Origin: an uncultured Gammaproteobacteria bacterium
Lineage (GTDB): Bacteria > Pseudomonadota > Gammaproteobacteria > Pseudomonadales > Pseudohongiellaceae
Assembly (NCBI GenBank): GCA_913060975.1
Contig: CAJXVC010000012.1
Coordinates: 1 to 64,000 of the forward strand
Reading direction: 5' to 3'
DNA: 64,000 nt
The notes under the pieces were generated by a model. That model searched no databases. It had not been told where the DNA came from and worked only from the letters and a program-made list of their open reading frames with translations. Below are positions 1-64,000 of the stretch, piece after piece; within the stretch, counting starts at the first letter, position 1; every line of letters begins with the position of its first letter. Made by a program: the position numbers and the translations under genes.

Positions 1-67
1 ATAACACTCTCCAATCATGTGATTAAAAAGTGTCAACGCTATTCAGGACGGGTCAGCAATAACAAAA

Positions 68-98
68 AAAGGGAGCGAGGTTCCCCTCACTCCCTTTC
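68..98 (-). terminator. Intrinsic terminator of the CstA-like gene
   Basis: Hairpin with arms of about 13 bases around a TTCC loop. On the minus strand it is followed by a T run (positions 62-68). It lies just downstream of the minus-strand carrier gene that ends at 166. Confidence 0.75.
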
Positions 99-165
99 AT
101 TGTAGCTTTCAGCACACTGCTGAGTGAATCATAATCCCGGCAGTAATTTGCCGGGCAACTCACCC

Positions 166-1872
166 TCAATCACTGCTATTGATCAATGAAGCATCCGGGC
201 CATCGGCACGTGCTTTAAAGAGAACAGACAGTGCTTCCAGCATGATAAGCAAGGTGGTAATCATAACTGCCACTTCGATGATAACCAGCACCCATTGACC
301 AGCCTGAAAGTGATTGATCAAGTACCACCCGCTCGCCCATAGAGCTGCGAGCAAAATAAACACCATTGGCGCCAGAACATAACGTGCCGGACGTCCCAGT
401 TTCACCAGGAAAACCGCAATAGTCAGCAGTGTCATACTGGCAAGAATCTGGTTAGTCGCACCGAATACTGGCCAGATCAGCATACCGCCATCGCCCAGGT
501 TCTCGTAGTTACTGTTGGTCACACCAAAGGCCAGCGCCAGACAAGCAGCGATAGCTAATAGTGTAGAGAAGATGTTGTTCTTCAGAGGTTCGATATCATA
601 GATATTGCCCCACTCCTGGATGATATAGCGCTGCAGACGCAGGCCGGCATCCATAGTAGTACCAGCAAACAACACAACCATCACAGCCAGCATGGTTTCA
701 GAGAAAGCCAATGAGAATCCCCAACCTTCGTGGATAAGATGGGCTCCGCCTTCAATAAAACCTTCCTGACCTGGGCCAGAAGAAAGACCGGTATAGACAG
801 CGTTCCAATCAGCGCCGCTAGCTGCGTAAAGCGAACCGGTAACAGCAACGATTGTGATCAGCGCCAGCGAGCCTTCACCCAAGGCACCGAGGTAACCAAC
901 AAAGCGCGCGTCTTTTTCGTTATCCAGCTGCTTGGAGCTGGTACCGGAAGACACGATGCCGTGAAAGCCAGACAAAGCACCACAGGCAATGGTCACGAAG
1001 AGTATCGGCCATATCGGCGGCGTCCCTTCTGCGACGCTATTAAAGGCTGGCGCAGTGACGTCCGGCAAAGTAATGAAAACAGCTGAGTAAAGCACCAACA
1101 GACCCAAAACCAACTGCGCACCATTGATGTAGTCGCGTGGTTGCAGCAGCAACCAAACTGGCAGCATGGACGCGATACCTGCGTAAACAAACAGCAAGAT
1201 GATCCAGTTACCATTGGCGCCCAGACCGAAGATGTCGCCGGGTAATGCCAATGGCACTTCACTTCCAACCCAGATTGAAAAATACAGGAGTCCAACGCCG
1301 ATCAGAGAGATCACCAACAGATTGTGCTGGCGGCGAATCAATACGCCGATGCCGATGGCAACCGGAATAGCAACCCAGGCTGGAATCACTGAAGATGGGA
1401 AGATCACCATGTCGGTGGCAATGATCGTGGCGAATACAGCATTCACCAATACCAGCAACAAGAAGATGATCACCATGAACAGGGCGCTGGCACGCTTGCC
1501 AATCAGACTCTCGGAGAGAGCACCGATCGATTTGGCGCCGTGACGATTACTGGCCCATAGCGCGCCCATATCGTGCACGCCTGCGAAAAAGATAGAACCC
1601 AACACTACCCAAAGTACTGCCGGCACCCAACCATAATAGACGGCAGCTGCTGGACCAACGATTGGCGCCGCGCCGGCTACTGCGGTGAAGTGGGCACCCC
1701 AAAGCACAAATTTGTTAGTAGGAACATAGTCGATGCCATCATTAACCCTGTGGGCTGGCGTGACATAGTTCGGATCCAGTCGGTAGATTTTTTCGGCAAT
1801 GAATTTGGAATATACAAACCAGCCGAATGAAAATCCGATCAAACCGAAAACAACGAGAAAGATCGAGGACAT
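166..1872 (-). CDS. cstA: CstA-family carbon starvation / pyruvate-peptide carrier
   Basis: A 568-residue polytopic inner-membrane protein of the CstA family, whose characterised members (CstA, BtsT) import peptides or pyruvate. The N-terminus is hydrophobic (MSSIFLVVFGLIGFSFGW). It is followed by family-typical segments, including 'VPTNKFVLWGAHFTAVAGAAP', and many predicted membrane spans to the C-terminus. The length fits the shorter CstA subfamily rather than the roughly 700-residue E. coli proteins. The start at 1872 has a GGAGAG ribosome-binding site about 7 bases upstream. It is monocistronic with its own terminator. The substrate (pyruvate or small peptides) cannot be fixed from sequence. 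The peptide-degrading enzymes elsewhere in the window make amino-acid or peptide use plausible. Confidence 0.92.
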   Translation of the reverse strand: MSSIFLVVFGLIGFSFGWFVYSKFIAEKIYRLDPNYVTPAHRVNDGIDYVPTNKFVLWGAHFTAVAGAAPIVGPAAAVYYGWVPAVLWVVLGSIFFAGVHDMGALWASNRHGAKSIGALSESLIGKRASALFMVIIFLLLVLVNAVFATIIATDMVIFPSSVIPAWVAIPVAIGIGVLIRRQHNLLVISLIGVGLLYFSIWVGSEVPLALPGDIFGLGANGNWIILLFVYAGIASMLPVWLLLQPRDYINGAQLVLGLLVLYSAVFITLPDVTAPAFNSVAEGTPPIWPILFVTIACGALSGFHGIVSSGTSSKQLDNEKDARFVGYLGALGEGSLALITIVAVTGSLYAASGADWNAVYTGLSSGPGQEGFIEGGAHLIHEGWGFSLAFSETMLAVMVVLFAGTTMDAGLRLQRYIIQEWGNIYDIEPLKNNIFSTLLAIAACLALAFGVTNSNYENLGDGGMLIWPVFGATNQILASMTLLTIAVFLVKLGRPARYVLAPMVFILLAALWASGWYLINHFQAGQWVLVIIEVAVMITTLLIMLEALSVLFKARADGPDASLINSSD

Positions 1873-2018
1873 AGAACGCTCTCCGAGACTGTTATTAGAA
1901 TTTTAGAGGCCGAATCATAGCAATTTAATCACTGCGGGCACAATTAATTAGACCTGTTACCAGACAGCTAAATTCGTGTCTTTTTGCAACATACGCAGGT
2001 TTCGCAGCTACCAACAAA

Positions 2019-2042
2019 AACGGGGACCACCTGGGTCCCCGT
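2019..2042 (-). terminator. Intrinsic terminator of the redoxin-cytochrome-PHM-like gene
   Basis: Perfect 10-bp stem (AACGGGGACC / GGTCCCCGTT) with a 4-base loop. On the minus strand a T-rich run follows. It sits between the minus-strand gene ending at 2070 and the start region of cstA. Confidence 0.8.
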
Positions 2043-2069
2043 TAAAAACTGCTCTTTTTTTGAATACTG

Positions 2070-3761
2070 TTACTCGGCGGCGTGATAAGTCCAGTAACCG
2101 ATGAACATCTCATCCCAGCTTTGCAGCCCGAATGTGATGTCCTGACTCGGGTCGGGATTGGCTGGATTATACTGCGAGTTGTCAAAGGTACCCGTCACAT
2201 TGACTTGTGTGCCAGCCGGCAGCATGACCGGTTCAGACAACTGATAAGTCGGCTGCCAGGCGTAGCTGTAATTCGGCACGCTTAACAGATCCTGTGAACG
2301 GCCATCCGGGTATTGCACATTGAACTGCATGTCTTTGCCGCGAAAGTGCATGTGCGCACGCAGACCAGTCACAACGACATTTTCATCGAAGGTGTATTTG
2401 GCAGCGACTTCGTGATTCTGGGCGTGTGCTGGAATGCGGAAATTGGACGCCACAGAACGCGTGAAATTCTCGTGCGCCGGCGGCTCATCGTACATATACA
2501 GGCCCAGCACGGTTTCATCGACAGTTGCCCGACCATTAGTCGTGAAGTGGAACTGCATGGACAACTTGTGGCCTTTTGGAATCAGCACACCAGTGTTTTC
2601 CGGGAAGGTCATGGCATCAACTTTACCCGGGGCATAACCCTCCAGGAAGCGGCGGGCGATAGATCGTGTATCAGCTTCACCGCCGTCGAAATTTTCAGCC
2701 GGCGCGGTGACATAGGTCAGCAAGTGGTGCAGTACTGACTCATCGCCAGCAATGAACTGCACCGACTGCACCCACTTGTCTTCTTCAAATGGCAGTTCGA
2801 CATCGACATTGATGTAGTCCAGAACACCCGTGGCCGGTACTTCCAGAGAAGGGGCCTTGACGATGTAGTCAGGCTCGCCTAACTGCCAACTGCGGCGATC
2901 CTGGAATTCAAGCTCAGTCAGCGGGTCAACAGCTGCAGCGCCGCGCGGGGCTCCAGCGTCAATCCAGTGAACCAGAGTCTGCATGTCGGCTTCAGACATG
3001 TAACTTGCGTTGTCGAAATGACCGATATTTGGATCAACCTGCATAGGCGGCATACGCTTGGTCAGCAAGACTTCGCGAATCATCGGCGACCAGCCTTGCA
3101 ACATCAGATGACTGTCCATAGCGAATGGGCCAATACCACCTTCGCGGTGACAAGAGGCACACTGCTCAGCAATGATAGGCGCCACTTCTTCGGCATAATC
3201 TGGCACTTGCGCCAGATGAGTTTCCTGTACCGGATAGGCGATCTCGCAGCCGCTGGCTGGGGAAATTACAGTCTCTTCCGCACCACCGGCCAATTCAGCT
3301 GTCAGAGTCTCGGCGGCTGCACCATTTAATGGGCCACGGTAAAGCAGGGTCAGGCGCTCAGGATCAAGAATCGCCAATTCACCTACAGCGGCAAATTCCA
3401 GTGTTTCGGCAACCAGCTGGCCATCGTCCAGAAGTACTGGCAAGCCAAACTCAACCGCATCGGCTTGCAGCGCCGCATGTTCAATCTCAGGGCTGACATT
3501 AATCAGGGCGAAGGTGATGCCCTGCTCTTGCCACTGGCCGGCTGTTTGCTTGAAGGCAGCCACCTGTTCGGCGCTGGCAGCACAGCTGGCATCATAGGCC
3601 ATTAACACCATTGCCTGTTGTTGGCGATAGCGGCTCAACTGATGGAATTCACCGCTGCTATCCAGCAAGGCAAAGTCGCCGACACGGTCAGGCAGTGCAT
3701 TGGTTGCTCCGGAGGCAACGAAAGCGAGCAAAATCAGGCCATGACGAATTGGATTGCGCAT
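2070..3761 (-). CDS. Secreted redoxin-like / cytochrome c / PHM-like copper domain protein
   Basis: A 563-residue exported protein in three parts. Residues 1-22 form a signal peptide. Residues about 25-165 form a thioredoxin/redoxin-like domain with only one Cys (C60), so the usual CxxC pair is broken. Residues about 185-275 form a heme-c domain (C201-C204-H205; M237 in an MPP motif is a candidate axial ligand). Residues about 310-560 resemble copper type II ascorbate-dependent monooxygenases (PHM/DBH fold). All expected copper ligands can be placed: H345-H346, H405, H470/H472 and M552 (in DEM). A GGAGAG site lies 6 bases before the ATG. The paralogue at 10268 shares all three parts, and three shorter paralogues at 34860-39613 lack the redoxin part. 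The substrate is unknown. Electron transfer from heme to copper is inferred from the fusion. Confidence 0.85.
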   Translation of the reverse strand: MRNPIRHGLILLAFVASGATNALPDRVGDFALLDSSGEFHQLSRYRQQQAMVLMAYDASCAASAEQVAAFKQTAGQWQEQGITFALINVSPEIEHAALQADAVEFGLPVLLDDGQLVAETLEFAAVGELAILDPERLTLLYRGPLNGAAAETLTAELAGGAEETVISPASGCEIAYPVQETHLAQVPDYAEEVAPIIAEQCASCHREGGIGPFAMDSHLMLQGWSPMIREVLLTKRMPPMQVDPNIGHFDNASYMSEADMQTLVHWIDAGAPRGAAAVDPLTELEFQDRRSWQLGEPDYIVKAPSLEVPATGVLDYINVDVELPFEEDKWVQSVQFIAGDESVLHHLLTYVTAPAENFDGGEADTRSIARRFLEGYAPGKVDAMTFPENTGVLIPKGHKLSMQFHFTTNGRATVDETVLGLYMYDEPPAHENFTRSVASNFRIPAHAQNHEVAAKYTFDENVVVTGLRAHMHFRGKDMQFNVQYPDGRSQDLLSVPNYSYAWQPTYQLSEPVMLPAGTQVNVTGTFDNSQYNPANPDPSQDITFGLQSWDEMFIGYWTYHAAE

Positions 3762-3951
3762 AAACTCTCTCCATTGGGCAGGACAGGAAGCAAGGCAGGC
3801 AGGAACTCGCCAGGAAAGCCCTGCAAAACCTTGACTAACAAAAATCGATCGTTCGCATTATGCGGGAAAAAGCGCAAAATACTAGAGTTTTGTTACTTCT
3901 CTACACACTTTTGCGACTAGCGCCATGCCCGGCAATCGCGCTTCCTTGCAG

Positions 3952-5349
3952 TCAGGAAGCCCGATTATCCGCGGTCTTCGCCTTGTTATGATCAAACAAG
4001 GCGATGCTATCGATTAGAGAAAAACGGCGGAACAGCTCATACATGCCCCATACCACTGCCACGATGACGATTGTCATCATGCCCCAGCGCATCAAGCCGG
4101 CGAAAAAGACAGCATCAAATATTGGCATCTGGAACTGATACTGGGACAGCTGATCACCTCTATCCAGCATCCAGTGCCAGGCACTATGGGCCAGCAAGGC
4201 AGACAGCAGAATGGACCCGATGCGCTCCTTAACGAAATACCTGAACAGTATATTCAGCACTGGAATAACCAGCGCCAACACCAGAATCTGCCCCAGCTCC
4301 ACACCAACATTGAACGCCAGCAGCGATGAGAACAGGTGCCCTCCTGCAAACTGCAAGGTATCGCTGAACAGGAATGAAAAGCCAAAGCCATGGATAAGCC
4401 CGAATGCAAAGGTCACCATCCAGCGATGCTCAAGTCTTGCCCCTACTATATTCTCGAACGCCATATAGACGATCGACAACGCAATCAGCGTCTCAATAAG
4501 CGGCGGCCACCAGAGCACGCTGGGTGCCACCCCAAACGCTGAACCGATCAGGGTAATAGAGTGGGCAATAGTAAAGGAGGTGACCACCGGGATCAGGGCG
4601 CGAATGCTGCGCAGCGGAATCACCAGACAAAACAGGAACAACAGGTGATCAGTCCCTTCCAGAATGTGGCCAAAGCCCATGCTGATAAAGCGCAAGGCTG
4701 CCTGATGCCAGCGCGGGTCCAGCTCAACAACTCCGGGATTACCCAGAAAACTAAAAGGGCGCTCGGCACCTGAAGGCAGGATAAAGCGTAAAACAGTAGT
4801 AGTTTCAGACGACAGCGTGCCCAGTTCGGGGCTGACTGAGAAACTCGAGTCTTCGGAAGTAATCGGGTAGGTCACATGAATATCCAGCAAGCCTTGTCGC
4901 CAAAACAGGTCGACGCTGTCATCCAGTGGTGGACTTTGCACGTTAGCCAGAGCTTCTTCAAAGCTGGCAAAAGATCGATTCGAAGGTAGCGATACGCGAG
5001 TTTCAAGCAACTCTTTTTCGGTCAGTTCCTCGCCGTTTTCATAAAAGTGAATCGACTCGGTTATATAGACACGAGCCGCATCGCGAAACTCAAATTCAGC
5101 TTCAGAAATCTGTAAGAAACCGGGCCCACGCAGCGGAAAACTGATTTCGCCCAGTGCCTCCATCGGCACGCGCAAGAGCACGGTGAGCTGATCACCCTCG
5201 GGCTTCACAAAGGCATTTACGGTTATTCGTGACGGAATATCGTGTGCCAACGACTGGCCAGCGAACAGTCCCAGGAAGACCAATAAAGCCAAGCGCTGGC
5301 CGGAGACACGAAAAAGGGTTCGGAATAACGCGTTCATAACTCTCATCAT
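3952..5349 (-). CDS. HupE/UreJ-like membrane protein with large periplasmic N-terminal domain
   Basis: A 465-residue protein. A signal-like segment ends near 'AGQSLAHD', followed by a soluble, presumably periplasmic, domain of about 190 residues. The C-terminal membrane domain (residues about 220-440) carries HupE/UreJ signatures: 'GFGHILEGTDHLLFLF', 'TIAHSITL', 'FGLIHGFGFSFLF' and 'NVGVELGQ'. The repeated in-membrane His and acidic residues are those associated with nickel or other metal permeases. HupE proteins proper are nickel permeases; the long fused version is common in marine proteobacteria and its substrate is unknown. No hydrogenase or urease gene is nearby. It is divergent from the PAL-like gene at 5563, so a link to copper or zinc enzymes is possible but unproven. 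Three in-frame ATGs (5349, 5346, 5337) make the exact start uncertain. Confidence 0.85.
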   Translation of the reverse strand: MMRVMNALFRTLFRVSGQRLALLVFLGLFAGQSLAHDIPSRITVNAFVKPEGDQLTVLLRVPMEALGEISFPLRGPGFLQISEAEFEFRDAARVYITESIHFYENGEELTEKELLETRVSLPSNRSFASFEEALANVQSPPLDDSVDLFWRQGLLDIHVTYPITSEDSSFSVSPELGTLSSETTTVLRFILPSGAERPFSFLGNPGVVELDPRWHQAALRFISMGFGHILEGTDHLLFLFCLVIPLRSIRALIPVVTSFTIAHSITLIGSAFGVAPSVLWWPPLIETLIALSIVYMAFENIVGARLEHRWMVTFAFGLIHGFGFSFLFSDTLQFAGGHLFSSLLAFNVGVELGQILVLALVIPVLNILFRYFVKERIGSILLSALLAHSAWHWMLDRGDQLSQYQFQMPIFDAVFFAGLMRWGMMTIVIVAVVWGMYELFRRFSLIDSIALFDHNKAKTADNRAS

Positions 5350-5475
5350 CTTCTAATTTTTCTATAATTTTCAGGGGAGTAGGACAGGAGGGCCTATCAT
5401 AGACCAACTCCCGAATAGAGCCAGCTGGAATCTGTTACAAATTCTTACAAGTGGCTCCGGCTATATTTTGCCTGC

Positions 5476-5508
5476 GAGTATACTGTCTGCGGATTAGACA
5501 GTATACTC
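5476..5508. promoter_or_regulatory. Perfect 13-bp inverted repeat upstream of the first PAL-like gene
   Basis: GAGTATACTGTCT, a 7-base spacer, then its exact reverse complement. It lies in the divergent intergenic region, about 55 bases before the ATG at 5563. No T run follows, so an operator or 5'-UTR hairpin is more likely than a terminator. A second small hairpin (GCCCA/TGGGC) lies at 5532-5545. Confidence 0.5.
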
Positions 5509-5562
5509 AGCCCCTGCTCTGGGACTTGTAGGCCCAAAATGGGCATAAGAGGAGAATAAGAA

Positions 5563-6759
5563 ATGACAAAGATTAAGCTGTTAATAGGCTCCACTCTGGC
5601 AGTCGCCCTTGTGGTTTTGGGAGTAGGCCAGTCTAAATTGCAAGAGCCTAGCATCGCGCAAAGCGACGATGTGATGGCACCGCATTTCCTGGTTGACCCA
5701 TTGTGGCCAAAACCACTACCCAATCACTGGATTACCGGTAACACGATTGGTGTAGACGTAGACGATCGAGACCACATCTTCACCGTTCACCGTAACACTG
5801 AAAACATGTTCGGCGGCCGCACTGAAATCGGTCTGGCAATGGGCGTAGCGGAATGCTGCACACCAGCACCACCAATTCTCGAGTACGATCTGGAAGGTAA
5901 CCTGATCAATGCTTGGGGCGGACCACCTGAAGATGGTTCCTATGTATGGCCTGAATCCAACCACGGTATCGAAGTCGCGCCTAACGGTGACGTCTGGATC
6001 GGTGGTAACGGTGGCCCTGACTCACACGTACTGGTATTCACCCGCGATGGCGAATACATCCGCACAATCGGTAACATCGGCGAGCCAGTTGATAGCAACA
6101 GCACAACTCACTTCGGTCGAGTTGCTGAAATCGCTATCGACCCAAGCGCCGGCGAAGCCTACTTTGCTGATGGTTACACGCACAAGCGTGTTGCTGTTGT
6201 CGACGTAGCTACTGGTGCTTTCAAGCGTTACTGGGGTGCATACGGTACTACTACTATCGACGATGATGCCGACGTAACTTACACACCTGGCGAGCCTGGT
6301 CCACGTCAATTCCGTGGTCCTGTTCACTGTGCCGAGCCTTCAAACGACGGCCTGGTCTACGTTTGTGACCGTGGTGCTGACCGTGTTCAGATCTTCCGTC
6401 CAGACGGTACTTACGTAAGTGAGCACATCTACAACCCAGCCACTCTGGCACAGGGTTCTACATGGGATATCGCGTTCTCACCTGACGAAGACCAGGAATT
6501 CATTTACCTGGCTGACGGTCAGAACTTCAAGGTTTCCATCATTGATCGCGAATCAATGGAAGTGCTTTACACCTTTGGTGACGGTGGTCGACAGCCTGGT
6601 CTGTTCTACGCACCACACAGCATCGCCACTGACTCAGAAGGTAATATTTACACCACTGAGACTTACGAAGGTAAGCGTGTACAGAAATTCCTGTACCAGG
6701 GCATGCGTCCTGTCACAGTTCGCGACCGTGCGCCAACCTGGCCTGCGGATGAACTGTAA
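5563..6759 (+). CDS. PAL-like six-bladed beta-propeller (NHL type), copy 1
   Basis: A 398-residue exported protein: an N-terminal hydrophobic anchor or signal (residues 7-24), then an NHL-type beta-propeller. It matches the layout of the peptidyl-alpha-hydroxyglycine alpha-amidating lyase (PAL) half of PAM. R77 in 'TVHRNTENMF' matches the PAL active-site Arg. H134 ('SNHGIEV'), H255 ('GPVHCAEP') and H352 ('APHSIAT') match the three zinc His. Y205 in 'ADGYTHKRV' matches the catalytic Tyr in PAL's 'SDGYCNSRI'. These matches are from memory of the human sequence. An AGGAG site lies ahead of the ATG. The gene ends at a strong terminator, so it is transcribed separately from its paralogue at 7009. 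PAL cleaves alpha-hydroxyglycine adducts to amide plus glyoxylate; that activity here is inference. Confidence 0.85.
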   Translation: MTKIKLLIGSTLAVALVVLGVGQSKLQEPSIAQSDDVMAPHFLVDPLWPKPLPNHWITGNTIGVDVDDRDHIFTVHRNTENMFGGRTEIGLAMGVAECCTPAPPILEYDLEGNLINAWGGPPEDGSYVWPESNHGIEVAPNGDVWIGGNGGPDSHVLVFTRDGEYIRTIGNIGEPVDSNSTTHFGRVAEIAIDPSAGEAYFADGYTHKRVAVVDVATGAFKRYWGAYGTTTIDDDADVTYTPGEPGPRQFRGPVHCAEPSNDGLVYVCDRGADRVQIFRPDGTYVSEHIYNPATLAQGSTWDIAFSPDEDQEFIYLADGQNFKVSIIDRESMEVLYTFGDGGRQPGLFYAPHSIATDSEGNIYTTETYEGKRVQKFLYQGMRPVTVRDRAPTWPADEL

Positions 6760-6785
6760 GCTAACTTAAGCTTTACACGCCTACA

Positions 6786-6821
6786 AAAAAAAGCCGTGTC
6801 GAATTCGACACGGCTTTTTTT
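6786..6821 (+). terminator. Intrinsic terminator after PAL-like copy 1
   Basis: A palindrome centred on GAATTC with GCCGTGTC/GACACGGC arms, flanked by A and T runs, so it could work in both directions. Confidence 0.85.
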
Positions 6822-7008
6822 ATGCCTGCAATTTAATAGTCGAAGCAGGCCCTGCCATTGCTTTTGACGCCACCCTGACGCAGACCGAATCGCCAGAGCA
6901 ATACTGGCTTTCAGTTAGCCACTTCCCGGCATTTCCCTAATACGAACATCAGTGCTACCTTCGCTATTGAAGTAGTCCTTTCAATAATAAAACCCAAGGG
7001 AATCGACT

Positions 7009-8196
7009 ATGACTATTGCTCGAAAACCTCTCGTCTTCACCGCTTCCGCTCTTGCCCTGTTTGCCGCCCTTTACGTCGGGCAGGCACAACTAGGTGATAC
7101 CAGCAACGCCGCCAGCAGCGATCGCATGGCACCGCATTTCGTGGTTGACCCTTACTGGCCGCAACCACTCCCGAACAAATGGCTGCTCGGCCGCACCATT
7201 GGTATTGCAGTCGATGCCCGCGACCACCTCTATGTGGTCCATCGCGATCAGGACAATATGTTTATGAACCAGGAGCTTGGGCTCGACCTCGGCCGTGCCG
7301 AATGTTGCACCGCAGCACCACCTATTCTCGAATTCGACAAGGAAGGTAATCTCATCAATGCCTGGGGCGGCCCGGGCGAAGGCTATACCTGGCCGGAATC
7401 CAATCACGGCATTGAAGTAGCGCCTGATGGCAATGTCTGGATCGGCGGTAATGGCAGTTCCGACTCGCATGTATTGGTATTCACTCGCGAGGGTGAATTC
7501 GTTCGCGAAATTGGTATACCTGGCGAGCCTATCGACAGCCTGAGTACCACTTCGTTCGGACGTGTAGCAGAGATCGCCATTGATCCGGCAGCCAACGAGG
7601 CTTATCTGGCAGATGGTTACGGCAACAAGCGAGTGGCTGTTGTCGATGTCGCCACCGGCGCTTTCAAGCGATTCTGGGGAGCCTATGGAAATGAGCCCGT
7701 CGATGAACGTGTCATCTACGACCCGAATGAGCCTTTGCCACAACAGTTCGTTGGCCCGGTGCACTGCGCTGAACCTTCCAACGACGGCCTGATTTACGTA
7801 TGCGACCGGGGCGCTGATCGTATTCAAGTGTTTCGGCCCGATGGCACTTTTGTGAAAGAGGGACAAGTGGCTCCGCTCACCCTTGCCGGTTCAACCTGGG
7901 ATATCGCCTTTTCTCGTGATGATGATCAGGAATTTATCTTTGTCGCTGATGGTGCCAACTTCAAAGTCCACATACTCGATCGCGACACGCTGGAAGTGTT
8001 AGCCGAATTCGGCGATGGCGGGCGTCAGCCCGGATTGTTTTTTGGCACACACAGTCTGGTGACCGATTCAGACAACAATATCTACACAACGGAAACCTAT
8101 GAAGGCAAACGTATTCAGAAGTTTGTATACCAAGGCTTGCGACCATTGAGCGAGCACAGTGTCGGTGCGCCTTGGCCGGCAGGTGAGATCCATTGA
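7009..8196 (+). CDS. PAL-like six-bladed beta-propeller (NHL type), copy 2
   Basis: A 395-residue paralogue of the preceding propeller, collinear over its whole length. The N-terminal hydrophobic segment (residues about 8-27) directs export. The same five PAL-type residues are present: R79 ('VVHRDQDN'), H133 ('SNHGIEV'), Y204 ('ADGYGNKRV'), H252 ('GPVHCAEP') and H348 ('GTHSLVT'). An adjacent Cys pair at 99-100 ('AECCTA') occurs in both copies and could form a disulfide. An AAGGGA site lies about 8 bases before the ATG. Nucleotide divergence from copy 1 is clear throughout, so the duplication is not recent. Two copies may serve different substrates or conditions. The family is otherwise annotated only as 6-bladed propeller or NHL repeat protein. 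Confidence 0.85.
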   Translation: MTIARKPLVFTASALALFAALYVGQAQLGDTSNAASSDRMAPHFVVDPYWPQPLPNKWLLGRTIGIAVDARDHLYVVHRDQDNMFMNQELGLDLGRAECCTAAPPILEFDKEGNLINAWGGPGEGYTWPESNHGIEVAPDGNVWIGGNGSSDSHVLVFTREGEFVREIGIPGEPIDSLSTTSFGRVAEIAIDPAANEAYLADGYGNKRVAVVDVATGAFKRFWGAYGNEPVDERVIYDPNEPLPQQFVGPVHCAEPSNDGLIYVCDRGADRIQVFRPDGTFVKEGQVAPLTLAGSTWDIAFSRDDDQEFIFVADGANFKVHILDRDTLEVLAEFGDGGRQPGLFFGTHSLVTDSDNNIYTTETYEGKRIQKFVYQGLRPLSEHSVGAPWPAGEIH

Positions 8197-8270
8197 ATAC
8201 AGCTGATTGATTGGATTCGCAGCCGGTAGCCAGTGTTTTACCCAGGTTTGCAAGCTCAATAGGCGTATAC

Positions 8271-8298
8271 AAAAGGGCCAGCACACGCTGGCCCTTTT
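8271..8298 (+). terminator. Intrinsic terminator after PAL-like copy 2
   Basis: Perfect 12-bp stem (AAAAGGGCCAGC and its complement) with an ACAC loop. Confidence 0.8.
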
Positions 8299-8436
8299 GT
8301 CATTTTTTGTTACCGCAAGCAGGAAACTGGCGTTACTGACTGTGTTTGTCGTTCAGCTAATTTTCAGAAACTTGAACGTACTATGGATGTCAATTATTCT
8401 CCAGCGTCGATAAAAATTACGCGATAAGGATTGCCC

Positions 8437-8985
8437 ATGAATATCAAGAAAATAGTTGCTACCGCCGCATTGATGATGGTGGCGTTGAACACTCAGGCTC
8501 AGCAGGAAGTCGAAGTCGGTTACTCCTACGACGGCAATGCCAATCTCAGCAGCATCCAGCATAGTTTACGTATTGCTGAATTTGCCGATGAGCGTCAAGG
8601 CGTAGAACCAGCCTTGATTGCGAATCTCGATGCCGATTACATCGGCGAAGCACCGTTGGTGGACCTGGTCCGAGACGCTTTCGTGCAGCTATTCAGCAAA
8701 GGTGGCGCCGAAGTGGTCGATTCCGGCGAAGGGATGGTAGTCGCTGGTACGATTAACAGCGCGCAGGCGGAAATCGTGGATCGCTCCGGTGTCGAAACTA
8801 TTCAGCTCACTATTCGCACGCAGATCCAACTACAAGACGGTGGTCGCACAATTTACGAAACGACGCTGTTTGGTCGTGGCCGCGCTCCTGCTTCGGAAGG
8901 TATGGCAGCAGCAGCTCGCGCCTCATTGGATCGTATGGTGAATGATCTGGCTCGAGATAACTACTTCATGATCGAACTGGAATAG
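8437..8985 (+). CDS. Secreted protein of unknown function
   Basis: A 182-residue protein. The ATG at 8437 is preferred over an upstream TTG at 8431 because AAGGA sits 6 bases before it. A signal peptide ends at 'LNTQAQQ'; there is no lipobox Cys. The mature part alternates predicted strands and helices ('GMVVAGTINSAQAEIVDRSG', 'IQLTIRTQIQLQDG') and ends 'MVNDLARDNYFMIELE'. This recalls the YajG-type lipoprotein fold, but the similarity is weak and I assign no function. It lies alone between a terminator and a convergent nuclease-like gene only 10 bases away. Confidence 0.75.
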   Translation: MNIKKIVATAALMMVALNTQAQQEVEVGYSYDGNANLSSIQHSLRIAEFADERQGVEPALIANLDADYIGEAPLVDLVRDAFVQLFSKGGAEVVDSGEGMVVAGTINSAQAEIVDRSGVETIQLTIRTQIQLQDGGRTIYETTLFGRGRAPASEGMAAAARASLDRMVNDLARDNYFMIELE

Positions 8986-8995
8986 CCCGGCTCAC

Positions 8996-9799
8996 TCAGA
9001 AACAGCCCAGATCTTCGGACAGGGATTCGTCCAGGCTGCGGTTGAGTTCAGGGAAGAACTGCAAACCAGTTAGTTGCTCCAATTCTGCTACAGTCGTTTG
9101 CAAATTGCAGTGATGCATGCCGACAGAATTGTCCTGCTGGAATTGAAACGCAGCACTTTTGCCTTCCGGTGTGATGACAATCTTGAAAAAACCATCTGGC
9201 ACCCGATGCTCTGCTGACACTGGCAGATGCAGCGCCTCGCTCTCCGGGTTGAAGATCGGCCCGGTCAATACGAACAACACCTGCTGGCGATTTACGAGAT
9301 TCCTGGTCGCCCACTCCAATCCATACCAGGCACCCTGACTGAGACTGTTGCTGCGCGCGACCGCATTGGTCAGATAGTTCACTTCTTGCCAATAAGGGGT
9401 GCCGGCAAAGTTCACCAACGGTACATATTGCGCACGCAGTAAACCGATTTCTTCTGCTTGCGCAAAATCCTCGACACTCAAAGTGTCTGCCACGTAATTG
9501 TCAGCTACCGGTTGTCGGGACAAGCTGGAGGCAATGCCGACAGACCCCGCGGTCACTTGATAGGCAGCCCATTCTGCTGTCTTGATTTCGGTGTTATAGG
9601 ACAGCGCATAAATGGAACGCAGAATCAGATGGTTGTCCTCATCAGCCCCGATTGGACAGCCAGCGAAACAGTGCACAATACGCAGATCCTGCGCTTGTGT
9701 CGGCGGGATCACTCCCCAGAGCAGCAGACCCAACAGGCACAGCGCCAGAAACCGGTTCGATGACCTAACCTGCCCAATCTGGATATTAAGAATATTCAA
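8996..9799 (-). CDS. DNA/RNA non-specific endonuclease-like protein, probably inactive
   Basis: A secreted protein of the NUC1/Serratia nuclease family. After a signal segment ('FLALCLLGLLLWGVIPPTQAQ') the family layout is visible. The catalytic DRGH motif reads 'LRAQYVP' (the general-base His is Gln). The metal-binding motif, normally ending NxGxW, reads 'TNAVARSNSLSQGAW' (the Asn ligand is Ser). The C-terminal 'VLTGPIF' and 'VPDGFFKIV' blocks are recognisable. The fold is therefore supported but nuclease activity is doubtful. The start is uncertain: a TTG at 9799 with AGGAGAG upstream fits the signal peptide best. An ATG at 9841 and a longer frame to 9940 are in phase but lack a good ribosome-binding site. 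Confidence 0.75.
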   Translation of the reverse strand: MNILNIQIGQVRSSNRFLALCLLGLLLWGVIPPTQAQDLRIVHCFAGCPIGADEDNHLILRSIYALSYNTEIKTAEWAAYQVTAGSVGIASSLSRQPVADNYVADTLSVEDFAQAEEIGLLRAQYVPLVNFAGTPYWQEVNYLTNAVARSNSLSQGAWYGLEWATRNLVNRQQVLFVLTGPIFNPESEALHLPVSAEHRVPDGFFKIVITPEGKSAAFQFQQDNSVGMHHCNLQTTVAELEQLTGLQFFPELNRSLDESLSEDLGCF

Positions 9800-10267
9800 T
9801 GACTCACTCTCCTGCGCAACACTGTCTCCAGGCGCTTGCATACTAATTATTGCAACACATCGGCTGCCCTGCTGATTATTTGGACGAATAGGTGCTGCCA
9901 ACCCGCGCGTCATTTTTCCCCAAAACCCGGGCTCTCGCAACTGGCCCGCTCGACGTTGGTCGGCTATTAACGCAATTGGTCTTGCCTACCTCGTTTGCGG
10001 TCGAGTCATCGTTCTGACTTCCGTTATTTTGAGCAATTACTTCTGTCTGCATCCCATATCTATGGCTGAGACAACTATCCCGGAATTCGAGTCTGGTCGG
10101 AGAAGTGGGCGCCCTGGCAGTATTATGGCCGGAATTCCCTGCACAAAAACTCAAAAAGTTGCGCATTCGAGTTTTCAGGAAGCTTATTTTGCGTTTACTC
10201 CCTATGATTGGCGACCGTTATCGATGCAAGTTCTGTTTTCGCCCAGGCGATGACAAAGGAGCACTCA
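9800..10267. other. Divergent intergenic region
   Basis: About 470 bases between the nuclease-like gene (minus) and the redoxin-cytochrome-PHM-like gene (plus). Small open frames occur on both strands but have no ribosome-binding site or recognisable product. It presumably holds both promoters. I see no repeat or RNA structure. Confidence 0.5.
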
Positions 10268-12010
10268 ATGTTACAGCGTATGAAATGTTCTAAATTGGCT
10301 TCCAGTCTCCTGCTATGTGGAGCACTGGGTCTCCACATTCAGGCTGCGCAGGCAGCCGAACGCATCAGTGATTTTTCCCTGATCGATCACCATGGTGAAT
10401 TCTTCCAGTTGAGCCGTGAGACCAACAGCGAAGCTATTGTATTAATGACTTATGCGGATAGCCGCGATGTGCGGCGCGCAATTGATGATCTGGACGATCT
10501 GGTTGAGCAGTTTGCCGATCAGGATGTCGCCTTTTATCTGATCGATGCATCCGGTGAGAGCGATAAAGACGTTATCGCCGAACAAGCCGATGATGACATT
10601 GCTTACCCTATTTTAGTAGACGACACACAGTTTGTTGCCAAAGAACTGGGGCTTACTCGTCAGACTGACGTGGTGATTCTGGATCCTGCCAATATGGAAG
10701 TCGTCTTCCGAGGTGCACTGAACAATCGTTTTGAGGAAGGCAGCCGGGCGCGCCGCGCATCTGAACACTATGTGGCCGACGCCCTGAACAGCATTCTTGC
10801 TGGGTCTGCCATCGCAGCACCGCAAGTGGCCAGCAAAGGCGATGTGCTGGATTTCAGCCTGCGCGAATCAACAGTCGAGTCACTCTCCTATGCCGAAGAT
10901 ATCGCGCCGATTCTGGAAGAGCGTTGTGTGAGTTGTCACATGGAAGGTGGTATCGCTCCGTTTGCCATGACCAACCATCAAATGGTTCGCGGTTGGTCGC
11001 CAATGATTCGCGAAGTCCTGTATACCAAACGTATGCCACCCGGTCAGATTGATCCAGACTATGTCGATGATTTCTATGACGTCGCACATATCACCACGGA
11101 AGAGACCCAAAAGTTGATTGCCTGGATCGATGCTGGCGCACAGAACGAATCGGATAGCGACCCACTCGCCAAACTGCGCCCTACAGCGGAAAAATGGAGC
11201 TATGGTGAACCTGACATGGTGATCGATGTGCCTACTCAGGAAATACCCGCCACCGGCGTACAGGATTACCGTAATCTGATGGTGCCCTTGAATCTGGACA
11301 AAGATGTCTGGGTAAAGGCTGTCGAATTCGAAGCAGGCGACACGACTGTGTTGCACCACATCATTGCTTTCGCCTACGGCCCGAATGGCGTCAGCGAATT
11401 TGATATTCTGAATCAGGGTATCGGCCTCGGTGCTTATGCACCAGGCAATGAAGTAAATACTTACCCGGAAAATTCTGGTTTCCCGCTTAAAGCTGGCGGC
11501 GGTTTGATGTTGCAAATGCATTACACCACCTCAGGTAAAGAGGCCACGGACAGCTCGCAAGTCGCCTTATACCTGTGGGATGAAGAGCCCGAGCGCCAAG
11601 TCAGGGGCGGTTCTGCTGGCGAGCTGGATATCAACGTCGCACCTTTTGAGCGTCGTCACGAAATGCTGGCAACTGCCAAGTTCCGACAGGATTCTTATCT
11701 GTCCATGCTTGGTCCACACATGCATTACCGGGGCTATGACGCTAATTTCGTTCTGCGCTACCCGGATGGTCGTGAAGAAGAAATCCTGAATGTGCCCAAC
11801 TACCAATTCAATTGGCAGAAAGTGTACGATTTCAAAGAACCGATGTTCGTACCGGCTGGCAGTGAACTCGTGTTTACCGGCACATTCGATAACTCGGAAA
11901 CCAATCCGTTCAACCCCGATCCATCACAAACGCTTTCATGGGGGGAACAAACCTGGCAGGAAATGTTCTTCGGTTTCTACCGATTCGTAGAAGCTGGAGA
12001 CGGTGAATAG
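10268..12010 (+). CDS. Secreted redoxin-like / cytochrome c / PHM-like copper domain protein, paralogue
   Basis: A 580-residue protein. The ATG at 10268 has AAAGGAG 6 bases upstream and gives a clean signal peptide ending near 'IQAAQAAE'. It has the same layout as the protein at 2070-3761. The redoxin-like domain (residues about 32-180) has lost both active-site Cys ('TYADSRDV'). The heme-c domain has C220-C223-H224 and an MPP Met at 256. The PHM/DBH-like copper domain has H363-H364, H418, H484/H486 and M566 ('WQEMFFGF'). The redoxin fold therefore cannot act as a normal thiol oxidoreductase and may be structural. Copper and heme sites look complete. The gene ends at a strong terminator and is not in an operon. 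The substrate is unknown. Confidence 0.85.
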   Translation: MLQRMKCSKLASSLLLCGALGLHIQAAQAAERISDFSLIDHHGEFFQLSRETNSEAIVLMTYADSRDVRRAIDDLDDLVEQFADQDVAFYLIDASGESDKDVIAEQADDDIAYPILVDDTQFVAKELGLTRQTDVVILDPANMEVVFRGALNNRFEEGSRARRASEHYVADALNSILAGSAIAAPQVASKGDVLDFSLRESTVESLSYAEDIAPILEERCVSCHMEGGIAPFAMTNHQMVRGWSPMIREVLYTKRMPPGQIDPDYVDDFYDVAHITTEETQKLIAWIDAGAQNESDSDPLAKLRPTAEKWSYGEPDMVIDVPTQEIPATGVQDYRNLMVPLNLDKDVWVKAVEFEAGDTTVLHHIIAFAYGPNGVSEFDILNQGIGLGAYAPGNEVNTYPENSGFPLKAGGGLMLQMHYTTSGKEATDSSQVALYLWDEEPERQVRGGSAGELDINVAPFERRHEMLATAKFRQDSYLSMLGPHMHYRGYDANFVLRYPDGREEEILNVPNYQFNWQKVYDFKEPMFVPAGSELVFTGTFDNSETNPFNPDPSQTLSWGEQTWQEMFFGFYRFVEAGDGE

Positions 12011-12029
12011 CCAGCGTTTAGTCCAACAG

Positions 12030-12060
12030 GCCCGGCTACTGAAAAGTAGCCGGGCTTTTT
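12030..12060 (+). terminator. Intrinsic terminator
   Basis: 11-bp stem (GCCCGGCTACT and its complement), GAAA-type loop, then a run of T. It directly follows the gene ending at 12010. Confidence 0.85.
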
Positions 12061-12154
12061 TATGCCGGGGGATTACACGCCTGCAGTCATGACACCCCAT
12101 ATCTGGCTTGCTAGACTGCCCTTTTCCCACTGTCTTCTCTCAAGTGAACTATCC

Positions 12155-13807
12155 ATGCGAATTCTTCAATCTGTTGCACTATCCATCACGCTGTCCAGTC
12201 TTGCTGCAAGCGTGCTGGCAGATACCACACTCATTACCAATGTGAATGGCTATACGTTAGACGTGAATCGAACTCTGCAGCAATTTTCAGCGATCCAATT
12301 TACCGACGACCTTGTTGATGCAATTTACAACACTGTCGAAGATGCCCCCGAAACTGCAGATACAGTTATTGACGGAGCTGGTCGCACGCTGATCCCGGGG
12401 CTTGTGGATGCCCACGGCCATGTGTTGAGTTATGGCTTGAGCCTGCTACGTGTCGACGTGACAGGAACCAGCACTGAAGCCGAGGCTGCTGAACGTGTCG
12501 AAGCCTTCGCCACTGCCAATGAGGAGCTGGAATGGCTACTGGGCCGAGGCTGGAATCAGGTATTGTGGGACAGCAATGCCTTCCCCACTGCTGACAGCCT
12601 CGATGCATTGGTCGCCGACAAACCTGTGTGGCTGACCCGTGTGGACGGCCACGCTGGCTGGGCCAATAGCGCTGCTATGGAATTAGCCGGTATTACAGAT
12701 CGCACGGTCGACCCGGTCGGTGGGCAGATCATCCGTGATGACAATGGCGCGGCCACTGGCGTATTCATCGACAACGCAATGGACCTCATTAGCGCTAACA
12801 TCCCGCCAGTATCCCGCGAACAAATCGAATACGCGCTGGTTACCGCAATGCAACGACTGGCCGGTTATGGCTTGACCAGCGTGCACGATGCCGGTGTTGG
12901 CAGCAGCACAATTCAGGCTTTCAAGGCACTGGCTGACGAAGGGGCCATGCCAATCCGGGTCAACGTGATGATTGCAGCCGGCGATGAATCCTATGAGCAG
13001 CTTCTTGATCAGGGAACCTTCACCAGCGCTGACGCCATGCTGAACATCAATAGTGTAAAGATCGTCGCGGACGGCGCTCTGGGCAGCCGTGGTGCTGCCC
13101 TCATCGATGACTATTCGGACGAGCCGGGCAACCGCGGTTTATTGCTTTTGGATCAGGAGCGTCTGGAATATCTGATGCGCCGGGCGATGAACTCCGGCTT
13201 TCAGGTCAACACTCATGCTATCGGTGACCAGGCCAACATGTTGGTCATGGACAATTATCAGAACCTGATAGAAGAGACAGACAGCCGTAATTTGCGACAC
13301 CGCATTGAACATGCCCAGGTATTGCGCTTCGAAGATATTCTGCGCTTTGCCGAATTGGGCGTCATTCCATCCATGCAAGCCACGCACGCCACCAGCGACA
13401 AGAATATGGCACAAGACCGACTGGGCGAAGTACGCATCGAAGGCGCCTACGCGTGGCGTAAACTCCTGGATGCTGGCGCCGTAATTGCCAATGGCTCGGA
13501 CTTTCCAGTGGAATCACCGAACCCTTTCTTTGGCCTGCATGCATCAGTGACCCGTCAGGATCAGAATAACGAACCGCCCGGAGGCTGGTTTCCTGAAGAG
13601 CGCATGACATTGCAGGAAGCTTTTGCCAGCTTCACTATTGATGCGGCGTACTCAGGTCACCAAGAGGAATTGTTAGGGACTTTGGAAGCAGGCAAGAAAG
13701 CCGACTTTATCTTTCTGGATCGCGATATGTTTACAATTCCTGCCGAGGAGCTCTGGCAGTTACAGGCCACAGAAACCTGGGTGGGCGGACAGCGCATTTT
13801 TCCTTAG
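12155..13807 (+). CDS. Exported YtcJ-like amidohydrolase (amidohydrolase_3 family)
   Basis: A 550-residue protein with a signal peptide ('SVALSITLSSLAASVLADT'). Metal-dependent amidohydrolase motifs occur in order: HxH in 'DAHGHVLSYG', 'KIVADGALGSRGAAL', 'NTHAIGDQAN', 'RIEHAQVL' and 'ANGSDFPVESPNPF', the last with the metal-ligand Asp. The arrangement is that of the YtcJ/amidohydrolase_3 group, which includes N-substituted formamide deformylase and many uncharacterised members. The start at 12155 is chosen because the signal peptide begins there; the frame stays open upstream to 12062. The substrate is unknown. Export, and its position beside gamma-glutamyltransferase and dipeptidase genes, suggest periplasmic breakdown of amides or peptides. 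Confidence 0.85.
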   Translation: MRILQSVALSITLSSLAASVLADTTLITNVNGYTLDVNRTLQQFSAIQFTDDLVDAIYNTVEDAPETADTVIDGAGRTLIPGLVDAHGHVLSYGLSLLRVDVTGTSTEAEAAERVEAFATANEELEWLLGRGWNQVLWDSNAFPTADSLDALVADKPVWLTRVDGHAGWANSAAMELAGITDRTVDPVGGQIIRDDNGAATGVFIDNAMDLISANIPPVSREQIEYALVTAMQRLAGYGLTSVHDAGVGSSTIQAFKALADEGAMPIRVNVMIAAGDESYEQLLDQGTFTSADAMLNINSVKIVADGALGSRGAALIDDYSDEPGNRGLLLLDQERLEYLMRRAMNSGFQVNTHAIGDQANMLVMDNYQNLIEETDSRNLRHRIEHAQVLRFEDILRFAELGVIPSMQATHATSDKNMAQDRLGEVRIEGAYAWRKLLDAGAVIANGSDFPVESPNPFFGLHASVTRQDQNNEPPGGWFPEERMTLQEAFASFTIDAAYSGHQEELLGTLEAGKKADFIFLDRDMFTIPAEELWQLQATETWVGGQRIFP

Positions 13808-13877
13808 TAGTTCTGACCCGAAAGCTGAAACCGCGATTGGTTGGCACAGTCAATGAACTGCGCGACAGCTACATCGA

Positions 13878-13916
13878 AACTTACGCACTGCTTGTTGTAA
13901 CAGGCAGTACGTAAGT
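13878..13916. terminator. Inverted repeat between convergent genes
   Basis: AACTTACG/CGTAAGTT arms plus an inner ACTGC/GCAGT, 13 bases before the end of the minus-strand gamma-glutamyltransferase gene. There is no T run. It probably serves as a factor-assisted or bidirectional termination structure for the convergent pair. Confidence 0.45.
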
Positions 13917-13929
13917 TGTGTTTAGAGCA

Positions 13930-15636
13930 TCAATAGCCGACCGCAGCCCCATCGCCACGGCGCGAGTCGGAACCGCCGAGATATAGCCCTTCCTCGCGAT
14001 CAAGGTAGACTCCCATCGCAGCCCCCTGCGAACCTCGCTCTCTGATCTCATGGCCTTTGGCTTGATACAATCGCACCGTGTCCGGTGAAAAAGAATCGCC
14101 TTCCATGCTCGTAACATCGGGCAGCCACTGATGATGGATGCGGCCTGCTTCGATCGCTTGAGCAATGTTGTAGCCATGATCGATGACATTGAGAATCACT
14201 TGCATGGTGGTGTTGATGATGGTGCGTCCACCCGGGCTGCCAATCGCAAACAATGGCTTGCCATTTTGGCCAACAATAGTTGGCGTCATACTCGACAGTG
14301 GACGTTTTTCTGGCGCCACCAGATTAGGCGGTGTACCAATCGTACCAAAGCGGTTGGTCAATCCCGGTACCGCATTGAAATCACCCAGTTCGTTGTTCAG
14401 CAAATAACCGCCACCTTCAACAACGATGGCTGAGCCGTAGCCGTATTCCAGAGTGTAAGTGACGCTCACCATGTTGCCTTCACTGTCGGCGACCGAAAAA
14501 TGCGTAGTCTCTTCGCTTTCGTAAATTTGTGCGAATTCCCGCTCATCACTTTCCGACTTGGCATCCATATCAATGGAAGCACGCAACGTGGCTGCGTAAT
14601 CTTTGCTGGTCAAGCGCTCGATTGGCAACGCTTCATTGAAATCCGGATCGCCCAGATGTTCGGCGCGGTCAGCATAAGCACGACGCATCGCTTCGGTCAG
14701 TACATGCAGGTAGTCAGCAGAGTTATGACCCATAGCGGCCAGATCATAACCCTCAAGAATATTCAGCATCTCCACCATAGCCACTCCACCGGAGCTGGGT
14801 GGTGGCATGCTGACAATTTCATAGCCGCGATAAGAACCCCTTATTGGCTCACGCTCAACGGCTTCATAGCGGGCCAGATCTTCTTCGGTGATAATCCCGC
14901 CCATGCCTTGCAGAAACCCGGCCAGTCGCTGGGCATTCTCGCCGCGGTAGAAACCATCCTTGCCCTGTGTCTGAATCAACTCCAGAGTATGAGCCAGATC
15001 TGGTTGAGTCCAGGTTTCGCCCAGATCGTAATGCGAGCCATCCGGTTTAAAGAACTTGGCCATGGATGAAGGATATTGCTCAAAGCGTGGCTCGTTGCGG
15101 GCGAATCCGGAACGCAGGGCATAGGTGATCGGTATTCCGTCTCTGGCCAATGCTACTGCGGGCGCAACCAGCTCGTCCCAGGGCAGTGAGCCGCGTTCCT
15201 GATGAGCTTTCCACAAACCCGCAACTGTGCCCGGAACACCGACAGCGAGTGCGCCAGCATGATTGGAGTTATTGGCAACCTCGCCATCCATGCCCAGATA
15301 CATGCGTTCGGTAGCTGCCAGCGCGGCTTTCTCACGAAAGTCGAAGGTTGTGGTGTCGCCATTGTCGCCGTAGTACACCATGAACCCCCCGCCACCAATA
15401 TTGCCAGCCGTTGGCCAGGTCACGGCGAGCGCAAAGGCAGTGGCGACCGCCGCGTCTACTGCATTGCCACCTCGGGCCAGTGTTTGTGCGCCCACTTCCG
15501 AGGCCAGACGCGAGGCGCTGGCCACCATGCCATTTTCCGCCCTGACTGGCGTACGCCCGCCCTGCGCAATAGCAAGTTGGGTCAGAGTAATTGTCAGGAG
15601 TACTAACAGGCTTTTCAGCAGTTTGTTCTTATACAT
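13930..15636 (-). CDS. ggt: Gamma-glutamyltransferase (secreted)
   Basis: A 568-residue Ntn-hydrolase precursor with a signal peptide ('SLLVLLTITLTQLAIAQ'). Family landmarks are 'MVASASRLASEVGAQTLARGGNAVDAAVA' (given here only as a landmark region at residues 38-66), the autoprocessing and catalytic Thr in 'ETTHFSVADSEG', and the gamma-glutamyl-binding 'MTPTIVG' and 'GSPGGRTI' segments. The enzyme cleaves gamma-glutamyl bonds (glutathione, gamma-glutamyl peptides) in the periplasm after self-cleavage into two subunits. It is divergent from an exported M19 dipeptidase at 16039. The pair would suffice to degrade glutathione: Ggt gives Cys-Gly and a dipeptidase splits it. Confidence 0.93.
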   Translation of the reverse strand: MYKNKLLKSLLVLLTITLTQLAIAQGGRTPVRAENGMVASASRLASEVGAQTLARGGNAVDAAVATAFALAVTWPTAGNIGGGGFMVYYGDNGDTTTFDFREKAALAATERMYLGMDGEVANNSNHAGALAVGVPGTVAGLWKAHQERGSLPWDELVAPAVALARDGIPITYALRSGFARNEPRFEQYPSSMAKFFKPDGSHYDLGETWTQPDLAHTLELIQTQGKDGFYRGENAQRLAGFLQGMGGIITEEDLARYEAVEREPIRGSYRGYEIVSMPPPSSGGVAMVEMLNILEGYDLAAMGHNSADYLHVLTEAMRRAYADRAEHLGDPDFNEALPIERLTSKDYAATLRASIDMDAKSESDEREFAQIYESEETTHFSVADSEGNMVSVTYTLEYGYGSAIVVEGGGYLLNNELGDFNAVPGLTNRFGTIGTPPNLVAPEKRPLSSMTPTIVGQNGKPLFAIGSPGGRTIINTTMQVILNVIDHGYNIAQAIEAGRIHHQWLPDVTSMEGDSFSPDTVRLYQAKGHEIRERGSQGAAMGVYLDREEGLYLGGSDSRRGDGAAVGY

Positions 15637-16038
15637 AAAGTCACTCTAGGCAGGCGGCCACAGCTGTCACACTGTTCAGGCCGATTTGGATGTTGAACAT
15701 CTGAGTCTGAATATCGGAGCTTAACTATGGCAAGCTCAAGACTGACCAATAGTATGCAAGCCCGGCAGCACTGGCAAATACTAGCGCGGCTAAGCACGAA
15801 CTTCTTCAGACCTGCTGACAGCACCACGGTCGCAGCATGCCCTGATATTGACCACTTCTGAGCACTTCCACCTGAAACTGACAGACACCCCGAATTTACT
15901 GGTGTGACGCTACCAATTCGTCAGGCTAAATGCTAATTTCATAAGCCTCAATGCAGCAATCTCAATTTCCTCTTTTTTCAGACGACGTTGATGAATTGCA
16001 GACAAAGTCATAATCCTAGCTAAAACGAGACCGCACTC
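15637..16038. other. Divergent intergenic region between ggt and dipeptidase
   Basis: About 400 bases without a supported gene. It presumably carries the two divergent promoters. I see no strong inverted repeat or conserved RNA element. Confidence 0.5.
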
Positions 16039-17391
16039 ATGACGCAGATTCGCCTGGTTTTTCTCTCCATCCTTGCACTCCTTCTTGCCGCTTGCAGCGA
16101 TTCCGGGTCGCCAGCTCCTGCAGCGACGACACCGCCCGCGCAAACACCCGTGGTACAGGAAGAGGAAGCTGAAAGCGAAACGGATCTTATCGCCAGGGCC
16201 CAGGCTATCCATGATCGCGTCATTACTCTGGATACCCATGCGGACATCAATACAGAGAACTTCACCAGCAGCGTCAATTACACGCAGGATCTGGATACTC
16301 AGGTTAATATTCCGAAAATGCTGGAAGGCGGCCTCGATGTGGCATTTTTCATTGTCTACACAGGCCAGGGCGAGTTAACCGAGGCAGGTTACTCCGCCGC
16401 CTATGACAACGCGATAGACAAATTCGAGGCGATTCACCGCCTTGCCGAAGAAATTGCCCCGGATGAAATTGAGTTAGCCTATACCTCTGACGATGTGCGC
16501 CGTATCGCGGGCGAAGGCAAGCTGGTCGCCATGATCGGTATCGAGAACGCCTATCCGATTGCTGATGACATCTCGCGCATCGAAGATTTCCATGCCCGCG
16601 GTGGCCGCTATATGTCGTTGGCCCACAACGGCCACAATCAGCTGTCGGACTCCCATACTGGGGAGGCGGCTCAGGACTACCTGCACGACGGTTTGAGCGA
16701 ACTTGGTCGCCAGGCACTTGCGGAGATGAATCGGCTCGGCATCATGGTCGACATATCCCACCCGTCAACTGCTGCTATCCATGAGATGCTTGAGCTCTCC
16801 ACAGCACCAGTAATCGCTTCGCATTCTTCGGCCCGCGCGCTAACCAATCACACTCGTAATCTCGATGACGAGACACTACTGATGATTCGTGACAACGGCG
16901 GCGTGGTTCAGACAGTGGCTTTTGGCAGCTATATCAGCGAAGCCCAGCGCAGCTTTCTCGAGCAAGGTCGTGCCCGTCTGGTCAATGAAATTGCCGCGGA
17001 TCTCGATGTTGAAGTGCTGCCACCGTCGGTGGTAGCCACCTTGAGTGAAGAAGCAGCAGCGGAATACGAGGCACAGATGGATCAGGTCAATGCAGTGCTA
17101 TTCCCCCGCCTGCGCGAGGAAGTCAATGCGCTGGCACCCGCAGCGACAGTCGCTGATTTTGTCGACCACGTCGACTACATGGTGGACCTGATTGGCCTTG
17201 ATCACGTCGGCATCAGCTCAGACTTCGATGGTGGTGGCGGTATCGAAGGCTGGAGCGACGCCTCAGAGACCTTCAATGTCACGCTGGAGTTGGTGCGACG
17301 CGGCTATACTGAGGCTGAAATCGGGCAACTTTGGAGTGGCAATTTACTGCGCGTACTGGATGAAGTGCAAGAAATCGCCGCCGCGATGTGA
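16039..17391 (+). CDS. Lipoprotein membrane dipeptidase (peptidase family M19)
   Basis: A 450-residue lipoprotein: the lipobox 'LLLAAC' puts the acylated Cys near residue 19. An acidic/Pro-rich linker leads to an M19 renal-dipeptidase-type TIM barrel. Zinc-binding motifs are 'DTHADIN' (HxD), Glu in 'GIENAYPI', His in 'VDISHPS' and His in 'SHSSARALTNHTRN', followed by the C-terminal 'LDHVGISSDFDGGG'. The family hydrolyses dipeptides, including D-amino-acid-containing dipeptides and Cys-Gly. Its position opposite ggt suggests a role in extracytoplasmic peptide or glutathione breakdown. The length matches the family plus the lipoprotein linker. Confidence 0.92.
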   Translation: MTQIRLVFLSILALLLAACSDSGSPAPAATTPPAQTPVVQEEEAESETDLIARAQAIHDRVITLDTHADINTENFTSSVNYTQDLDTQVNIPKMLEGGLDVAFFIVYTGQGELTEAGYSAAYDNAIDKFEAIHRLAEEIAPDEIELAYTSDDVRRIAGEGKLVAMIGIENAYPIADDISRIEDFHARGGRYMSLAHNGHNQLSDSHTGEAAQDYLHDGLSELGRQALAEMNRLGIMVDISHPSTAAIHEMLELSTAPVIASHSSARALTNHTRNLDDETLLMIRDNGGVVQTVAFGSYISEAQRSFLEQGRARLVNEIAADLDVEVLPPSVVATLSEEAAAEYEAQMDQVNAVLFPRLREEVNALAPAATVADFVDHVDYMVDLIGLDHVGISSDFDGGGGIEGWSDASETFNVTLELVRRGYTEAEIGQLWSGNLLRVLDEVQEIAAAM

Positions 17392-17786
17392 TCCCGGCCA
17401 TTTCAGTGTGGAAATATTGACTGCAATTCTCACGGCTTTATCGCGAAATTTCTGCTCGAAGCCGCAGGTTTTGCCCAATAAGCGGGATTTTGCTAAGCAT
17501 TTCACAAAAAGTTGCTGCATGATTAGGGGCTGTGAGAGCAATATCACAGTTTCACGCTCATTCTCAGGTATCGTTTCCACACGTCAATAGTGGCAGAAAA
17601 CCACTGCTGACCGCATTTAACGGGGATTGCAGCGCTACGTATTCAGCATCTGCAATAGCAATGCAAAGCGAAATCAGTCAGAGAAAGTCGGACACGCACT
17701 GCCCTTATTCGCACATAGGCAACTTACACGAAGCTGTGGTGCTCGAATTGGCCAATCACAACGGCGACTGACTAAAAAAATAACGA
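17392..17786. other. Intergenic region before the FecR-domain gene
   Basis: About 395 bases with no supported gene and no clear terminator hairpin. It likely holds the promoter of the repeat protein that starts at 17787. Confidence 0.45.
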
Positions 17787-20372
17787 ATGGCAATCATCAT
17801 GGTACGTACGGACAATTCAACTTCTCAGCGCAAGAATGCCGCTGATCAATCCTGGAGAACGAGATTCTCTGTTTATCTGTTTGCTTTAGCACTGGTGCTC
17901 ACCCCGCCGGTGAGCATTGCCCAGCAAGACAGCCAGGAAACAGAATTTGCTGGCCGAGTCATTCAAACAAAGGGCGCTGTTGCCGCGCGCGACGCTTCAG
18001 GCAGTGACCGTAATCTGCGCCGCGGCAGTCAGGTGTTCGAAGGCGAAACTATTTTTACTGACGCCGGTTCCAGCGTGCAAATGCGCATGGCGGATGACGC
18101 CATCATCGCACTTCAGGAACTGACCACTTTCGCTATCATCGACTATGAATATGTTGAAGGCGAAATTGCTACCAACCACTCTAGCATCAATTTAATCGAA
18201 GGTGGTCTGCGTACCATCACCGGCACCATCGCCGAGCAAAACCGTGAAGCCTATGAGGCGACAGCGGGCAATTTCGCAACCATTGGTATTCGCGGTACTG
18301 ACTACGAAATCGTTCTGACTCCTGCCGGCCAGGTGCTGACAGGTGTTTATGACGGCGGTACGACAGTGGGTAATGGCGCCGGCGCATTGGATCTCGGTGT
18401 CGGTGCAGACTTTGATTTCGCTATTATTGAAAACGCCAATACACCACCTCAAGGTCTTACTTTGCAACCGCAAGGACTCGGCAATCTTGTTGTTGCCGTC
18501 ACTGATCAGGTCGCAGAAGACGAAGACAGCGGCGACGATAGCGAAGAACCAGAAGCCACCGATGGAGACAATGGCGATGTCGATGACAGTAGCGCTGCTG
18601 ACTCCGAGCCCGCCGATGCGGTAGAAACCCAAGCTGCGCCTGCAGAAGAAACTACGACTGCCACCACCGACAACGATAACGGCAATGGCGCAAGCGACAT
18701 CGTCAATCCGAATTCCAATGCCGCTGCAGCACAGCCAGGCCAGGATGATGACACCAGCTTCGCTACGCTAAACATCGAAGCCAACCTTAATCTTGCGCCG
18801 CCAGCAGCCAACGACATAGCAGAAACTCCCGCAGCCCCAATTTCCAATACGGCTGCAGCCAGTACCGATCAAAGTCAATCCACTGCCTCTGAAGTACGGG
18901 TCAATCCCAATGAAACCGAAGTCACTGCTGTCATCGAAAACGACAATGAAAGCTTCGGAAACGAGCGCGACAACGACAATTCTGGTGACGGATCGATAGT
19001 CAACGGCGACATTGACATCGACGCTGGCACCCTGACCGGAAGCGGGAGTGACAACGACAATGCCGGTGACGGATCGATAGTCAACGGCGACATTAACGTT
19101 GACACTGGTACCCTGACCGGAAGCGGGAGTGACAATGCCGTTGACGGATCGACAATCGACCTCGACGCTAGCGTCGGCGGTGGTACCCTGACCGGAAACG
19201 GGAATGGCAACGGCAATTCCAATGGCAACGGTAATAGCAACGGCAATTCCAATGGCAATGGCAATTCCGGTGATGGACCGACAATCGACGTCGACGCTAG
19301 CGTCGGCGGTGGTACCCTGACCGGGAACGGGAATGGCAACTCTAATGGCAACGGCAACGGCAATGGCAACGGCAATGGCAATTCCGGTGACGGACCGACA
19401 ATCGACATCGACGCTAGCGTCGGCGGTGGTACCCTGACCGGAAACGGGAATGGAAATGGAAATGGAAATGGAAATGGAAACGGTAATTCCGGTAATGGAC
19501 CGACAATCGATATCGACGCTAGCGTCGGCGGTGGTACCCTGACCGTAAACGGGAATGGCAATGGCAATTCCAACGGCAACGGCAATTCCAACGGTAACGG
19601 TAATTCCAATAGCAATTCCGGTGGCGGAAGTACAACCGATGACGACACCTCAACCGGGAATGGCAACGGCAATTCCAACAACAATAGCAATTCCGGCGGC
19701 GGCACCACCACTGGCGGCCTTGTAAATCAGGGTTTGCTCGACCGTTTGAATAAGCTGTTTGGTGGCAATGGCAACAATGGGAACAACGGCAATAGCGGGA
19801 ACAATGGCAACGGCAATGGTTCCCTGTCATTAGCCGCAAGTGCCGCAGAAAATCTGGCTATCACCTGGGGTGAATGGGACCAACCGGTTGCGCAAAATTG
19901 GGTTGTCGTCCAGGAACTGGACAACGAGATGGTCAGAATTAGCACCAGCGAGTTTTTTGCTGATGTGAGCCCAACTTCCATCGCCAACCTGACCGGCAGC
20001 CATGTCTATCGCACCGGCATCGCCTCTTCCTTTATCGGAGCAGGCAGCGCTGGTGATATTAGCAGTCTGGTGGCGAGCATGGCCGTGGACTTCAACACTG
20101 GCGTCATTGCAAATGGCTCACTACAAGTGTTGGCTGGCAGCCAGGCATGGGAAATGACATTCGACGGACTGGTGAACGGCGGCATGGTTGATCTGAACCC
20201 TCTGTCTGGTCAACTCAGTGACCCAACAGGGATCATCAGCAATCAGATCGACACTTCTATCAGCGGCACTTTCACTGGCACGCAAGGCGATGCATTTGTC
20301 GGCGGATTCGAAATGGTAGATGAGATCAATTCACTTGATTCTGTGAATGGCCTGTTTACCATCGAGCGCTAA
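17787..20372 (+). CDS. FecR-domain protein with long Asn-Gly repeat region
   Basis: An 861-residue protein. A membrane or signal segment (residues about 26-45, ending 'PPVSIAQQ') precedes a FecR-type domain (about 50-190: 'GRVIQTKGAVAARD', 'EGETIFTDAGSSVQMRMADDA', 'GNFATIGIRGTDYEI'). An acidic, low-complexity linker follows (about 240-400), then an array of Asn-Gly-rich repeats (about 400-670) and a globular C-terminal domain (about 680-861) that looks like a strand-rich passenger domain. FecR domains usually sense or anchor in the periplasm. No ECF sigma factor neighbours this gene, so classic FecIR signalling is not supported. The repeats contain DASVGGGTLTG units separated by (GN)n runs of decreasing length. 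The function is unknown, possibly surface or matrix related. Confidence 0.8.
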   Translation: MAIIMVRTDNSTSQRKNAADQSWRTRFSVYLFALALVLTPPVSIAQQDSQETEFAGRVIQTKGAVAARDASGSDRNLRRGSQVFEGETIFTDAGSSVQMRMADDAIIALQELTTFAIIDYEYVEGEIATNHSSINLIEGGLRTITGTIAEQNREAYEATAGNFATIGIRGTDYEIVLTPAGQVLTGVYDGGTTVGNGAGALDLGVGADFDFAIIENANTPPQGLTLQPQGLGNLVVAVTDQVAEDEDSGDDSEEPEATDGDNGDVDDSSAADSEPADAVETQAAPAEETTTATTDNDNGNGASDIVNPNSNAAAAQPGQDDDTSFATLNIEANLNLAPPAANDIAETPAAPISNTAAASTDQSQSTASEVRVNPNETEVTAVIENDNESFGNERDNDNSGDGSIVNGDIDIDAGTLTGSGSDNDNAGDGSIVNGDINVDTGTLTGSGSDNAVDGSTIDLDASVGGGTLTGNGNGNGNSNGNGNSNGNSNGNGNSGDGPTIDVDASVGGGTLTGNGNGNSNGNGNGNGNGNGNSGDGPTIDIDASVGGGTLTGNGNGNGNGNGNGNGNSGNGPTIDIDASVGGGTLTVNGNGNGNSNGNGNSNGNGNSNSNSGGGSTTDDDTSTGNGNGNSNNNSNSGGGTTTGGLVNQGLLDRLNKLFGGNGNNGNNGNSGNNGNGNGSLSLAASAAENLAITWGEWDQPVAQNWVVVQELDNEMVRISTSEFFADVSPTSIANLTGSHVYRTGIASSFIGAGSAGDISSLVASMAVDFNTGVIANGSLQVLAGSQAWEMTFDGLVNGGMVDLNPLSGQLSDPTGIISNQIDTSISGTFTGTQGDAFVGGFEMVDEINSLDSVNGLFTIER
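18990..19690 (+). repeat. Tandem in-frame repeats within the FecR-domain gene
   Basis: Repeat starts marked by GGATCGA- or GGACCGA-type sequence occur at 18990, 19071, 19146, 19275 and onward. Four DASVGGGTLT-encoding copies start at 19164, 19293, 19410 and 19515, giving spacings of 129, 117 and 105 bases. Each step is 12 bases shorter, equal to two Gly-Asn pairs. All spacings are multiples of three, so the frame is preserved. Slippage-prone GGCAAT/GGCAAC runs separate the units. Confidence 0.85.
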
Positions 20373-20446
20373 TACCCCAGCGCAATACTGCTGAGACAAA
20401 CACACCAATAACGATCCAGTAGCCAACAGATTAAAATACATAATGT

Positions 20447-20479
20447 AAAAGCAAGTTGTTATCTATCAACTTGCTTTTT
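20447..20479 (+). terminator. Intrinsic terminator after the FecR-domain gene
   Basis: AAAAGCAAGTTG stem with its complement and a T run of seven. Confidence 0.85.
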
Positions 20480-20636
20480 TTATGCGCCTCTACAATCAGC
20501 GCCGATGCACTAATAGTCTGCAGAGTAAAAGATGCCGACAACTTGTTAGTGCTCTTCGTGCAGCATTGTTTTACATTGTTACAATGGCAACCTCTGCCAT
20601 CAGTGTATCTCGGGTCACCCGCCAAGAGGCCAGTTT

Positions 20637-21308
20637 ATGTCACGTCAACACCCTGCATTTGTTCCTCTCAACTTCACCGAAATACCTCAAGAGGAAATGC
20701 TGCAGCGAGCCATAGGTTTTCGTGACCTAATGGCAGCGCGCCGCAGCGTACGTGATTTTTCGAACCGGCCCGTTCCCAAACAACTACTTGAGTACTGCCT
20801 GCAAACAGCAGGCACAGCCCCCAGCGGTGCCAACAAACAACCCTGGCATTTCGTTGTAGTTGGCTCCAAGTCACTCAAACAAGCGATTCGCGAAGGCGCT
20901 GAACAAGAAGAGCAAGAGTTCTATGAGCGGCGCGCCACCGATGCGTGGCTGGAAGATTTGGCCCCACTAGGCACTGATGCCAACAAACATTTTCTCGAAG
21001 AGGCGCCCTATCTGATTGTCGCCTTTGCAGAGAAATACGTCGTCGATGAGCAAGCAAACAAACATAAAAATTACTACGTGACCGAATCAGCCAGTTTGGC
21101 GACGGGTCTGCTCATCACTGCCTTGCACAATGCCGGGCTTGCCGCGCTAACCCATACACCAAGCCCCATGAAATTCCTCAATGGATTATTGGGCCGACCA
21201 GATAATGAACGGCCATTGATGATTCTCGTTGTGGGTTATCCGGCAGACGGTGTCAAAGTTCCAGATATCACTCGTAAGCAACTGGCAGACTTTTGCAGCT
21301 TCGCCTGA
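20637..21308 (+). CDS. Iodotyrosine deiodinase-like nitroreductase (FMN)
   Basis: A 223-residue flavoprotein of the nitroreductase superfamily. '[16 protein letters not shown]' and '[17 protein letters not shown]' are FMN-binding motifs. The active-site lid is that of iodotyrosine deiodinase (IYD), not of generic nitroreductases: Glu92, Tyr96 and Lys117 keep the E-x3-Y-x20-K spacing that contacts the zwitterion of halotyrosine. The C-terminal half ('[24 protein letters not shown]', '[19 protein letters not shown]') also tracks the animal enzyme. It is likely to be cytosolic. IYDs reductively remove halogen from iodo-, bromo- or chlorotyrosine. Bacterial homologues with this activity are known from marine genera. 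It stands alone between two terminators. Confidence 0.87.
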
Positions 21309-21359
21309 TAACAGATTGCGTTGTACGACAAGCACCCTGCTACTAATACACCGCGCATA

Positions 21360-21386
21360 AAAAAGCCCGCCGGTAGCGGGCTTTTT
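21360..21386. terminator. Bidirectional intrinsic terminator
   Basis: AAAAAGCCCGC stem, CGGTA loop and GCGGGCTTTTT. It is placed between the IYD-like gene and a convergent minus-strand gene, with A and T runs on both sides. Confidence 0.85.
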
Positions 21387-21402
21387 AGTGAGTCCGAGGC
21401 GT

Positions 21403-22230
21403 TTAAGGATTGCCAATCGGCGTTCCTGGCTTGCGCCATTCGCCATAGAGATACTCTTCAGCAAATTCGGCACACTTGAACTCCAGTAATTGCATGTCTT
21501 CTCGAACGTTACGATACAGCGGCAAGCTGATGCTCCAGGGCCGGGTAAACGTATTAGGGTCAGTTATTGTCGCTGTATAATCGACATGATTCGGGCCACG
21601 CGGCGTCCAGCGCTCCTCGACGACCATTTCCCAACTGTGATGATTACCAGCCCGATCGAACCAGGTATCTGGCATCTGACCAGTCACCCGTACAACCAGT
21701 GTATCGCCTTCCCAATGCGCATTGGAGTGACCCATCCAGGCATCAACCTGTGACTGAATTTCTGGCTGGTCCACATAGAGGATGCGATTAGATTCAGCGT
21801 ATTCATAGGCGATCAGAATTACTTCTTCAGATTGCACAATTTGAAACGGAAAGGGCAAATAGTTGGCTCGCGGTACTCCCGGCATATAGCATTTTGCCAG
21901 TGGATCCAGATTGATGGCATCGGCCTTGTTCTGATCACGCTGACGCAAGGCCTCTTCGGTATAGGGAATACGTCCACCTTCAACAATACCAATGCTGGCA
22001 GGCGTGGCCGAGAAAGCGCCCATTGCGCCGGGATGCGGCCCACCGCTGGCGGCATGAGGCTCGATATCATAGTGCGCATTCGTCATTGCCTGCCAGATAC
22101 CACTGAAATCAGGCTTACCGTCTGGAGTTCTCGGGAACTCATCAAGCTGTGCTGCCAAACCCGTTGAATAAATCGATCCGATCACTATCAGTGATGCCAG
22201 TAAAGTCTTCTTCATATTTTTATAACTCAT
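21403..22230 (-). CDS. Secreted protein of unknown function (GKPDFSGIW family), short paralogue
   Basis: About 275 residues, starting at the ATG at 22230, which has AGGA 6 bases upstream; an in-frame ATG at 22236 overlaps that site. The signal peptide ends at 'STGLAAQ'. Family landmarks are 'TPDGKPDFSGIWQA' near the mature N-terminus, 'DPLAKCYMPGVPR', 'PFQIVQSEEVILIAYEY', 'NAHWEGDTLVVRVTG' and 'VEERWTPRGPNHVDY'. The longer gene at 22299 shares the same landmarks in the same order, so the two are paralogues in one direction. I know this as a common uncharacterised family of secreted proteins in environmental Proteobacteria and Acidobacteria; I assign no enzymatic role. Confidence 0.8.
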   Translation of the reverse strand: MSYKNMKKTLLASLIVIGSIYSTGLAAQLDEFPRTPDGKPDFSGIWQAMTNAHYDIEPHAASGGPHPGAMGAFSATPASIGIVEGGRIPYTEEALRQRDQNKADAINLDPLAKCYMPGVPRANYLPFPFQIVQSEEVILIAYEYAESNRILYVDQPEIQSQVDAWMGHSNAHWEGDTLVVRVTGQMPDTWFDRAGNHHSWEMVVEERWTPRGPNHVDYTATITDPNTFTRPWSISLPLYRNVREDMQLLEFKCAEFAEEYLYGEWRKPGTPIGNP

Positions 22231-22298
22231 CGTCATTCCTGATCTACTTTGCTTTTGTTGTGCGATTCATTGGTTGTTTGTTGATTTTGTAAAACTGC

Positions 22299-23336
22299 TT
22301 ACTGCCCTTCGCTCGCTCGGCGCTCTTCTACACGCGCGCCACGCAAAATGTTGACCATGCCATAGTTACCTTCATGACAGGCATACTCGTAAATCTGACC
22401 GGCCACTTTTGTCATTGGCACAATAGCCGTAAATTTATCAGTGTAGGTGTTCGGTGCTTCCACGGTGAATTCGTAATCAACCCGATCATAGGCCTGGCGC
22501 GTGAAGCGTTCAGTCAGAACCATATCACCTGTGGTACCTATACTGCCAAATGGCTGACGCAGGTCGTTAAAATTTCGCGTCTCGACAACCAGAGTGTCAC
22601 CATCCCAGTAGCCCCGTGAATCACCGGACCAAAGGCGAATATCTTCATGTAATCGTGGCTTGTCACCAAGCGGCACGATACGCGCATCATGGATCATCTC
22701 TGTCATGATCACCACCGCGTCACGACTTTGGACAAGCTGCATATTGTTGTTATACAAACTGGGACGAAAAGGTGGTCCGGAATTGAATCCAACGATGCAT
22801 CTCTCTGACAAGCCGCGATCTTCTGGTCCATTCTTGCCAATGCCACCGACGACGTAGCGCACCGGGCGCTCGCCGGGCACGTCGGGGCCAAGACCACCAA
22901 ATTGTACTGGCGCACCTTCTACGCGCGCCGGATAACGCCCGTTTTCCGGATAAACAATATGTGAAGTCCGAACAGTATCGCCGATGCCAGCACTCTCAAC
23001 CCAAAAATCATTATAGCCACCAGGATCGTCAGTCACCGGCGGTGCATCCGGATCAACCACTCGAGCTGCCGCTGCCTGTTCCGCAGCCAGCCGATCAGCT
23101 TCCTGTTCGGCACGCATGGCTTCTATCTCAGCGCTGGTCAGGAATTCCTGAGTACCAAAGCGTTCTGGCCTTTGCATTGGTATGTCGGAGCTGAAATTCC
23201 AAACACCCTGAAGATCAGGCTGCCCCCATTGCGTGCGCGGTACTGTGTATTCCGAGATCTGCTGTGCTTGTCCCGATTGGACCAAACCCAGCACCAAACC
23301 CAGAGATAGTGCCGCCAGTGTTAGCTGTTTTTTCAT
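22299..23336 (-). CDS. Secreted protein of unknown function (GKPDFSGIW family), long paralogue
   Basis: About 345 residues from the ATG at 23336, giving a signal peptide (MKKQLTLAALSLGLVLGL... ending 'SGQAQQ'). An alternative ATG at 23345 is possible; AAGGG lies upstream of both. Landmarks shared with its neighbour at 21403 are 'WGQPDLQGVWNFSSD', 'ERCIVGFNSGPP', 'LVQSRDAVVIMTEMIHDARIVPL', 'GYWDGDTLVVETRNF', 'LTERFTRQAYDRVDYEFTV' and a C-terminal 'YEYACHEGNYGMVNILRG'. There is an extra Ala/Glu-rich insert near residues 55-85. It lies about 70 bases upstream of its paralogue in the same direction, so the two are probably co-transcribed. The function is unknown. Confidence 0.8.
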   Translation of the reverse strand: MKKQLTLAALSLGLVLGLVQSGQAQQISEYTVPRTQWGQPDLQGVWNFSSDIPMQRPERFGTQEFLTSAEIEAMRAEQEADRLAAEQAAAARVVDPDAPPVTDDPGGYNDFWVESAGIGDTVRTSHIVYPENGRYPARVEGAPVQFGGLGPDVPGERPVRYVVGGIGKNGPEDRGLSERCIVGFNSGPPFRPSLYNNNMQLVQSRDAVVIMTEMIHDARIVPLGDKPRLHEDIRLWSGDSRGYWDGDTLVVETRNFNDLRQPFGSIGTTGDMVLTERFTRQAYDRVDYEFTVEAPNTYTDKFTAIVPMTKVAGQIYEYACHEGNYGMVNILRGARVEERRASEGQ

Positions 23337-23478
23337 GGCAATCATGCCCTTGTAACATCTTGAATTGGGAAGACGATAAAGTAGAAGTTTGTGCCTGAAT
23401 AAGCAATAACAACCCGCCGATAGACGCGTAAGTCGAGCCTTTCTGTGGCCTCGCCGAACCCCTGACCCAAGCTCCTGA

Positions 23479-24345
23479 TTATTTCCGTGTAAAGCGGGTG
23501 AGCAGACTCGATGTATCCCAACGGCCACCACCCTGCTCCTGAACTTCGGCATAGAAATTGTCTACCAATCGTGTGAGTGGCAAGTCTGCTCCCAAATTCT
23601 CCGCTTCAGCCATGGCAATACCCAGGTCTTTGCGCATCCAGTCGACCGCAAAGCCGAAATCATACTGGTCCGCCAACATCGTCTTGTAGCGATTCTCCAT
23701 CTGCCAGGAACCAGCTGCGCCCTTGGAGATGGTTTCGATCAAGGCTTCGCCATCCAATCCCGCCTTCATCGCCAAATTCAGGCCTTCAGACAGACCCTGC
23801 ACAATCCCTGCTATGCACACCTGATTGACCATCTTCGCCAATTGGCCATTGCCAGCCGGCCCTAACAACTTGTGAAACCGGGAATAGGCATCCAGAAGCG
23901 GCGCTACACGCTGATAGGTCTTATCCTCGCCACCCAGCATAACTGTTAGTGCACCATTTTCCGCGCCCGCCTGACCACCTGATACAGGTGCATCGAGAAA
24001 GCTGACCCCTTGTTCTTTAGCTACGGCAAACAGTTCTCGAGCCAAGCTGGCCGAGGCAGTCGTATGATCGACCAGCACTGCGCCTGCTGCCATGGATTTC
24101 AGCACGCCCTGCTCTCCCGACGTGACCTGGCGAACATCGTCATCATTACCCACGCAGAGCAAGACTGCATCACAGCCTTGCGCCGCTGCTGCCGGAGTCG
24201 ATTCGGCTTTGCCACCGTACTCCTGACACCACTGCTCTGCTTTGCTGGCAGTGCGATTGTAAACAGTGATGTCCAATCCGGCACGCGCCAGATGCCCGGC
24301 CATTGGGTAGCCCATGACGCCCAAGCCTATAAATGCAACTTTCAT
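23479..24345 (-). CDS. Beta-hydroxyacid dehydrogenase (3-hydroxyisobutyrate / tartronate semialdehyde reductase family)
   Basis: A 288-residue cytosolic oxidoreductase. An N-terminal Rossmann dinucleotide site 'VAFIGLGVMGYPMAGHLARAG' spans residues 3-23. The substrate-binding 'DAPVSGGQAGAENGALTVMLGG' region and the catalytic Lys context 'NGQLAKMVNQVCIAG' follow. Members reduce or oxidise small beta-hydroxy acids such as 3-hydroxyisobutyrate or 2-hydroxy-3-oxopropionate with NAD(P). The neighbours do not indicate which substrate applies. A strong GAGGAAGAG site precedes the ATG. It is transcribed in the same direction as the two unknown secreted proteins, about 140 bases from them. Confidence 0.9.
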   Translation of the reverse strand: MKVAFIGLGVMGYPMAGHLARAGLDITVYNRTASKAEQWCQEYGGKAESTPAAAAQGCDAVLLCVGNDDDVRQVTSGEQGVLKSMAAGAVLVDHTTASASLARELFAVAKEQGVSFLDAPVSGGQAGAENGALTVMLGGEDKTYQRVAPLLDAYSRFHKLLGPAGNGQLAKMVNQVCIAGIVQGLSEGLNLAMKAGLDGEALIETISKGAAGSWQMENRYKTMLADQYDFGFAVDWMRKDLGIAMAEAENLGADLPLTRLVDNFYAEVQEQGGGRWDTSSLLTRFTRK

Positions 24346-24884
24346 GATTACTCTTCCTCGCTGTTGTTATGCGCATTTACCGTCTGCTATCGCAGCCGAC
24401 TGGCAGTGGCCGCCGCACATGCCTTTAATGGTCAGCATTATTTCATTATTCGCCCGCCTCCGCTCAGACAATGCCTCGATTTCCCCCGCCATGCCACGAT
24501 TGGCACCATTTTAGTGCGCTTAACTTCTGGCACAATCGCGTGCTGGTAGCCGTAAGAAGCCTAACGACAATATGTTGTCGGTAATCTCGACAGTGAGGTG
24601 CCATACAACGCCCAATTGCCGCGCTTCCATGGATTCGCGCCCTGCCCAGCACAACGCCAGAGCAACTGCTGGCACAGCTTTTGCTATTTTCTGGTCAAGA
24701 ACAGTCAGAAGCTGTTTTTGGACGCTCTCCGCAAAAACGCCTGATGCGCACCCATCTCAGTGAGCCAGTGCTAGTGCCTACTTTTTAACACTAGCTACTC
24801 AGTCACTGAATAGCACCAGAGCCATAACAACAACCTGGCGAAGCCGACTTTTAACCATCGTTAACCTGCGAGGTGTTGTGACGT
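24346..24884. other. Long intergenic region with a start-less open frame
   Basis: About 540 bases. A plus-strand frame from 24597 to the TAA at 24788 encodes protein-like sequence ('IAALPWIRALPSTTPEQLL', later 'FGRSPQKRLMRTHLSEPV') but has no ATG, GTG or TTG near its beginning. It could be a decayed gene remnant. The rest shows nothing recognisable. Confidence 0.4.
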
Positions 24885-26414
24885 ATGAAACTCTTGATTA
24901 TGAAACACTTGATAACGAAAACCCGTATTCTGTGTGCCCTGCTTGTTGTTTTTACTGGCGCCGTACACGCCAATCCAGCAACGAACAAAGACTATGCCGC
25001 TTTGGGAACTAGCATCGAGCGACAGCGCCAGCTATTGCAGGAGCTTGAAGCCGCCCATGGTCGCTATGACAATCTACTGGTAGAGCCTCTGCAACGGTTA
25101 ACAATGCAGCAGCTGGAAGTGAATCGTCTGGGCGATGCGGCAAGTAGTATTGATCGCGCCATTCAGATTACGCGTGTGGCCCACGGCTTATACACACCCC
25201 AGCAGTACGATCTGCTGGAACTGAGTATCGACGTTGAGATGCAACGCGAGAATTGGGATAACCTGGACGAGCAGATTGATCACTACACTTGGCTGCTTGG
25301 CGAAGAATTTTCAGGTTCACATGTCGAGCGTATCGAACGCGTCATGTGGATCGCCAATACTCACGCTCGCGCCGCTTTTCTGGTGGATCCGGCACGTCGT
25401 TCACGCCACTTGATTGACGCTACACGCTTGAATGAGTTTGCCGTCAGCTATGCGCACGCGACACGAAACAACGCCAGCCCGCTCTACGTCCAGTCGCTCT
25501 ATGATTTAACCCAGAAATATTATCTGGAGACTCGCGCCATCCTGGGTGGTGGCAAGACCAGCTACGAATTACGACTGCTGGTTCCCGAGGGCACAACAGT
25601 TGATCGTCGCGGGATAGCTATTGCAAAACGCTATGAAGCTGGATTGACCATGCTCAAAATATTGCGCAATGCTGTCAGCGATGAAGCGCGCTTTGGTAGT
25701 GAAGCCCGTGCCCTCGTCCAACTTTATATGGCCGATTGGATGGCGCTTTATGACGAAACACACAATCTGGAAGGCCAGTACCAGAAAGCGATCGCGGCAT
25801 TTACCAAGGCTGGAGTTTCGACCAATCGAGTTGCCAAATTATTAGCCAGCCCCGTTGCCATACCGCGCCCGGAATTGGAGCTGACCATACACGATGCCAT
25901 GGGCGGCGCAGTTGACAGCAATAACCTGGTTGCTGAACAGCGTCAGGCCACCGATGCCATCGTGCATCGCGTGCGTCTGGTAGAACCGTCTTCTGACATA
26001 CCCGGCTATGCCCAGGAAGTGGCTTATCTGGACAGCACCACCTCGAAAATGGACGACTGGGCGAGCATGACGGTCACTATGACACTGGATCCATTGGATC
26101 GTGTTGGCGTCTGGAACGGTTCGTACCGTACCAAGAGCCGCATTACCGGCACCAACATCGAAACTCATCCATCAGTGACCCTTGGTAACAAGGCTGAAAA
26201 GCGCATCATCAATCGCATCAAGACATTGAGTTTCCGGCCTGCTTTCGTTGCCGGCAAACCGGTTGCCAGTGAATTGGCTGTGGAATTTTTCTATACTGGC
26301 GAAGCTCAGGACCACACAGGGTCTTTGTGGTCGGTAGCAGGAACGAACTCAAACTGGGTGACTAGCTATCCGGGGCAAGATCCCAACGCCACTCCTGCTG
26401 CAGCTGGAGAATAA
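24885..26414 (+). CDS. Secreted TPR-like protein with TonB-type C-terminal domain
   Basis: A 509-residue exported protein with a signal peptide ending at 'TGAVHAN'. The central part is almost entirely helical and TPR-like ('LQRLTMQQLEVNRLGDAASSIDRAIQITRVAHG', landmark region near residues 65-100; later 'YQKAIAAFTKAG'). The last ~100 residues ('RIINRIKTLSFRPAFVAGKP', then 'VASELAVEFFYTG') resemble the TonB C-terminal fold used by energy transducers, though there is no membrane-anchor/proline linker as in true TonB. The 3' end overlaps the convergent kinase gene by 53 bases. The function is unknown; the C-terminal fold may bind peptidoglycan or a partner protein. Confidence 0.75.
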   Translation: MKLLIMKHLITKTRILCALLVVFTGAVHANPATNKDYAALGTSIERQRQLLQELEAAHGRYDNLLVEPLQRLTMQQLEVNRLGDAASSIDRAIQITRVAHGLYTPQQYDLLELSIDVEMQRENWDNLDEQIDHYTWLLGEEFSGSHVERIERVMWIANTHARAAFLVDPARRSRHLIDATRLNEFAVSYAHATRNNASPLYVQSLYDLTQKYYLETRAILGGGKTSYELRLLVPEGTTVDRRGIAIAKRYEAGLTMLKILRNAVSDEARFGSEARALVQLYMADWMALYDETHNLEGQYQKAIAAFTKAGVSTNRVAKLLASPVAIPRPELELTIHDAMGGAVDSNNLVAEQRQATDAIVHRVRLVEPSSDIPGYAQEVAYLDSTTSKMDDWASMTVTMTLDPLDRVGVWNGSYRTKSRITGTNIETHPSVTLGNKAEKRIINRIKTLSFRPAFVAGKPVASELAVEFFYTGEAQDHTGSLWSVAGTNSNWVTSYPGQDPNATPAAAGE

Positions 26415-27327
26415 TCTCGGACATAGAGTCAAAACGATCTCTGGGGTTTTTTTCCAGACAGCGCATGGTTAGTTCCTCGAGCACTCTGGGGACACGCTGT
26501 GTGGTAACACTGCTGGGTGCTGGTGGCTGATCATTCTTCACGCTATCAAGCACCTGATGCAGCTTCTCGCCTTTAGCCGGGGTTTGGCCGCAGAGAATTT
26601 CATACATCACAGCACCCAGACTGAAAATGTCCGTGCGATGATCAATGCTGGGATCGAGATTAATTTGCTCCGGCGACATATAGTGGGCCGTGCCCTGCGC
26701 CTTCCCGGCTCCAGTCATACTCAAATCCTTGATCGCTGAGTCTGCCGCAGCGACTTCGAGCGCTGCAGTGCCGTCCGGATTCCAGACTTTCGCCAGCCCC
26801 CAGTCCAGCAACAAGACTTCTCCATATGGCCCGGCAAGAATATTCTCCGGCTTGATATCCCGGTGCGCCACACCATGGGTATGGGCGTACTCCAGCGCGA
26901 AGGCAACTTGTAAAACGACCTCCATCAACTGCGTCAGGTCGTAGCGTTCACGATAGTCGAGAATCTCACGCAATGTATAACCATGCACAAGCTTCATTGT
27001 GAAATAAGGATAGCCCTTGCCATCACGACTTAGCTCATAAGTAGGCACAGTATTGGGGTGCTGCAACATTGAAGTTACCCGCGCTTCGCGAATAAGGCGT
27101 TTTTGCTCCACTTCATTGTCAGCAAATTCGGGCTTTAATGTCTTGTAGCAAATAAACCGTGACAGGTGCAGATCTTTACAAGATTTGATCAGTGACTTAC
27201 CGCCCTTGGCAATCGTGCTGAAGAACGCATAACGCATTCGTGGATCGATTTTTTTCGGCAACGGCTTGTCGGTTTCTTCCAAAAATACCGAACTGTAACT
27301 TTTGGGTGGTTCCGGGAAATTCAGCAT
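26362..27327 (-). CDS. Serine/threonine protein kinase (Hanks type)
   Basis: A 321-residue kinase consisting almost only of the catalytic domain. The ATP-binding Lys is in 'FICYKTLKPE'. The Gly loop is degenerate ('IAKGGKSLIK'). The catalytic loop is 'HRDIKPENIL', the metal motif is 'DWGLAK' (DFG variant), the activation-segment end is 'HYMSPEQINLD' and 'RTDIFSLGAVMYEIL' follows. There is no transmembrane segment or extracellular sensor, unlike PknB-type receptors, so it is probably cytosolic. Core residues are intact and activity is likely. The target is unknown. The gene converges on, and overlaps by 53 bases, the TPR/TonB-like gene. Confidence 0.9.
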   Translation of the reverse strand: MLNFPEPPKSYSSVFLEETDKPLPKKIDPRMRYAFFSTIAKGGKSLIKSCKDLHLSRFICYKTLKPEFADNEVEQKRLIREARVTSMLQHPNTVPTYELSRDGKGYPYFTMKLVHGYTLREILDYRERYDLTQLMEVVLQVAFALEYAHTHGVAHRDIKPENILAGPYGEVLLLDWGLAKVWNPDGTAALEVAAADSAIKDLSMTGAGKAQGTAHYMSPEQINLDPSIDHRTDIFSLGAVMYEILCGQTPAKGEKLHQVLDSVKNDQPPAPSSVTTQRVPRVLEELTMRCLEKNPRDRFDSMSEIILQLQQEWRWDLAPDS

Positions 27328-27614
27328 AATTCTGACACTCTAACAATCGACTCGGCGACAGTCTTTAATTCATATCCTTTAAGTAATGTTGCCTAGTAAC
27401 TCACAATGCGCATTGGGTTACAACATCCCGGGAGGATGAATTGCCAACTCTATCACTTGCGGATCGGAAGCCGGCACCAGCAGTTACTTTCAAGACTTCT
27501 TGCAGAATGCATTGCTGGACAGGGTGATTATACTTTACCTTCCCGGATCGAGATTGTTTTATCACCGGCAAATAATTCTGTATTGAAATCTATCGACATT
27601 ACCGTGAGCACACA

Positions 27615-28028
27615 ATGACTGACAACGTACACGCGCAAAAAGGCGATTACCGATTCCCGGTTCGCTACGCAGAAACTGATGCCATGGGAGTGGTTCATCA
27701 CGCCAGCTATCTGGTGTATTTTGAGGCAGGCCGCAGCCATTTGATGCGCCAGCTAGGTAGTGACTACGCCCAATTGGAAGCACAAGGATTTCAACTGCCG
27801 GTGACCGAAGTGAGTGTCCGATATGTCAATAGCTTGCGATACGGCCAAGATGTGCGCTTGATTACCAACATTGCCGAAAACCGTAGTCGGCAGATGCAGT
27901 TCACCTACGAAGTCTTTGCAGATGATGCCCAAGAATGTCTCGTAACAGGGTTCACCCGCCACGTCTGGACAAACAAGTCCGGGAAAGTGATACGTGGCCC
28001 TGAACATTGGGTCAAATTGTTTTCCTGA
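27615..28028 (+). CDS. YbgC-like acyl-CoA thioesterase (hot-dog fold)
   Basis: A 137-residue cytosolic enzyme of the 4-hydroxybenzoyl-CoA thioesterase / YbgC family. The signature 'RYAETDAMGVVHHASYLVYFE' spans residues 17-37 and includes the catalytic Asp. The following 'FQLPVTEVSVRYVNSLRYG' matches the conserved dimer strand. The length is full for the family. Unlike typical ybgC it is not next to tolQRAB, so the physiological substrate (short-chain or phospholipid-related acyl-CoA) is open. Confidence 0.9.
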   Translation: MTDNVHAQKGDYRFPVRYAETDAMGVVHHASYLVYFEAGRSHLMRQLGSDYAQLEAQGFQLPVTEVSVRYVNSLRYGQDVRLITNIAENRSRQMQFTYEVFADDAQECLVTGFTRHVWTNKSGKVIRGPEHWVKLFS

Positions 28029-28312
28029 TTCGCCTACCCCAGCCAATAGCCCCAGTTAGCAATTTAGCCAATTCCCAGAGCATGCTAAAAAGCCAGGTTT
28101 CGCCACTTTCAGGTGAATCCTGACAGCTACCGATACACTGTCACCACCTATAGATAGATTGTTATATTCCCCTCACGTGGCACATACCCGCTGCCGACAA
28201 TAAAGAAACTGATAGCGTTTGACGATCAACAACAGCCGAGCGCCTATATTGCTGTAGATCCAGATGTACTCGTTGTCGTTAAACTAATTGAGTTCAATAC
28301 ACCAGGCCGGAC

Positions 28313-30415
28313 ATGAATAGCCTCCTCAATCAGGTCAAGCTGACTTGCGTACGATCTCTGACCCGCCACTTGATCGCGGCGCTGGATGAGGCTCGCATTC
28401 ATATTGATGCTGTTGGTAATCGCATGCAGGATGCAACCATGCCGCGTCTTAATGATGACGCCCCCGCAATCGCCAACCGGTTTTCCACTCGCCTGAGTCA
28501 TTATTTCGATAATCTCGATACAAATCAGACCAACCAGCTCGAATTGTCCGATGCACAAGAACTGGATCGGTCAGAACATGACTACCTCGAAGCGGCCCTC
28601 GCCATGGATAGTATGATTGAGTATCTCCGAGGACGCCCTTCACGTGCCAATACGCAATTTATCAACAATCTGCGCCAACTGCTTCCTGCTATCGAAATCG
28701 ACTTTACTAACAACCCGCTAGACCCGGACCAGATTGGTGACAGTTTCAACGAAGCCATTCGGCCATTGGGCTACAAGTCTCAGTACCTGTTAATTATGTA
28801 TCGTGAATTCAACAAAGGCGTGTTTGGCAGCTTTGACGAAGTGCTCAAGGAGGCCAACAGGTTGTTTTCAGAGGCAGGGTCTGACACAGAACAAGTAACT
28901 GAGATAGCGAATAACGCAAACTTGACCCAACCAGTTAACGCGAGCGCCGCAGCAGAACAGGCAATAGGGCGAAGCGTATCGGCTGAAGATCAAAATGTAC
29001 AAGCAATTGCAGCATTGCTAACGCAAGTGGACCCGGACATAACAGAACACCCGGCAACCATCAGGCAGATGCAAACCCTTATCCGAACCCACCGGATACC
29101 GTCACATCAATGGAGCCAGAATTCGTATCAACAGTTACAGAATGCGCTCAGGGCTGTTCCGCTACCCGCGGGCCCGGGCGCAAACCAACATGACAGGCAA
29201 CAGCAGATCGCTGATTTCAACACGCAACTGAGCGAACAATTACAGAACCAGGAACTTATACTTCCCTGCCATGTCAGTTCACTGATAGCCGCGACACTGT
29301 TGCTCTATCACACACTGGCTGGAGATGAGTTGTTGCTCCCGCAATCAGGCAATCTAATACTCAGCAGCTTGCCGGCTGTGTTGCAGACCCTGCTCGACGA
29401 GCAGCACAACGGCGGCGCGGCAACTGGTCAATTCTTCGACCATGAGCTGCATCCGCTTCGCCAATTGCTTGATCTGACAGACGCCATTACCAGCAGTTGT
29501 ATGAAAACCGAATTGTCGGCTGATGCAGAGTTATACGAAACTCTGCACACTATCATGGCGAGTGCAACCGCCTCTACAACAATCAGGCCGCAGGATATTG
29601 CGTTAGCTATCGACCGATTGGTAGAACTTGAAGCCAGGCAGACCGGGCGAAACAGAAGGCTCGCACGGGCGATTTCCACAGCTATCCCTGGTTCCGCCGC
29701 TAGTGATCAGGCACAACAGTTTGTCGCCGAGGTCATCGAAGAGCGAGTCATGAAGCGCGTGTTGGACCCTGCCATTCGCGATGTGTTGGACAGCTATCTA
29801 CGTAATGTTTTGTTGGCAATTGTGAGCAGCGAAGGAATACGCGGCAAATCCTGGCACCCGGTACTCAAAACAATCGATGTGCTGCTATGGACTGTTCAGA
29901 GCAGCAAGTTTCCCGGCGATGAGAAATGTTTTGCGCGCATCAATGCGCGCCTGCTCGATAATCTGAACAAGGCATTGGAAATAGGCGGCGCCTCTCACTC
30001 GAAGATTGTGCGTTTTCTCAGGCAACTCAAACAAATTCAGCAATACAGTTTCCATGCCGCAGAACTGGAATTGCAGCACTCGATACCATTTCATTTGCAA
30101 CTACTAAACTCGCGCCGCGACCCCACGTCGCTGACTGGCTTGGACGCCGCTATGCAGCGACTGGCAGACACACCGAACGGCAGTTGGTTTGAATACCACA
30201 GCTTCAATCAAGGCCCACTGCGCTGCAAACTCGCGACCCGTATTGAGAGTATAGGCAAGTTCCTGTTTGTGGATGGCACTAACAGGAAACTCATTGAATT
30301 CACGCGGCCGCGATTGGCTGCAGATCTGCAATCCGGAGTGATGCGAGTGTTGGCAACAGACTCACTGACCGGCAGAACCCTCAGTCATCTGCAGCAACAG
30401 TTGGCTTCCCGCTAA
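28313..30415 (+). CDS. DUF1631 domain protein
   Basis: A 700-residue, mostly helical, Gln-rich cytosolic protein of the DUF1631 family, found widely in gammaproteobacteria. Family landmarks are 'NPLDPDQIGDSFNEAIRPLG' with 'YLLIMYREFNKGVFGSF' (residues about 135-175), a long central helical part, and the C-terminal 'GSWFEYHSFNQGPLRCKLA' and 'FLFVDGTNRKLIEFTRPRLA' segments. The last of these has a PilZ-like, strand-rich character. No enzymatic motif is visible. The role is unknown; the resemblance to PilZ regions could point to c-di-GMP-linked regulation, but key PilZ arginine motifs are not clear here. Confidence 0.82.
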   Translation: MNSLLNQVKLTCVRSLTRHLIAALDEARIHIDAVGNRMQDATMPRLNDDAPAIANRFSTRLSHYFDNLDTNQTNQLELSDAQELDRSEHDYLEAALAMDSMIEYLRGRPSRANTQFINNLRQLLPAIEIDFTNNPLDPDQIGDSFNEAIRPLGYKSQYLLIMYREFNKGVFGSFDEVLKEANRLFSEAGSDTEQVTEIANNANLTQPVNASAAAEQAIGRSVSAEDQNVQAIAALLTQVDPDITEHPATIRQMQTLIRTHRIPSHQWSQNSYQQLQNALRAVPLPAGPGANQHDRQQQIADFNTQLSEQLQNQELILPCHVSSLIAATLLLYHTLAGDELLLPQSGNLILSSLPAVLQTLLDEQHNGGAATGQFFDHELHPLRQLLDLTDAITSSCMKTELSADAELYETLHTIMASATASTTIRPQDIALAIDRLVELEARQTGRNRRLARAISTAIPGSAASDQAQQFVAEVIEERVMKRVLDPAIRDVLDSYLRNVLLAIVSSEGIRGKSWHPVLKTIDVLLWTVQSSKFPGDEKCFARINARLLDNLNKALEIGGASHSKIVRFLRQLKQIQQYSFHAAELELQHSIPFHLQLLNSRRDPTSLTGLDAAMQRLADTPNGSWFEYHSFNQGPLRCKLATRIESIGKFLFVDGTNRKLIEFTRPRLAADLQSGVMRVLATDSLTGRTLSHLQQQLASR

Positions 30416-30453
30416 CTTTTTAAGCTCTTGCATCCCAAGCTCCTCACCTTAAG

Positions 30454-31812
30454 CTACTGTGCACTGGGCAATTGTTCGAGAATGCGGGCAAAATTGTCAT
30501 TGGCCGGATAGCGCCCTTGAGTCCAGCCCAGCCTGACCAGAACAGCGTCGTATTCTGGCACCACTGCCACGTATTGCTGACGATTGCCATTGGCATAGAA
30601 CATAGTGGCTGGCAGGTCCGGCATGCGCAAAGCACCATTGCCAGCATTGAGCCACCACTGATAGCCATACGCTTTGTTATTCGCTGAGGAATTGGGGCTT
30701 GTCGCCCGGCGCACCCATTCACGGGTTACCAGGCGTTGATCGTTAAGCGTACCGCCATTCAACATTAATTGCCCCATCCGCGCCCAATCACGAGCCGAAG
30801 CGTAAAAGTAGGAACTCCCGACAAACATACCGCTGGCGTCTACTTCGAAAGTGGCGTTCTGCATACCCATAGGTTGATAGATATGAGTCATGAAATTGTC
30901 ATAGGCTTGTTGCGGCGAATCAAGCGTCTGCACATAAAGCTGCGATAGTATATTTGCGGTACCAGAGCTGTAACTGAACTGACTACCCGGCTCGTTAAGT
31001 AGTGGACGTTCCAAAGCGTATTGCGCCATGGAAGGCGAAGTGAATAACATCGCGGTAGCATCATCACCCGGATTGTATTGTTCAGAAAAATCCAGGCCGT
31101 CAGTCATTGTGAGCAAATCACTGATTCTAATATCAGCGCGAGCGTCGTTTTGCCATTGCTTAAATCCTGATTCAGCATCTAATGCCAGCAGACCTCGCAT
31201 CTCCAGATTGCCCAGCATAATCGACATCAGACTTTTAGCCATCGACCAGCCTAACAATGGCGTTGTGGAGTCGGACTGCTGCGCGTAGGATTCGGCAACG
31301 ATGTCGCCGCGATGGACCAATAACAAGGCGCGTGTATTAAGCCCTGCCGCATTGTCCTGCGCAACGATTTCATCAAGCAATGATTGCAATCTCGAATCGA
31401 TGGATTGTACAGAAGAACCAGCAGGCCAGGATTGAGTGGAGTGCTCACTTGTTTGAGTGGTGATCGTCTGGCGCTGATTAAAACCGGAGTAGTCCACGGC
31501 GCAGCCCAAGCCTGGAATATAGGTCGCCGTTGTTTCACTCAAGCCGAACAGAGACGCAGTCACTGCCTGACTTTCTGGTTCATAGCTAACGCTTAACTGC
31601 GCCAGTATCGGAGAGTATTGCACCAGATCATCAAATGCCTGGGCGCGGGAATGTCCCATAACGTACTCAGCACTGCACAGTAATTTAGCTCCGATGCCGG
31701 CACCAACCGAGGGACCATAGATAATAAAAGCCGGCGTCAGACCCACCATGTATGCGGCGGCCAGTAATACGACAATCAAGCCAATTGGCACTGCCAATAA
31801 ATAGCGCTTCAT
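30454..31812 (-). CDS. Serine hydrolase, beta-lactamase class C / esterase family
   Basis: A 452-residue protein with one N-terminal membrane segment ('LLAVPIGLIVVLLAAAYMVG') and a periplasmic serine beta-lactamase-like domain. The nucleophile motif SxxK is 'GWSMAKSLM', the second motif is Tyr in 'FSYSSGTANIL', and the C-terminal 'AYGYQWWLN' region is typical of the esterase/DD-peptidase branch rather than of true AmpC. A GGGAGTG site lies 6 bases ahead of the ATG. It may act on esters, D-amino peptides or other small substrates. It is transcribed in the same direction as the MFS carrier upstream (gap about 120 bases), so they may be functionally linked. Confidence 0.87.
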   Translation of the reverse strand: MKRYLLAVPIGLIVVLLAAAYMVGLTPAFIIYGPSVGAGIGAKLLCSAEYVMGHSRAQAFDDLVQYSPILAQLSVSYEPESQAVTASLFGLSETTATYIPGLGCAVDYSGFNQRQTITTQTSEHSTQSWPAGSSVQSIDSRLQSLLDEIVAQDNAAGLNTRALLLVHRGDIVAESYAQQSDSTTPLLGWSMAKSLMSIMLGNLEMRGLLALDAESGFKQWQNDARADIRISDLLTMTDGLDFSEQYNPGDDATAMLFTSPSMAQYALERPLLNEPGSQFSYSSGTANILSQLYVQTLDSPQQAYDNFMTHIYQPMGMQNATFEVDASGMFVGSSYFYASARDWARMGQLMLNGGTLNDQRLVTREWVRRATSPNSSANNKAYGYQWWLNAGNGALRMPDLPATMFYANGNRQQYVAVVPEYDAVLVRLGWTQGRYPANDNFARILEQLPSAQ

Positions 31813-31931
31813 CAGTCACTCCCTACTTGTAGTTATATTCTGACTTGCTCTTCTTGTTTGTCCTTTTACCTGCTGCACCGTTAAATACCAACACATCATT
31901 CCGAGCCCCTCTGCCATAGGGAAGCAATGAC

Positions 31932-33227
31932 TTAGTTGTCTCCGGTTGATTTTGGATGCAACGGTCCGCCGAGTAAAAACAACCCTAACCCAAACAGTCC
32001 TGCCGCGGCAGCGAATAAATAGGGCAGTGTGTAATCTCCACCGCTGGCGGCATAGGTAAAACCCAGTAGCGCCGGACCGGCAGCTGTCCCCCAAGAAGAC
32101 ATCAGATTGCTGATTGAGAACAAGCGAGCATAATCCTTGACGCCAAAGGCCTCGGCAATCAGTAGCGGCTGCAGCATTAACAAATTGCCGACACTGGCAC
32201 CAAATACGAACAGGCCAATACTCAGACTCATCATGCCTGAGCCGATGGCCAGCTGCACTAGTGCAACGACCTGAAAAACCATCATGCAAATTGCAAAGGC
32301 GCGTATTGAAATCTGCCCGACCAGCCAGCCGCCAGCCAGACGCCCGACGATACTCGCTACCGGCAAGATCGCCACGGCAATGACTGTTTGCGCCTCAGTC
32401 AGTGTTTCGCGTACCAGGCCGTATTGATGTGCAATGCCCCCAACCTGCGCCAACATTACAAACACATAGGCAAGACAGATCGCCCAAAAGAGTTTGCCGC
32501 GTCGTGCTTCTGTCAGGTTAATACCCTGACTCGCATCGTTCGACTGATCTATACCAGATATCGCATTTTGTGCCGGAGAGTGACTCTCTGCCCCGGATTC
32601 AGCAATAACCGCATCACCATCTACCCGCAATCCCATGGATTCCGGCGACGGCCTGAGCCAGATCCAGGCGACGGGCAATATACCCACGAGATACAACAGC
32701 CCCAGTACTGGCGCCGCACCGTTAAAGCCCAGTGAACTGACAAGCACGGCACTTAACGGCGTAAGCAACACGCCTCCCAACGACAATCCCGTCGAGGCGA
32801 TAGACAGAGCGATCGCGCGACGGCGATGAAACCAGCGCGTCACCAGAGTGGTCGCCGGTAGTAACGCTGAGGCGGCGAATCCCACGCCAAAAAGCGCGTA
32901 CACGAGAAGTAATTGCCAAAGCTGACTGACAAACGGCAACGAGCTGACCGCGATGCAACTGAGTATGGCCCCACAGCTGATGCTGTAACGCGGATCATGA
33001 AGCTGCACCCATTTCCCGACGCCAAGCCCGGCTACGCCGCCGCTCAGAAAGAATACCGAGACCGCCAGCGAAGCCGTGCTCACTGAAAACGCTGGCTGTT
33101 CGGCTAGCGCATTGAGATAAATAGCATGGTTGTAGAAGCTCAATCCGCTGGCAAATGTGAGCTGCACCAGAATCGCCATGACTATCTTCCAGCCATAGAA
33201 AATCGGCGGTTTCTGTTTTGACGTCAT
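31932..33227 (-). CDS. MFS transporter (monocarboxylate / oxalate-formate type)
   Basis: A 431-residue, 12-span inner-membrane carrier. The N-terminus 'YGWKIVMAILVQLTFASGLSF' and the loop 'TRWFHRRRAIALSIASTGLSLGG' (MFS motif between spans 4 and 5) place it in the branch that includes oxalate/formate and monocarboxylate carriers. A long hydrophilic central loop (residues about 205-235) separates the halves. The substrate cannot be determined. The serine hydrolase gene downstream may release or consume its substrate. Confidence 0.9.
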   Translation of the reverse strand: MTSKQKPPIFYGWKIVMAILVQLTFASGLSFYNHAIYLNALAEQPAFSVSTASLAVSVFFLSGGVAGLGVGKWVQLHDPRYSISCGAILSCIAVSSLPFVSQLWQLLLVYALFGVGFAASALLPATTLVTRWFHRRRAIALSIASTGLSLGGVLLTPLSAVLVSSLGFNGAAPVLGLLYLVGILPVAWIWLRPSPESMGLRVDGDAVIAESGAESHSPAQNAISGIDQSNDASQGINLTEARRGKLFWAICLAYVFVMLAQVGGIAHQYGLVRETLTEAQTVIAVAILPVASIVGRLAGGWLVGQISIRAFAICMMVFQVVALVQLAIGSGMMSLSIGLFVFGASVGNLLMLQPLLIAEAFGVKDYARLFSISNLMSSWGTAAGPALLGFTYAASGGDYTLPYLFAAAAGLFGLGLFLLGGPLHPKSTGDN

Positions 33228-33669
33228 ATCAGATAGCTAACTGCATGAATGTCCGCGACAGGCCTGACGGACGGGACAACCTGGAATACCGCTAACCCGG
33301 CGAGAAAACCGGGTAGCAATGGGAGGCGCAAGCATAACAAACATTCCGGCAATGGACCTTGTCTGACACAGGTTGCACCAACATTCAGCCAGCCTGCCAC
33401 CCCACCCCCCGAACAATACCCCTGACGAGAGTTAATCCAACACCTTCCTCACTATCGCTAAAACTGTAACATTTTGTAAAAAAACAACGACATAAAGGCA
33501 CTGTTTAGGCCTTGCAGTAACTGGACGGCAGGGAGATTGCCGTTTATCCTAGCCACCCTGCGAAATTACATTCAACTGAATAAAAACATAATCTATCGCA
33601 GACGCCCATGCGGCGATCGAACAGATGGGATACTGGATTTCATCGAAATTGTATTTGGAGAGCTTCTCA
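33228..33669. other. Divergent intergenic region
   Basis: About 440 bases between the MFS gene and a secreted-protein gene. A small hairpin (ACCCGG/CCGGGT, 33295-33314) lies near the MFS start. An AT-rich stretch at 33460-33495 may hold the plus-strand promoter. No gene is supported. Confidence 0.45.
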
Positions 33670-34611
33670 ATGCGGATAATTACTAAAACACTCGCGGCCT
33701 CATTATTGGGCCTACTGGCAACAGTTGCCCTGAGCGTGCAAGCCCAGAGCACCTTGACGCAACCACGCTTTCTGTCACTGGCACCACCGGAAGGCTTGCC
33801 CATTATTCCGGTTTTTGAAGGCTGGACAGCAAACGAAGATGGCACTACTTCCTACTCATTCGGCATCATCAATCGTAATGATGTTGCGGTAGACATTCCC
33901 GTCGGTGAGAACAATTACATTGAGCCTGCGCGCTATGACGGTGTGCAGCCTGGCCATTTCCCAGCCGGACGCAGCACTGGTGTCTTCACTGTCACTGTGC
34001 CCAACAGCGAACGGGGCACCGACGTCTGGTGGAACATCAAGACCGGCAATGCCGACGTCTTGAAAGTACCAGGTCGCCATGGCATCGGCGCTTACGAGCT
34101 GGACTTCATCCGCCCCCGTCCACAGGGCGCTCTGCAACCACTGGTTGGTATTGGTGAAGATGGCTCGCAACTAGCCGGACTGTACGCCCAGATTGCCGAT
34201 TACCCCGGTGGCACTGTCGAGGTTGGCGAGCAAGTAGAACTGGTGGTAAATGCCACTGATCCAGCTGTCCGTGACACAAGCGACCCTCGATTCGGTGAGC
34301 CACTGGACATGAATGTTGCTTTCAACAAGTGGCAGGGGCCAGGCAACGTGACTTTCACCCGTCACGAGAGCACTGAAGTACCGGAAAATCCTTATCCGGA
34401 AGACAGCCCACGTCACGGTTTCTGGGAAGAGCCAATGGCTAACGAGCTGACTATCGGCGGTCCTTCTGGCGAAGCCCGCGTTTATGCGACCTTCGACACA
34501 CCGGGCGACTACGTCATCAGCACCAAGGTTGACATACACACCGCTCCGGATAGCTCAGACGGTGACCAGTGCTGCTGGACGAATGTCTACCAACGCGTCA
34601 CAGTCGAATAG
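33670..34611 (+). CDS. Secreted protein of unknown function upstream of the heme-copper triplet
   Basis: A 313-residue protein. The start at 33670 is preferred because a GGAGAG site precedes it and a clean signal peptide follows ('TLAASLLGLLATVALSVQAQ'). The mature protein is predicted to be strand-rich: 'TTSYSFGIINRNDVAVDIPVG', 'STGVFTVTVPNSERGTDVWW' and a C-terminal 'ARVYATFDTPGDYVISTKV' that looks like an Ig/cupredoxin-type sandwich. A Cys pair in 'DQCCWTNVY' near the C-terminus may form a disulfide. I do not recognise the family. It immediately precedes, in the same direction, three tandem cytochrome-PHM-like genes, but a terminator separates them. Confidence 0.75.
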   Translation: MRIITKTLAASLLGLLATVALSVQAQSTLTQPRFLSLAPPEGLPIIPVFEGWTANEDGTTSYSFGIINRNDVAVDIPVGENNYIEPARYDGVQPGHFPAGRSTGVFTVTVPNSERGTDVWWNIKTGNADVLKVPGRHGIGAYELDFIRPRPQGALQPLVGIGEDGSQLAGLYAQIADYPGGTVEVGEQVELVVNATDPAVRDTSDPRFGEPLDMNVAFNKWQGPGNVTFTRHESTEVPENPYPEDSPRHGFWEEPMANELTIGGPSGEARVYATFDTPGDYVISTKVDIHTAPDSSDGDQCCWTNVYQRVTVE

Positions 34612-34628
34612 ACCACGTTTGTTACGGG

Positions 34629-34667
34629 AAAAACGGCTGGCCCTCACGGGTTCAGCCGTTTTTTTTC
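34629..34667 (+). terminator. Intrinsic terminator
   Basis: AAAAACGGCTG stem with its complement, an internal CCC/GGG pairing in the loop, and a run of eight T. Confidence 0.85.
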
Positions 34668-34859
34668 ACTGGTGCTGTGGCCTGCAGCCCTGTACAGTGA
34701 AAAACAGGCTGAAATAGCCGTAATAACTAGCCCACAATTTGTTTCAAATTGTTGCAACTAGGCATCGAAAATCACCGTAATAGATAGACAGGACACCAGT
34801 AAAACCCTAGTATTTTATGCAACTTATGCCCACATAAATTCCTACTTGAGGAGAATCAA

Positions 34860-36212
34860 ATGAAAGCAGTGCGTAAGTCTGGAGCCTTGCTTGGTAGCGC
34901 AATCGCGTTAACCATGAGCGCAGGAGCTCAAGCACAACAAGAAGAAATTACTTATAACAGCCACGTTGCTGACATCATCAATGAGAATTGTGTGGTCTGT
35001 CACCGCGAAGGTGGCGTCGGTCCCATGCAGTTCGAAAACTATGATCAGGTTCGTCCGTGGGCACCGCTAATTTCCATGAAAGTCGCTAATCGCGAAATGC
35101 CTCCATACGCCTATGACCAGCACATCGGTATTCAGGATCTGGAAGGCGACTGGCGTTTGTCGCAAGACGAAATCGACACAGTTGTAGCCTGGGTTAATCA
35201 GGGCTCGCCAATGGGCGACGCTGACATCGTGGTCGAGCAGCCATCCTTCCCGGCTCCCGATGACTGGACATTCGCGTCCATGTTCGGCCAGCCAGACAAA
35301 ATCGTTGCTTCTTCTCCTTACGACATTCCCGCTAACGGCAATGACCTGTGGAGCAAGGAATTCGTTGACCCGCAAATGACTTCAGACCGCTGCATCAAGG
35401 CAGTTCAGGTCAAGCCACGTGGCGATGCTCGCGCGGTTGTTCACCACGCTAACTCTGACGTATACCTGCCAGACGCCAATGGCGAATTGCAGCAGTCAGG
35501 TCAGCTGACTGAATACGCCATGGGTAAATGGGGCGAAGTGATGCCGGAAGGCGTATGTCGCACATTGCCAGCTGGCGCCATGGTTCGTTGGGACATTCAC
35601 ATGTTCCCAGGCGGCGTAGGCGCAACTGCTGAAGGCGGCATGATCAAAGACAACGTTGTTGAGATCGGTCTGTGGTTCCACGACGAAGATTTCGCTGAGC
35701 AAGCTGGTATTTACGAGCAGGATCTGCGTCTTTATGGCCTTCGCGAAGGTTATGAGAACGGCAACCTGATCGTACCTCCTCATGGTTACGCCATGACTCA
35801 GGGCTTCCACAGCTTTGATCACCCAGTACGTATCGACAGCTTCCAGCCACACGGTCACCTGCGCATGAATGCAGCGTCACTGGAAGTCTTCGATCCCAAG
35901 ACTGGCCGCACTACACCAGTGAGCCAGATCTCCAACTGGAGTGCTACTTGGCACCACAGCCACATCTACGACGCCGATGCCGCGCCTCTGCTGGCACCAG
36001 GACAAGTTCTGGTTATCAAGCAGTGGTACGACAACACAGCGTCTAACCCGAACAACCCTGATCCCGATCAGTGGGTGTACGGTGGCAGCCGCACAGGTGA
36101 CGAGATGTCTCACGCCTGGATTGCTGTGACTCACCTTGACCAGGAAGGCTACGAGAAGATCGTTGCCGAGCGCGAAGAAAAAGCGCAACGCTCTCTGGCT
36201 GGTAACGACTAA
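34860..36212 (+). CDS. Exported cytochrome c / PHM-like copper protein, tandem copy 1
   Basis: A 450-residue protein with a signal peptide ending 'SAGAQAQQ' and a heme-c domain with C44-C47-H48 ('ENCVVCHREGG') and the candidate axial Met80 in MPPYAY. A long domain follows with the full PHM/DBH copper-ligand pattern: H195-H196 ('AVVHHANSD'), H247 ('DIHMFP'), H331/H333 ('QPHGHLRM') and M416 ('GDEMSHAW'). There is no redoxin domain, unlike the paralogues at 2070 and 10268. An extra His cluster 'TWHHSHIY' is conserved in all three tandem copies. GAGGAG precedes the ATG. The gene is followed by its own terminator. It probably oxidises a C-H bond next to nitrogen or a similar group in the periplasm; the substrate is unknown. 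Confidence 0.87.
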   Translation: MKAVRKSGALLGSAIALTMSAGAQAQQEEITYNSHVADIINENCVVCHREGGVGPMQFENYDQVRPWAPLISMKVANREMPPYAYDQHIGIQDLEGDWRLSQDEIDTVVAWVNQGSPMGDADIVVEQPSFPAPDDWTFASMFGQPDKIVASSPYDIPANGNDLWSKEFVDPQMTSDRCIKAVQVKPRGDARAVVHHANSDVYLPDANGELQQSGQLTEYAMGKWGEVMPEGVCRTLPAGAMVRWDIHMFPGGVGATAEGGMIKDNVVEIGLWFHDEDFAEQAGIYEQDLRLYGLREGYENGNLIVPPHGYAMTQGFHSFDHPVRIDSFQPHGHLRMNAASLEVFDPKTGRTTPVSQISNWSATWHHSHIYDADAAPLLAPGQVLVIKQWYDNTASNPNNPDPDQWVYGGSRTGDEMSHAWIAVTHLDQEGYEKIVAEREEKAQRSLAGND

Positions 36213-36245
36213 GACGTCGCTGTCAGACTAGTAAGCAAGAATAAG

Positions 36246-36277
36246 AAGGCCGGTTGGGCAACCAACCGGCCTTTTTT
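36246..36277 (+). terminator. Intrinsic terminator after tandem copy 1
   Basis: 12-bp stem (AAGGCCGGTTGG and its complement), GCAA loop, then T6. Confidence 0.9.
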
Positions 36278-36455
36278 ATGCGCATTCGAAACTGCTGTAT
36301 CCCTTATCTCCTACCCTTCAGAAAACCACATTTATGGCGGCATCTATATCCACGTAATCTGTGTGGGTAAGACTTGAAAAATCCAGAATTAGTCTTAGAA
36401 TTTAACTGTGACAGTTAAATTTTAGTGCCCGTCACAACAATTCAGGGAGAAGACT

Positions 36456-37808
36456 ATGAGTAAAGTAAGTCACACAATTCCTGTCTTATCCGGAGCGCTG
36501 CTTGCACTGGCAGTTAACAGTGCCAACGCTCAGGAAGAGGAAATCACGTACAACAGCCATGTGGCTGATATCATCAATGAGAATTGTGTGGTCTGTCACC
36601 GCGAAGGCGGCATTGGCCCCATGCAATTCGAATCCTATGATCAGGTTCGCCCATGGGCCCCGCTGATTCAGCTAAAAGTGGCTAATCGCGAAATGCCCCC
36701 GTATGCCTATGACCAGCATATCGGTATTCAGGATCTGGAAGGCGACTGGCGTCTGGCACAGGACGAAATCGACACGATTGTCGCCTGGGTAAATCAGGGC
36801 TCACCATTGGGTGATGCTGATATCGTGCCTGAGCAGCCCCAATTTCCAGATCCGAATGACTGGACGTTCGCCTCCATGTTCGGTGCGCCTGACAAGATTA
36901 TTCCTTCTTCACCCTATGACATTCCGGCCAACGGTAATGACTTGTGGAGCAAGGAATTCGTTGACCCACAAATGACCCAGGACCGCTGTATCAAGGCAGT
37001 TCAGGTTAAACCACGTGGCGATGCTCGCGCGGTTGTTCACCACGCCAACTCTGACGTATACCTGCCAGACGCCAATGGCGAATTGCAGCAGTCAGGTCAA
37101 CTGACTGAATACGCCATGGGGAAATGGGGCGAAGTGATGCCGGAAGGCGTATGCCGCACATTGCCAGCTGGCGCCATGGTTCGTTGGGACATTCACATGT
37201 TCCCAGGCGGCGTAGGCGCAACTGCTGAAGGCGGCATGATCAAGGACAACGTTGTTGAGATCGGACTGTGGTTCCACGACGAAGGTTTCGCTGAGCAAGA
37301 AGGTATTTACGAGCAAGACTTGCGTCTCTATACCCTGCGTGAAGGTTATGAGAATGGTGAGTTGATCGTACCTCCTCATGGTTACGCCATGACTCAGGGC
37401 TTTCACAGCTTCGACCATCCGGTGCGTATCGACAGCTTCCAGCCCCACGGCCACTTGCGTATGAATGCCGCGTCGTTGGAGATTTTCGACCCGAAGACCG
37501 GCCGCACAACGCCTGTGAGCCAGATCTCCAACTGGAGCGCCACATGGCACCACAGCCACATCTACGATGAAGATGTCGCTCCATTATTGGCACCGGGTCA
37601 GGTTCTGGTAATCAAGCAGTGGTATGACAACACGGCTGACAACCCGAACAACCCTGATCCCGATCAGTGGGTATACGGTGGTAGCCGAACCGGTGACGAA
37701 ATGTCCCACGCGTGGATCGCGGTGACTCACCTCGACCAGGAAGGCTATGAAAAGCTGCTGGCCGAGCGTGAAGAACGCGAGCAACGCACACTGGCTGGTA
37801 GCGACTAG
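36456..37808 (+). CDS. Exported cytochrome c / PHM-like copper protein, tandem copy 2
   Basis: A 450-residue protein, gap-free with copy 1 from residue 28 onward and nearly identical to it. All heme residues (C44, C47, H48, M80) and copper ligands (H195-H196, H247, H331/H333, M416) are the same. The signal peptide differs ('IPVLSGALLALAVNSANAQ'), and synonymous differences are scattered in the first and last thirds. The stretch 37013-37305 is almost identical in DNA to 35419-35711 of copy 1, which suggests gene conversion. A GGGAGAAG site precedes the ATG and a terminator follows. Differences such as 'EQAGIY'/'EQEGIY' are conservative, so the same substrate is likely. Confidence 0.87.
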   Translation: MSKVSHTIPVLSGALLALAVNSANAQEEEITYNSHVADIINENCVVCHREGGIGPMQFESYDQVRPWAPLIQLKVANREMPPYAYDQHIGIQDLEGDWRLAQDEIDTIVAWVNQGSPLGDADIVPEQPQFPDPNDWTFASMFGAPDKIIPSSPYDIPANGNDLWSKEFVDPQMTQDRCIKAVQVKPRGDARAVVHHANSDVYLPDANGELQQSGQLTEYAMGKWGEVMPEGVCRTLPAGAMVRWDIHMFPGGVGATAEGGMIKDNVVEIGLWFHDEGFAEQEGIYEQDLRLYTLREGYENGELIVPPHGYAMTQGFHSFDHPVRIDSFQPHGHLRMNAASLEIFDPKTGRTTPVSQISNWSATWHHSHIYDEDVAPLLAPGQVLVIKQWYDNTADNPNNPDPDQWVYGGSRTGDEMSHAWIAVTHLDQEGYEKLLAEREEREQRTLAGSD

Positions 37809-37840
37809 TACTCGTCAACTCAGCCTGAATCCCAGGTGCA

Positions 37841-37877
37841 GCCGGTTAGTCCTGATTCAGGACTAGCCGGCTTTTTA
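37841..37877 (+). terminator. Intrinsic terminator after tandem copy 2
   Basis: 14-bp stem (GCCGGTTAGTCCTG with one G-T pair), 3-base loop, then T5. Confidence 0.85.
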
Positions 37878-37894
37878 CTTATACCCTCTGATTT

Positions 37895-37965
37895 GGGCCC
37901 TCTTAATTGTGCCCTCTCAATTGTGCCCCTCTCAATTGTGCCCTCTCAATTGTGCCCTCTCCCCC
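37895..37965. repeat. Short direct repeat array, five units of 14-15 bp
   Basis: Unit GTGCCCTCTCAATT in five head-to-tail copies: 37895, 37909, 37923 (one extra C), 37938 and 37952 (last one degenerate). It lies between the terminator of copy 2 and the promoter region of copy 3. The units are too short and close for CRISPR and have no spacers. Confidence 0.85.
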
Positions 37966-38275
37966 GTGAAGTGAATTCCGCAAAGTTGTACCGCTGTCAT
38001 CGATGCAATCGCAACAGGCAATAATTCCGGTCAGAACCCCCGACTCATCGCTTTCCTAACACCATTAGCATGAAAATCATTGACCCCCACAATTAGCAAG
38101 TACTTACTTACTCAAGAACAGTGATAATAACTGGGGGCAGCTAAAAACCCGTCAATCTCACTCTTTTATGCGGCAATGCACTTTAGATGGGCGCTTTTCA
38201 GGAGTACACTTTTAAGCTGCTACACCAAATTTTCCGTTTGTCGATCCAAATACATAATGAATAAAGGAGAGCAAA

Positions 38276-39613
38276 ATGAAACTAGCAAAACTCGGCCTGG
38301 CCGGTATTGCGTTGGTCGGCGCCCAACAAGGGCTGGCACAAGAAGCCGACGAACTGGCCTATCACGGTGAAATAGGCCGGATTCTCAATGAGAATTGCGT
38401 GGTCTGCCATCAGGAAGGTGGAATCGGGCCCATGGCATTCCAATCCTACGAACAGGTACGTCCCTGGGCGCCTTTGATTCAGATGAAGGTCCGCAACAAG
38501 GAAATGCCTCCCTACGCCTATGACGAACATATCGGGGTTCAGGATCTGGTTGGTGACTGGCGCCTGAGCCAGGATGAGATCGACAAGATTGTCGCCTGGG
38601 TTGATAGCGGTTCGCCAATGGGTGACCTGGAAAACGCTGTGGCTGCGCCCGAGCTACGCGACCCTAGCGAGTGGAATTTTGCCGCTGAGTTGGGCCAGCC
38701 TGACTTGATCGTACCTTCCTCCTCATACGATATTCCAGCCAGTGGTAATGACCTGTGGAGCAACGAATTTGTTGATCCACAAATGACCGCCTCACGATGC
38801 ATCAAGGCAGTTCAGGTTAAACCACGCGGCGACGCAGCGGCTGTTGTCCACCATGCCAATTCCAGCGTGTGGATGGAGAACGAAGCGACCGGCGAGTTGG
38901 AACGCTATGGCATGCTGACTGAATACGCGATGGGTAAATGGGGCGAAATGGTCCCTGATGGTGTTTGCCGCACGCTGCCCGCCGGCGCCCAGGTCCAGTG
39001 GAGCATTCACATGTTCCCAGGGGGTGTTGGCGCCACTGCTCCAGGCACCATGATCGAAGACAACGTGGTTGAAATTGGCCTGTGGTTCCACGACGAGGAA
39101 TACACTGAAGCCAACGACGTCTATGAGCAGGATCTGGCTTTGTATCGCATTAGCCAACAGGGCGACCTTATTATTCCGCCCAATGGCTATCAAATGACGC
39201 AGGGTTTCCACACTTTTGATCACCCTGTGCGTATTGACAGCTTTCAACCCCACGGTCACTTGCGCATGAATGCAGCGTCTCTGGAAATCTTCTACCCGGA
39301 AACTGGTCGCACAGTCCCGGTGAGCCAGATCTCCAATTGGAGCGCTACCTGGCACCACAGCCACATTTATGAGCCTGACGAAGCACCACTGGTACCAGCC
39401 GGTGCAGTACTGGTAATGAAGCAGTGGTACGACAACACGTCTGCTAACCCTAACAATCCTGATCCGGATCAGTGGGTAGTCGGCGGCAGCCGAACTGGCG
39501 ATGAGATGACCCACGCCTGGCTAGCCATTACTCACCTTGATGAGGAAGGCTATGAAGAGTTGGTCGCCGAGCGTGAAGCTCGCGCACAACGCTCTCTGGC
39601 TGGTAGCGACTAG
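38276..39613 (+). CDS. Exported cytochrome c / PHM-like copper protein, tandem copy 3
   Basis: A 445-residue protein, the most divergent of the three tandem copies. The signal peptide is short ('LGLAGIALVGAQQGLAQ'). Heme motif C41-C44-H45 with Met77. Copper ligands H192-H193, H245 ('SIHMFP'), H326/H328 ('QPHGHLRM') and M411 ('GDEMTHAW'). It differs from copies 1 and 2 around residues 115-150 and 195-215, which may shape a different substrate pocket. AAGGAGAG precedes the ATG. The upstream region (37880-38275) holds the 14-bp repeat array and separates it from copy 2, so it probably has its own promoter. Confidence 0.87.
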   Translation: MKLAKLGLAGIALVGAQQGLAQEADELAYHGEIGRILNENCVVCHQEGGIGPMAFQSYEQVRPWAPLIQMKVRNKEMPPYAYDEHIGVQDLVGDWRLSQDEIDKIVAWVDSGSPMGDLENAVAAPELRDPSEWNFAAELGQPDLIVPSSSYDIPASGNDLWSNEFVDPQMTASRCIKAVQVKPRGDAAAVVHHANSSVWMENEATGELERYGMLTEYAMGKWGEMVPDGVCRTLPAGAQVQWSIHMFPGGVGATAPGTMIEDNVVEIGLWFHDEEYTEANDVYEQDLALYRISQQGDLIIPPNGYQMTQGFHTFDHPVRIDSFQPHGHLRMNAASLEIFYPETGRTVPVSQISNWSATWHHSHIYEPDEAPLVPAGAVLVMKQWYDNTSANPNNPDPDQWVVGGSRTGDEMTHAWLAITHLDEEGYEELVAEREARAQRSLAGSD

Positions 39614-39642
39614 ACTTTCAGTCGTTACACACGTAGCAAAAC

Positions 39643-39676
39643 AAAAGCCCGGCCGAGTAATCAGCCGGGCTTTTTT
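39643..39676 (+). terminator. Intrinsic terminator after tandem copy 3
   Basis: AAAAGCCCGGC stem with its complement, 10-base loop, and T6. Confidence 0.85.
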
Positions 39677-39850
39677 GTGGTAACTGCAAAGTCTTATGCA
39701 TCGCTACAAGCGAACCCTGTTCAGGCGCTACTACAATCGGCTGCACGAAACGCGAGATGGATTAGCCTGTGTGTCGGCCCTGTGAAAATGATTGCCTGAT
39801 CCAAGCAGATTTGCGGTAAACTGATTTCATTACAATGCCCGCAGGAGAGC

Positions 39851-40813
39851 ATGATGGATCCGAACCAGTTGATTGTCCCCGGCATACTACTTGTTCTAAT
39901 AATTGGCGTGCTCAAGTCGGGCATCAAGTTTGTTCCGCAGAATCGCGCCTATCTGGTAGAGCGGTTTGGCAAGTTTCATTCTACGAAAGAAGCCGGCCTC
40001 AACTTCATCATCCCCTTTATCGACCGTGTCGCTGCCGATAGATCACTGAAAGAGCAAGCAGTCGACATTCCCAGTCAGGGCGGCATTACCAAAGACAATA
40101 TCTCCCTCACTGTCGACGGCGTCCTTTACTTCCGTGTACTTGACCCATACAAAGCGACCTATGGGGTTGATGACTATATCTTCGCCGTTACGCAACTGGC
40201 GCAAACGACCATGCGTTCCGAGTTGGGCAAGATGGAGTTGGACAAGACTTTTGAAGAGCGTGATCAACTCAATGCCAACATCGTCAACTCCATCAATCAG
40301 GCTTCGCAACCCTGGGGTATTCAGGTCATGCGTTACGAGATCAAAGATATCGTTCCGCCCGCCTCGATTATGGACGCAATGGAAGCCCAGATGAAAGCCG
40401 AGCGTGTAAAACGCGCACAGATCCTCGAGTCCGAAGGTGATCGACAAGCAGCAATCAATGTGGCTGAAGGGCAAAAGCAAGCCGTCGTACTGGCCGCCGA
40501 GGCAGATAAATCCGAGGCCGTGCTACGCGCCGAAGGTGAAGCCAAGGCCATCATCGCCGTAGCCGAGGCACAGGCCGAAGCACTGCGTACTGTGGGTGAA
40601 GCTGCTAACACTGAGCATGGGCAGAAAGCTATTCAACTGGATCTGGCTACCAAGGCGATTGAAGCCAAACAGGCCATCGCGCGCGAGTCATCGATCGTAC
40701 TGCTTCCGGATAACGGCACAGATGCAGCCAGCCTTGTGGCCCAAGGCATGGCGATCATCAATAAAATGAACAAAAACATCGAAACCCCGGCAGGCAGTTC
40801 AGCCGCCGATTAG
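39851..40813 (+). CDS. qmcA: SPFH/band 7 protein, QmcA/paraslipin family
   Basis: A 320-residue membrane-anchored stomatin-type protein. One N-terminal membrane segment ('LIVPGILLVLIIGVL') is followed by the SPFH domain (residues about 25-190: 'RAYLVERFGKFHSTKEAGLNF', 'QAVDIPSQGGITKDN', 'ELGKMELDKTFEERDQLN'). A long Ala/Glu/Lys-rich coiled coil (about 195-270, with repeated 'AEGEAKAIIAVAEAQAEALR') leads to the C-terminal tail. Such proteins oligomerise in membrane microdomains and partner NfeD-type proteins. The next gene, 5 bases after the stop, is exactly such a partner. GGAGAG precedes the ATG pair at 39851/39854. Confidence 0.93.
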   Translation: MMDPNQLIVPGILLVLIIGVLKSGIKFVPQNRAYLVERFGKFHSTKEAGLNFIIPFIDRVAADRSLKEQAVDIPSQGGITKDNISLTVDGVLYFRVLDPYKATYGVDDYIFAVTQLAQTTMRSELGKMELDKTFEERDQLNANIVNSINQASQPWGIQVMRYEIKDIVPPASIMDAMEAQMKAERVKRAQILESEGDRQAAINVAEGQKQAVVLAAEADKSEAVLRAEGEAKAIIAVAEAQAEALRTVGEAANTEHGQKAIQLDLATKAIEAKQAIARESSIVLLPDNGTDAASLVAQGMAIINKMNKNIETPAGSSAAD

Positions 40814-40818
40814 TCATT

Positions 40819-41271
40819 TTGGAATGGGTAATTAGTAATATGGCGACGCTATTGATATTTCTTGGCCTTGGGCTACTGGCAATAGAAGTTGCCGTCCTTG
40901 GCTTCTCCGTCATGATCCTTTTCTTTATCGGCCTGGGTTGTTTGGCTACTGGGTTATTGATGCTCACCGGTTTAATCCCGGCTTCGCTAGCCGGCGCGCT
41001 GCTCGGCACAGGCATACTCTCCTTGCTTGCCGCCGTGGGCCTCTGGAAGCCTTTAAAGCGCATGCAGGACAGCACACAGAAGAAAGCCGTTACATCCGAC
41101 CTGATCGGTTACGAATTCAATTTGGACTCTGCTATCTCCGCTGACCAGCCCGGTGAAGTGCAGTTCTCGGGAATTGCCTGGCAAGTCGTCACTGACACGC
41201 AACTTGATGCCGGTAGCCGCGTTAAGGTTATCGCTACCGACGTAGGCAAGTTAACGGTCGCCCCCGCTTAA
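40819..41271 (+). CDS. NfeD-like membrane protein (YbbK type)
   Basis: A 150-residue protein: two or three N-terminal membrane segments ('TLLIFLGLGLLAIEVAVLGFS', 'GLGCLATGLLMLTGLI', then 'SLLAAVGLWK') and a C-terminal OB-fold domain ('VQFSGIAWQVVTDTQLDAG', 'VKVIATDVGKLTVAPA'). It is the usual operon partner of QmcA. The best N-terminus by comparison (MEW...) needs a TTG start at 40819, five bases past the qmcA stop; an ATG at 40840 would remove seven residues. Translational coupling to qmcA is likely. Confidence 0.88.
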   Translation: MEWVISNMATLLIFLGLGLLAIEVAVLGFSVMILFFIGLGCLATGLLMLTGLIPASLAGALLGTGILSLLAAVGLWKPLKRMQDSTQKKAVTSDLIGYEFNLDSAISADQPGEVQFSGIAWQVVTDTQLDAGSRVKVIATDVGKLTVAPA

Positions 41272-41650
41272 CGTTGTTCTTTGCTTACCGGTGAGTTGAC
41301 GAGCTGACATTCTGGCCAAATACTTCGCAGCTATAAATTCACGCTACTAAACTCGTGTCCACAATCTTGCGCCCATAAACTTGCCCCCATAAAATTGCGT
41401 TCATAAAAAAAGGTGCGACCAATCCCTTGGTCGCACCCCACATAAAATGTAAAAATATCCTAAAAAATAACTGTTCCGTTAGAGACCTTTCCCGCCAGCC
41501 TGAGTCAATCTATACCACCGTGAAATGACAGCGATTGGTATATGTAGTGTATTTGGCCAGAACAAGACATTTCAGTTTAATGCTCACAGATTTATAGTCT
41601 GTGCTTTTAAAGCTCCTGGATAAGGGCACTTGACGTTGAAGCGCCAGGTT
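41272..41650. other. Intergenic region with a minus-strand terminator
   Basis: About 380 bases between the NfeD-like gene and the convergent CsbD gene. It holds short CCATAAA-containing imperfect repeats (41370-41407) and a strong hairpin (41412-41437). No gene is supported. Confidence 0.5.
41405..41437 (-). terminator. Strong intrinsic terminator oriented to the minus strand
   Basis: Perfect 11-bp stem (GGTGCGACCAA and its complement) with a 4-base loop. On the minus strand it runs into T7; on the plus strand no T run follows. It lies 214 bases past the end of the CsbD gene, implying a long 3' UTR or a separate small transcript. Confidence 0.75.
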
Positions 41651-41848
41651 TCAAAGAGAGTCGATATAATCGTTGACCTCTTTGCGCGCCTCTTGCTTGT
41701 CCTTGCCATAGCGCTCCTGAACGACTCCCACTAGTCGTTCCGAGTCGCCCGCAATGCGATCAATGTCGTCATCCGTAAGCTTGCCCCAATAGGACTGTAC
41801 GGATCCTTTCATCTGTTTCCATTTGCCTGCAAAAATATCAGCGTTCAT
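41651..41848 (-). CDS. CsbD family stress protein
   Basis: A 65-residue hydrophilic protein with the CsbD-like pattern: 'IFAGKWKQMKGSVQSYWGKL' followed by 'DDDIDRIAGDSERLVGVVQERYG' (landmark region at residues 26-48) and a Lys/Glu-rich tail. CsbD-like proteins are small, abundant general-stress proteins (sigma-B regulated in Bacillus, YjbJ in E. coli) of unclear biochemical role. The start has CGGAG about 7 bases upstream. It lies in a small cluster of stress genes (EF-hand protein, stress-protein-like gene, superoxide dismutase), all on the minus strand. Confidence 0.92.
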   Translation of the reverse strand: MNADIFAGKWKQMKGSVQSYWGKLTDDDIDRIAGDSERLVGVVQERYGKDKQEARKEVNDYIDSL

Positions 41849-41965
41849 ACGTCACTCCGATCAAGAATTTATTCATACACCCGGCTGGTTAGGTAGCCGA
41901 AGAACAACCCGGCGGCTGTGCAGATGCACAGCCGCGCGAGGTATAGTCTTGTGTAATCACACAAA

Positions 41966-42295
41966 TTACTGGATCGCACCTACAGTATTGGTGCTTTCCA
42001 TGTCATCCATGGCATCCACGATCTTCTGATACTGCTCTTCGCCAATAGGCTCAGCATTCGCAACATCTTCTTCCGTGAATTCTACTTCAGGCAATGCCTG
42101 CTTCACGTCCGCAGCTGTTACAGATGCACTGGCACCTTGCAATTGCAAAGTTGGCAGAGCTGTAGTCAGTTCCTGAGTATTCAGTTCGCCATTGCTGTCA
42201 GTATCAGCTTCAGTAAATGAAGGATGATCACCGGCTACGGCAAAACCAGAAGCGGCAAGTAGAGTTGTTGATGCAATCAGTAGTAACTTTTTCAT
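41966..42295 (-). CDS. Secreted EF-hand protein
   Basis: A 109-residue protein. The ATG at 42295, with GAGGA 7 bases upstream, gives a signal peptide (MKKLLLIASTTLLAASGFAVAG). The mature part has one canonical EF-hand calcium loop, 'DTDSNGELNTQE' (residues about 32-43), and a second, partial helix pair rich in acidic residues. It probably binds calcium in the periplasm. The frame extends upstream to 42343, but without a signal peptide or ribosome-binding site. Confidence 0.85.
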   Translation of the reverse strand: MKKLLLIASTTLLAASGFAVAGDHPSFTEADTDSNGELNTQELTTALPTLQLQGASASVTAADVKQALPEVEFTEEDVANAEPIGEEQYQKIVDAMDDMESTNTVGAIQ

Positions 42296-42621
42296 CGTAG
42301 TTTCCTCGCTTGATCCAAAAGTTGAGTTCAACGCACTTTCCATTGTGCGTAGTTATAACAGAGCAAAGCCTGTGCCAATTTATAATACGCATACATATCA
42401 ATGGCTTACGAAAACTGACCAAGACAACAACAAACGCAAGTGTCGTGTCAGGGAGACAGCTATAAATCAGTTGTGGCAACTGACTGATTTGCTTCGATTT
42501 AGGTGTGGGGTATTCCCTACACGTCGACAAAAAGCCCCGATCACCCAGGCCCAGCAAGCAGTCAATCATGGGCTGTTTGCAAGCAAGATGTGGAAACACG
42601 ACATTGAATCAACCATGTAGA
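42296..42621. other. Intergenic region
   Basis: About 325 bases between two minus-strand genes. It is AT-rich near 42375-42400 and presumably carries the EF-hand gene promoter. No repeat or gene is supported. Confidence 0.45.
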
Positions 42622-43209
42622 TCAATCCGCAGTAGCAAACCCTTTCTCTGCAGTGGAGCCATCGAGAACAACAATCTTGCTGCCAAAGGCATTGAACCTG
42701 GCGAAAGAATCCAGCGCCCTGCGCTCCTGCTGTGCATTGTTAGTACGCACAAATAGCAAGATGTGACCGGCTTCGACTTGTTCTTCCAGATAGTCAGCTT
42801 CACTCTTGCTGATTACCCAGCCCAACACAGCACCGATGCCACCACCAAAGGCAACTGTTGCAGCACTTACCAAAAGCGGACCGCCCAGTAATGCCGCAGA
42901 AGCGACCACCCCGCTGCCGACAGTTGCTGCGCCGATAAACGACAACGAGCCAAGAAATGCATTGGTACTGTTCTCCGTAGATTCCTTGCCGACAAAAGCG
43001 ACATCCGGTTCGTTCGTACCGTGTTCATTCACTTGCTCATAAAGATGAGTGAGCTTCGCCTGCACAGTCTGCTGATTTGCCAACAACCCGATAGTTTCAT
43101 TATTGAATCCATTCGACTTCAAGTCGTTTACGCAAGCTTCAACACTCTCCGCGTCAAAGAATATTCCCACTGCTTCATGTATTGGGAACCGTGAATTTTC
43201 GATTTCCAT
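42622..43209 (-). CDS. General stress protein 17M-like membrane protein
   Basis: A 195-residue protein. The ATG at 43209 has a near-perfect AGGAGGTGG site; the frame stays open further upstream but only by chance over sodC. The N-terminal domain (residues about 10-50: 'EAVGIFFDAESVEACVNDLKS' then 'GFNNETIGLLAN') resembles the alpha/beta domain of general stress protein 17M/YflT-type proteins. The middle is Gly/Ala-rich and hydrophobic ('AATVGSGVVASAALLGGPLL'), likely membrane-inserted glycine-zipper helices. The C-terminus ('EEQVEAGHILLFVRTNN') is another small alpha/beta segment. The role is unknown; its neighbours suggest envelope or oxidative stress. Confidence 0.82.
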   Translation of the reverse strand: MEIENSRFPIHEAVGIFFDAESVEACVNDLKSNGFNNETIGLLANQQTVQAKLTHLYEQVNEHGTNEPDVAFVGKESTENSTNAFLGSLSFIGAATVGSGVVASAALLGGPLLVSAATVAFGGGIGAVLGWVISKSEADYLEEQVEAGHILLFVRTNNAQQERRALDSFARFNAFGSKIVVLDGSTAEKGFATAD

Positions 43210-43354
43210 AGTCCACCTCCTGTTAACCGTACTGCTAACTGCCTGTTTGCCAGGTATCGCCTTTCGAGTCCTGGAGCACTCGTAGTGCCAAGCGGTAGCG
43301 CCAACAGGCACACCGACGCTACCTCTTCTCGTTCTCGGGAAAAACGCGCTGGCG

Positions 43355-43951
43355 CTATAACTGGGCGATTTCGCTATCCGCGGCTTCATATTCAATGACA
43401 CCACAGGCGACTCTCGGTCCAGCATCACCACCTGGCTGCGTAACAAAATCATCCGACTCAGCATGAATGACAACCGCTTTGCCAACGATGGAGTTGGGGC
43501 CGTCCAGAGCAATCACGCTGTCTGCATGTCTGGACTTCGCAACGCCCTGCTCACTTCGCAGCACATTACCAAGATCGCCAACATGGCGTTGTTGAGGGCC
43601 ATCACTCGGCGCACCGTGATCATGGCCTTCGGGCGCAAAGTGCCCGCCAGCCGAGCTTGCGTCCGCTGCACTGCAATCGCCATTTTCATGAATGTGCACT
43701 GCATGAACACCGGTGCTTAGCCCAGTGGCGCTGATTGTGACGACAACATCACTCCCTTGAGACGTAAACTCGACTTCGCCTGCGGCGTTACTATTTGAGG
43801 TCGCAGTAAGCGTCGCTACAGCAACGTTTTGTGTTTCAGATTGACCACGTTCTTGGGCAATATCATCACCGCAGCTGGCCAAGGCTACTGCAGAAGAAAG
43901 CAGTACCAGATTCTTCACATGATTGACTCGCTTCAGGTTTGCAAATTTCAT
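43355..43951 (-). CDS. sodC: Superoxide dismutase [Cu-Zn], lipoprotein
   Basis: A 198-residue periplasmic enzyme converting superoxide to hydrogen peroxide and oxygen. The ATG at 43951 is chosen because GGAGG lies 5 bases before it; in-frame ATGs at 43954 and 43963 overlap or precede that site. The lipobox 'AVALASC' indicates a lipid anchor. Metal-site motifs: 'HAVHIHENGDCS' (copper His pair and Cys), 'GGHFAPEGHDHG' (bridging/zinc His), 'QQRHVGDLGN' and the C-terminal 'GDAGPRVACGVIEYE' (Arg and disulfide Cys). It lies in the stress cluster, but a 145-base gap suggests a separate promoter for the gene downstream. Confidence 0.93.
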   Translation of the reverse strand: MKFANLKRVNHVKNLVLLSSAVALASCGDDIAQERGQSETQNVAVATLTATSNSNAAGEVEFTSQGSDVVVTISATGLSTGVHAVHIHENGDCSAADASSAGGHFAPEGHDHGAPSDGPQQRHVGDLGNVLRSEQGVAKSRHADSVIALDGPNSIVGKAVVIHAESDDFVTQPGGDAGPRVACGVIEYEAADSEIAQL

Positions 43952-44298
43952 CATTACCTCCATGTTCTATGTCGAACTGATAGTCCGCGAAAAATACAGA
44001 GCAATACAGTACGATCGTTCACGTTTGCTAAAGAGAAAGCGAACGGGATTGCTCTATTAATAGAATTTGCAAGAAGCTTGCCATGCCAGAGGCTGCGCGT
44101 TACAGGCGTACTTACCCTGCTGCGATGCATTTTTGTGTTGGGTAATGACAACGATATCGGAACTAAGCAGTGTGACGACTGTCATAGCCTATCGATGTTC
44201 CTGCACTAGTGGCTGAGACTGAGGATCGATGGCGGTCCAGACTGCTGCTGTCTGAACCGCCATGAGATTGAACAGACTATCGTGGTTATACTGAATGA
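43952..44298. other. Intergenic region
   Basis: About 345 bases between the sodC start and the end of the upstream minus-strand gene. It presumably contains the sodC promoter. I see no terminator, repeat or gene. Confidence 0.45.
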
Positions 44299-44913
44299 CT
44301 AGTTGCGCACACCAACTATCGAAGCAGTGAAAGCGTCCGCGCAATCGTCCTCACTGAACTGACCAGTGATCGCAATGATGAAGGAACTGCCATCATCTGC
44401 CATCTGGCCTTGCAGAACCACGTCAGGCCCAACATCGACAAATAGCTCACCGTTGGGACCAATATCAAGGCTAAAGCTGTTATCGAATGGCAGATCTGTT
44501 TCAAACTTGCCACTCAGTCTTAGTTCCTGACGCTGGCGATTGTAAGCCCCAATAGTTAAAGTAGAACCATCAGACACCGCTTCCACAAGCGTGCTGCTCT
44601 GTGTCATTGACGATATGGCTTGCATGGCCATATACCCGAAGAAAGCCGGTGTGCCCGCAACACTGCCAAAATCTGTTGTCGTGCCACAACCAAACATTCC
44701 TGTTTCAAAAATATTCACAGTATAAGTACCGGCATAGGATGGTGCGCCTACTTGTCCCTGTAGTTGCTCGATCAACGCTCTTAGTTCATCGACCTCTGCG
44801 GCCAATGCGGGAAGTCCGCCAGCCTGACTTTTGGGGTTACCCGGCTGGGCATAAGCAGACATACCACCACACAACAGGGTTGTCGTAATCAGTGCGACCA
44901 TTGCTTTCTTCAT
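44299..44913 (-). CDS. Secreted protein of unknown function with coiled-coil N-terminus
   Basis: A 204-residue protein: signal peptide ending 'MSAYAQ', then a short heptad-like helix ('LPALAAEVDELRALIEQLQGQV', landmark region near residues 33-54) that may trimerise the protein. A strand-rich domain follows ('GTYTVNIFETGMFGCGTTTDFG', landmark near 60-81; then 'GKFETDLPFDNSFSLDIGPNG'). Two Cys (one in 'FGCGTT', one in 'DDCADAF') may pair. A GAGGAG site precedes the ATG. I do not recognise the family; the layout is like small beta-barrel or lipocalin-type periplasmic proteins. Confidence 0.75.
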   Translation of the reverse strand: MKKAMVALITTTLLCGGMSAYAQPGNPKSQAGGLPALAAEVDELRALIEQLQGQVGAPSYAGTYTVNIFETGMFGCGTTTDFGSVAGTPAFFGYMAMQAISSMTQSSTLVEAVSDGSTLTIGAYNRQRQELRLSGKFETDLPFDNSFSLDIGPNGELFVDVGPDVVLQGQMADDGSSFIIAITGQFSEDDCADAFTASIVGVRN

Positions 44914-45181
44914 TTCAATCTCCTCAATATTGTCTGATGGAAGGTTCCAACAAGCATCAGCCAGCTAGAATCTAGCCAGTATGATTGAGAGTAAAACTAA
45001 CAATCCTCATGGCGTGACGAATCACCCAAACGGGTGACAGCCGAATAAGAATTGTGAGGCGGGAGTTAATTGGATAGGCCAAGCCATCGCCGATTTCAGT
45101 ACTTCGCCGCCGGACTGGAAATGCGTTAGCTATCCAGCCGGGCACCTGCATTTAATTGCAAATCGTCTTCACGCAAACCAA

Positions 45182-45537
45182 CTAGCACACCCGACCATCC
45201 TGCAACTCAATCGACCGGTTACCAAGTCCGGCGAAGCGATGGGCGTGAGTGACCATACAGATAGTCTTGCCTTCCTCATTTAACTGGTCTAACAAGGTCA
45301 TGATTGCCTCGCCATCCTTCGAATCCAGATTACCGGTAGGCTCATCGGCAAGTAGCATGGACGGCTCTATGATCAGGCCTCGCGACAACGCAAGTCGCTG
45401 CAGTTGTCAACCAGACTACTGCGATGGAAAGTGTTCCGTACGGTGCGCCATATCGACGCGCTCCAGCATGTGCATTGCTCTTTCATTACGCTCACTGGCG
45501 GACATTGTGCGATCGCTCAATGGCACAACAATATAGA
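45182..45537 (-). pseudogene. Decayed ABC transporter ATPase (MacB/LolD type)
   Basis: The minus strand encodes 'IVVPLSDRTMSASERNERAM', 'HMLERVDMAHRTEHFPSQ', then stop-Ser-Gly-stop-Gln where the signature LSGGQ should be, then 'LQRLALSRGLIIEPSMLLAD' (Walker B), 'EPTGNLD' and 'TICMVTHAHRFAGLGNR' (H-loop). So TAG replaces the Leu and TGA replaces the second Gly of the signature motif. The 5' part with the Walker A motif is missing: coding similarity stops where the terminator of the next gene begins (about 45540). No MacB/LolC permease is nearby. It is clearly a remnant; the last 68 codons remain open from an internal ATG at 45388 but cannot make a working ATPase. Confidence 0.85.
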
Positions 45538-45543
45538 GACAAT

Positions 45544-45579
45544 AAAAAAGGCGGCCAGATTGCGCTGGCCGCCTTTTTT
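45544..45579 (-). terminator. Intrinsic terminator of the Met-rich protein gene
   Basis: 15-base arms (AAAAAAGGCGGCCAG and complement) with a 6-base loop and A/T runs. It lies just past the minus-strand gene ending at 45595. Confidence 0.85.
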
Positions 45580-45594
45580 GATCGAACTTGCTGG

Positions 45595-46782
45595 TTATTG
45601 AGGTGAGGACATGATCATGGTGTGCACCATGTCCATCATTTCACGCGAGCGATTGCGCTCGGAACCTGACAACTCACCGATGGCTGGGCCACCCTGGTTG
45701 AAGATACCACCGCGCAGGGCTGACAGCAGATAATCCATATCGTCAGCATTGTTCGCATCGGAAGTGAACTGCTCGACCACTTCGATGATGGCATCTTCGC
45801 GGTTATCCAGATTCGGATAAGCAATGATGTCAGCAATTGCGGTTTCCATCATGTTCAGATTATCGATGATGATCGCCGCCTGTGGCACCAGGCTGTACAG
45901 CTGCGGCGAGATAGCCGGAGCACTTGGCATTTCAGTCGGAGGCGGAAACATGGACATGCCCGTGTCAGAACCCAGCTTGTTGTTGTAACGCTCCAGCGTC
46001 ACGTCAACACGGTTGGCGAACTGCGGATCTACCTGACCAACAATAATGGCTTCCAGAGAGGCCAGTTGCAGCCACTGGTTGGACCACAGCAAACCGCTAA
46101 TACGTGGAAAACCGGTTTGCAGGGCATCTGCATAAGGCGAGTCCAGGTACAAGGCGGCGCTCTTCGGCTCCAGGGACACCGCGTGCATCTCATCACCAGA
46201 GGCATAGTCGGCCACGGCCTGGTTAGAGGCGGTGACCTTTGCACTGATACTCATGTCCGCATCAGCCCAGATATTCCACAGATTGCTTTCAAATTGACGG
46301 CCGTATTCCAGCGTCATGGCCGCATGAGTAGGTAGTGCGCTGGACGAGCGATAGGCAGTAGAGACTTCTGCCGCGCTATACTCAGCGCGGATCATACGAC
46401 CAAGATTAACGCGGGCTTCAGCCTCACGTTCGCCAAATGGGCCGCCCATTCCCGTGTTCATGGAATGGCCCATGGCCGCGTGGGCATCCTCTTCGCCAGC
46501 CTGGACGCTCATCATGGACATCATTTCCATGTGGCTCATACCGGCCATCATTTCCAGATTATCGCGCAAGCCTTCGCGTGCCTGCGCTGTGGCGGGATCG
46601 GCGTTGATACCGGCAATCGCATCCATCGCGGCAGCATGGGTGACATAGAATGAATCGTAGAGCTGGGCCAGCTCAGGATACTCGTTTTCCAGATTGGACT
46701 GGGCCAGCACACCGGCGGACAGGCTGGCGCCAAGGGCGAGGCCCAGAGCCGGTTTCAGTGCAGTAAATCGTTTGCTATTCAT
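45595..46782 (-). CDS. Secreted helical protein with Met/His-rich segment, unknown function
   Basis: A 395-residue protein with a signal peptide ending 'SAGVLAQ'. The mature protein is mainly helical and acidic. Residues about 78-112 are strikingly rich in Met and His ('NLEMMAGMSHMEMMSMMS', 'AHAAMGHSMNTGMGGP'), a composition seen in periplasmic copper-binding proteins. The C-terminus again ends Met-rich ('MMDMVHTMIMSSPQ'). I do not recognise the family. Given the copper enzymes in this window, a copper-binding or copper-storage role is a reasonable guess, not a finding. The gene is followed by a strong terminator. Confidence 0.75.
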   Translation of the reverse strand: MNSKRFTALKPALGLALGASLSAGVLAQSNLENEYPELAQLYDSFYVTHAAAMDAIAGINADPATAQAREGLRDNLEMMAGMSHMEMMSMMSVQAGEEDAHAAMGHSMNTGMGGPFGEREAEARVNLGRMIRAEYSAAEVSTAYRSSSALPTHAAMTLEYGRQFESNLWNIWADADMSISAKVTASNQAVADYASGDEMHAVSLEPKSAALYLDSPYADALQTGFPRISGLLWSNQWLQLASLEAIIVGQVDPQFANRVDVTLERYNNKLGSDTGMSMFPPPTEMPSAPAISPQLYSLVPQAAIIIDNLNMMETAIADIIAYPNLDNREDAIIEVVEQFTSDANNADDMDYLLSALRGGIFNQGGPAIGELSGSERNRSREMMDMVHTMIMSSPQ

Positions 46783-47026
46783 GATTAGAATTCCCGCAGG
46801 ATCTCCCTTTTATATGTACCTACAGGATAAGAGGCAAAGCCTCTAAAGTCCACTGGTCATGCGACATTTCGCCGCATGTACAGCACCGTAAGTGCTTGAT
46901 TAGTTGCAACAAATTGTAATAACCAGAGAATAAGACGGGAATCGAATTTATCTGTAGAAAATTGCGTAGCTCGATGTCAGCGCGTCTTATGTTTATACGC
47001 GCTACCTAACACAGAGCTTTTTGCAC

Positions 47027-49600
47027 TCATGATTGCACTGCTTGTTGCAGATCGGCTATCTCCAAATCCCTGAATTTGTATGCGGACATACCCGGTAAAG
47101 ATTGAGCACTTTGCAAATAACTAGCTGCAGTTTCTTTATCATTTACTTCCAAATAATAAGAACACAAGTCCAGTCGGGCTTCCCATTCGCTGAACACTGC
47201 GCCAGTACGTTTAGAAATGCTTAGTGATTCCTCGAGATCAGCAAGCGCAGCTTCGTAGTCACCCACAGCTCGAAAGTATTTCGCACGGCACACTAGTCCG
47301 GCTGGAAGATAGAGCCATTCATTTGCAGAGCGAAATAACTCGACTTGTTTATTTAGGTGACTTTTGGCGTTGGCTTTGTCGCCAATTGCCAAAAATACTA
47401 AACCGAGAACTAGTGTGTCACTCGCCAAGATCGACGTTGTATCAAATTTTACTTGCCACGCCCCTCTGTCTCGCCACGCAAATGTACGCAATGATCGATT
47501 AAGAGCAGCATGTGGCGATTCATGATCCAAAAGAAATCTGCAGTAGTACGCACTAATTATTGGAAATGGAGCTGGTTCTTCGGGCAACTCTCTAACGAGT
47601 ACTTTCTCAGATTCCTCAAACAACGCACGCGCTGCTTCAACATTATTATCTAGGTAATGAATATAAGCTTCAAAATTCAGTTTCATTGCGTTGATCACTG
47701 GATTATTTGTTTGCTCAATAGCAACGCTCATTCTATCAATCAGTTTGCGAGCTTCTTGGAGCTTTCCAGTAACTATTAACATAGAAAGCAAAGGAGCAGA
47801 CGCTGTTGCTGCATCGGTCCACCTCTGATTATTCACGAACCAGTTTATACTCTTCATGCACGGCGAAAGTGCTTCAGTAATCTTACCAAGATAGATTAGA
47901 TTAGTTGAAGCTGCCATCAGCAAGAATATTTTGGACTCTTCTGTCAAAGACGCATGAGGCACTTCCCATTGCTTTTCAAAAAATAGCTTTATGCAGTTAT
48001 TATCAGCGTGATGCGAACCTTCTTTTGGCAATGAAAATTGCATTCTTCGAATCTCATGGAAGTAAAAATTAAAAGCTTCTTGATAATTCTGGCTAAGTGC
48101 GCCATGTAAGACAGCTGTATTCATTTCTTCCATTGAGAGAGTAGTATCTGACGTGTCCTTCCTGCTTGTGAGCATTAGCTCAAATATGGCCTTATGGCCT
48201 TGTAACCAAAAGTCAGACTTTGATGACGCTAAACGTAAAGAAAGAAAGTCTCGCACTATAGGGTGGCAATCTAAGAAATCTTCTCCATCGAACTGAAGCT
48301 TACTAACTAACTTTGAATTGACTATCGAATTTATCGAATATTTCCAGTCTATCTCCCGAGCTTTACCAAGAAACTCAAGCTCGTCTCCAAACTTTTTATC
48401 GTTCGCTAGTTGCTTCAATTGCTTGTAGCTCACAGCTCTATCAAACAAGCCAATCAGATAAAGCAACTCGAGTTCCATACTGCCATTGAACCATTCGAGG
48501 TAGGCATTCATGATAGATTGAGCGTGGCCAGACTGTTGTTTTTCATCGAAGAGTGACTCAATCTCTGAATATTTTTCAATCGCACCATCATGTACTATCG
48601 AAAGATAACCACCTAGTAGTGACAAGCTGAGTGGGTGTCCTTGATACTCATCAACAACCTGCGAAAACGTGGCAACATCGCCCTTCAGGCCTTGCTCTTT
48701 TAGCATCGCCACACCTGAGTTAGTGTCCAGATTCTTAAGCGGGATTGTTTGTACTCGACCATCTTGAAACGCTGACAGGTCAGTTACACTCAACCGGGAA
48801 GTAACTACGCATAAGCCGCTGTTGTCTGCTGCCAGTTCGCGGATGAGAGCCGCTACTGCTGGCGTATCGATTTCACCTGCCCGCGGGCCAGGTGCGTGCT
48901 GCAATGGTTCTATACCATCCAGGACAAGCAAGGACTTTTGACCGCGAACCAATTGCACCAATCGACTGGCTTTTACCCAAGGAGTCCCTTTCTCGGGATT
49001 TGGATCGCCGAACCAGCGCAATGCATGTTCAATGAAGAAATCACCAGATGAATTCAGTTCTGCGGAATGACCTTGCCAATAAAATGACCACGCATAGACT
49101 CGAGTCGCCCCGCGAAATTTTTCATTGCTTAAATCTGACAACCAACGATTAATCAGTGCGCTCTTGCCTACTCCGCCAAAGGCGAGGACTTGTACAAAAT
49201 TAATCTGCGGATCGTCCCAGCAACGGGTAAGAAATTCCAACTCAGCATCTCTTCCGAATGTGGAGAGGTTAGTAATTGGCAGCGATGCAATCGATACTTG
49301 TTGAAACGCTTCTAAATCGGAGTCTCTGGATTCAATCTTGCCGTCTATTTTTGCTTCAAAGTCTGTAATGTCTAGTGAAAGCCAAGACGATTCGATATCA
49401 AACAAATCAGCGAGTCGATCTATGAGATAGTCGGGAATCCTGTCTCCCATCTGAGTCACAGTGCCACGGCACCAACGACTGACTGCTTGCTTGGTGACAC
49501 CCAGCTGCGCTGCCAAATCTGAATTTGAGCGAATTGTAGGATTTAATCTGGATTTTTGAAGATACTGCAGTTTTCGAAAAAGTTCCGGATGTCTTCGCAT
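47027..49600 (-). CDS. HTH-STAND NTPase with TPR-like C-terminus
   Basis: An 857-residue protein. The ATG at 49600 has GAGG 5 bases upstream; the open frame continues to 49744 without support. Residues about 23-46 ('SNSDLAAQLGVTKQAVSRW') form a Cro/XRE-type helix-turn-helix. Residues about 110-340 form a STAND/NB-ARC-like NTPase: Walker A 'GGVGKSAL' (142-149), Walker B 'SLLVLDGIEP' (223-232), 'CVVTSRLS' and 'GHPLSLSLLGG' (GxP). The rest (about 350-857) is helical with TPR-like pairs ('AEKHL'-type units late in the protein). The base composition is noticeably more AT-rich than its neighbours and it is flanked by unrelated genes, suggesting transfer. It could be a STAND defence sensor or a MalT-like regulator. 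Confidence 0.85.
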   Translation of the reverse strand: MRRHPELFRKLQYLQKSRLNPTIRSNSDLAAQLGVTKQAVSRWCRGTVTQMGDRIPDYLIDRLADLFDIESSWLSLDITDFEAKIDGKIESRDSDLEAFQQVSIASLPITNLSTFGRDAELEFLTRCWDDPQINFVQVLAFGGVGKSALINRWLSDLSNEKFRGATRVYAWSFYWQGHSAELNSSGDFFIEHALRWFGDPNPEKGTPWVKASRLVQLVRGQKSLLVLDGIEPLQHAPGPRAGEIDTPAVAALIRELAADNSGLCVVTSRLSVTDLSAFQDGRVQTIPLKNLDTNSGVAMLKEQGLKGDVATFSQVVDEYQGHPLSLSLLGGYLSIVHDGAIEKYSEIESLFDEKQQSGHAQSIMNAYLEWFNGSMELELLYLIGLFDRAVSYKQLKQLANDKKFGDELEFLGKAREIDWKYSINSIVNSKLVSKLQFDGEDFLDCHPIVRDFLSLRLASSKSDFWLQGHKAIFELMLTSRKDTSDTTLSMEEMNTAVLHGALSQNYQEAFNFYFHEIRRMQFSLPKEGSHHADNNCIKLFFEKQWEVPHASLTEESKIFLLMAASTNLIYLGKITEALSPCMKSINWFVNNQRWTDAATASAPLLSMLIVTGKLQEARKLIDRMSVAIEQTNNPVINAMKLNFEAYIHYLDNNVEAARALFEESEKVLVRELPEEPAPFPIISAYYCRFLLDHESPHAALNRSLRTFAWRDRGAWQVKFDTTSILASDTLVLGLVFLAIGDKANAKSHLNKQVELFRSANEWLYLPAGLVCRAKYFRAVGDYEAALADLEESLSISKRTGAVFSEWEARLDLCSYYLEVNDKETAASYLQSAQSLPGMSAYKFRDLEIADLQQAVQS

Positions 49601-49854
49601 CTCAACCTCGACTGCTTGTTGTTTATTTTTGCTGCAATATATGCGACAGGAGCTCAGACTGCTTGGCGTAACCGATTGTTCCTGAATAATTGGCAATATA
49701 GTGAGGCTATTTAAAAAATACCCACCCGTCAAGTGAGCGGGCACCCCAAAGTCTCCATCTATCGCCTACAATGCACTTCCTGATCACTCTGAAAGTAGTT
49801 GAATCTGCTACTATTGCTCAACAATAGTCATAGAACTGAATAGACAAATTAATC

Positions 49855-51048
49855 GTGAGCCAAAATACAGAGTCATTAAAGCTGCCAGAAGAAGCAGCTA
49901 TTCCCCGCCAGAACGGGCTCTATATGGCATGCGGTGCCTCCGCGCTACTGCTGTTAGTGCTACTTCTCACCATTGGCTGGCGCCAAGCCGTCCTGTTCCT
50001 CGTCGGCCTCGCTGCCGGCGTCATCCTCTATCACGCCGCCTTCGGCTTTACCGCCGCCTGGCGGGAGATCGTCACCACCGGCCACGGCGCAGGCCTGCGC
50101 GCGCAGATGGTGATGTTGGGTATTACGGTGCTGGTCTTTACTCCTCTGATCGCCATGGGCGAGATCGGCGGTATCGGCCTGCGCGGTAGCGTCGCGCCGC
50201 TGTCCATTGGCGTCATTATCGGGGCCTTCATGTTTGGTATTGGCATGCAACTCGGCGGCGGCTGTGCCTCGGGCACGCTGTTCACCGCCGGGGGCGGCAA
50301 TATGCGCATGGTGGTGACGCTGCTGGCCTTTATTGCTGGCTCGGTGCTGGGTTCCTATCACTGGGCCTTGTGGCAGGAAGCACCAGCCATGCAACCGCTA
50401 GCGCTGTCGCAAAGCTTTGGCGCCGTGGGCGGCATTGTTATCAGCCTGCTGATTTTTATCGGCATCTGGTTGGCAGCCAAAGCCTATGAGAAACACCGCT
50501 TGGGGTCTGTGGCCAACGACCGTGACGTGGAACTGCCCTATCGCTTCTTGCGGGGCCCGTGGCCACTGCTGGCCGGCGCGTTGGCGCTGGCTGGAGTCAA
50601 TATTGCTACGCTATTGCTGGCCGGTCGCCCCTGGGGCGTGACTTCGGCGTTTGCGTTGTGGGGAGCTAAATTTATTCAGGGGCTGGGCGTCGACGTGTCC
50701 CAGTGGGCCTACTGGGCTCGCCCCGGCTCGGCCGAAGCACTGGAGGCCAGCATCTTTAGCGATGTCACCTCGGTGATGAACATCGGCATTATTCTTGGCG
50801 CGTTGGTAGCAGCCTCTTTGGCCCACAAGTATGCGCCCTCGTTCCGCATTCCCTGGCGTTCTCTGCTGGCGGCTGTGGTGGGCGGCCTCATGCTGGGCTA
50901 TGGCGCGCGTATTGCTTATGGTTGTAACATCGGCGCCTATTTCGGTGGCATCTCCTCCACCAGCCTGCATGGTTGGTTGTGGTTTGTGGCGGCCTTTGTT
51001 GGCAGCTCATTGGGCACGCGCCTGCGGCCGTGGTTCCGTTTGCAGTAG
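49855..51048 (+). CDS. YeeE/YedE family sulfur-compound transporter
   Basis: A 397-residue inner-membrane protein with about ten spans, starting with GTG. It has two pseudo-repeats. Each carries the Gly-rich Cys motif of thiosulfate-transporting YeeE/TsuA proteins: 'MQLGGGCASGTLFTAGGGN' (residues about 142-160) and 'RIAYGCNIGAYFGGISS' in the second half. Family members import thiosulfate or related sulfur compounds. The modE gene follows after 20 bases in the same direction, so the two are likely one transcript, an unusual pairing of a sulfur-type transporter with the molybdate regulator. Confidence 0.9.
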   Translation: MSQNTESLKLPEEAAIPRQNGLYMACGASALLLLVLLLTIGWRQAVLFLVGLAAGVILYHAAFGFTAAWREIVTTGHGAGLRAQMVMLGITVLVFTPLIAMGEIGGIGLRGSVAPLSIGVIIGAFMFGIGMQLGGGCASGTLFTAGGGNMRMVVTLLAFIAGSVLGSYHWALWQEAPAMQPLALSQSFGAVGGIVISLLIFIGIWLAAKAYEKHRLGSVANDRDVELPYRFLRGPWPLLAGALALAGVNIATLLLAGRPWGVTSAFALWGAKFIQGLGVDVSQWAYWARPGSAEALEASIFSDVTSVMNIGIILGALVAASLAHKYAPSFRIPWRSLLAAVVGGLMLGYGARIAYGCNIGAYFGGISSTSLHGWLWFVAAFVGSSLGTRLRPWFRLQ

Positions 51049-51068
51049 GCCGTGCTAAGCTCCAATTC

Positions 51069-51899
51069 ATGAGCCCGAAAAAACCCGCAAAAAAACAATC
51101 TCCCAACAAATCGCCCGCCTTGTCGGCCGACTTGATGCTGTCTGCCGATGGCAAATCCTCAGTCAGCGAAGCCCAGGTCAAACTGCTACTGGCCATCGAT
51201 CAGCATGGCTCTATCACCGCCGCCGCCAAAGAAGTTGGCATCAGTTACAAGACCGCCTGGGATCGTATCGATGCCATGAACAACTTGTCCAGCGACGCTC
51301 TCGTGGTGCGCTCGGCAGGTGGCAGTCGCGGTGGTGGCACGCGCCTGACCGACGCGGGCAATGCGCTGGTCAGCGGGTTTCAGGCACTGCAAGCCGAACA
51401 CAGCGAGTTCGTCGCCCGGCTGGGCAGCAAGGTCAAGGGAGTAGATGACGTGGCCAGTTTTCTGCGCAGCACGCGCCTGCAAACCAGTGCACGCAATCAA
51501 TATCAGGGCAAGGTCAGCAAGATTACCCGCGGTGGCGTGAACAGCGAAGTCGAAGTAACGCTGGGGCCGTCAGTCAAACTCATCGCCGTGGTCACTAACG
51601 ACAGCCGGCAACACATGGGTCTGAAAAAAGGCAGCACCGTGGTGGCGCTGATCAAATCATCCTGGGTATTACTCAGCCTCGACAATGATGTTGTCACCAG
51701 TGCCCGTAATCAATTGCACGGCACCATTGCCAAAATTAACAAGGGTGAGGTGAATAGCGAAGTGATTCTGGATCTGGGTGATGGCAAGACATTGTGCGCC
51801 ATTATTACCAACACCAGCGTCAGGCAGATGAAACTTAAAAAAGGCTTATCGGCCTGCGCGTTGTTCAAGGCCTCCAGCGTCATCCTGATGCGCCACTAA
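51069..51899 (+). CDS. modE: ModE-type molybdate-responsive transcriptional regulator
   Basis: A 276-residue regulator. The start at 51069 gives a basic N-terminal tail (MSPKKPAKKQSPNKSPA) and the LysR-like HTH ('KLLLAIDQHGSITAAAKEVG', 'SYKTAWDRIDAMNNL', then 'GGSRGGGTRLTDAGNALV'). Two molbindin/TOBE domains follow (residues about 140-205 and 210-276), each beginning 'SARNQ' and containing 'NSEV' and 'GLKKGS'/'KLKKGL' oxyanion-binding turns. With molybdate bound, ModE represses modABC. A near-perfect ModE operator is present upstream of the divergent modBC genes at 53913. Confidence 0.93.
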   Translation: MSPKKPAKKQSPNKSPALSADLMLSADGKSSVSEAQVKLLLAIDQHGSITAAAKEVGISYKTAWDRIDAMNNLSSDALVVRSAGGSRGGGTRLTDAGNALVSGFQALQAEHSEFVARLGSKVKGVDDVASFLRSTRLQTSARNQYQGKVSKITRGGVNSEVEVTLGPSVKLIAVVTNDSRQHMGLKKGSTVVALIKSSWVLLSLDNDVVTSARNQLHGTIAKINKGEVNSEVILDLGDGKTLCAIITNTSVRQMKLKKGLSACALFKASSVILMRH

Positions 51900-51935
51900 G
51901 GCACTGTAGTAACTGATAGCGCACTGTAATGGCTG

Positions 51936-53153
51936 CTAGCGCAGAATGGCCACCGACTTGATCTGCACCCAAATCTGATCCCCGGGTTGCAGGTTTAGAT
52001 CATGCACGGAACGTTGCGAGATTCGTGCCAGCAAACAACGACTGTTACCTGCCTTGTGTTTATTTTCGACCTCTTTGTTTTCAGCACCTTCAAGCGTCGC
52101 CTCACTCGGCAATACCAGACTGACCAGCGCCAGAGCCTTGTCCCGATCCTGCTCGATGCTGCGCACTGTCACTGGCAAACGGTTAAGAATGCTGGACTGA
52201 TCGCTGGCCGTGCGCGTCAGGGAGACATCCCGTGCCAGTATGCGCACTCGCACCGTGGCACCGATGGCTTCGCCGCTGTCACGCACCCACAACTGCGCCC
52301 CGCCCAGATCAATACGAGCCAGTTGCCACTGTTCATCCCGCTCAGTGATAGTACCGCCTAGCACCGCGCCGCTATCGTCCCCAAGATCAATCGGCAAGTC
52401 GGTGCGCGACAACACTTCACTCAATGGGCCCCGGGCTGCAATCGTTCCAGCCTCCATTAACAGCAGGTGGTCAGCCAGTCGCGCCACTTCGTCCAGCGAG
52501 TGAGTGACATACAGAATGGGCAGTTCAAGTTCACTTTGCAGCGTTTCAAGAAAGGGCAGTATGTCCTGCTTGCGGCGGTTATCAAGCGCCGCCAGCGGCT
52601 CATCCATCAGCAACAGTTTCGGGTTAACCAGCAGCGCGCGGGCTATGGCGACTCGTTGTCGTTCACCTCCGGAAAGTTGATCCGGACGTTGTTCCAACAA
52701 GTGAGCTATGTCCATCAGCTCAATCAGATGTTTAACGTGGGCTTCGCTCAAGGGTGTGGCCGCACGGCGTATGGCAAAATCCAGGTTGCCACGGGCGCTC
52801 AGGTGAGGAAACAGATTCGCTTCCTGAAAGACATAGCCGATGGGGCGTTCATGAGCAGCCAAACATCTTTCCCGATCGTGCCAGGTTTCGCCATTGACGA
52901 CTAAAGAGCCATGCTCAGTTTTCTGCAGGCCCGCGATGCAACGCAGCAAGGTGGTTTTGCCACAACCCGACGGGCCAAAGATGGCCGTGACACCCGAACC
53001 GGGTACTGAAAAATCCACAGCAAGCCGAAAGCCTGAATCACGCTTGCTGGGCAATGTGAGATCGAACTGTGCCTGAATACCGGCCGGGGCATTGCCTGAT
53101 TTGATTGCCGGAAAAGAGTGGGAGGCTCGATTTGGCTGCGACGCGGCTGACAT
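51936..53153 (-). CDS. modC: Molybdate ABC transporter, ATP-binding protein
   Basis: A 405-residue ATPase. Walker A 'FGPSGCGKTTLLRC' (residues about 59-72), Q-loop 'GYVFQEANLFPHL', signature 'QLSGGERQRVAIARALL', Walker B 'LLLMDEPLAALD', H-loop 'YVTHSLDEV'. The C-terminal region (about 290-405) is the regulatory TOBE/molbindin domain ('LLARISQRSVHDLNLQPGD'). A Ser/Pro-rich N-terminal extension of about 25 residues is unusual; a later start cannot be excluded. modB's stop lies 1 base upstream, so translation is coupled. Confidence 0.93.
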   Translation of the reverse strand: MSAASQPNRASHSFPAIKSGNAPAGIQAQFDLTLPSKRDSGFRLAVDFSVPGSGVTAIFGPSGCGKTTLLRCIAGLQKTEHGSLVVNGETWHDRERCLAAHERPIGYVFQEANLFPHLSARGNLDFAIRRAATPLSEAHVKHLIELMDIAHLLEQRPDQLSGGERQRVAIARALLVNPKLLLMDEPLAALDNRRKQDILPFLETLQSELELPILYVTHSLDEVARLADHLLLMEAGTIAARGPLSEVLSRTDLPIDLGDDSGAVLGGTITERDEQWQLARIDLGGAQLWVRDSGEAIGATVRVRILARDVSLTRTASDQSSILNRLPVTVRSIEQDRDKALALVSLVLPSEATLEGAENKEVENKHKAGNSRCLLARISQRSVHDLNLQPGDQIWVQIKSVAILR

Positions 53154-53154
53154 T

Positions 53155-53850
53155 TCAGACTCCCAGATTCAAACCAGCACGCTGGCGCTGATGCTGCAGA
53201 CCATAGACCAACAGCAACACGGCAAACGAAAAGACCAACAAGATGCCGGCCAGCCAGTGCGCCTGAGAGTACTGCAGTGCTTCAACATGATCGTAGATCT
53301 GTACTGAGACCACTCGTGTCTGATTCGGGATATTGCCGCCGATCATCAGCACCACGCCAAACTCACCCACAGTATGGGCAAAGCCGAGGACCGCACCAGT
53401 AAGAAAACCCCGGCGCGCCATGGGCACGGCAACCCAGACAAAGCGTTGCCAGGGATTGGCGCGCAACGTCGCCGCCGCCTCAAGCGGGCCCGGGCCAATG
53501 GCCTGAAAGGCATTCTGAATAGGTTGCACAACAAACGGCAGGGAATAAATAACCGAGCCTACGACCAGCCCGGCGAAGGTGAATGGTAGTGTGCCCAACC
53601 CCAGTGCTTGAGTCACCTGCCCCACTGGACCATTGGGACCCATGCCCACTAATAAATAGAAACCCAGGACGCTGGGTGGCAGCACCAACGGCAAGGCGAC
53701 GATGGCCTCGATGGGGCCTTTCAAACGCGAACGGGTACGCGCCAGCCACCAGGCAATCGGTGTGCCCAGCAACAACAAGACTACTGTCACGGTCGTTGCC
53801 AACCGCAACGTCAAGGCGATTGCGGACCAGTCCGCGCTACTCAATTCCAT
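53155..53850 (-). CDS. modB: Molybdate ABC transporter, permease
   Basis: A 231-residue inner-membrane permease with about five spans. The cytoplasmic EAA loop '[21 protein letters not shown]' couples to ModC. '[19 protein letters not shown]' and '[18 protein letters not shown]' are ModB hallmarks. It forms an operon with modC immediately downstream. The upstream region has a ModE operator, but no periplasmic binding protein gene modA lies in this window, so ModA must be encoded elsewhere. Confidence 0.93.
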
Positions 53851-53912
53851 ATTGTATTGTCAGATTGTACGTCCTTGCTCGACGCCATCTGAGTTCTCTT
53901 TAGAGTTGTAGT

Positions 53913-53936
53913 CGTTATATAACTAACTATATAACG
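53913..53936. promoter_or_regulatory. ModE operator upstream of modBC
   Basis: CGTTATATA-ACTAAC-TATATAACG is a perfect 9-bp palindrome with a 6-base spacer, matching the known ModE consensus (CGTTATAT...ATATAACG). A further half-site, ACTATATAGCG, abuts it (53938-53948). It is centred about 75 bases upstream of the modB start, where molybdate-bound ModE would block transcription. Confidence 0.85.
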
Positions 53937-54049
53937 TACTATATAGCGCCATTTCCAATTGCGCAAATATTGACTCACGGTGTACTTCAGCTAGCGCAGA
54001 AGCTGAGCTTTGGCGCAACTGCACAGGACACGCTCCTGCGTCTCTACGA

Positions 54050-54078
54050 TTGACGTTTGAGCACGTATTCACTACAGT
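54050..54078 (+). promoter_or_regulatory. Sigma-70 promoter of the first cobalamin leader
   Basis: TTGACG (54050-54055), 17-base spacer, TACAGT (54073-54078). The cobalamin aptamer starts a few bases downstream. Confidence 0.6.
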
Positions 54079-54084
54079 AGGCGC

Positions 54085-54290
54085 CACTGTCTCAGGTGCC
54101 GAAATCTTGTCAATCACTGGCGAGGTTTCGGGTAAACGGGAAGTCCGGTGCGCTCAAGGTTGCCATCACTGTTCAACAGGCTCAGGCCAATGAACAGCCA
54201 ACGCAACTGCACAGCCAGTCCGGCGCTGCCCCCGCAACGGTAAGCAATCAGAAGCTTTTTTGATGGCAAGCCCGACACCGGCCTGGTTCA
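54085..54290 (+). ncRNA. Cobalamin riboswitch 1
   Basis: The conserved core elements are in order: GGTGCC near the 5' end, an AACGGGAAGTCCGGTG block (54136-54151), the invariant GCTGCCCCCGCAACGGTAAG region (54224-54243) and the B12-box equivalent AGCCCGACACCGGCCTGG (54269-54286). It is on the plus strand ahead of the DUF6580 membrane-protein gene, which suits a B12-uptake role. Confidence 0.88.
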
Positions 54291-54315
54291 GACTATGCCA
54301 ATGACCTTGATCATT

Positions 54316-54427
54316 GGCGCACGATGCAGCGGAGGGCTCATCGGTAGTCGGATGCCTGCCTTGGCCTGCTATTCTGCTACTTATCGTCTCTCCCTCATGA
54401 AAACTGACTTTCATTGAGGAATACACC
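54316..54427 (+). promoter_or_regulatory. Expression platform of riboswitch 1
   Basis: A 32-nt block (54316-54347) is identical to one in the second cobalamin leader. It is followed by a hairpin (54393-54419) whose 3' arm contains the GAGGA ribosome-binding site of the gene at 54428. The block's GAGGG could pair with CCCTC (54392-54396), the strand that hides the ribosome site, so control is probably translational. Confidence 0.6.
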
Positions 54428-54991
54428 ATGTCTATCGATTCACGCTCCACTGGCCAGCTTTACAGCCTTGCCGGACAATGGCTACAACGCCATCAAGCAC
54501 TACTCTTTCTGACTGCACTGGCCGCCCTGAGCCGACTGCTTCCCCACCCCGATAATATTACGCCGATGGCCGCGATTGGCCTGTTCGCCGGCGCGCATAT
54601 TCATCAGCGCTACTATTTTCTGGTTCCGGTCGTTGCGGCTCTGATCTCCGACCTGCTTGGCCCTGGATTTTATGCGGCGACTACAATGATTGCTGTTTAC
54701 ATTGGCTATCTCGGCGCCAGCATTGTCGCGCGCCTGTTACTGCACCGACGTAAAATTGCCGCACGACTGCCCATCACGGTCGTTGCCGGCGCCGTGGTGT
54801 TTTATCTGATTTCCAATCTGGGACCATGGTGGGGCTACTACTCCCATGATCTGGCTGGCTTGCTGGCTTGTTACGCCAATGGCGTACCTTACTTGTTGCG
54901 CTCGCTGTTGGGCGATGCCTTTTACAGCGTCGTTTTCTTCGGTTTGTATAGCCTCTGGTCACAGACCACTACTGCCCAACGTTATGCCTGA
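54428..54991 (+). CDS. DUF6580 family membrane protein, cobalamin-regulated
   Basis: A 187-residue inner-membrane protein with about five spans ('AALSRLLPHPDNITPMAAIGL', 'YYFLVPVVAALISDLLGPGF', 'FYLISNLGPWWGYYSHDLAG'). The layout is like S-components of ECF vitamin transporters. The family (DUF6580) has no proven function. Control by a cobalamin riboswitch, and the downstream BtuF-like gene, suggest transport of cobalamin, a corrinoid precursor or the lower ligand. GAGGA lies 7 bases before the ATG inside the regulatory hairpin. It overlaps the next gene by 8 bases. Confidence 0.87.
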   Translation: MSIDSRSTGQLYSLAGQWLQRHQALLFLTALAALSRLLPHPDNITPMAAIGLFAGAHIHQRYYFLVPVVAALISDLLGPGFYAATTMIAVYIGYLGASIVARLLLHRRKIAARLPITVVAGAVVFYLISNLGPWWGYYSHDLAGLLACYANGVPYLLRSLLGDAFYSVVFFGLYSLWSQTTTAQRYA

Positions 54992-55700
54992 AGCAGACAC
55001 CGCTGCCGAGGCGAGAAAAAAGCAACGCGTTGTGCTGTCCTGGTCCAGCGGCAAGGACTCAGCCTGGTCGCTGTATCAACTGCAACAAGATCTCGATGTT
55101 GAGTTGGTCGCTCTACTCACCACTTTCAATGCGGCTGCCGACCGGGTAGCCATGCATGCAGTACGGCATCAGTTGGTCACCGCGCAGGCGGCAGCAGCGG
55201 ATTTACCGCTGGTTGCTGTTACTTTGCCATGGCCTTGTAGCAACGCTGATTACGAGGCCATCATGAGCCAGACACTGGACTCACTGCGGGAGGACTACGC
55301 GCCGACTCACATCGCGTTTGGTGACCTGTATCTGGAAGACATCCGCGACTACCGGCTACGGCAAATGCAAGATACCGGCATTGGCACGCTGTTCCCGCTT
55401 TGGCAAAGCGACACCAAGGCATTGGCCCGAGCAATGATCGATGGCGGCCTGCAAGCCGTTCTGACTTGCGTGGACCCAAAAGCCATGCCCAGAGAACTGG
55501 CTGGCGCCGCGTTTGATGCTAACTTGCTGACGCAACTACCAGATTCAGTAGACCCCTGCGGCGAGAACGGCGAGTTTCATACGTTTGTTCATGCTGGTCC
55601 GATGTTTCGCAATGCATTGCCAATCATTGTTGGTGAAACACTGGAGCGCGACGGCTTCGTGTTTACCGATGTGGTGCCAGCTGACACAGATGCAAGTTAA
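54984..55700 (+). CDS. PP-loop ATPase, diphthine-ammonia ligase-like (COG2102 type)
   Basis: A 238-residue cytosolic protein. The N-terminal PP-loop 'VLSWSSGKDSAWSLYQL' (residues about 16-32) binds ATP for adenylation. The C-terminal motifs 'HIAFGDLYLEDIRDYR' and 'CGENGEFHTFVHAGPMF' are typical of the Dph6/adenine-nucleotide-alpha-hydrolase group. Diphthamide is not made in bacteria, so it must modify something else. It is translated with the DUF6580 gene (8-base overlap) under the cobalamin riboswitch, so a role in corrinoid salvage, such as amidation, is a reasonable inference. Confidence 0.85.
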   Translation: MPEADTAAEARKKQRVVLSWSSGKDSAWSLYQLQQDLDVELVALLTTFNAAADRVAMHAVRHQLVTAQAAAADLPLVAVTLPWPCSNADYEAIMSQTLDSLREDYAPTHIAFGDLYLEDIRDYRLRQMQDTGIGTLFPLWQSDTKALARAMIDGGLQAVLTCVDPKAMPRELAGAAFDANLLTQLPDSVDPCGENGEFHTFVHAGPMFRNALPIIVGETLERDGFVFTDVVPADTDAS

Positions 55701-55781
55701 GCATTTTACTCTGAACAAACGTCGTCGTAACTCACGCCGATTTAGAACCCCTTCTCGCCAATCAACACAAAGGAACTGACC

Positions 55782-56717
55782 ATGCGCATTGTTTCCCTGC
55801 TACCCAGCGCCACTGAAATCATTTGTTCACTGGGGCTGGAGAATCAATTGGTTGGCGTGAGTCACGAGTGCGACTATCCGGCCGGCGTCAAAGCTTTGCC
55901 TGATGTCACAGTCTCTGCCATACCTGCCGGACTACCCAGCGAAGCCATCGACGACATGGTGCGCAATCAATTGCAAAGCGAACAGTCTCTTTATCATTTG
56001 AAGATGGATGTACTGCAGAAGTTGCAACCAGACCTGATCGTCACACAGGCCTTGTGCGAAGTTTGCGCCGTGTCCGCCACAGAAGTCGAAGGCGCATTGT
56101 GTGCATTGCCCAACAACCCGGCGCTGGTGAATCTGGAACCGATGAGCCTTGTCGAAGTGTTCGACACAATCGAGTTGGTAGGTCAGGCTACGAATCTGCG
56201 GGACCATGCCCGCAATGTGCGCAGTCAATTGGAAGCGCGCGTGGCGGCCGTGGTAGAACGCACAAACTCCATTACTGAATCCGACAAACCACGCGTAGCC
56301 TTCCTGGAGTGGATAGCACCGCTTTTCAATGCCGGACACTGGACACCGGAGCTAATCAACATGGCTGGTGGCATCGATTGTCTGGGTAATATCAATACCC
56401 CCTCGCGCAGTCTTGAGGATGAGGAGTTGGTAGCAGCACAGCCCGATGTGTTGTTTGTTGGCCTGTGTGGTTTTGAGTTGCCGCGCTCGCTGCAAGACTT
56501 ACCGTTGCTGAGTCGCATACCACAATGGGAAACACTGCCCTGTGTACAGCAGCAACAGTTGTATTGCTGTGACGGTAACGCGCTATTCAGTCGGCCGGGG
56601 CCGCGTCTGGTGGAGTCGCTGGAGTTAATGGCGCATACCCTGCATCCGGACATTCACCCTTTACCGGCGCACTTGCAGGCTGCGCAGCGCTTCACTGCCG
56701 CAGGCGAGGCCTGTTAA
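55782..56717 (+). CDS. btuF: BtuF-like cobalamin-binding protein lacking a signal peptide
   Basis: A 311-residue protein of the periplasmic-binding-protein family for B12/iron complexes. 'RIVSLLPSATEIICSLGL' begins at residue 2, and 'DLIVTQALCEVCAVS' and 'FLEWIAPLFNAGHWTPELI' match the cobalamin-binding group. A normal BtuF starts with a signal peptide. Here the fold begins at the initiator Met and the nearest upstream sequence does not encode one, so the protein may be cytosolic. The family includes many such signal-less members of unknown mechanism. AAGGA lies about 8 bases before the ATG. It is probably the third gene of the riboswitch-1 operon, though the gap is 81 bases. Confidence 0.87.
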   Translation: MRIVSLLPSATEIICSLGLENQLVGVSHECDYPAGVKALPDVTVSAIPAGLPSEAIDDMVRNQLQSEQSLYHLKMDVLQKLQPDLIVTQALCEVCAVSATEVEGALCALPNNPALVNLEPMSLVEVFDTIELVGQATNLRDHARNVRSQLEARVAAVVERTNSITESDKPRVAFLEWIAPLFNAGHWTPELINMAGGIDCLGNINTPSRSLEDEELVAAQPDVLFVGLCGFELPRSLQDLPLLSRIPQWETLPCVQQQQLYCCDGNALFSRPGPRLVESLELMAHTLHPDIHPLPAHLQAAQRFTAAGEAC

Positions 56718-56763
56718 CTACAAACAATAGACACCAACAATAGGCAACAACAATAGAAACTAA

Positions 56764-56812
56764 AAAAGCAAACAGGCTGACGTTGAACTTGTCACCCTGC
56801 CTGCTTTGCTTT
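56764..56812. terminator. Bidirectional terminator between BtuF-like and BtuB-like genes
   Basis: AAAGCAAACAGGC arm pairing with GCCTGCTTTGCTTT (one bulged base), a long loop, with A and T runs flanking. It is placed between two convergent genes. Confidence 0.65.
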
Positions 56813-56881
56813 CTTTCTTACTGCACTTTTTCGTGGCTTGCTCTCATTCTATCCAGTGCAACTCATTAGAGTCAGTACTGA

Positions 56882-58762
56882 TTAGAACTGCAAACGCAGA
56901 CCCATGTAGGCGGCACGTTCAGCCGTGTAAAAACCGGCCACTTCTTCATACTGCTCATCTGTGGCATTTTCCAATCGGCCATAGACTTCGATATTACTCG
57001 TAAACGCATAGCGCATACTGGCATCAACCACACCGTAGTCAGTCAGTGGTGTGCGAGCGCCAAACACGGAGTCCACCGCATCACTGGCAGAACGATAGTA
57101 GAGATTAAAGTGCAATTGATCGTTCAGTGCCGTGAGATTCAAACCCAGGTTGAACAGGTTTTCCGGGCGACGCAGACGAGTCTGGCCGTCAGGTTGTTCA
57201 GTCTTGTTGTAGGTGTAGTTGGCTAGCACGGACAAACGCTCAGTGACCGGTACTTCCATGCTGGCTTCCACACCGCGGGAATTACTGCGCCCGACATCCT
57301 GTAGATACCCGCTAAACGCTTGCAGATCGAAGGTGATAGCGTTGTCGATATCCTGATCGAAATAGATCAAGCCAAGATACAGACCATCGGTATTGAAAAA
57401 CTCCACACCCGCTTCCCAGCCTTCGCTTTCTTCCTGAACCAGCTGCGTGTTGGATGCCGGTGGCGAGGCAGACGGACCGGCATTGTAGGCAATCTCATAC
57501 AAGCTTGGCGCGCGGAACCCGGTACCGTAGCTGGACTTGAACTTCAATTGACGTTGCTCATCCAGCGTTAACAGGTAGGCCGCGCTGACGCGCAAGCTGG
57601 TATTGGTACCGTAGTCGTCGTTGTCATCGTGACGCGCACCCACGTTGATGAATAACTCATCGGAGAAGTCACTGAGATATTCGGCATACACGCCAACGTT
57701 GTCTCGGCTATTGCCATCGGCTTCAGAGCCTTCCCAATCAGCACCGACGACCAGATCGAAACCCGGCAGCTCGGACAGGCTACCCAGATACTCGAGGCGC
57801 TCCAGTTCACCTTCGCCGCCAAAAGAATAGCTGCGCAACGCATACTCGGCACGCTCGGTACGCGACACGCTATAACCCAGACTATGGCTCATGCCGTTGC
57901 CGGTGTAGTCGACCGAGAGACGCGAGGCACTAAGATCGTATTCCGAGTCACAGTCATGCACAGTCGTCCCGGAAAAACAGCCATCGTATTCAGACGCTGC
58001 ATCCACTTCGCGATGCACCGCTTTGACAATCCAGTTGTCGGTGATTGCAAAACCCAGCCGGCCATGGACCGTGGTATTCTCATAGCCGTCGTCGTCTTGC
58101 AATACGTTATCGGACTGCCGTGTATTGAAGCCGTCGGTTTCCAGATCGCTCACTGACAGAAAATAATCCACCTGCCCCGTATTACCGACCACGCTGGCAT
58201 CGACCTGACGAGTGCCAAATTCACCCCACTCGCTGGCGATATCGAACTCATTGCCCTGAGCGATTACTGGTGAAGTCATATTCACCACACCACCGGCATC
58301 GGCTCCGTAACTCAAACCTTGCGGACCCTTGAGAATCTCAACACGGCCGACACCACCAGATTGCGTGTGTTCAAATAGAGGGGTTACTTGCGGCGCACTG
58401 GCGTCAGACAAGCGCAGTCCATCGTAGATCGATAGTGTGCGATAACCTTCCTCGCCACGAATGCGCAACGCGGAAGTCTTGCCAGGTCCACCACTGTTAG
58501 TTGCGGCAATGGCTGGTTGCTGGCGCAGAATGTCAAGCAATGACAGATTGCCAAAGCGTGTGATGTCTTCCTGGGTAATCACTTCGACGGTGGTACCGAT
58601 GGTTCGCCGGGCTACCGGCACACCACTGGAAGTGACGATCACTTCTTCCAATTGATTGGATCCCTCGACGCCCTGCTGAGCATTAGCAGCAACAGGAACC
58701 AGACAAACCGTTAGCAGACCAAGGGATGAGAGTCCGCTTAACGATGATTTTTTAAAAGGCAT
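56882..58762 (-). CDS. btuB: TonB-dependent outer-membrane receptor, BtuB-like
   Basis: A 626-residue receptor with a signal peptide ('LGLLTVCLVPVAANAQQ'). The TonB box region is 'EEVIVTSSG'. The plug domain (about 50-165: 'DILRQQPAIAATNSGGPG', 'LRIRGEEGYRTLSIYDGLRL', 'RVEILKGPQGLSYGADAGG') precedes a 22-strand-type barrel ending in the outer-membrane targeting 'AAYMGLRLQF'. The size matches BtuB. The upstream leader contains a cobalamin riboswitch, so B12 uptake is strongly indicated. Translation is probably controlled by a hairpin covering GAGGA ahead of the ATG. Confidence 0.92.
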   Translation of the reverse strand: MPFKKSSLSGLSSLGLLTVCLVPVAANAQQGVEGSNQLEEVIVTSSGVPVARRTIGTTVEVITQEDITRFGNLSLLDILRQQPAIAATNSGGPGKTSALRIRGEEGYRTLSIYDGLRLSDASAPQVTPLFEHTQSGGVGRVEILKGPQGLSYGADAGGVVNMTSPVIAQGNEFDIASEWGEFGTRQVDASVVGNTGQVDYFLSVSDLETDGFNTRQSDNVLQDDDGYENTTVHGRLGFAITDNWIVKAVHREVDAASEYDGCFSGTTVHDCDSEYDLSASRLSVDYTGNGMSHSLGYSVSRTERAEYALRSYSFGGEGELERLEYLGSLSELPGFDLVVGADWEGSEADGNSRDNVGVYAEYLSDFSDELFINVGARHDDNDDYGTNTSLRVSAAYLLTLDEQRQLKFKSSYGTGFRAPSLYEIAYNAGPSASPPASNTQLVQEESEGWEAGVEFFNTDGLYLGLIYFDQDIDNAITFDLQAFSGYLQDVGRSNSRGVEASMEVPVTERLSVLANYTYNKTEQPDGQTRLRRPENLFNLGLNLTALNDQLHFNLYYRSASDAVDSVFGARTPLTDYGVVDASMRYAFTSNIEVYGRLENATDEQYEEVAGFYTAERAAYMGLRLQF

Positions 58763-58892
58763 AACAAATCCTCAATGAAATTAGATTTCACAGAGGAAGG
58801 ACGTAGAGTAGACGAAGCTGGGCCAGTTCAGATTGTTAATTTCCGGCGCCAGATATTCAGCTACCGATGAGCCCTCCGCTGCATCGTGCGCC
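58763..58892 (-). promoter_or_regulatory. Expression platform of riboswitch 2
   Basis: It contains the same 32-nt block as the first leader (58861-58892, minus strand) and, just before the btuB ATG, a hairpin (58770-58796) in which GAGG of the ribosome site pairs with CCTC. The 12 bases TTTCATTGAGGA are identical in both leaders. Confidence 0.6.
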
Positions 58893-58917
58893 GCAATCAG
58901 GATTGCGACGAGCTGTG

Positions 58918-59068
58918 TGAGGCCGGTATCGGGCTTACCAGATCTATACAGATCGGGATCACCGTTGCGGGGGCAGCGTTGGAATTTCGAGCACAACGTT
59001 CTACTCAATACACCAGACTTCCCGTTTAACCATGGCAGGACAGTAAAATCCCCATGGCACCTTTCACA
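58918..59068 (-). ncRNA. Cobalamin riboswitch 2 (btuB leader)
   Basis: On the minus strand: GGTGCCATGGGG near the 5' end, AACGGGAAGTCTGGTG, CGCTGCCCCCGCAACGGTGA and the B12-box-like AAGCCCGATACCGGCCT (58920-58936). These are the elements, in order, seen in the first riboswitch. Confidence 0.88.
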
Positions 59069-59077
59069 GGCGCGACA

Positions 59078-59106
59078 AGGTTAGGGAGTTCTGAGGGTCA
59101 GGTCAA
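59078..59106 (-). promoter_or_regulatory. Sigma-70 promoter of the btuB leader
   Basis: On the minus strand: TTGACC (59106-59101), 17-base spacer, TAACCT (59083-59078), just upstream of the aptamer. Confidence 0.55.
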
Positions 59107-59164
59107 GCCAATCGCTAAAGTTTATCGTCTGACAAAGACCGTATGTTGCTGAACAATGGCCTGT

Positions 59165-59310
59165 GCAGCCAACTTCAAACAAGGGAAGGAACTGAGAGAC
59201 AAGGAGCAGAGAGACATAGAGAGACATAAAGAGTCAAGGAGAGAGGAAAACGCAAAGGCAAGTAAGCGGGAAAAGAAGGAAAGCGAGAAAAGCCAGGAAC
59301 CAGTCAGAGG
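59165..59310. other. Strand-asymmetric purine tract
   Basis: The plus strand is overwhelmingly A/G between the btuB promoter and the end of the DUF305-type gene, with GAGAGACATA-like repeats near 59210-59230. A 93-codon plus-strand frame (59156-59437) covers it but is Lys/Glu/Arg low complexity and runs into the neighbouring gene, so I do not call it a gene. Confidence 0.5.
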
Positions 59311-59356
59311 ACGCCCGATACGAGCGCCCTCTGCCGAGTCCGGATCTGCAAACTGG

Positions 59357-61873
59357 CTAGCGCAGTTGTGCAGCAATACCTTCGAGAGTGGAAGACAGTT
59401 CGGCATAACGAAGCTGCGACATACCACGGCGGCCTGAACTCTCGCCAGCGAAAATCTCGGCCAGCTCTTCCAGATCATCCGCCACACTGGCACCGGTAGA
59501 CGATTGCGCTAACAACTCATCGGCATCATCCAGAGCGCCATTCAGCGTTTCAGCCATCGCCGCAGAAATATCACTGCTGCGCTGTAATTGATCCAGGTAG
59601 GCGCGCGCCACAACTGGCACCGCTGGCCAAACAACCTGCTGCTGAGTCTGGGCATTGACGACGGAATCCACAGCACGCAAAGAAGCCGCTGCAATTTCGT
59701 TCTCTGATAAATAGTCGCTTGGTTCAAGTGCAAACACATCAAGACCACGTGCGATTTCAGTACCGTAGATATAGCCACCATACCAGTAAGTAGACCAGTA
59801 ACCGGCAGTGATCAACTCTTCTTCGTCCACAGGGCCGCGGTCAAAAAAGGCGATCTCAACTGGCTCGGACGTATTAGTGAAATCAATCACAGACACGCCA
59901 CCCTGATACCAGGCCTGAACAAAAATATCGCGGCCGGGTACAGGCACCAACGAGCCATTGTGTGCGACACAGTTTTCGGTTTCAGTTTGCGGCGCAGGCA
60001 TCTTGAAGTGGCTACGAAACTGCAACTGACCATCGACAATGTCATAGAACGCATCCGCGCCCCAGGTCAGTGGGTCCTGAGCACGACAGCGTGGCCGGCC
60101 ACCACCGCCCCACTCATCCGTGAAGATCACTTTGTCACCGCGGTTGTTGAATGTCGCCGAGTGCCAGTAGGCAAAGCCCGGATCGATGACCTGATCGATG
60201 CGGTCCGGGTTAGCCGGATTACTGATATCCAGCAGGATGCCGTTGCCTGAGCAGGCACCCGCTGCCAGACCAATGGCCGGATAGGTAGTGATGTCATGAC
60301 ACTGATTCGTTTCACTGGTGGTCTGCGTATCAGGACCGTGATCACCGCCATCCCAAAGCGCCGCCAGCGAGTCGCCGTCGGCATCAGCAAAAATGAACGG
60401 GCGGTTTACAATGCGGGCCTCACCAGGATTGTCGATAGGAATCTCGACAACTTCGATCCGAAACAGCGCTGACTCAGGGTTTTCAAACGGCGAGTCATCT
60501 GAACAACCTGCCAGTTCTTCGTCATCACGTACGCTGCTGGTACCAGACACATACACGTAGATGTTGCCGTCGTCGTTTTCAGACACCACCGTATGAGTGT
60601 GGGAACCACGGCAGGTTTGCACAGCGCCGACCTGCATAGGCATGGTGAAATCACTGACGTCGAATATACGGATACCGCGAATACGTTCCTGACTGGTCGA
60701 TTCAGCAACACCTTCCAGACCACAGTCCAGCCGACCGCGCGTTTCCTGCACCGACATGATCAGCAGATCGCCGACCAGCGAGACATCGCCCTGGCCACCC
60801 GGACAAACGACCGAACTTAATAGTTGCGGTTGCGTTGGGTTGGCAATGTTGTAGGTATTAAAGCCGTGATAGTTACCAGCCACCAGATAGTCTCCAGCAA
60901 ACATCAAATCCGTATTCGAAAAGCTTAGCAGTGCTGGCCGCGGATCGGCGTTTTCATCTTCTTCCTCTTCGGCAGAAGGTGTCTCTTGTGCTACCTGGCC
61001 GGCCACATTGGCATCCTCACTGTTGTCATCCGCCTCATCATCAGCGGTAGCATCGAGTTCTTCCTCTTCAAGCTCTTCCAGTCGGCTGACCGGTAAACCG
61101 GCAGGGTTATCTGGATCAAAGAAGCCAGCCGGTTTCGGCAGCGTGCTGATCAAGCGCATATTCAGCGCGGCTTCACCAGCATCGCGGAAGCCGGCAGCGA
61201 GACCGACGCGTGGATCGGGCGAGAAGCTGGCCAGCAAGGTGTCCATGCGCTCGATCTCACTAGTCTGATCCGAAGTCACTTCCGAGGTGAATTCGTACAG
61301 CAGCGGGTCCTGTGCATTACCGCGCTGGTCCAACAGATTCTCCACCATTTCCAGCGCGCCTTCGTGGTGATCAATCATGCCTTCCAGATAAAGACGATCA
61401 AACTGTGGACCTGAGGCCTCCTCAAGCGCCGTCATTCGGGCCTCATCAAGCATGCCCGGCATGAGCATAAAACCATCAGCATGGTGCGCTTGGGCGTCGG
61501 GCACTTCCAGGTCACGGTCTTCCAACCAGCCCTGCATCATGGCGATTTCATCATCCTGCGACAGGTTGATGCGCTCGGCCATAGCCAGAACGCCGGCATT
61601 ATTGGTGCGGGACTCAGCCAGTGCGGACATTTCCTTGGCCTGAGCGTGATGCGAGATCATGCCCTGCAAGAAGCGAATGTCGCCAATAGAATATTCGATG
61701 CCGGCCAGATCGGATGCTTCCTCAGCCGTAATCACACGACCAGGTTGGCCGGGTGCGCCGGGCTGAATAATGGGCACCTGGGCCAGAGAAGCTGATGCGA
61801 CCCCCAATAACAGCGCCACAGCGGCTGTCTTGCGCACAAGCAGGGTAAATGGGTGTATAGGTGTGTGTTTCAT
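59357..61873 (-). CDS. Secreted DUF305 / LVIVD-type beta-propeller fusion
   Basis: An 838-residue protein with a signal peptide ('TAAVALLLGVASASLAQ'). The N-terminal DUF305 domain (residues about 60-215) has both His/Met-rich helices: 'FLQGMISHHAQAKEM' and 'YLEGMIDHHEGALEMV'. A very acidic linker (about 268-315, runs of Glu and Asp) leads to a large propeller domain (about 320-745) with LVIVD-type repeats ('YNIANPTQPQLLSSVV', 'IRIFDVSDFTMPMQVG', 'LLDISNPANPDRIDQV', 'VSVIDFTNTSEPVEIAFF'). A C-terminal helical tail follows. DUF305 is the ferritin-like domain often linked to copper resistance. The function is unknown; periplasmic metal handling or a binding scaffold is possible. Confidence 0.85.
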   Translation of the reverse strand: MKHTPIHPFTLLVRKTAAVALLLGVASASLAQVPIIQPGAPGQPGRVITAEEASDLAGIEYSIGDIRFLQGMISHHAQAKEMSALAESRTNNAGVLAMAERINLSQDDEIAMMQGWLEDRDLEVPDAQAHHADGFMLMPGMLDEARMTALEEASGPQFDRLYLEGMIDHHEGALEMVENLLDQRGNAQDPLLYEFTSEVTSDQTSEIERMDTLLASFSPDPRVGLAAGFRDAGEAALNMRLISTLPKPAGFFDPDNPAGLPVSRLEELEEEELDATADDEADDNSEDANVAGQVAQETPSAEEEEDENADPRPALLSFSNTDLMFAGDYLVAGNYHGFNTYNIANPTQPQLLSSVVCPGGQGDVSLVGDLLIMSVQETRGRLDCGLEGVAESTSQERIRGIRIFDVSDFTMPMQVGAVQTCRGSHTHTVVSENDDGNIYVYVSGTSSVRDDEELAGCSDDSPFENPESALFRIEVVEIPIDNPGEARIVNRPFIFADADGDSLAALWDGGDHGPDTQTTSETNQCHDITTYPAIGLAAGACSGNGILLDISNPANPDRIDQVIDPGFAYWHSATFNNRGDKVIFTDEWGGGGRPRCRAQDPLTWGADAFYDIVDGQLQFRSHFKMPAPQTETENCVAHNGSLVPVPGRDIFVQAWYQGGVSVIDFTNTSEPVEIAFFDRGPVDEEELITAGYWSTYWYGGYIYGTEIARGLDVFALEPSDYLSENEIAAASLRAVDSVVNAQTQQQVVWPAVPVVARAYLDQLQRSSDISAAMAETLNGALDDADELLAQSSTGASVADDLEELAEIFAGESSGRRGMSQLRYAELSSTLEGIAAQLR

Positions 61874-62212
61874 TGATTTTCTCCGATTGTGGCTTCCATG
61901 CCCAACTTAAGGTCGATCAGTATTGTACCCACTGACGCGCAATATTGGACAGTTCAGACTTGTAAAAATGGCGCCAGGATAATCTTGTTACTCGATGCCA
62001 GCGCAATACTGGTAGTTGGCAAGAAAACTGCATTATCCCTTGCTTGTTAATCTGTAACTGGCTGGAAAATTAACCAATCCGGTCAAGCATTCGTTTAATT
62101 TGGCGCCGCACTTGCGCTATCGTTACCAACTACAACGAATGCAACTCGAGACTTTTTATAAATCCATTATAAATACAGCCTGCAATCCAGCGCTGATCAA
62201 TGAGAATCCTTT
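61874..62212. other. Divergent intergenic region
   Basis: About 340 bases between the DUF305-type gene and the RidA gene. It is AT-rich at 62150-62175. No terminator, repeat or gene is supported. Confidence 0.45.
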
Positions 62213-62809
62213 ATGAGCAAGCTCCTGACTCCCGACCATGCAAGCACCGCAACGCCACAACTCAATCGCCGTCAGCTAATCACTGCTGCGGTTACACTGG
62301 CTGGCGGTCTGGCACTGGCTCGCCATGCGCCTGCGGCCAATGCCGCCGAAAATGTTGCTGGCCGTTTGCAGGCACTGGGCATTCAATTACCCGAACCCCC
62401 GGCACCGGTGGCCAACTACGTCGCCTATCTCGTGCAAGACAACTTCGCTTACATTGCAGGGCAGATACCTTTTGCCAATGGCGAGTTGCTGTTCCCCGGC
62501 TCAGTCCCGAACGAAGTCAGCGTAGACGCTGCCCGCATCGCTGCACGGCAATGCGGCATTAATATTCTTGCCGCCCTGTCGGGTGCCTGTGAAGGAAATC
62601 TGGACCGTGTGCGGCAATGCATGCGACTCGATGGCTTTGTCGCCTCGGCAGATGGTTTTACCCAACAGCCACAGGTGATCAACGCTGCCTCTGATCTGAT
62701 GGTGGAAGTATTCGGTGATGCTGGCCGCCACACGCGCACTGCAGTGGGGGTTAATGAATTGCCACTCAATGCCTGTGTAGAAATCTCGGCCGTGTTCGTC
62801 ATCGACTGA
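62213..62809 (+). CDS. RidA-family protein with twin-arginine signal
   Basis: A 198-residue protein. The N-terminus carries a Tat-type signal: Arg19-Arg20 in 'LNRRQLITAAVTLAGGLAL', followed by an Ala-rich cleavage region. The mature part is a RidA/YjgF/UK114 domain ('ENVAGRLQALGIQLPEPPAPV', 'FAYIAGQIPFANGELLFPG', 'GRHTRTAVGVNELPLNACVEI') with the conserved Arg175 and Glu near the end. Cytosolic RidA deaminates reactive enamine/imine products of PLP enzymes. Export is unusual. It converges, with an 18-base gap, on a PLP aminotransferase that also has a Tat signal, suggesting they act together in the periplasm. Confidence 0.87.
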   Translation: MSKLLTPDHASTATPQLNRRQLITAAVTLAGGLALARHAPAANAAENVAGRLQALGIQLPEPPAPVANYVAYLVQDNFAYIAGQIPFANGELLFPGSVPNEVSVDAARIAARQCGINILAALSGACEGNLDRVRQCMRLDGFVASADGFTQQPQVINAASDLMVEVFGDAGRHTRTAVGVNELPLNACVEISAVFVID

Positions 62810-62827
62810 CGAGCACGACCGCGCAGG

Positions 62828-63958
62828 CTAGCCAAACAGCTTGCGATAAGTCTGCGTGAAATACTCCATGTCTTCAGGCCGCTGCATGGATACCCGCGCC
62901 CACGTCGTAAATGGTGGAAATGCGCGGCCAACCATGATGCCTTCATTTAACATGGCAGCACTGAATTTCTCGATCTCCATGCCGGTTTCAATAAACCCGA
63001 AATTGGCATTGGATTTCACATAGTTGATGCCCATCTCGTCGCAGAATCCTTCGACGATAGACAACGACTCTTTATTCATCTTGCGCGCAAAATTCTGGAA
63101 TTCCATGTCCTGATAGCTGGCATAGGCCGCGTGTTGACCCACAATATTCAGGCTGCCGGTTTTCTTCATGTCCATGCTGGCAATCAGGTCCGGGTGCGCA
63201 TAACCAAATCCTACCCGCAGTGCCGCAATGCCGTGAATTTTCGACGCTGTGCGCGCCACAATGACATTGGGGTTATCGTTGCGCACATAATCCATCATGG
63301 TCTCAAAATCAGGGTTGTCGACGTATTCGTAGTAAGCCTCATCGACAAAGACCAGGCGATCTTTTGACACTTCATCAATGAAATCGCGCATGGCATTTTT
63401 CTCAATGATGGAAGGAATCGGATTATTCGGATTACACAGATACACCATCTTGGTATCAGGGCGAATCGCTGCATACATGGCATTGAGATCGATATGCATC
63501 TTGTCATCGACTGGCACACGAATAATCTCACTGCCCATATTTCCGGCGTAACGTGGCAGTGATTCAAACGTCGGGTATGGCGCCACGATAGAACCGCCCT
63601 CCAGACTGGCTATCATCGCGCTAACATTGAGAATCTCACCGGACCCGGTACCCACTGTGATGTGGTCTTCGGGCACATTCTCGATTTTGGACATCAGTGA
63701 AATCAATTGCGGGGTGATGCCACCGTACTTGTTGGCATCTTCCATTGCCCGATGTACTGCCTTGAGGGCAACCCGAGAAGGGCCGTAGGGATTCTCGTTG
63801 GAGCTAGCGCGAATAATATGACTCGGCCGCTTCACTTGTGCTATCGCAGAGTTTAACAAGCGAATGCTGGGCGCTCCCGGGATGCTATCCAGCACACCGG
63901 CTCCCGCCAACGTAGCACCACCAAAGAGAAACTTTCGTCGATTCAACATCTTGTTCAT
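62828..63958 (-). CDS. PLP-dependent aminotransferase (HisC-like, fold type I) with twin-arginine signal
   Basis: A 376-residue enzyme. The ATG at 63958 has GAGG 6 bases upstream. Arg7-Arg8 in 'LNRRKFLFGGATLAGAG' forms a Tat signal with cleavage likely near 'NSAIAQ'. The catalytic domain has 'ASSNENPYGPS', 'CNPNNPI', 'VFVDEAYYEY', the Schiff-base Lys240 in 'RTASKIHGIAALRVGFG', and the carboxylate-binding Arg in 'TWARVSMQRPEDM'. It resembles histidinol-phosphate aminotransferases, but its genomic setting is not histidine synthesis. Aminotransferases are rarely exported. The convergent exported RidA would detoxify imine intermediates. The substrate is unknown. Confidence 0.9.
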   Translation of the reverse strand: MNKMLNRRKFLFGGATLAGAGVLDSIPGAPSIRLLNSAIAQVKRPSHIIRASSNENPYGPSRVALKAVHRAMEDANKYGGITPQLISLMSKIENVPEDHITVGTGSGEILNVSAMIASLEGGSIVAPYPTFESLPRYAGNMGSEIIRVPVDDKMHIDLNAMYAAIRPDTKMVYLCNPNNPIPSIIEKNAMRDFIDEVSKDRLVFVDEAYYEYVDNPDFETMMDYVRNDNPNVIVARTASKIHGIAALRVGFGYAHPDLIASMDMKKTGSLNIVGQHAAYASYQDMEFQNFARKMNKESLSIVEGFCDEMGINYVKSNANFGFIETGMEIEKFSAAMLNEGIMVGRAFPPFTTWARVSMQRPEDMEYFTQTYRKLFG

Positions 63959-64000
63959 AAGCGACCTCAATTAGGCATTGCTACTGCACTCACGCGTCAG

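Follow-up and report, generated by a model that had tools for sequence, protein, structure and literature searches.

PAL-like propellers beside a PHM-like copper protein in a gammaproteobacterial gene block: a candidate bacterial variant of PHM–PAL chemistry

PAL is the lyase half of PAM and finishes the amidation of peptide hormones in animals. Amidation in two steps has been reported from animals and from green algae (PMC5461114, PMC6919629), and the main text of a review (PMC6529398) includes no word starting with bacteri-, prokaryot- or archaea. Do bacteria have a chemistry of this kind? The question is raised by a stretch of gammaproteobacterial DNA of 64,000 nucleotides, referred to as the window throughout, which encodes two neighbouring propellers resembling PAL (A and B) and five copper proteins resembling PHM (Table 1). 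A variant of PHM–PAL chemistry in bacteria is our best reading of this locus, one that we hold with evenly divided confidence.

A literature search covering titles and the starts of abstracts returned no publication on a bacterial PHM–PAL pair, and a search for named bacterial forms of amidation gave only papers on other subjects. In GenBank, a lyase name is already attached to one distant relative that is 26% identical to A, so the existence of PAL-like proteins in bacteria is in itself no novelty; among the 14 plasmid matches, one carries the lyase name, seven are called 'hypothetical protein' and six have no listed gene. What is new, as far as our searches go, is the match of residues on both halves, the conserved gene block and the fused redox parts. 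With two PAL-like propellers encoded close to a copper enzyme that would fit the initial hydroxylation, a bacterial version of amidation chemistry becomes testable. Such a bacterial pair would allow the lyase and the two-copper hydroxylase to be studied separately, would reveal how a hydroxylase of this type is reduced free of ascorbate, could yield tools for peptide amidation, and bears on the origin of PAM.

Table 1. Features of the window discussed in the text (locus counts refer to the best 80 of 276 loci)
Feature	Position	Strand	Remarks
CstA-like carrier	166..1872	-	same strand as PHM1; 250 bits against a cut-off of 1188; 44 of 80 best loci
PHM1	2070..3761	-	thioredoxin-like domain ~22-180; CxxCH (C201, C204, H205); PHM-like dicopper domain ~294-563
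HupE/UreJ_2 membrane protein	3952..5349	-	between PHM1 and A; 65 of 80 best loci
PAL-like propeller A	5563..6759	+	398 aa; N-terminus judged signal-like by eye; R77, H134, Y205, H255, R270, H352
PAL-like propeller B	7009..8196	+	395 aa; R79, H133, Y204, H252, R267, H348
Small protein, sub-threshold LptE match	8431..8985	+	53 of 80 best loci
DNA/RNA non-specific endonuclease	8996..9940	-	52 of 80 best loci
PHM2	10208..12010	+	built like PHM1 (AhpC-TSA domain, CxxCH, PHM-like part); Gly/Phe for Arg/Tyr; 43 of 80 best loci
PHM3-PHM5	34860..39613	+	three in tandem (34860-36212, 36456-37808, 38276-39613); CxxCH and dicopper part; Gln/Trp at the Arg/Tyr places

Active-site residues and predicted fold of A and B

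The Arg, the three His and the Tyr that a first-pass annotation of the window had named are present in the ORF translations of both propellers, which are 67% identical to each other, and the numbering that it gave for A is correct, with the equivalents in B as listed in Table 1. Its proposed match to PAL was borne out by a MAFFT alignment of PAL, ten A/B-family sequences and eight further propellers, in which A77, 134, 205, 255, 270 and 352 align with R533, H585, Y654, H690, R706 and H786 of rat PAL at all six positions. For residues 185-293 of PAL, which contain H690 and R706, this alignment uses a presumed sequence that fills the gap exactly (109/109). A profile alignment to PAL gave a weaker result, as R533, H585, Y654 and R706 were matched, H690 was one column off, and H786 was left unaligned; in the HMMER alignment, the Arg, the blade-2 His and the Tyr of B pair with the PAL chain. 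Each of the three His residues of A stands eight residues ahead of a hairpin glycine (HGIEVAPNG, HCAEPSNDG, HSIATDSEG), and in PAL the spacing is equal on blades 2 and 6 but longer by one residue on blade 4; on this basis, the MAFFT column for H690 was taken as right.

By MAFFT, H134, H255 and H352 thus match H585, H690 and H786, which we take to be the zinc ligands of PAL, the profile alignment having missed two of them. The counterparts of Tyr654, Arg533 and Arg706, whose roles in PAL we likewise assume, are Y205, R77 and R270; a literature search on PAL active-site residues found neither these residues nor their roles. Three further PAL residues, Met784, Asp787 (presumably a calcium ligand) and Cys655 (presumably in a disulfide), are not kept, since A has Ala350, Ser353 and Thr206 at these places in the MAFFT alignment, and we accordingly class A as PAL-like and not as PAL proper.

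The Arg, the three His and the Tyr are invariant in 19/19, 36/36 and 10/10 aligned sequences, down to 37% identity, and all six residues including the second Arg are invariant in 36/36 and 10/10 aligned sequences, each of these counts taking in A and B themselves. A Cys-Cys pair (C98-C99) is also invariant in the family (alignments of 36 and 10). It may be asked whether A and B keep this metal site for a different reaction, a hydrolysis or a biosynthetic step, as an NHL protein of cyanobacteria, ScyF, may do. In Pfam, NHL alone passes its cut-off and the SGL and Lactonase models match below theirs, while ScyF (NF035926) is the best NCBIfam match, at 79.8 bits for A and 65.2 bits for B against a cut-off of 350, which places neither protein in the ScyF family. 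These matches and the invariant C98-C99 pair would be in line with such a role; however, both Arg residues and the Tyr are kept together with the three His, which is beyond the needs of a metal site alone, and we regard a different reaction as improbable.

The predicted model of A (pLDDT 83.5, pTM 0.82) consists of six four-stranded blades, as counted from the listed strands. The three His (H134, H255 and H352) share one register on blades 2, 4 and 6, each standing second in the opening strand of its blade, and R77 and Y205 come directly or nearly after strand 2 of blades 1 and 3, respectively, positions that would place them on the same face as the three His. The structure prediction that the first-pass annotation had suggested as a check is thus in agreement, for A, with a PAL-like site within a six-bladed fold, which is supported at the level of the model.

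A Foldseek search with this model returned rat PAL at rank 1 (E 2.1e-17), and PAL was also top by Z in VIA-align (32.2; 294 residues, 2.7 Å), although tied with TRIM71/Lin41 and Thin at 31.3 to 32.0. With the family profile, Thin scored higher (78.5 bits) than PAL (47.3 bits), and Thin, which has no His at its blade-2 and blade-6 positions, is the best PDB sequence match. Whole-sequence similarity was consequently rejected as proof of PAL membership, because other NHL domains score equal or higher. The modelled fold favours PAL without singling it out; it is the residues that single it out. The tie in fold score with the TRIM71 and Thin NHL domains would also suit non-enzymatic propellers, which serve in binding or as a scaffold and whose His cluster is structural. 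Against this, six polar residues predicted to share a face do not vary among sequences down to 37% identity, and other propellers from the same loci change some of them, so that we judge a purely structural role to be very unlikely.

As a control, 147 propeller ORFs from the loci examined, with exact duplicates alone removed, were aligned by profile. The complete R-H-Y-H-R-H set was found in 126, three have one unread residue, and one is truncated; it is complete in 0/17 lower-scoring NHL ORFs, at least three of which are fragments of others and several of which are without one end. For these 17, the expectation that generic NHL proteins lack the set held. His occupies the Tyr place in 14 of them, and Glu or nothing stands at the blade-6 place in 15; MAFFT on seven of the 17 gave Glu at the blade-6 place in six, and a seventh with three His, both Arg and Leu for Tyr.

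Four sister NHL propellers (L134:9383-10519, L133:12399-13679, L135:6850-7983 and L120:14438-15412) keep both Arg and the His of blades 2 and 4, while His replaces the Tyr and Glu replaces the blade-6 His. Judging from these exchanges, they may perhaps be lyases of another type, whose metal site is altered. The L134 propeller adjoins a PHM3-like gene. A further propeller (L133:10856-12007) has both Arg and all three His, with Leu instead of Tyr.

PHM1 and the gene block around A and B

Five PHM-like proteins were counted in the window by the first-pass annotation, and all five are there (Table 1). CxxCH is present in each, and the six copper ligands (five His, one Met), matched to PHM by motif, are invariant among them; Pfam finds an AhpC-TSA domain in PHM1 and PHM2. 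The predicted model of PHM1 (pLDDT 83.3) matches PHM over residues 294-563 (Z ~21) and thioredoxin-like proteins over residues ~22-180 (Z ~18). A phmmer search with the second half of PHM1 against the PDB gave zero matches at E <= 10, and the link to PHM thus rests on the fold, the motifs and a below-cut-off Pfam match. PHM1 is assigned to the PHM fold by its model and by its copper ligands, H345, H346, H405, H470, H472 and M552, by motif.

Within this fold, PHM1 sides with PHM rather than with DBH, having an Arg two residues before HxH (R468) and a Tyr four residues after the Met (Y556). We take R240 and Y318 of PHM to be the corresponding Arg/Tyr pair that holds the glycine carboxylate of the substrate; a literature search found neither these residues nor their roles. 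The presence of Gln410 in DBH is documented in PMC3197665. We presume that this Gln takes the place of PHM R240, in which case PHM3-PHM5, with Gln at the Arg place, resemble DBH there.

The Arg/Tyr pair is found in 43/44 PHM1-type ORFs of at least 55% identity (the other is without that end) and in 29/31 more distant ones, which are mostly a second copy. PHM2-type ORFs have it in 0/43 readable cases, with Gly/Phe in 43/45 and two unread, and Gln/Trp is seen in most readable ORFs of the PHM3-5 types; copies from the window itself may have entered these figures two times. Within this genome, the pair occurs in 1/17 distinct PHM-like proteins read, namely PHM1, several of the distant ones having an unclear Met motif. 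The proposal that all five PHM-like proteins could work with A and B was narrowed accordingly: a partnership is plausible for PHM1, which keeps Arg and Tyr, and was rejected for the other four, which are without the pair. PHM3-PHM5 are probably a separate system.

Two observations on the wider set of copper proteins were made on the side. The 17 PHM-like proteins, encoded in a genome of 3.76 Mb, show six different residues two positions before HxH (R, G, Q, T, M and E). Some PHM1-like paralogues (L167, L173, L175 and L169) keep Arg and Tyr and carry Arg and Asn for two CuM His (RARMN); since both CuM His are replaced, they are probably inactive or altered.

PHM1 lies one gene from A. Genome contigs were scanned for further loci, and the best 80 of 276, whose products reach 89% identity to A, belong to Gammaproteobacteria, several being titled Pseudohongiella, OM182 or SAR86. 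In addition to the neighbours in Table 1, these 80 loci include an amidohydrolase (45), PHM1 (43), PHM2 (43), B (34) and GGT (22), as counted by tblastn at E <= 1e-20 over at least half of the query, with many of the loci ending at contig ends. The gene block recurs in relatives. Among loci with at least 8 kb upstream, an R-type PHM, meaning one with the Arg/Tyr pair, is found upstream in 36/50 and is absent from 14, and where 8 kb is available on either side, some PHM-like gene occurs in 31/35 loci. Most of the loci are orthologous to one another, and the counts are therefore not independent events.

Next to third-copy PALs, PHM-like genes were found in 7/20 loci, of which one, L152, represents part of the main block and three others, L153, L154 and L160, are apparently orthologous; this was set aside as too weak. 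A protein without a Pfam match (33625-34611) is located near PHM3/4/5-like genes in the window and also at L092, L093, L133, L134, L144, L153, L154, L158 and L160.

Reading by eye of the DNA between A and B (6760-7008) revealed a palindrome with a run of T directly behind it, which a hairpin scan requiring a loop did not list. This arrangement suggests separate transcription, and an operon of A and B is doubtful.

Co-occurrence of PAL-like and PHM-like genes

Of the 99 family genomes, 71 carry close-type PAL, defined by E <= 1e-120 (a threshold chosen after viewing the table), and 80 carry PHM-like genes; 71/71 genomes with close-type PAL have both. PHM-like genes are found in 9/28 family genomes without close-type PAL, both are missing from one genus with 11 genomes, and the two occur together in only 5 genera of the family. 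The Arg and Tyr places were read in 30 of the best PHM1-like matches from seven genomes. In G435 and G443, intact R-type PHM and PAL are 3.1 to 5.7 kb apart, while in G468 the sole intact R-type copy read sits 1.77 Mb from the PALs, for which reason confinement of R-type PHM to the PAL locus was rejected. R-type residues were found in 0/12 PHM1-like matches read, the best-scoring of 38, in three genomes of the genus g216 (G419, G425, G430), which have close-type PAL, and R-type with both CuM His in 0/4 read, of 7 PHM1-like matches, in G475.

In a broader set of 398 Proteobacteria, PAL-like proteins (E <= 1e-30) occur in 15 and PHM-like proteins (E <= 1e-10) in 3, and the window's genome alone has both. 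The other 14 PAL-like genomes are without PHM-like matches, so that the PAL signature by itself is no proof of amidation and was rejected as proof of a pathway. A PHM match was found at 0/11 distant PAL-like loci (L122-L132, 20 kb each), and no common theme was apparent by eye from the first residues of the neighbours at ten distant PAL-like loci, of which two belong to this genome. Some of these PAL-like proteins (L122-L128) are ~46% identical to A, come from other proteobacterial classes and have no PHM match nearby; relatives at ~45% identity are also carried on Methylobacterium plasmids.

This distribution bears on the possibility that A and B are PAL-type zinc propeller lyases acting on some other hemiaminal or alpha-hydroxy-N substrate, independently of PHM1, with the neighbourhood reflecting common regulation only. 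Such an independence would account for the full signature in genomes without PHM-like matches, for the distant loci devoid of a PHM match and for the three g216 genomes, whose close-type PAL is accompanied by no R-type PHM among the copies read. For one hemiaminal, N-(hydroxymethyl)guanidine, a lyase is known from bacteria, and its sequence is unrelated to PAL (PMC12508155). It is set against this that all 71 family genomes with close-type PAL also carry PHM-like genes and that R-type PHM lies upstream in most of the loci with sufficient flanking DNA (36/50). We consider a substrate independent of PHM1 possible, yet would not expect it.

Proposed reaction and comparison with known systems

The reading that we prefer is that A and B are periplasmic zinc lyases working like animal PAL, with PHM1 supplying the hydroxylated intermediate, and we think the chances for and against it to be balanced. 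It builds on sequence, conservation, predicted folds, neighbourhood and co-occurrence. In the periplasm, PHM1 would hydroxylate an acyl or peptidyl compound that ends in glycine, at the alpha carbon, and its electrons would arrive via CxxCH, which probably binds haem c, and the thioredoxin-like parts, both plausible replacements for ascorbate. A or B, using zinc, Tyr and Arg, would then break the N-C bond of the N-acyl- or peptidyl-alpha-hydroxyglycine, giving an amide and glyoxylate. In genomes without R-type PHM, another PHM-like protein, or none, may serve. In this scheme, we infer the zinc, the haem, the reaction, the substrate, the cell location and the order of steps.

As to its purpose, GGT and the CstA-like carrier close by lead us to a weak guess, that the system might scavenge small glycine-ended peptides or N-acyl-glycines. 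A bolder version is put forward only tentatively: bacteria would possess a full amidation pathway for peptides or acyl-glycines, its steps divided among individual periplasmic proteins and ascorbate replaced by haem-c and thioredoxin-like parts, and this pathway may have given rise to eukaryotic PAM or have been exchanged with it.

Compared with known systems, A has in common with PAL the predicted six-bladed propeller and the counterparts of R533, H585, Y654, H690, R706 and H786, whereas the two are only ~20% identical, A and B are separate bacterial proteins, and the bacterial family has an invariant Cys-Cys pair. ScyF, an NHL protein of scytonemin biosynthesis, is the top NCBIfam match for A and B and stays far under its cut-off. 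PHM1 shares with PHM and DBH the predicted fold over residues 294-563 and the copper ligands by motif, and with PHM the Arg/Tyr pair; in contrast to both, it carries an extra thioredoxin-like domain and CxxCH, at ~16% identity.
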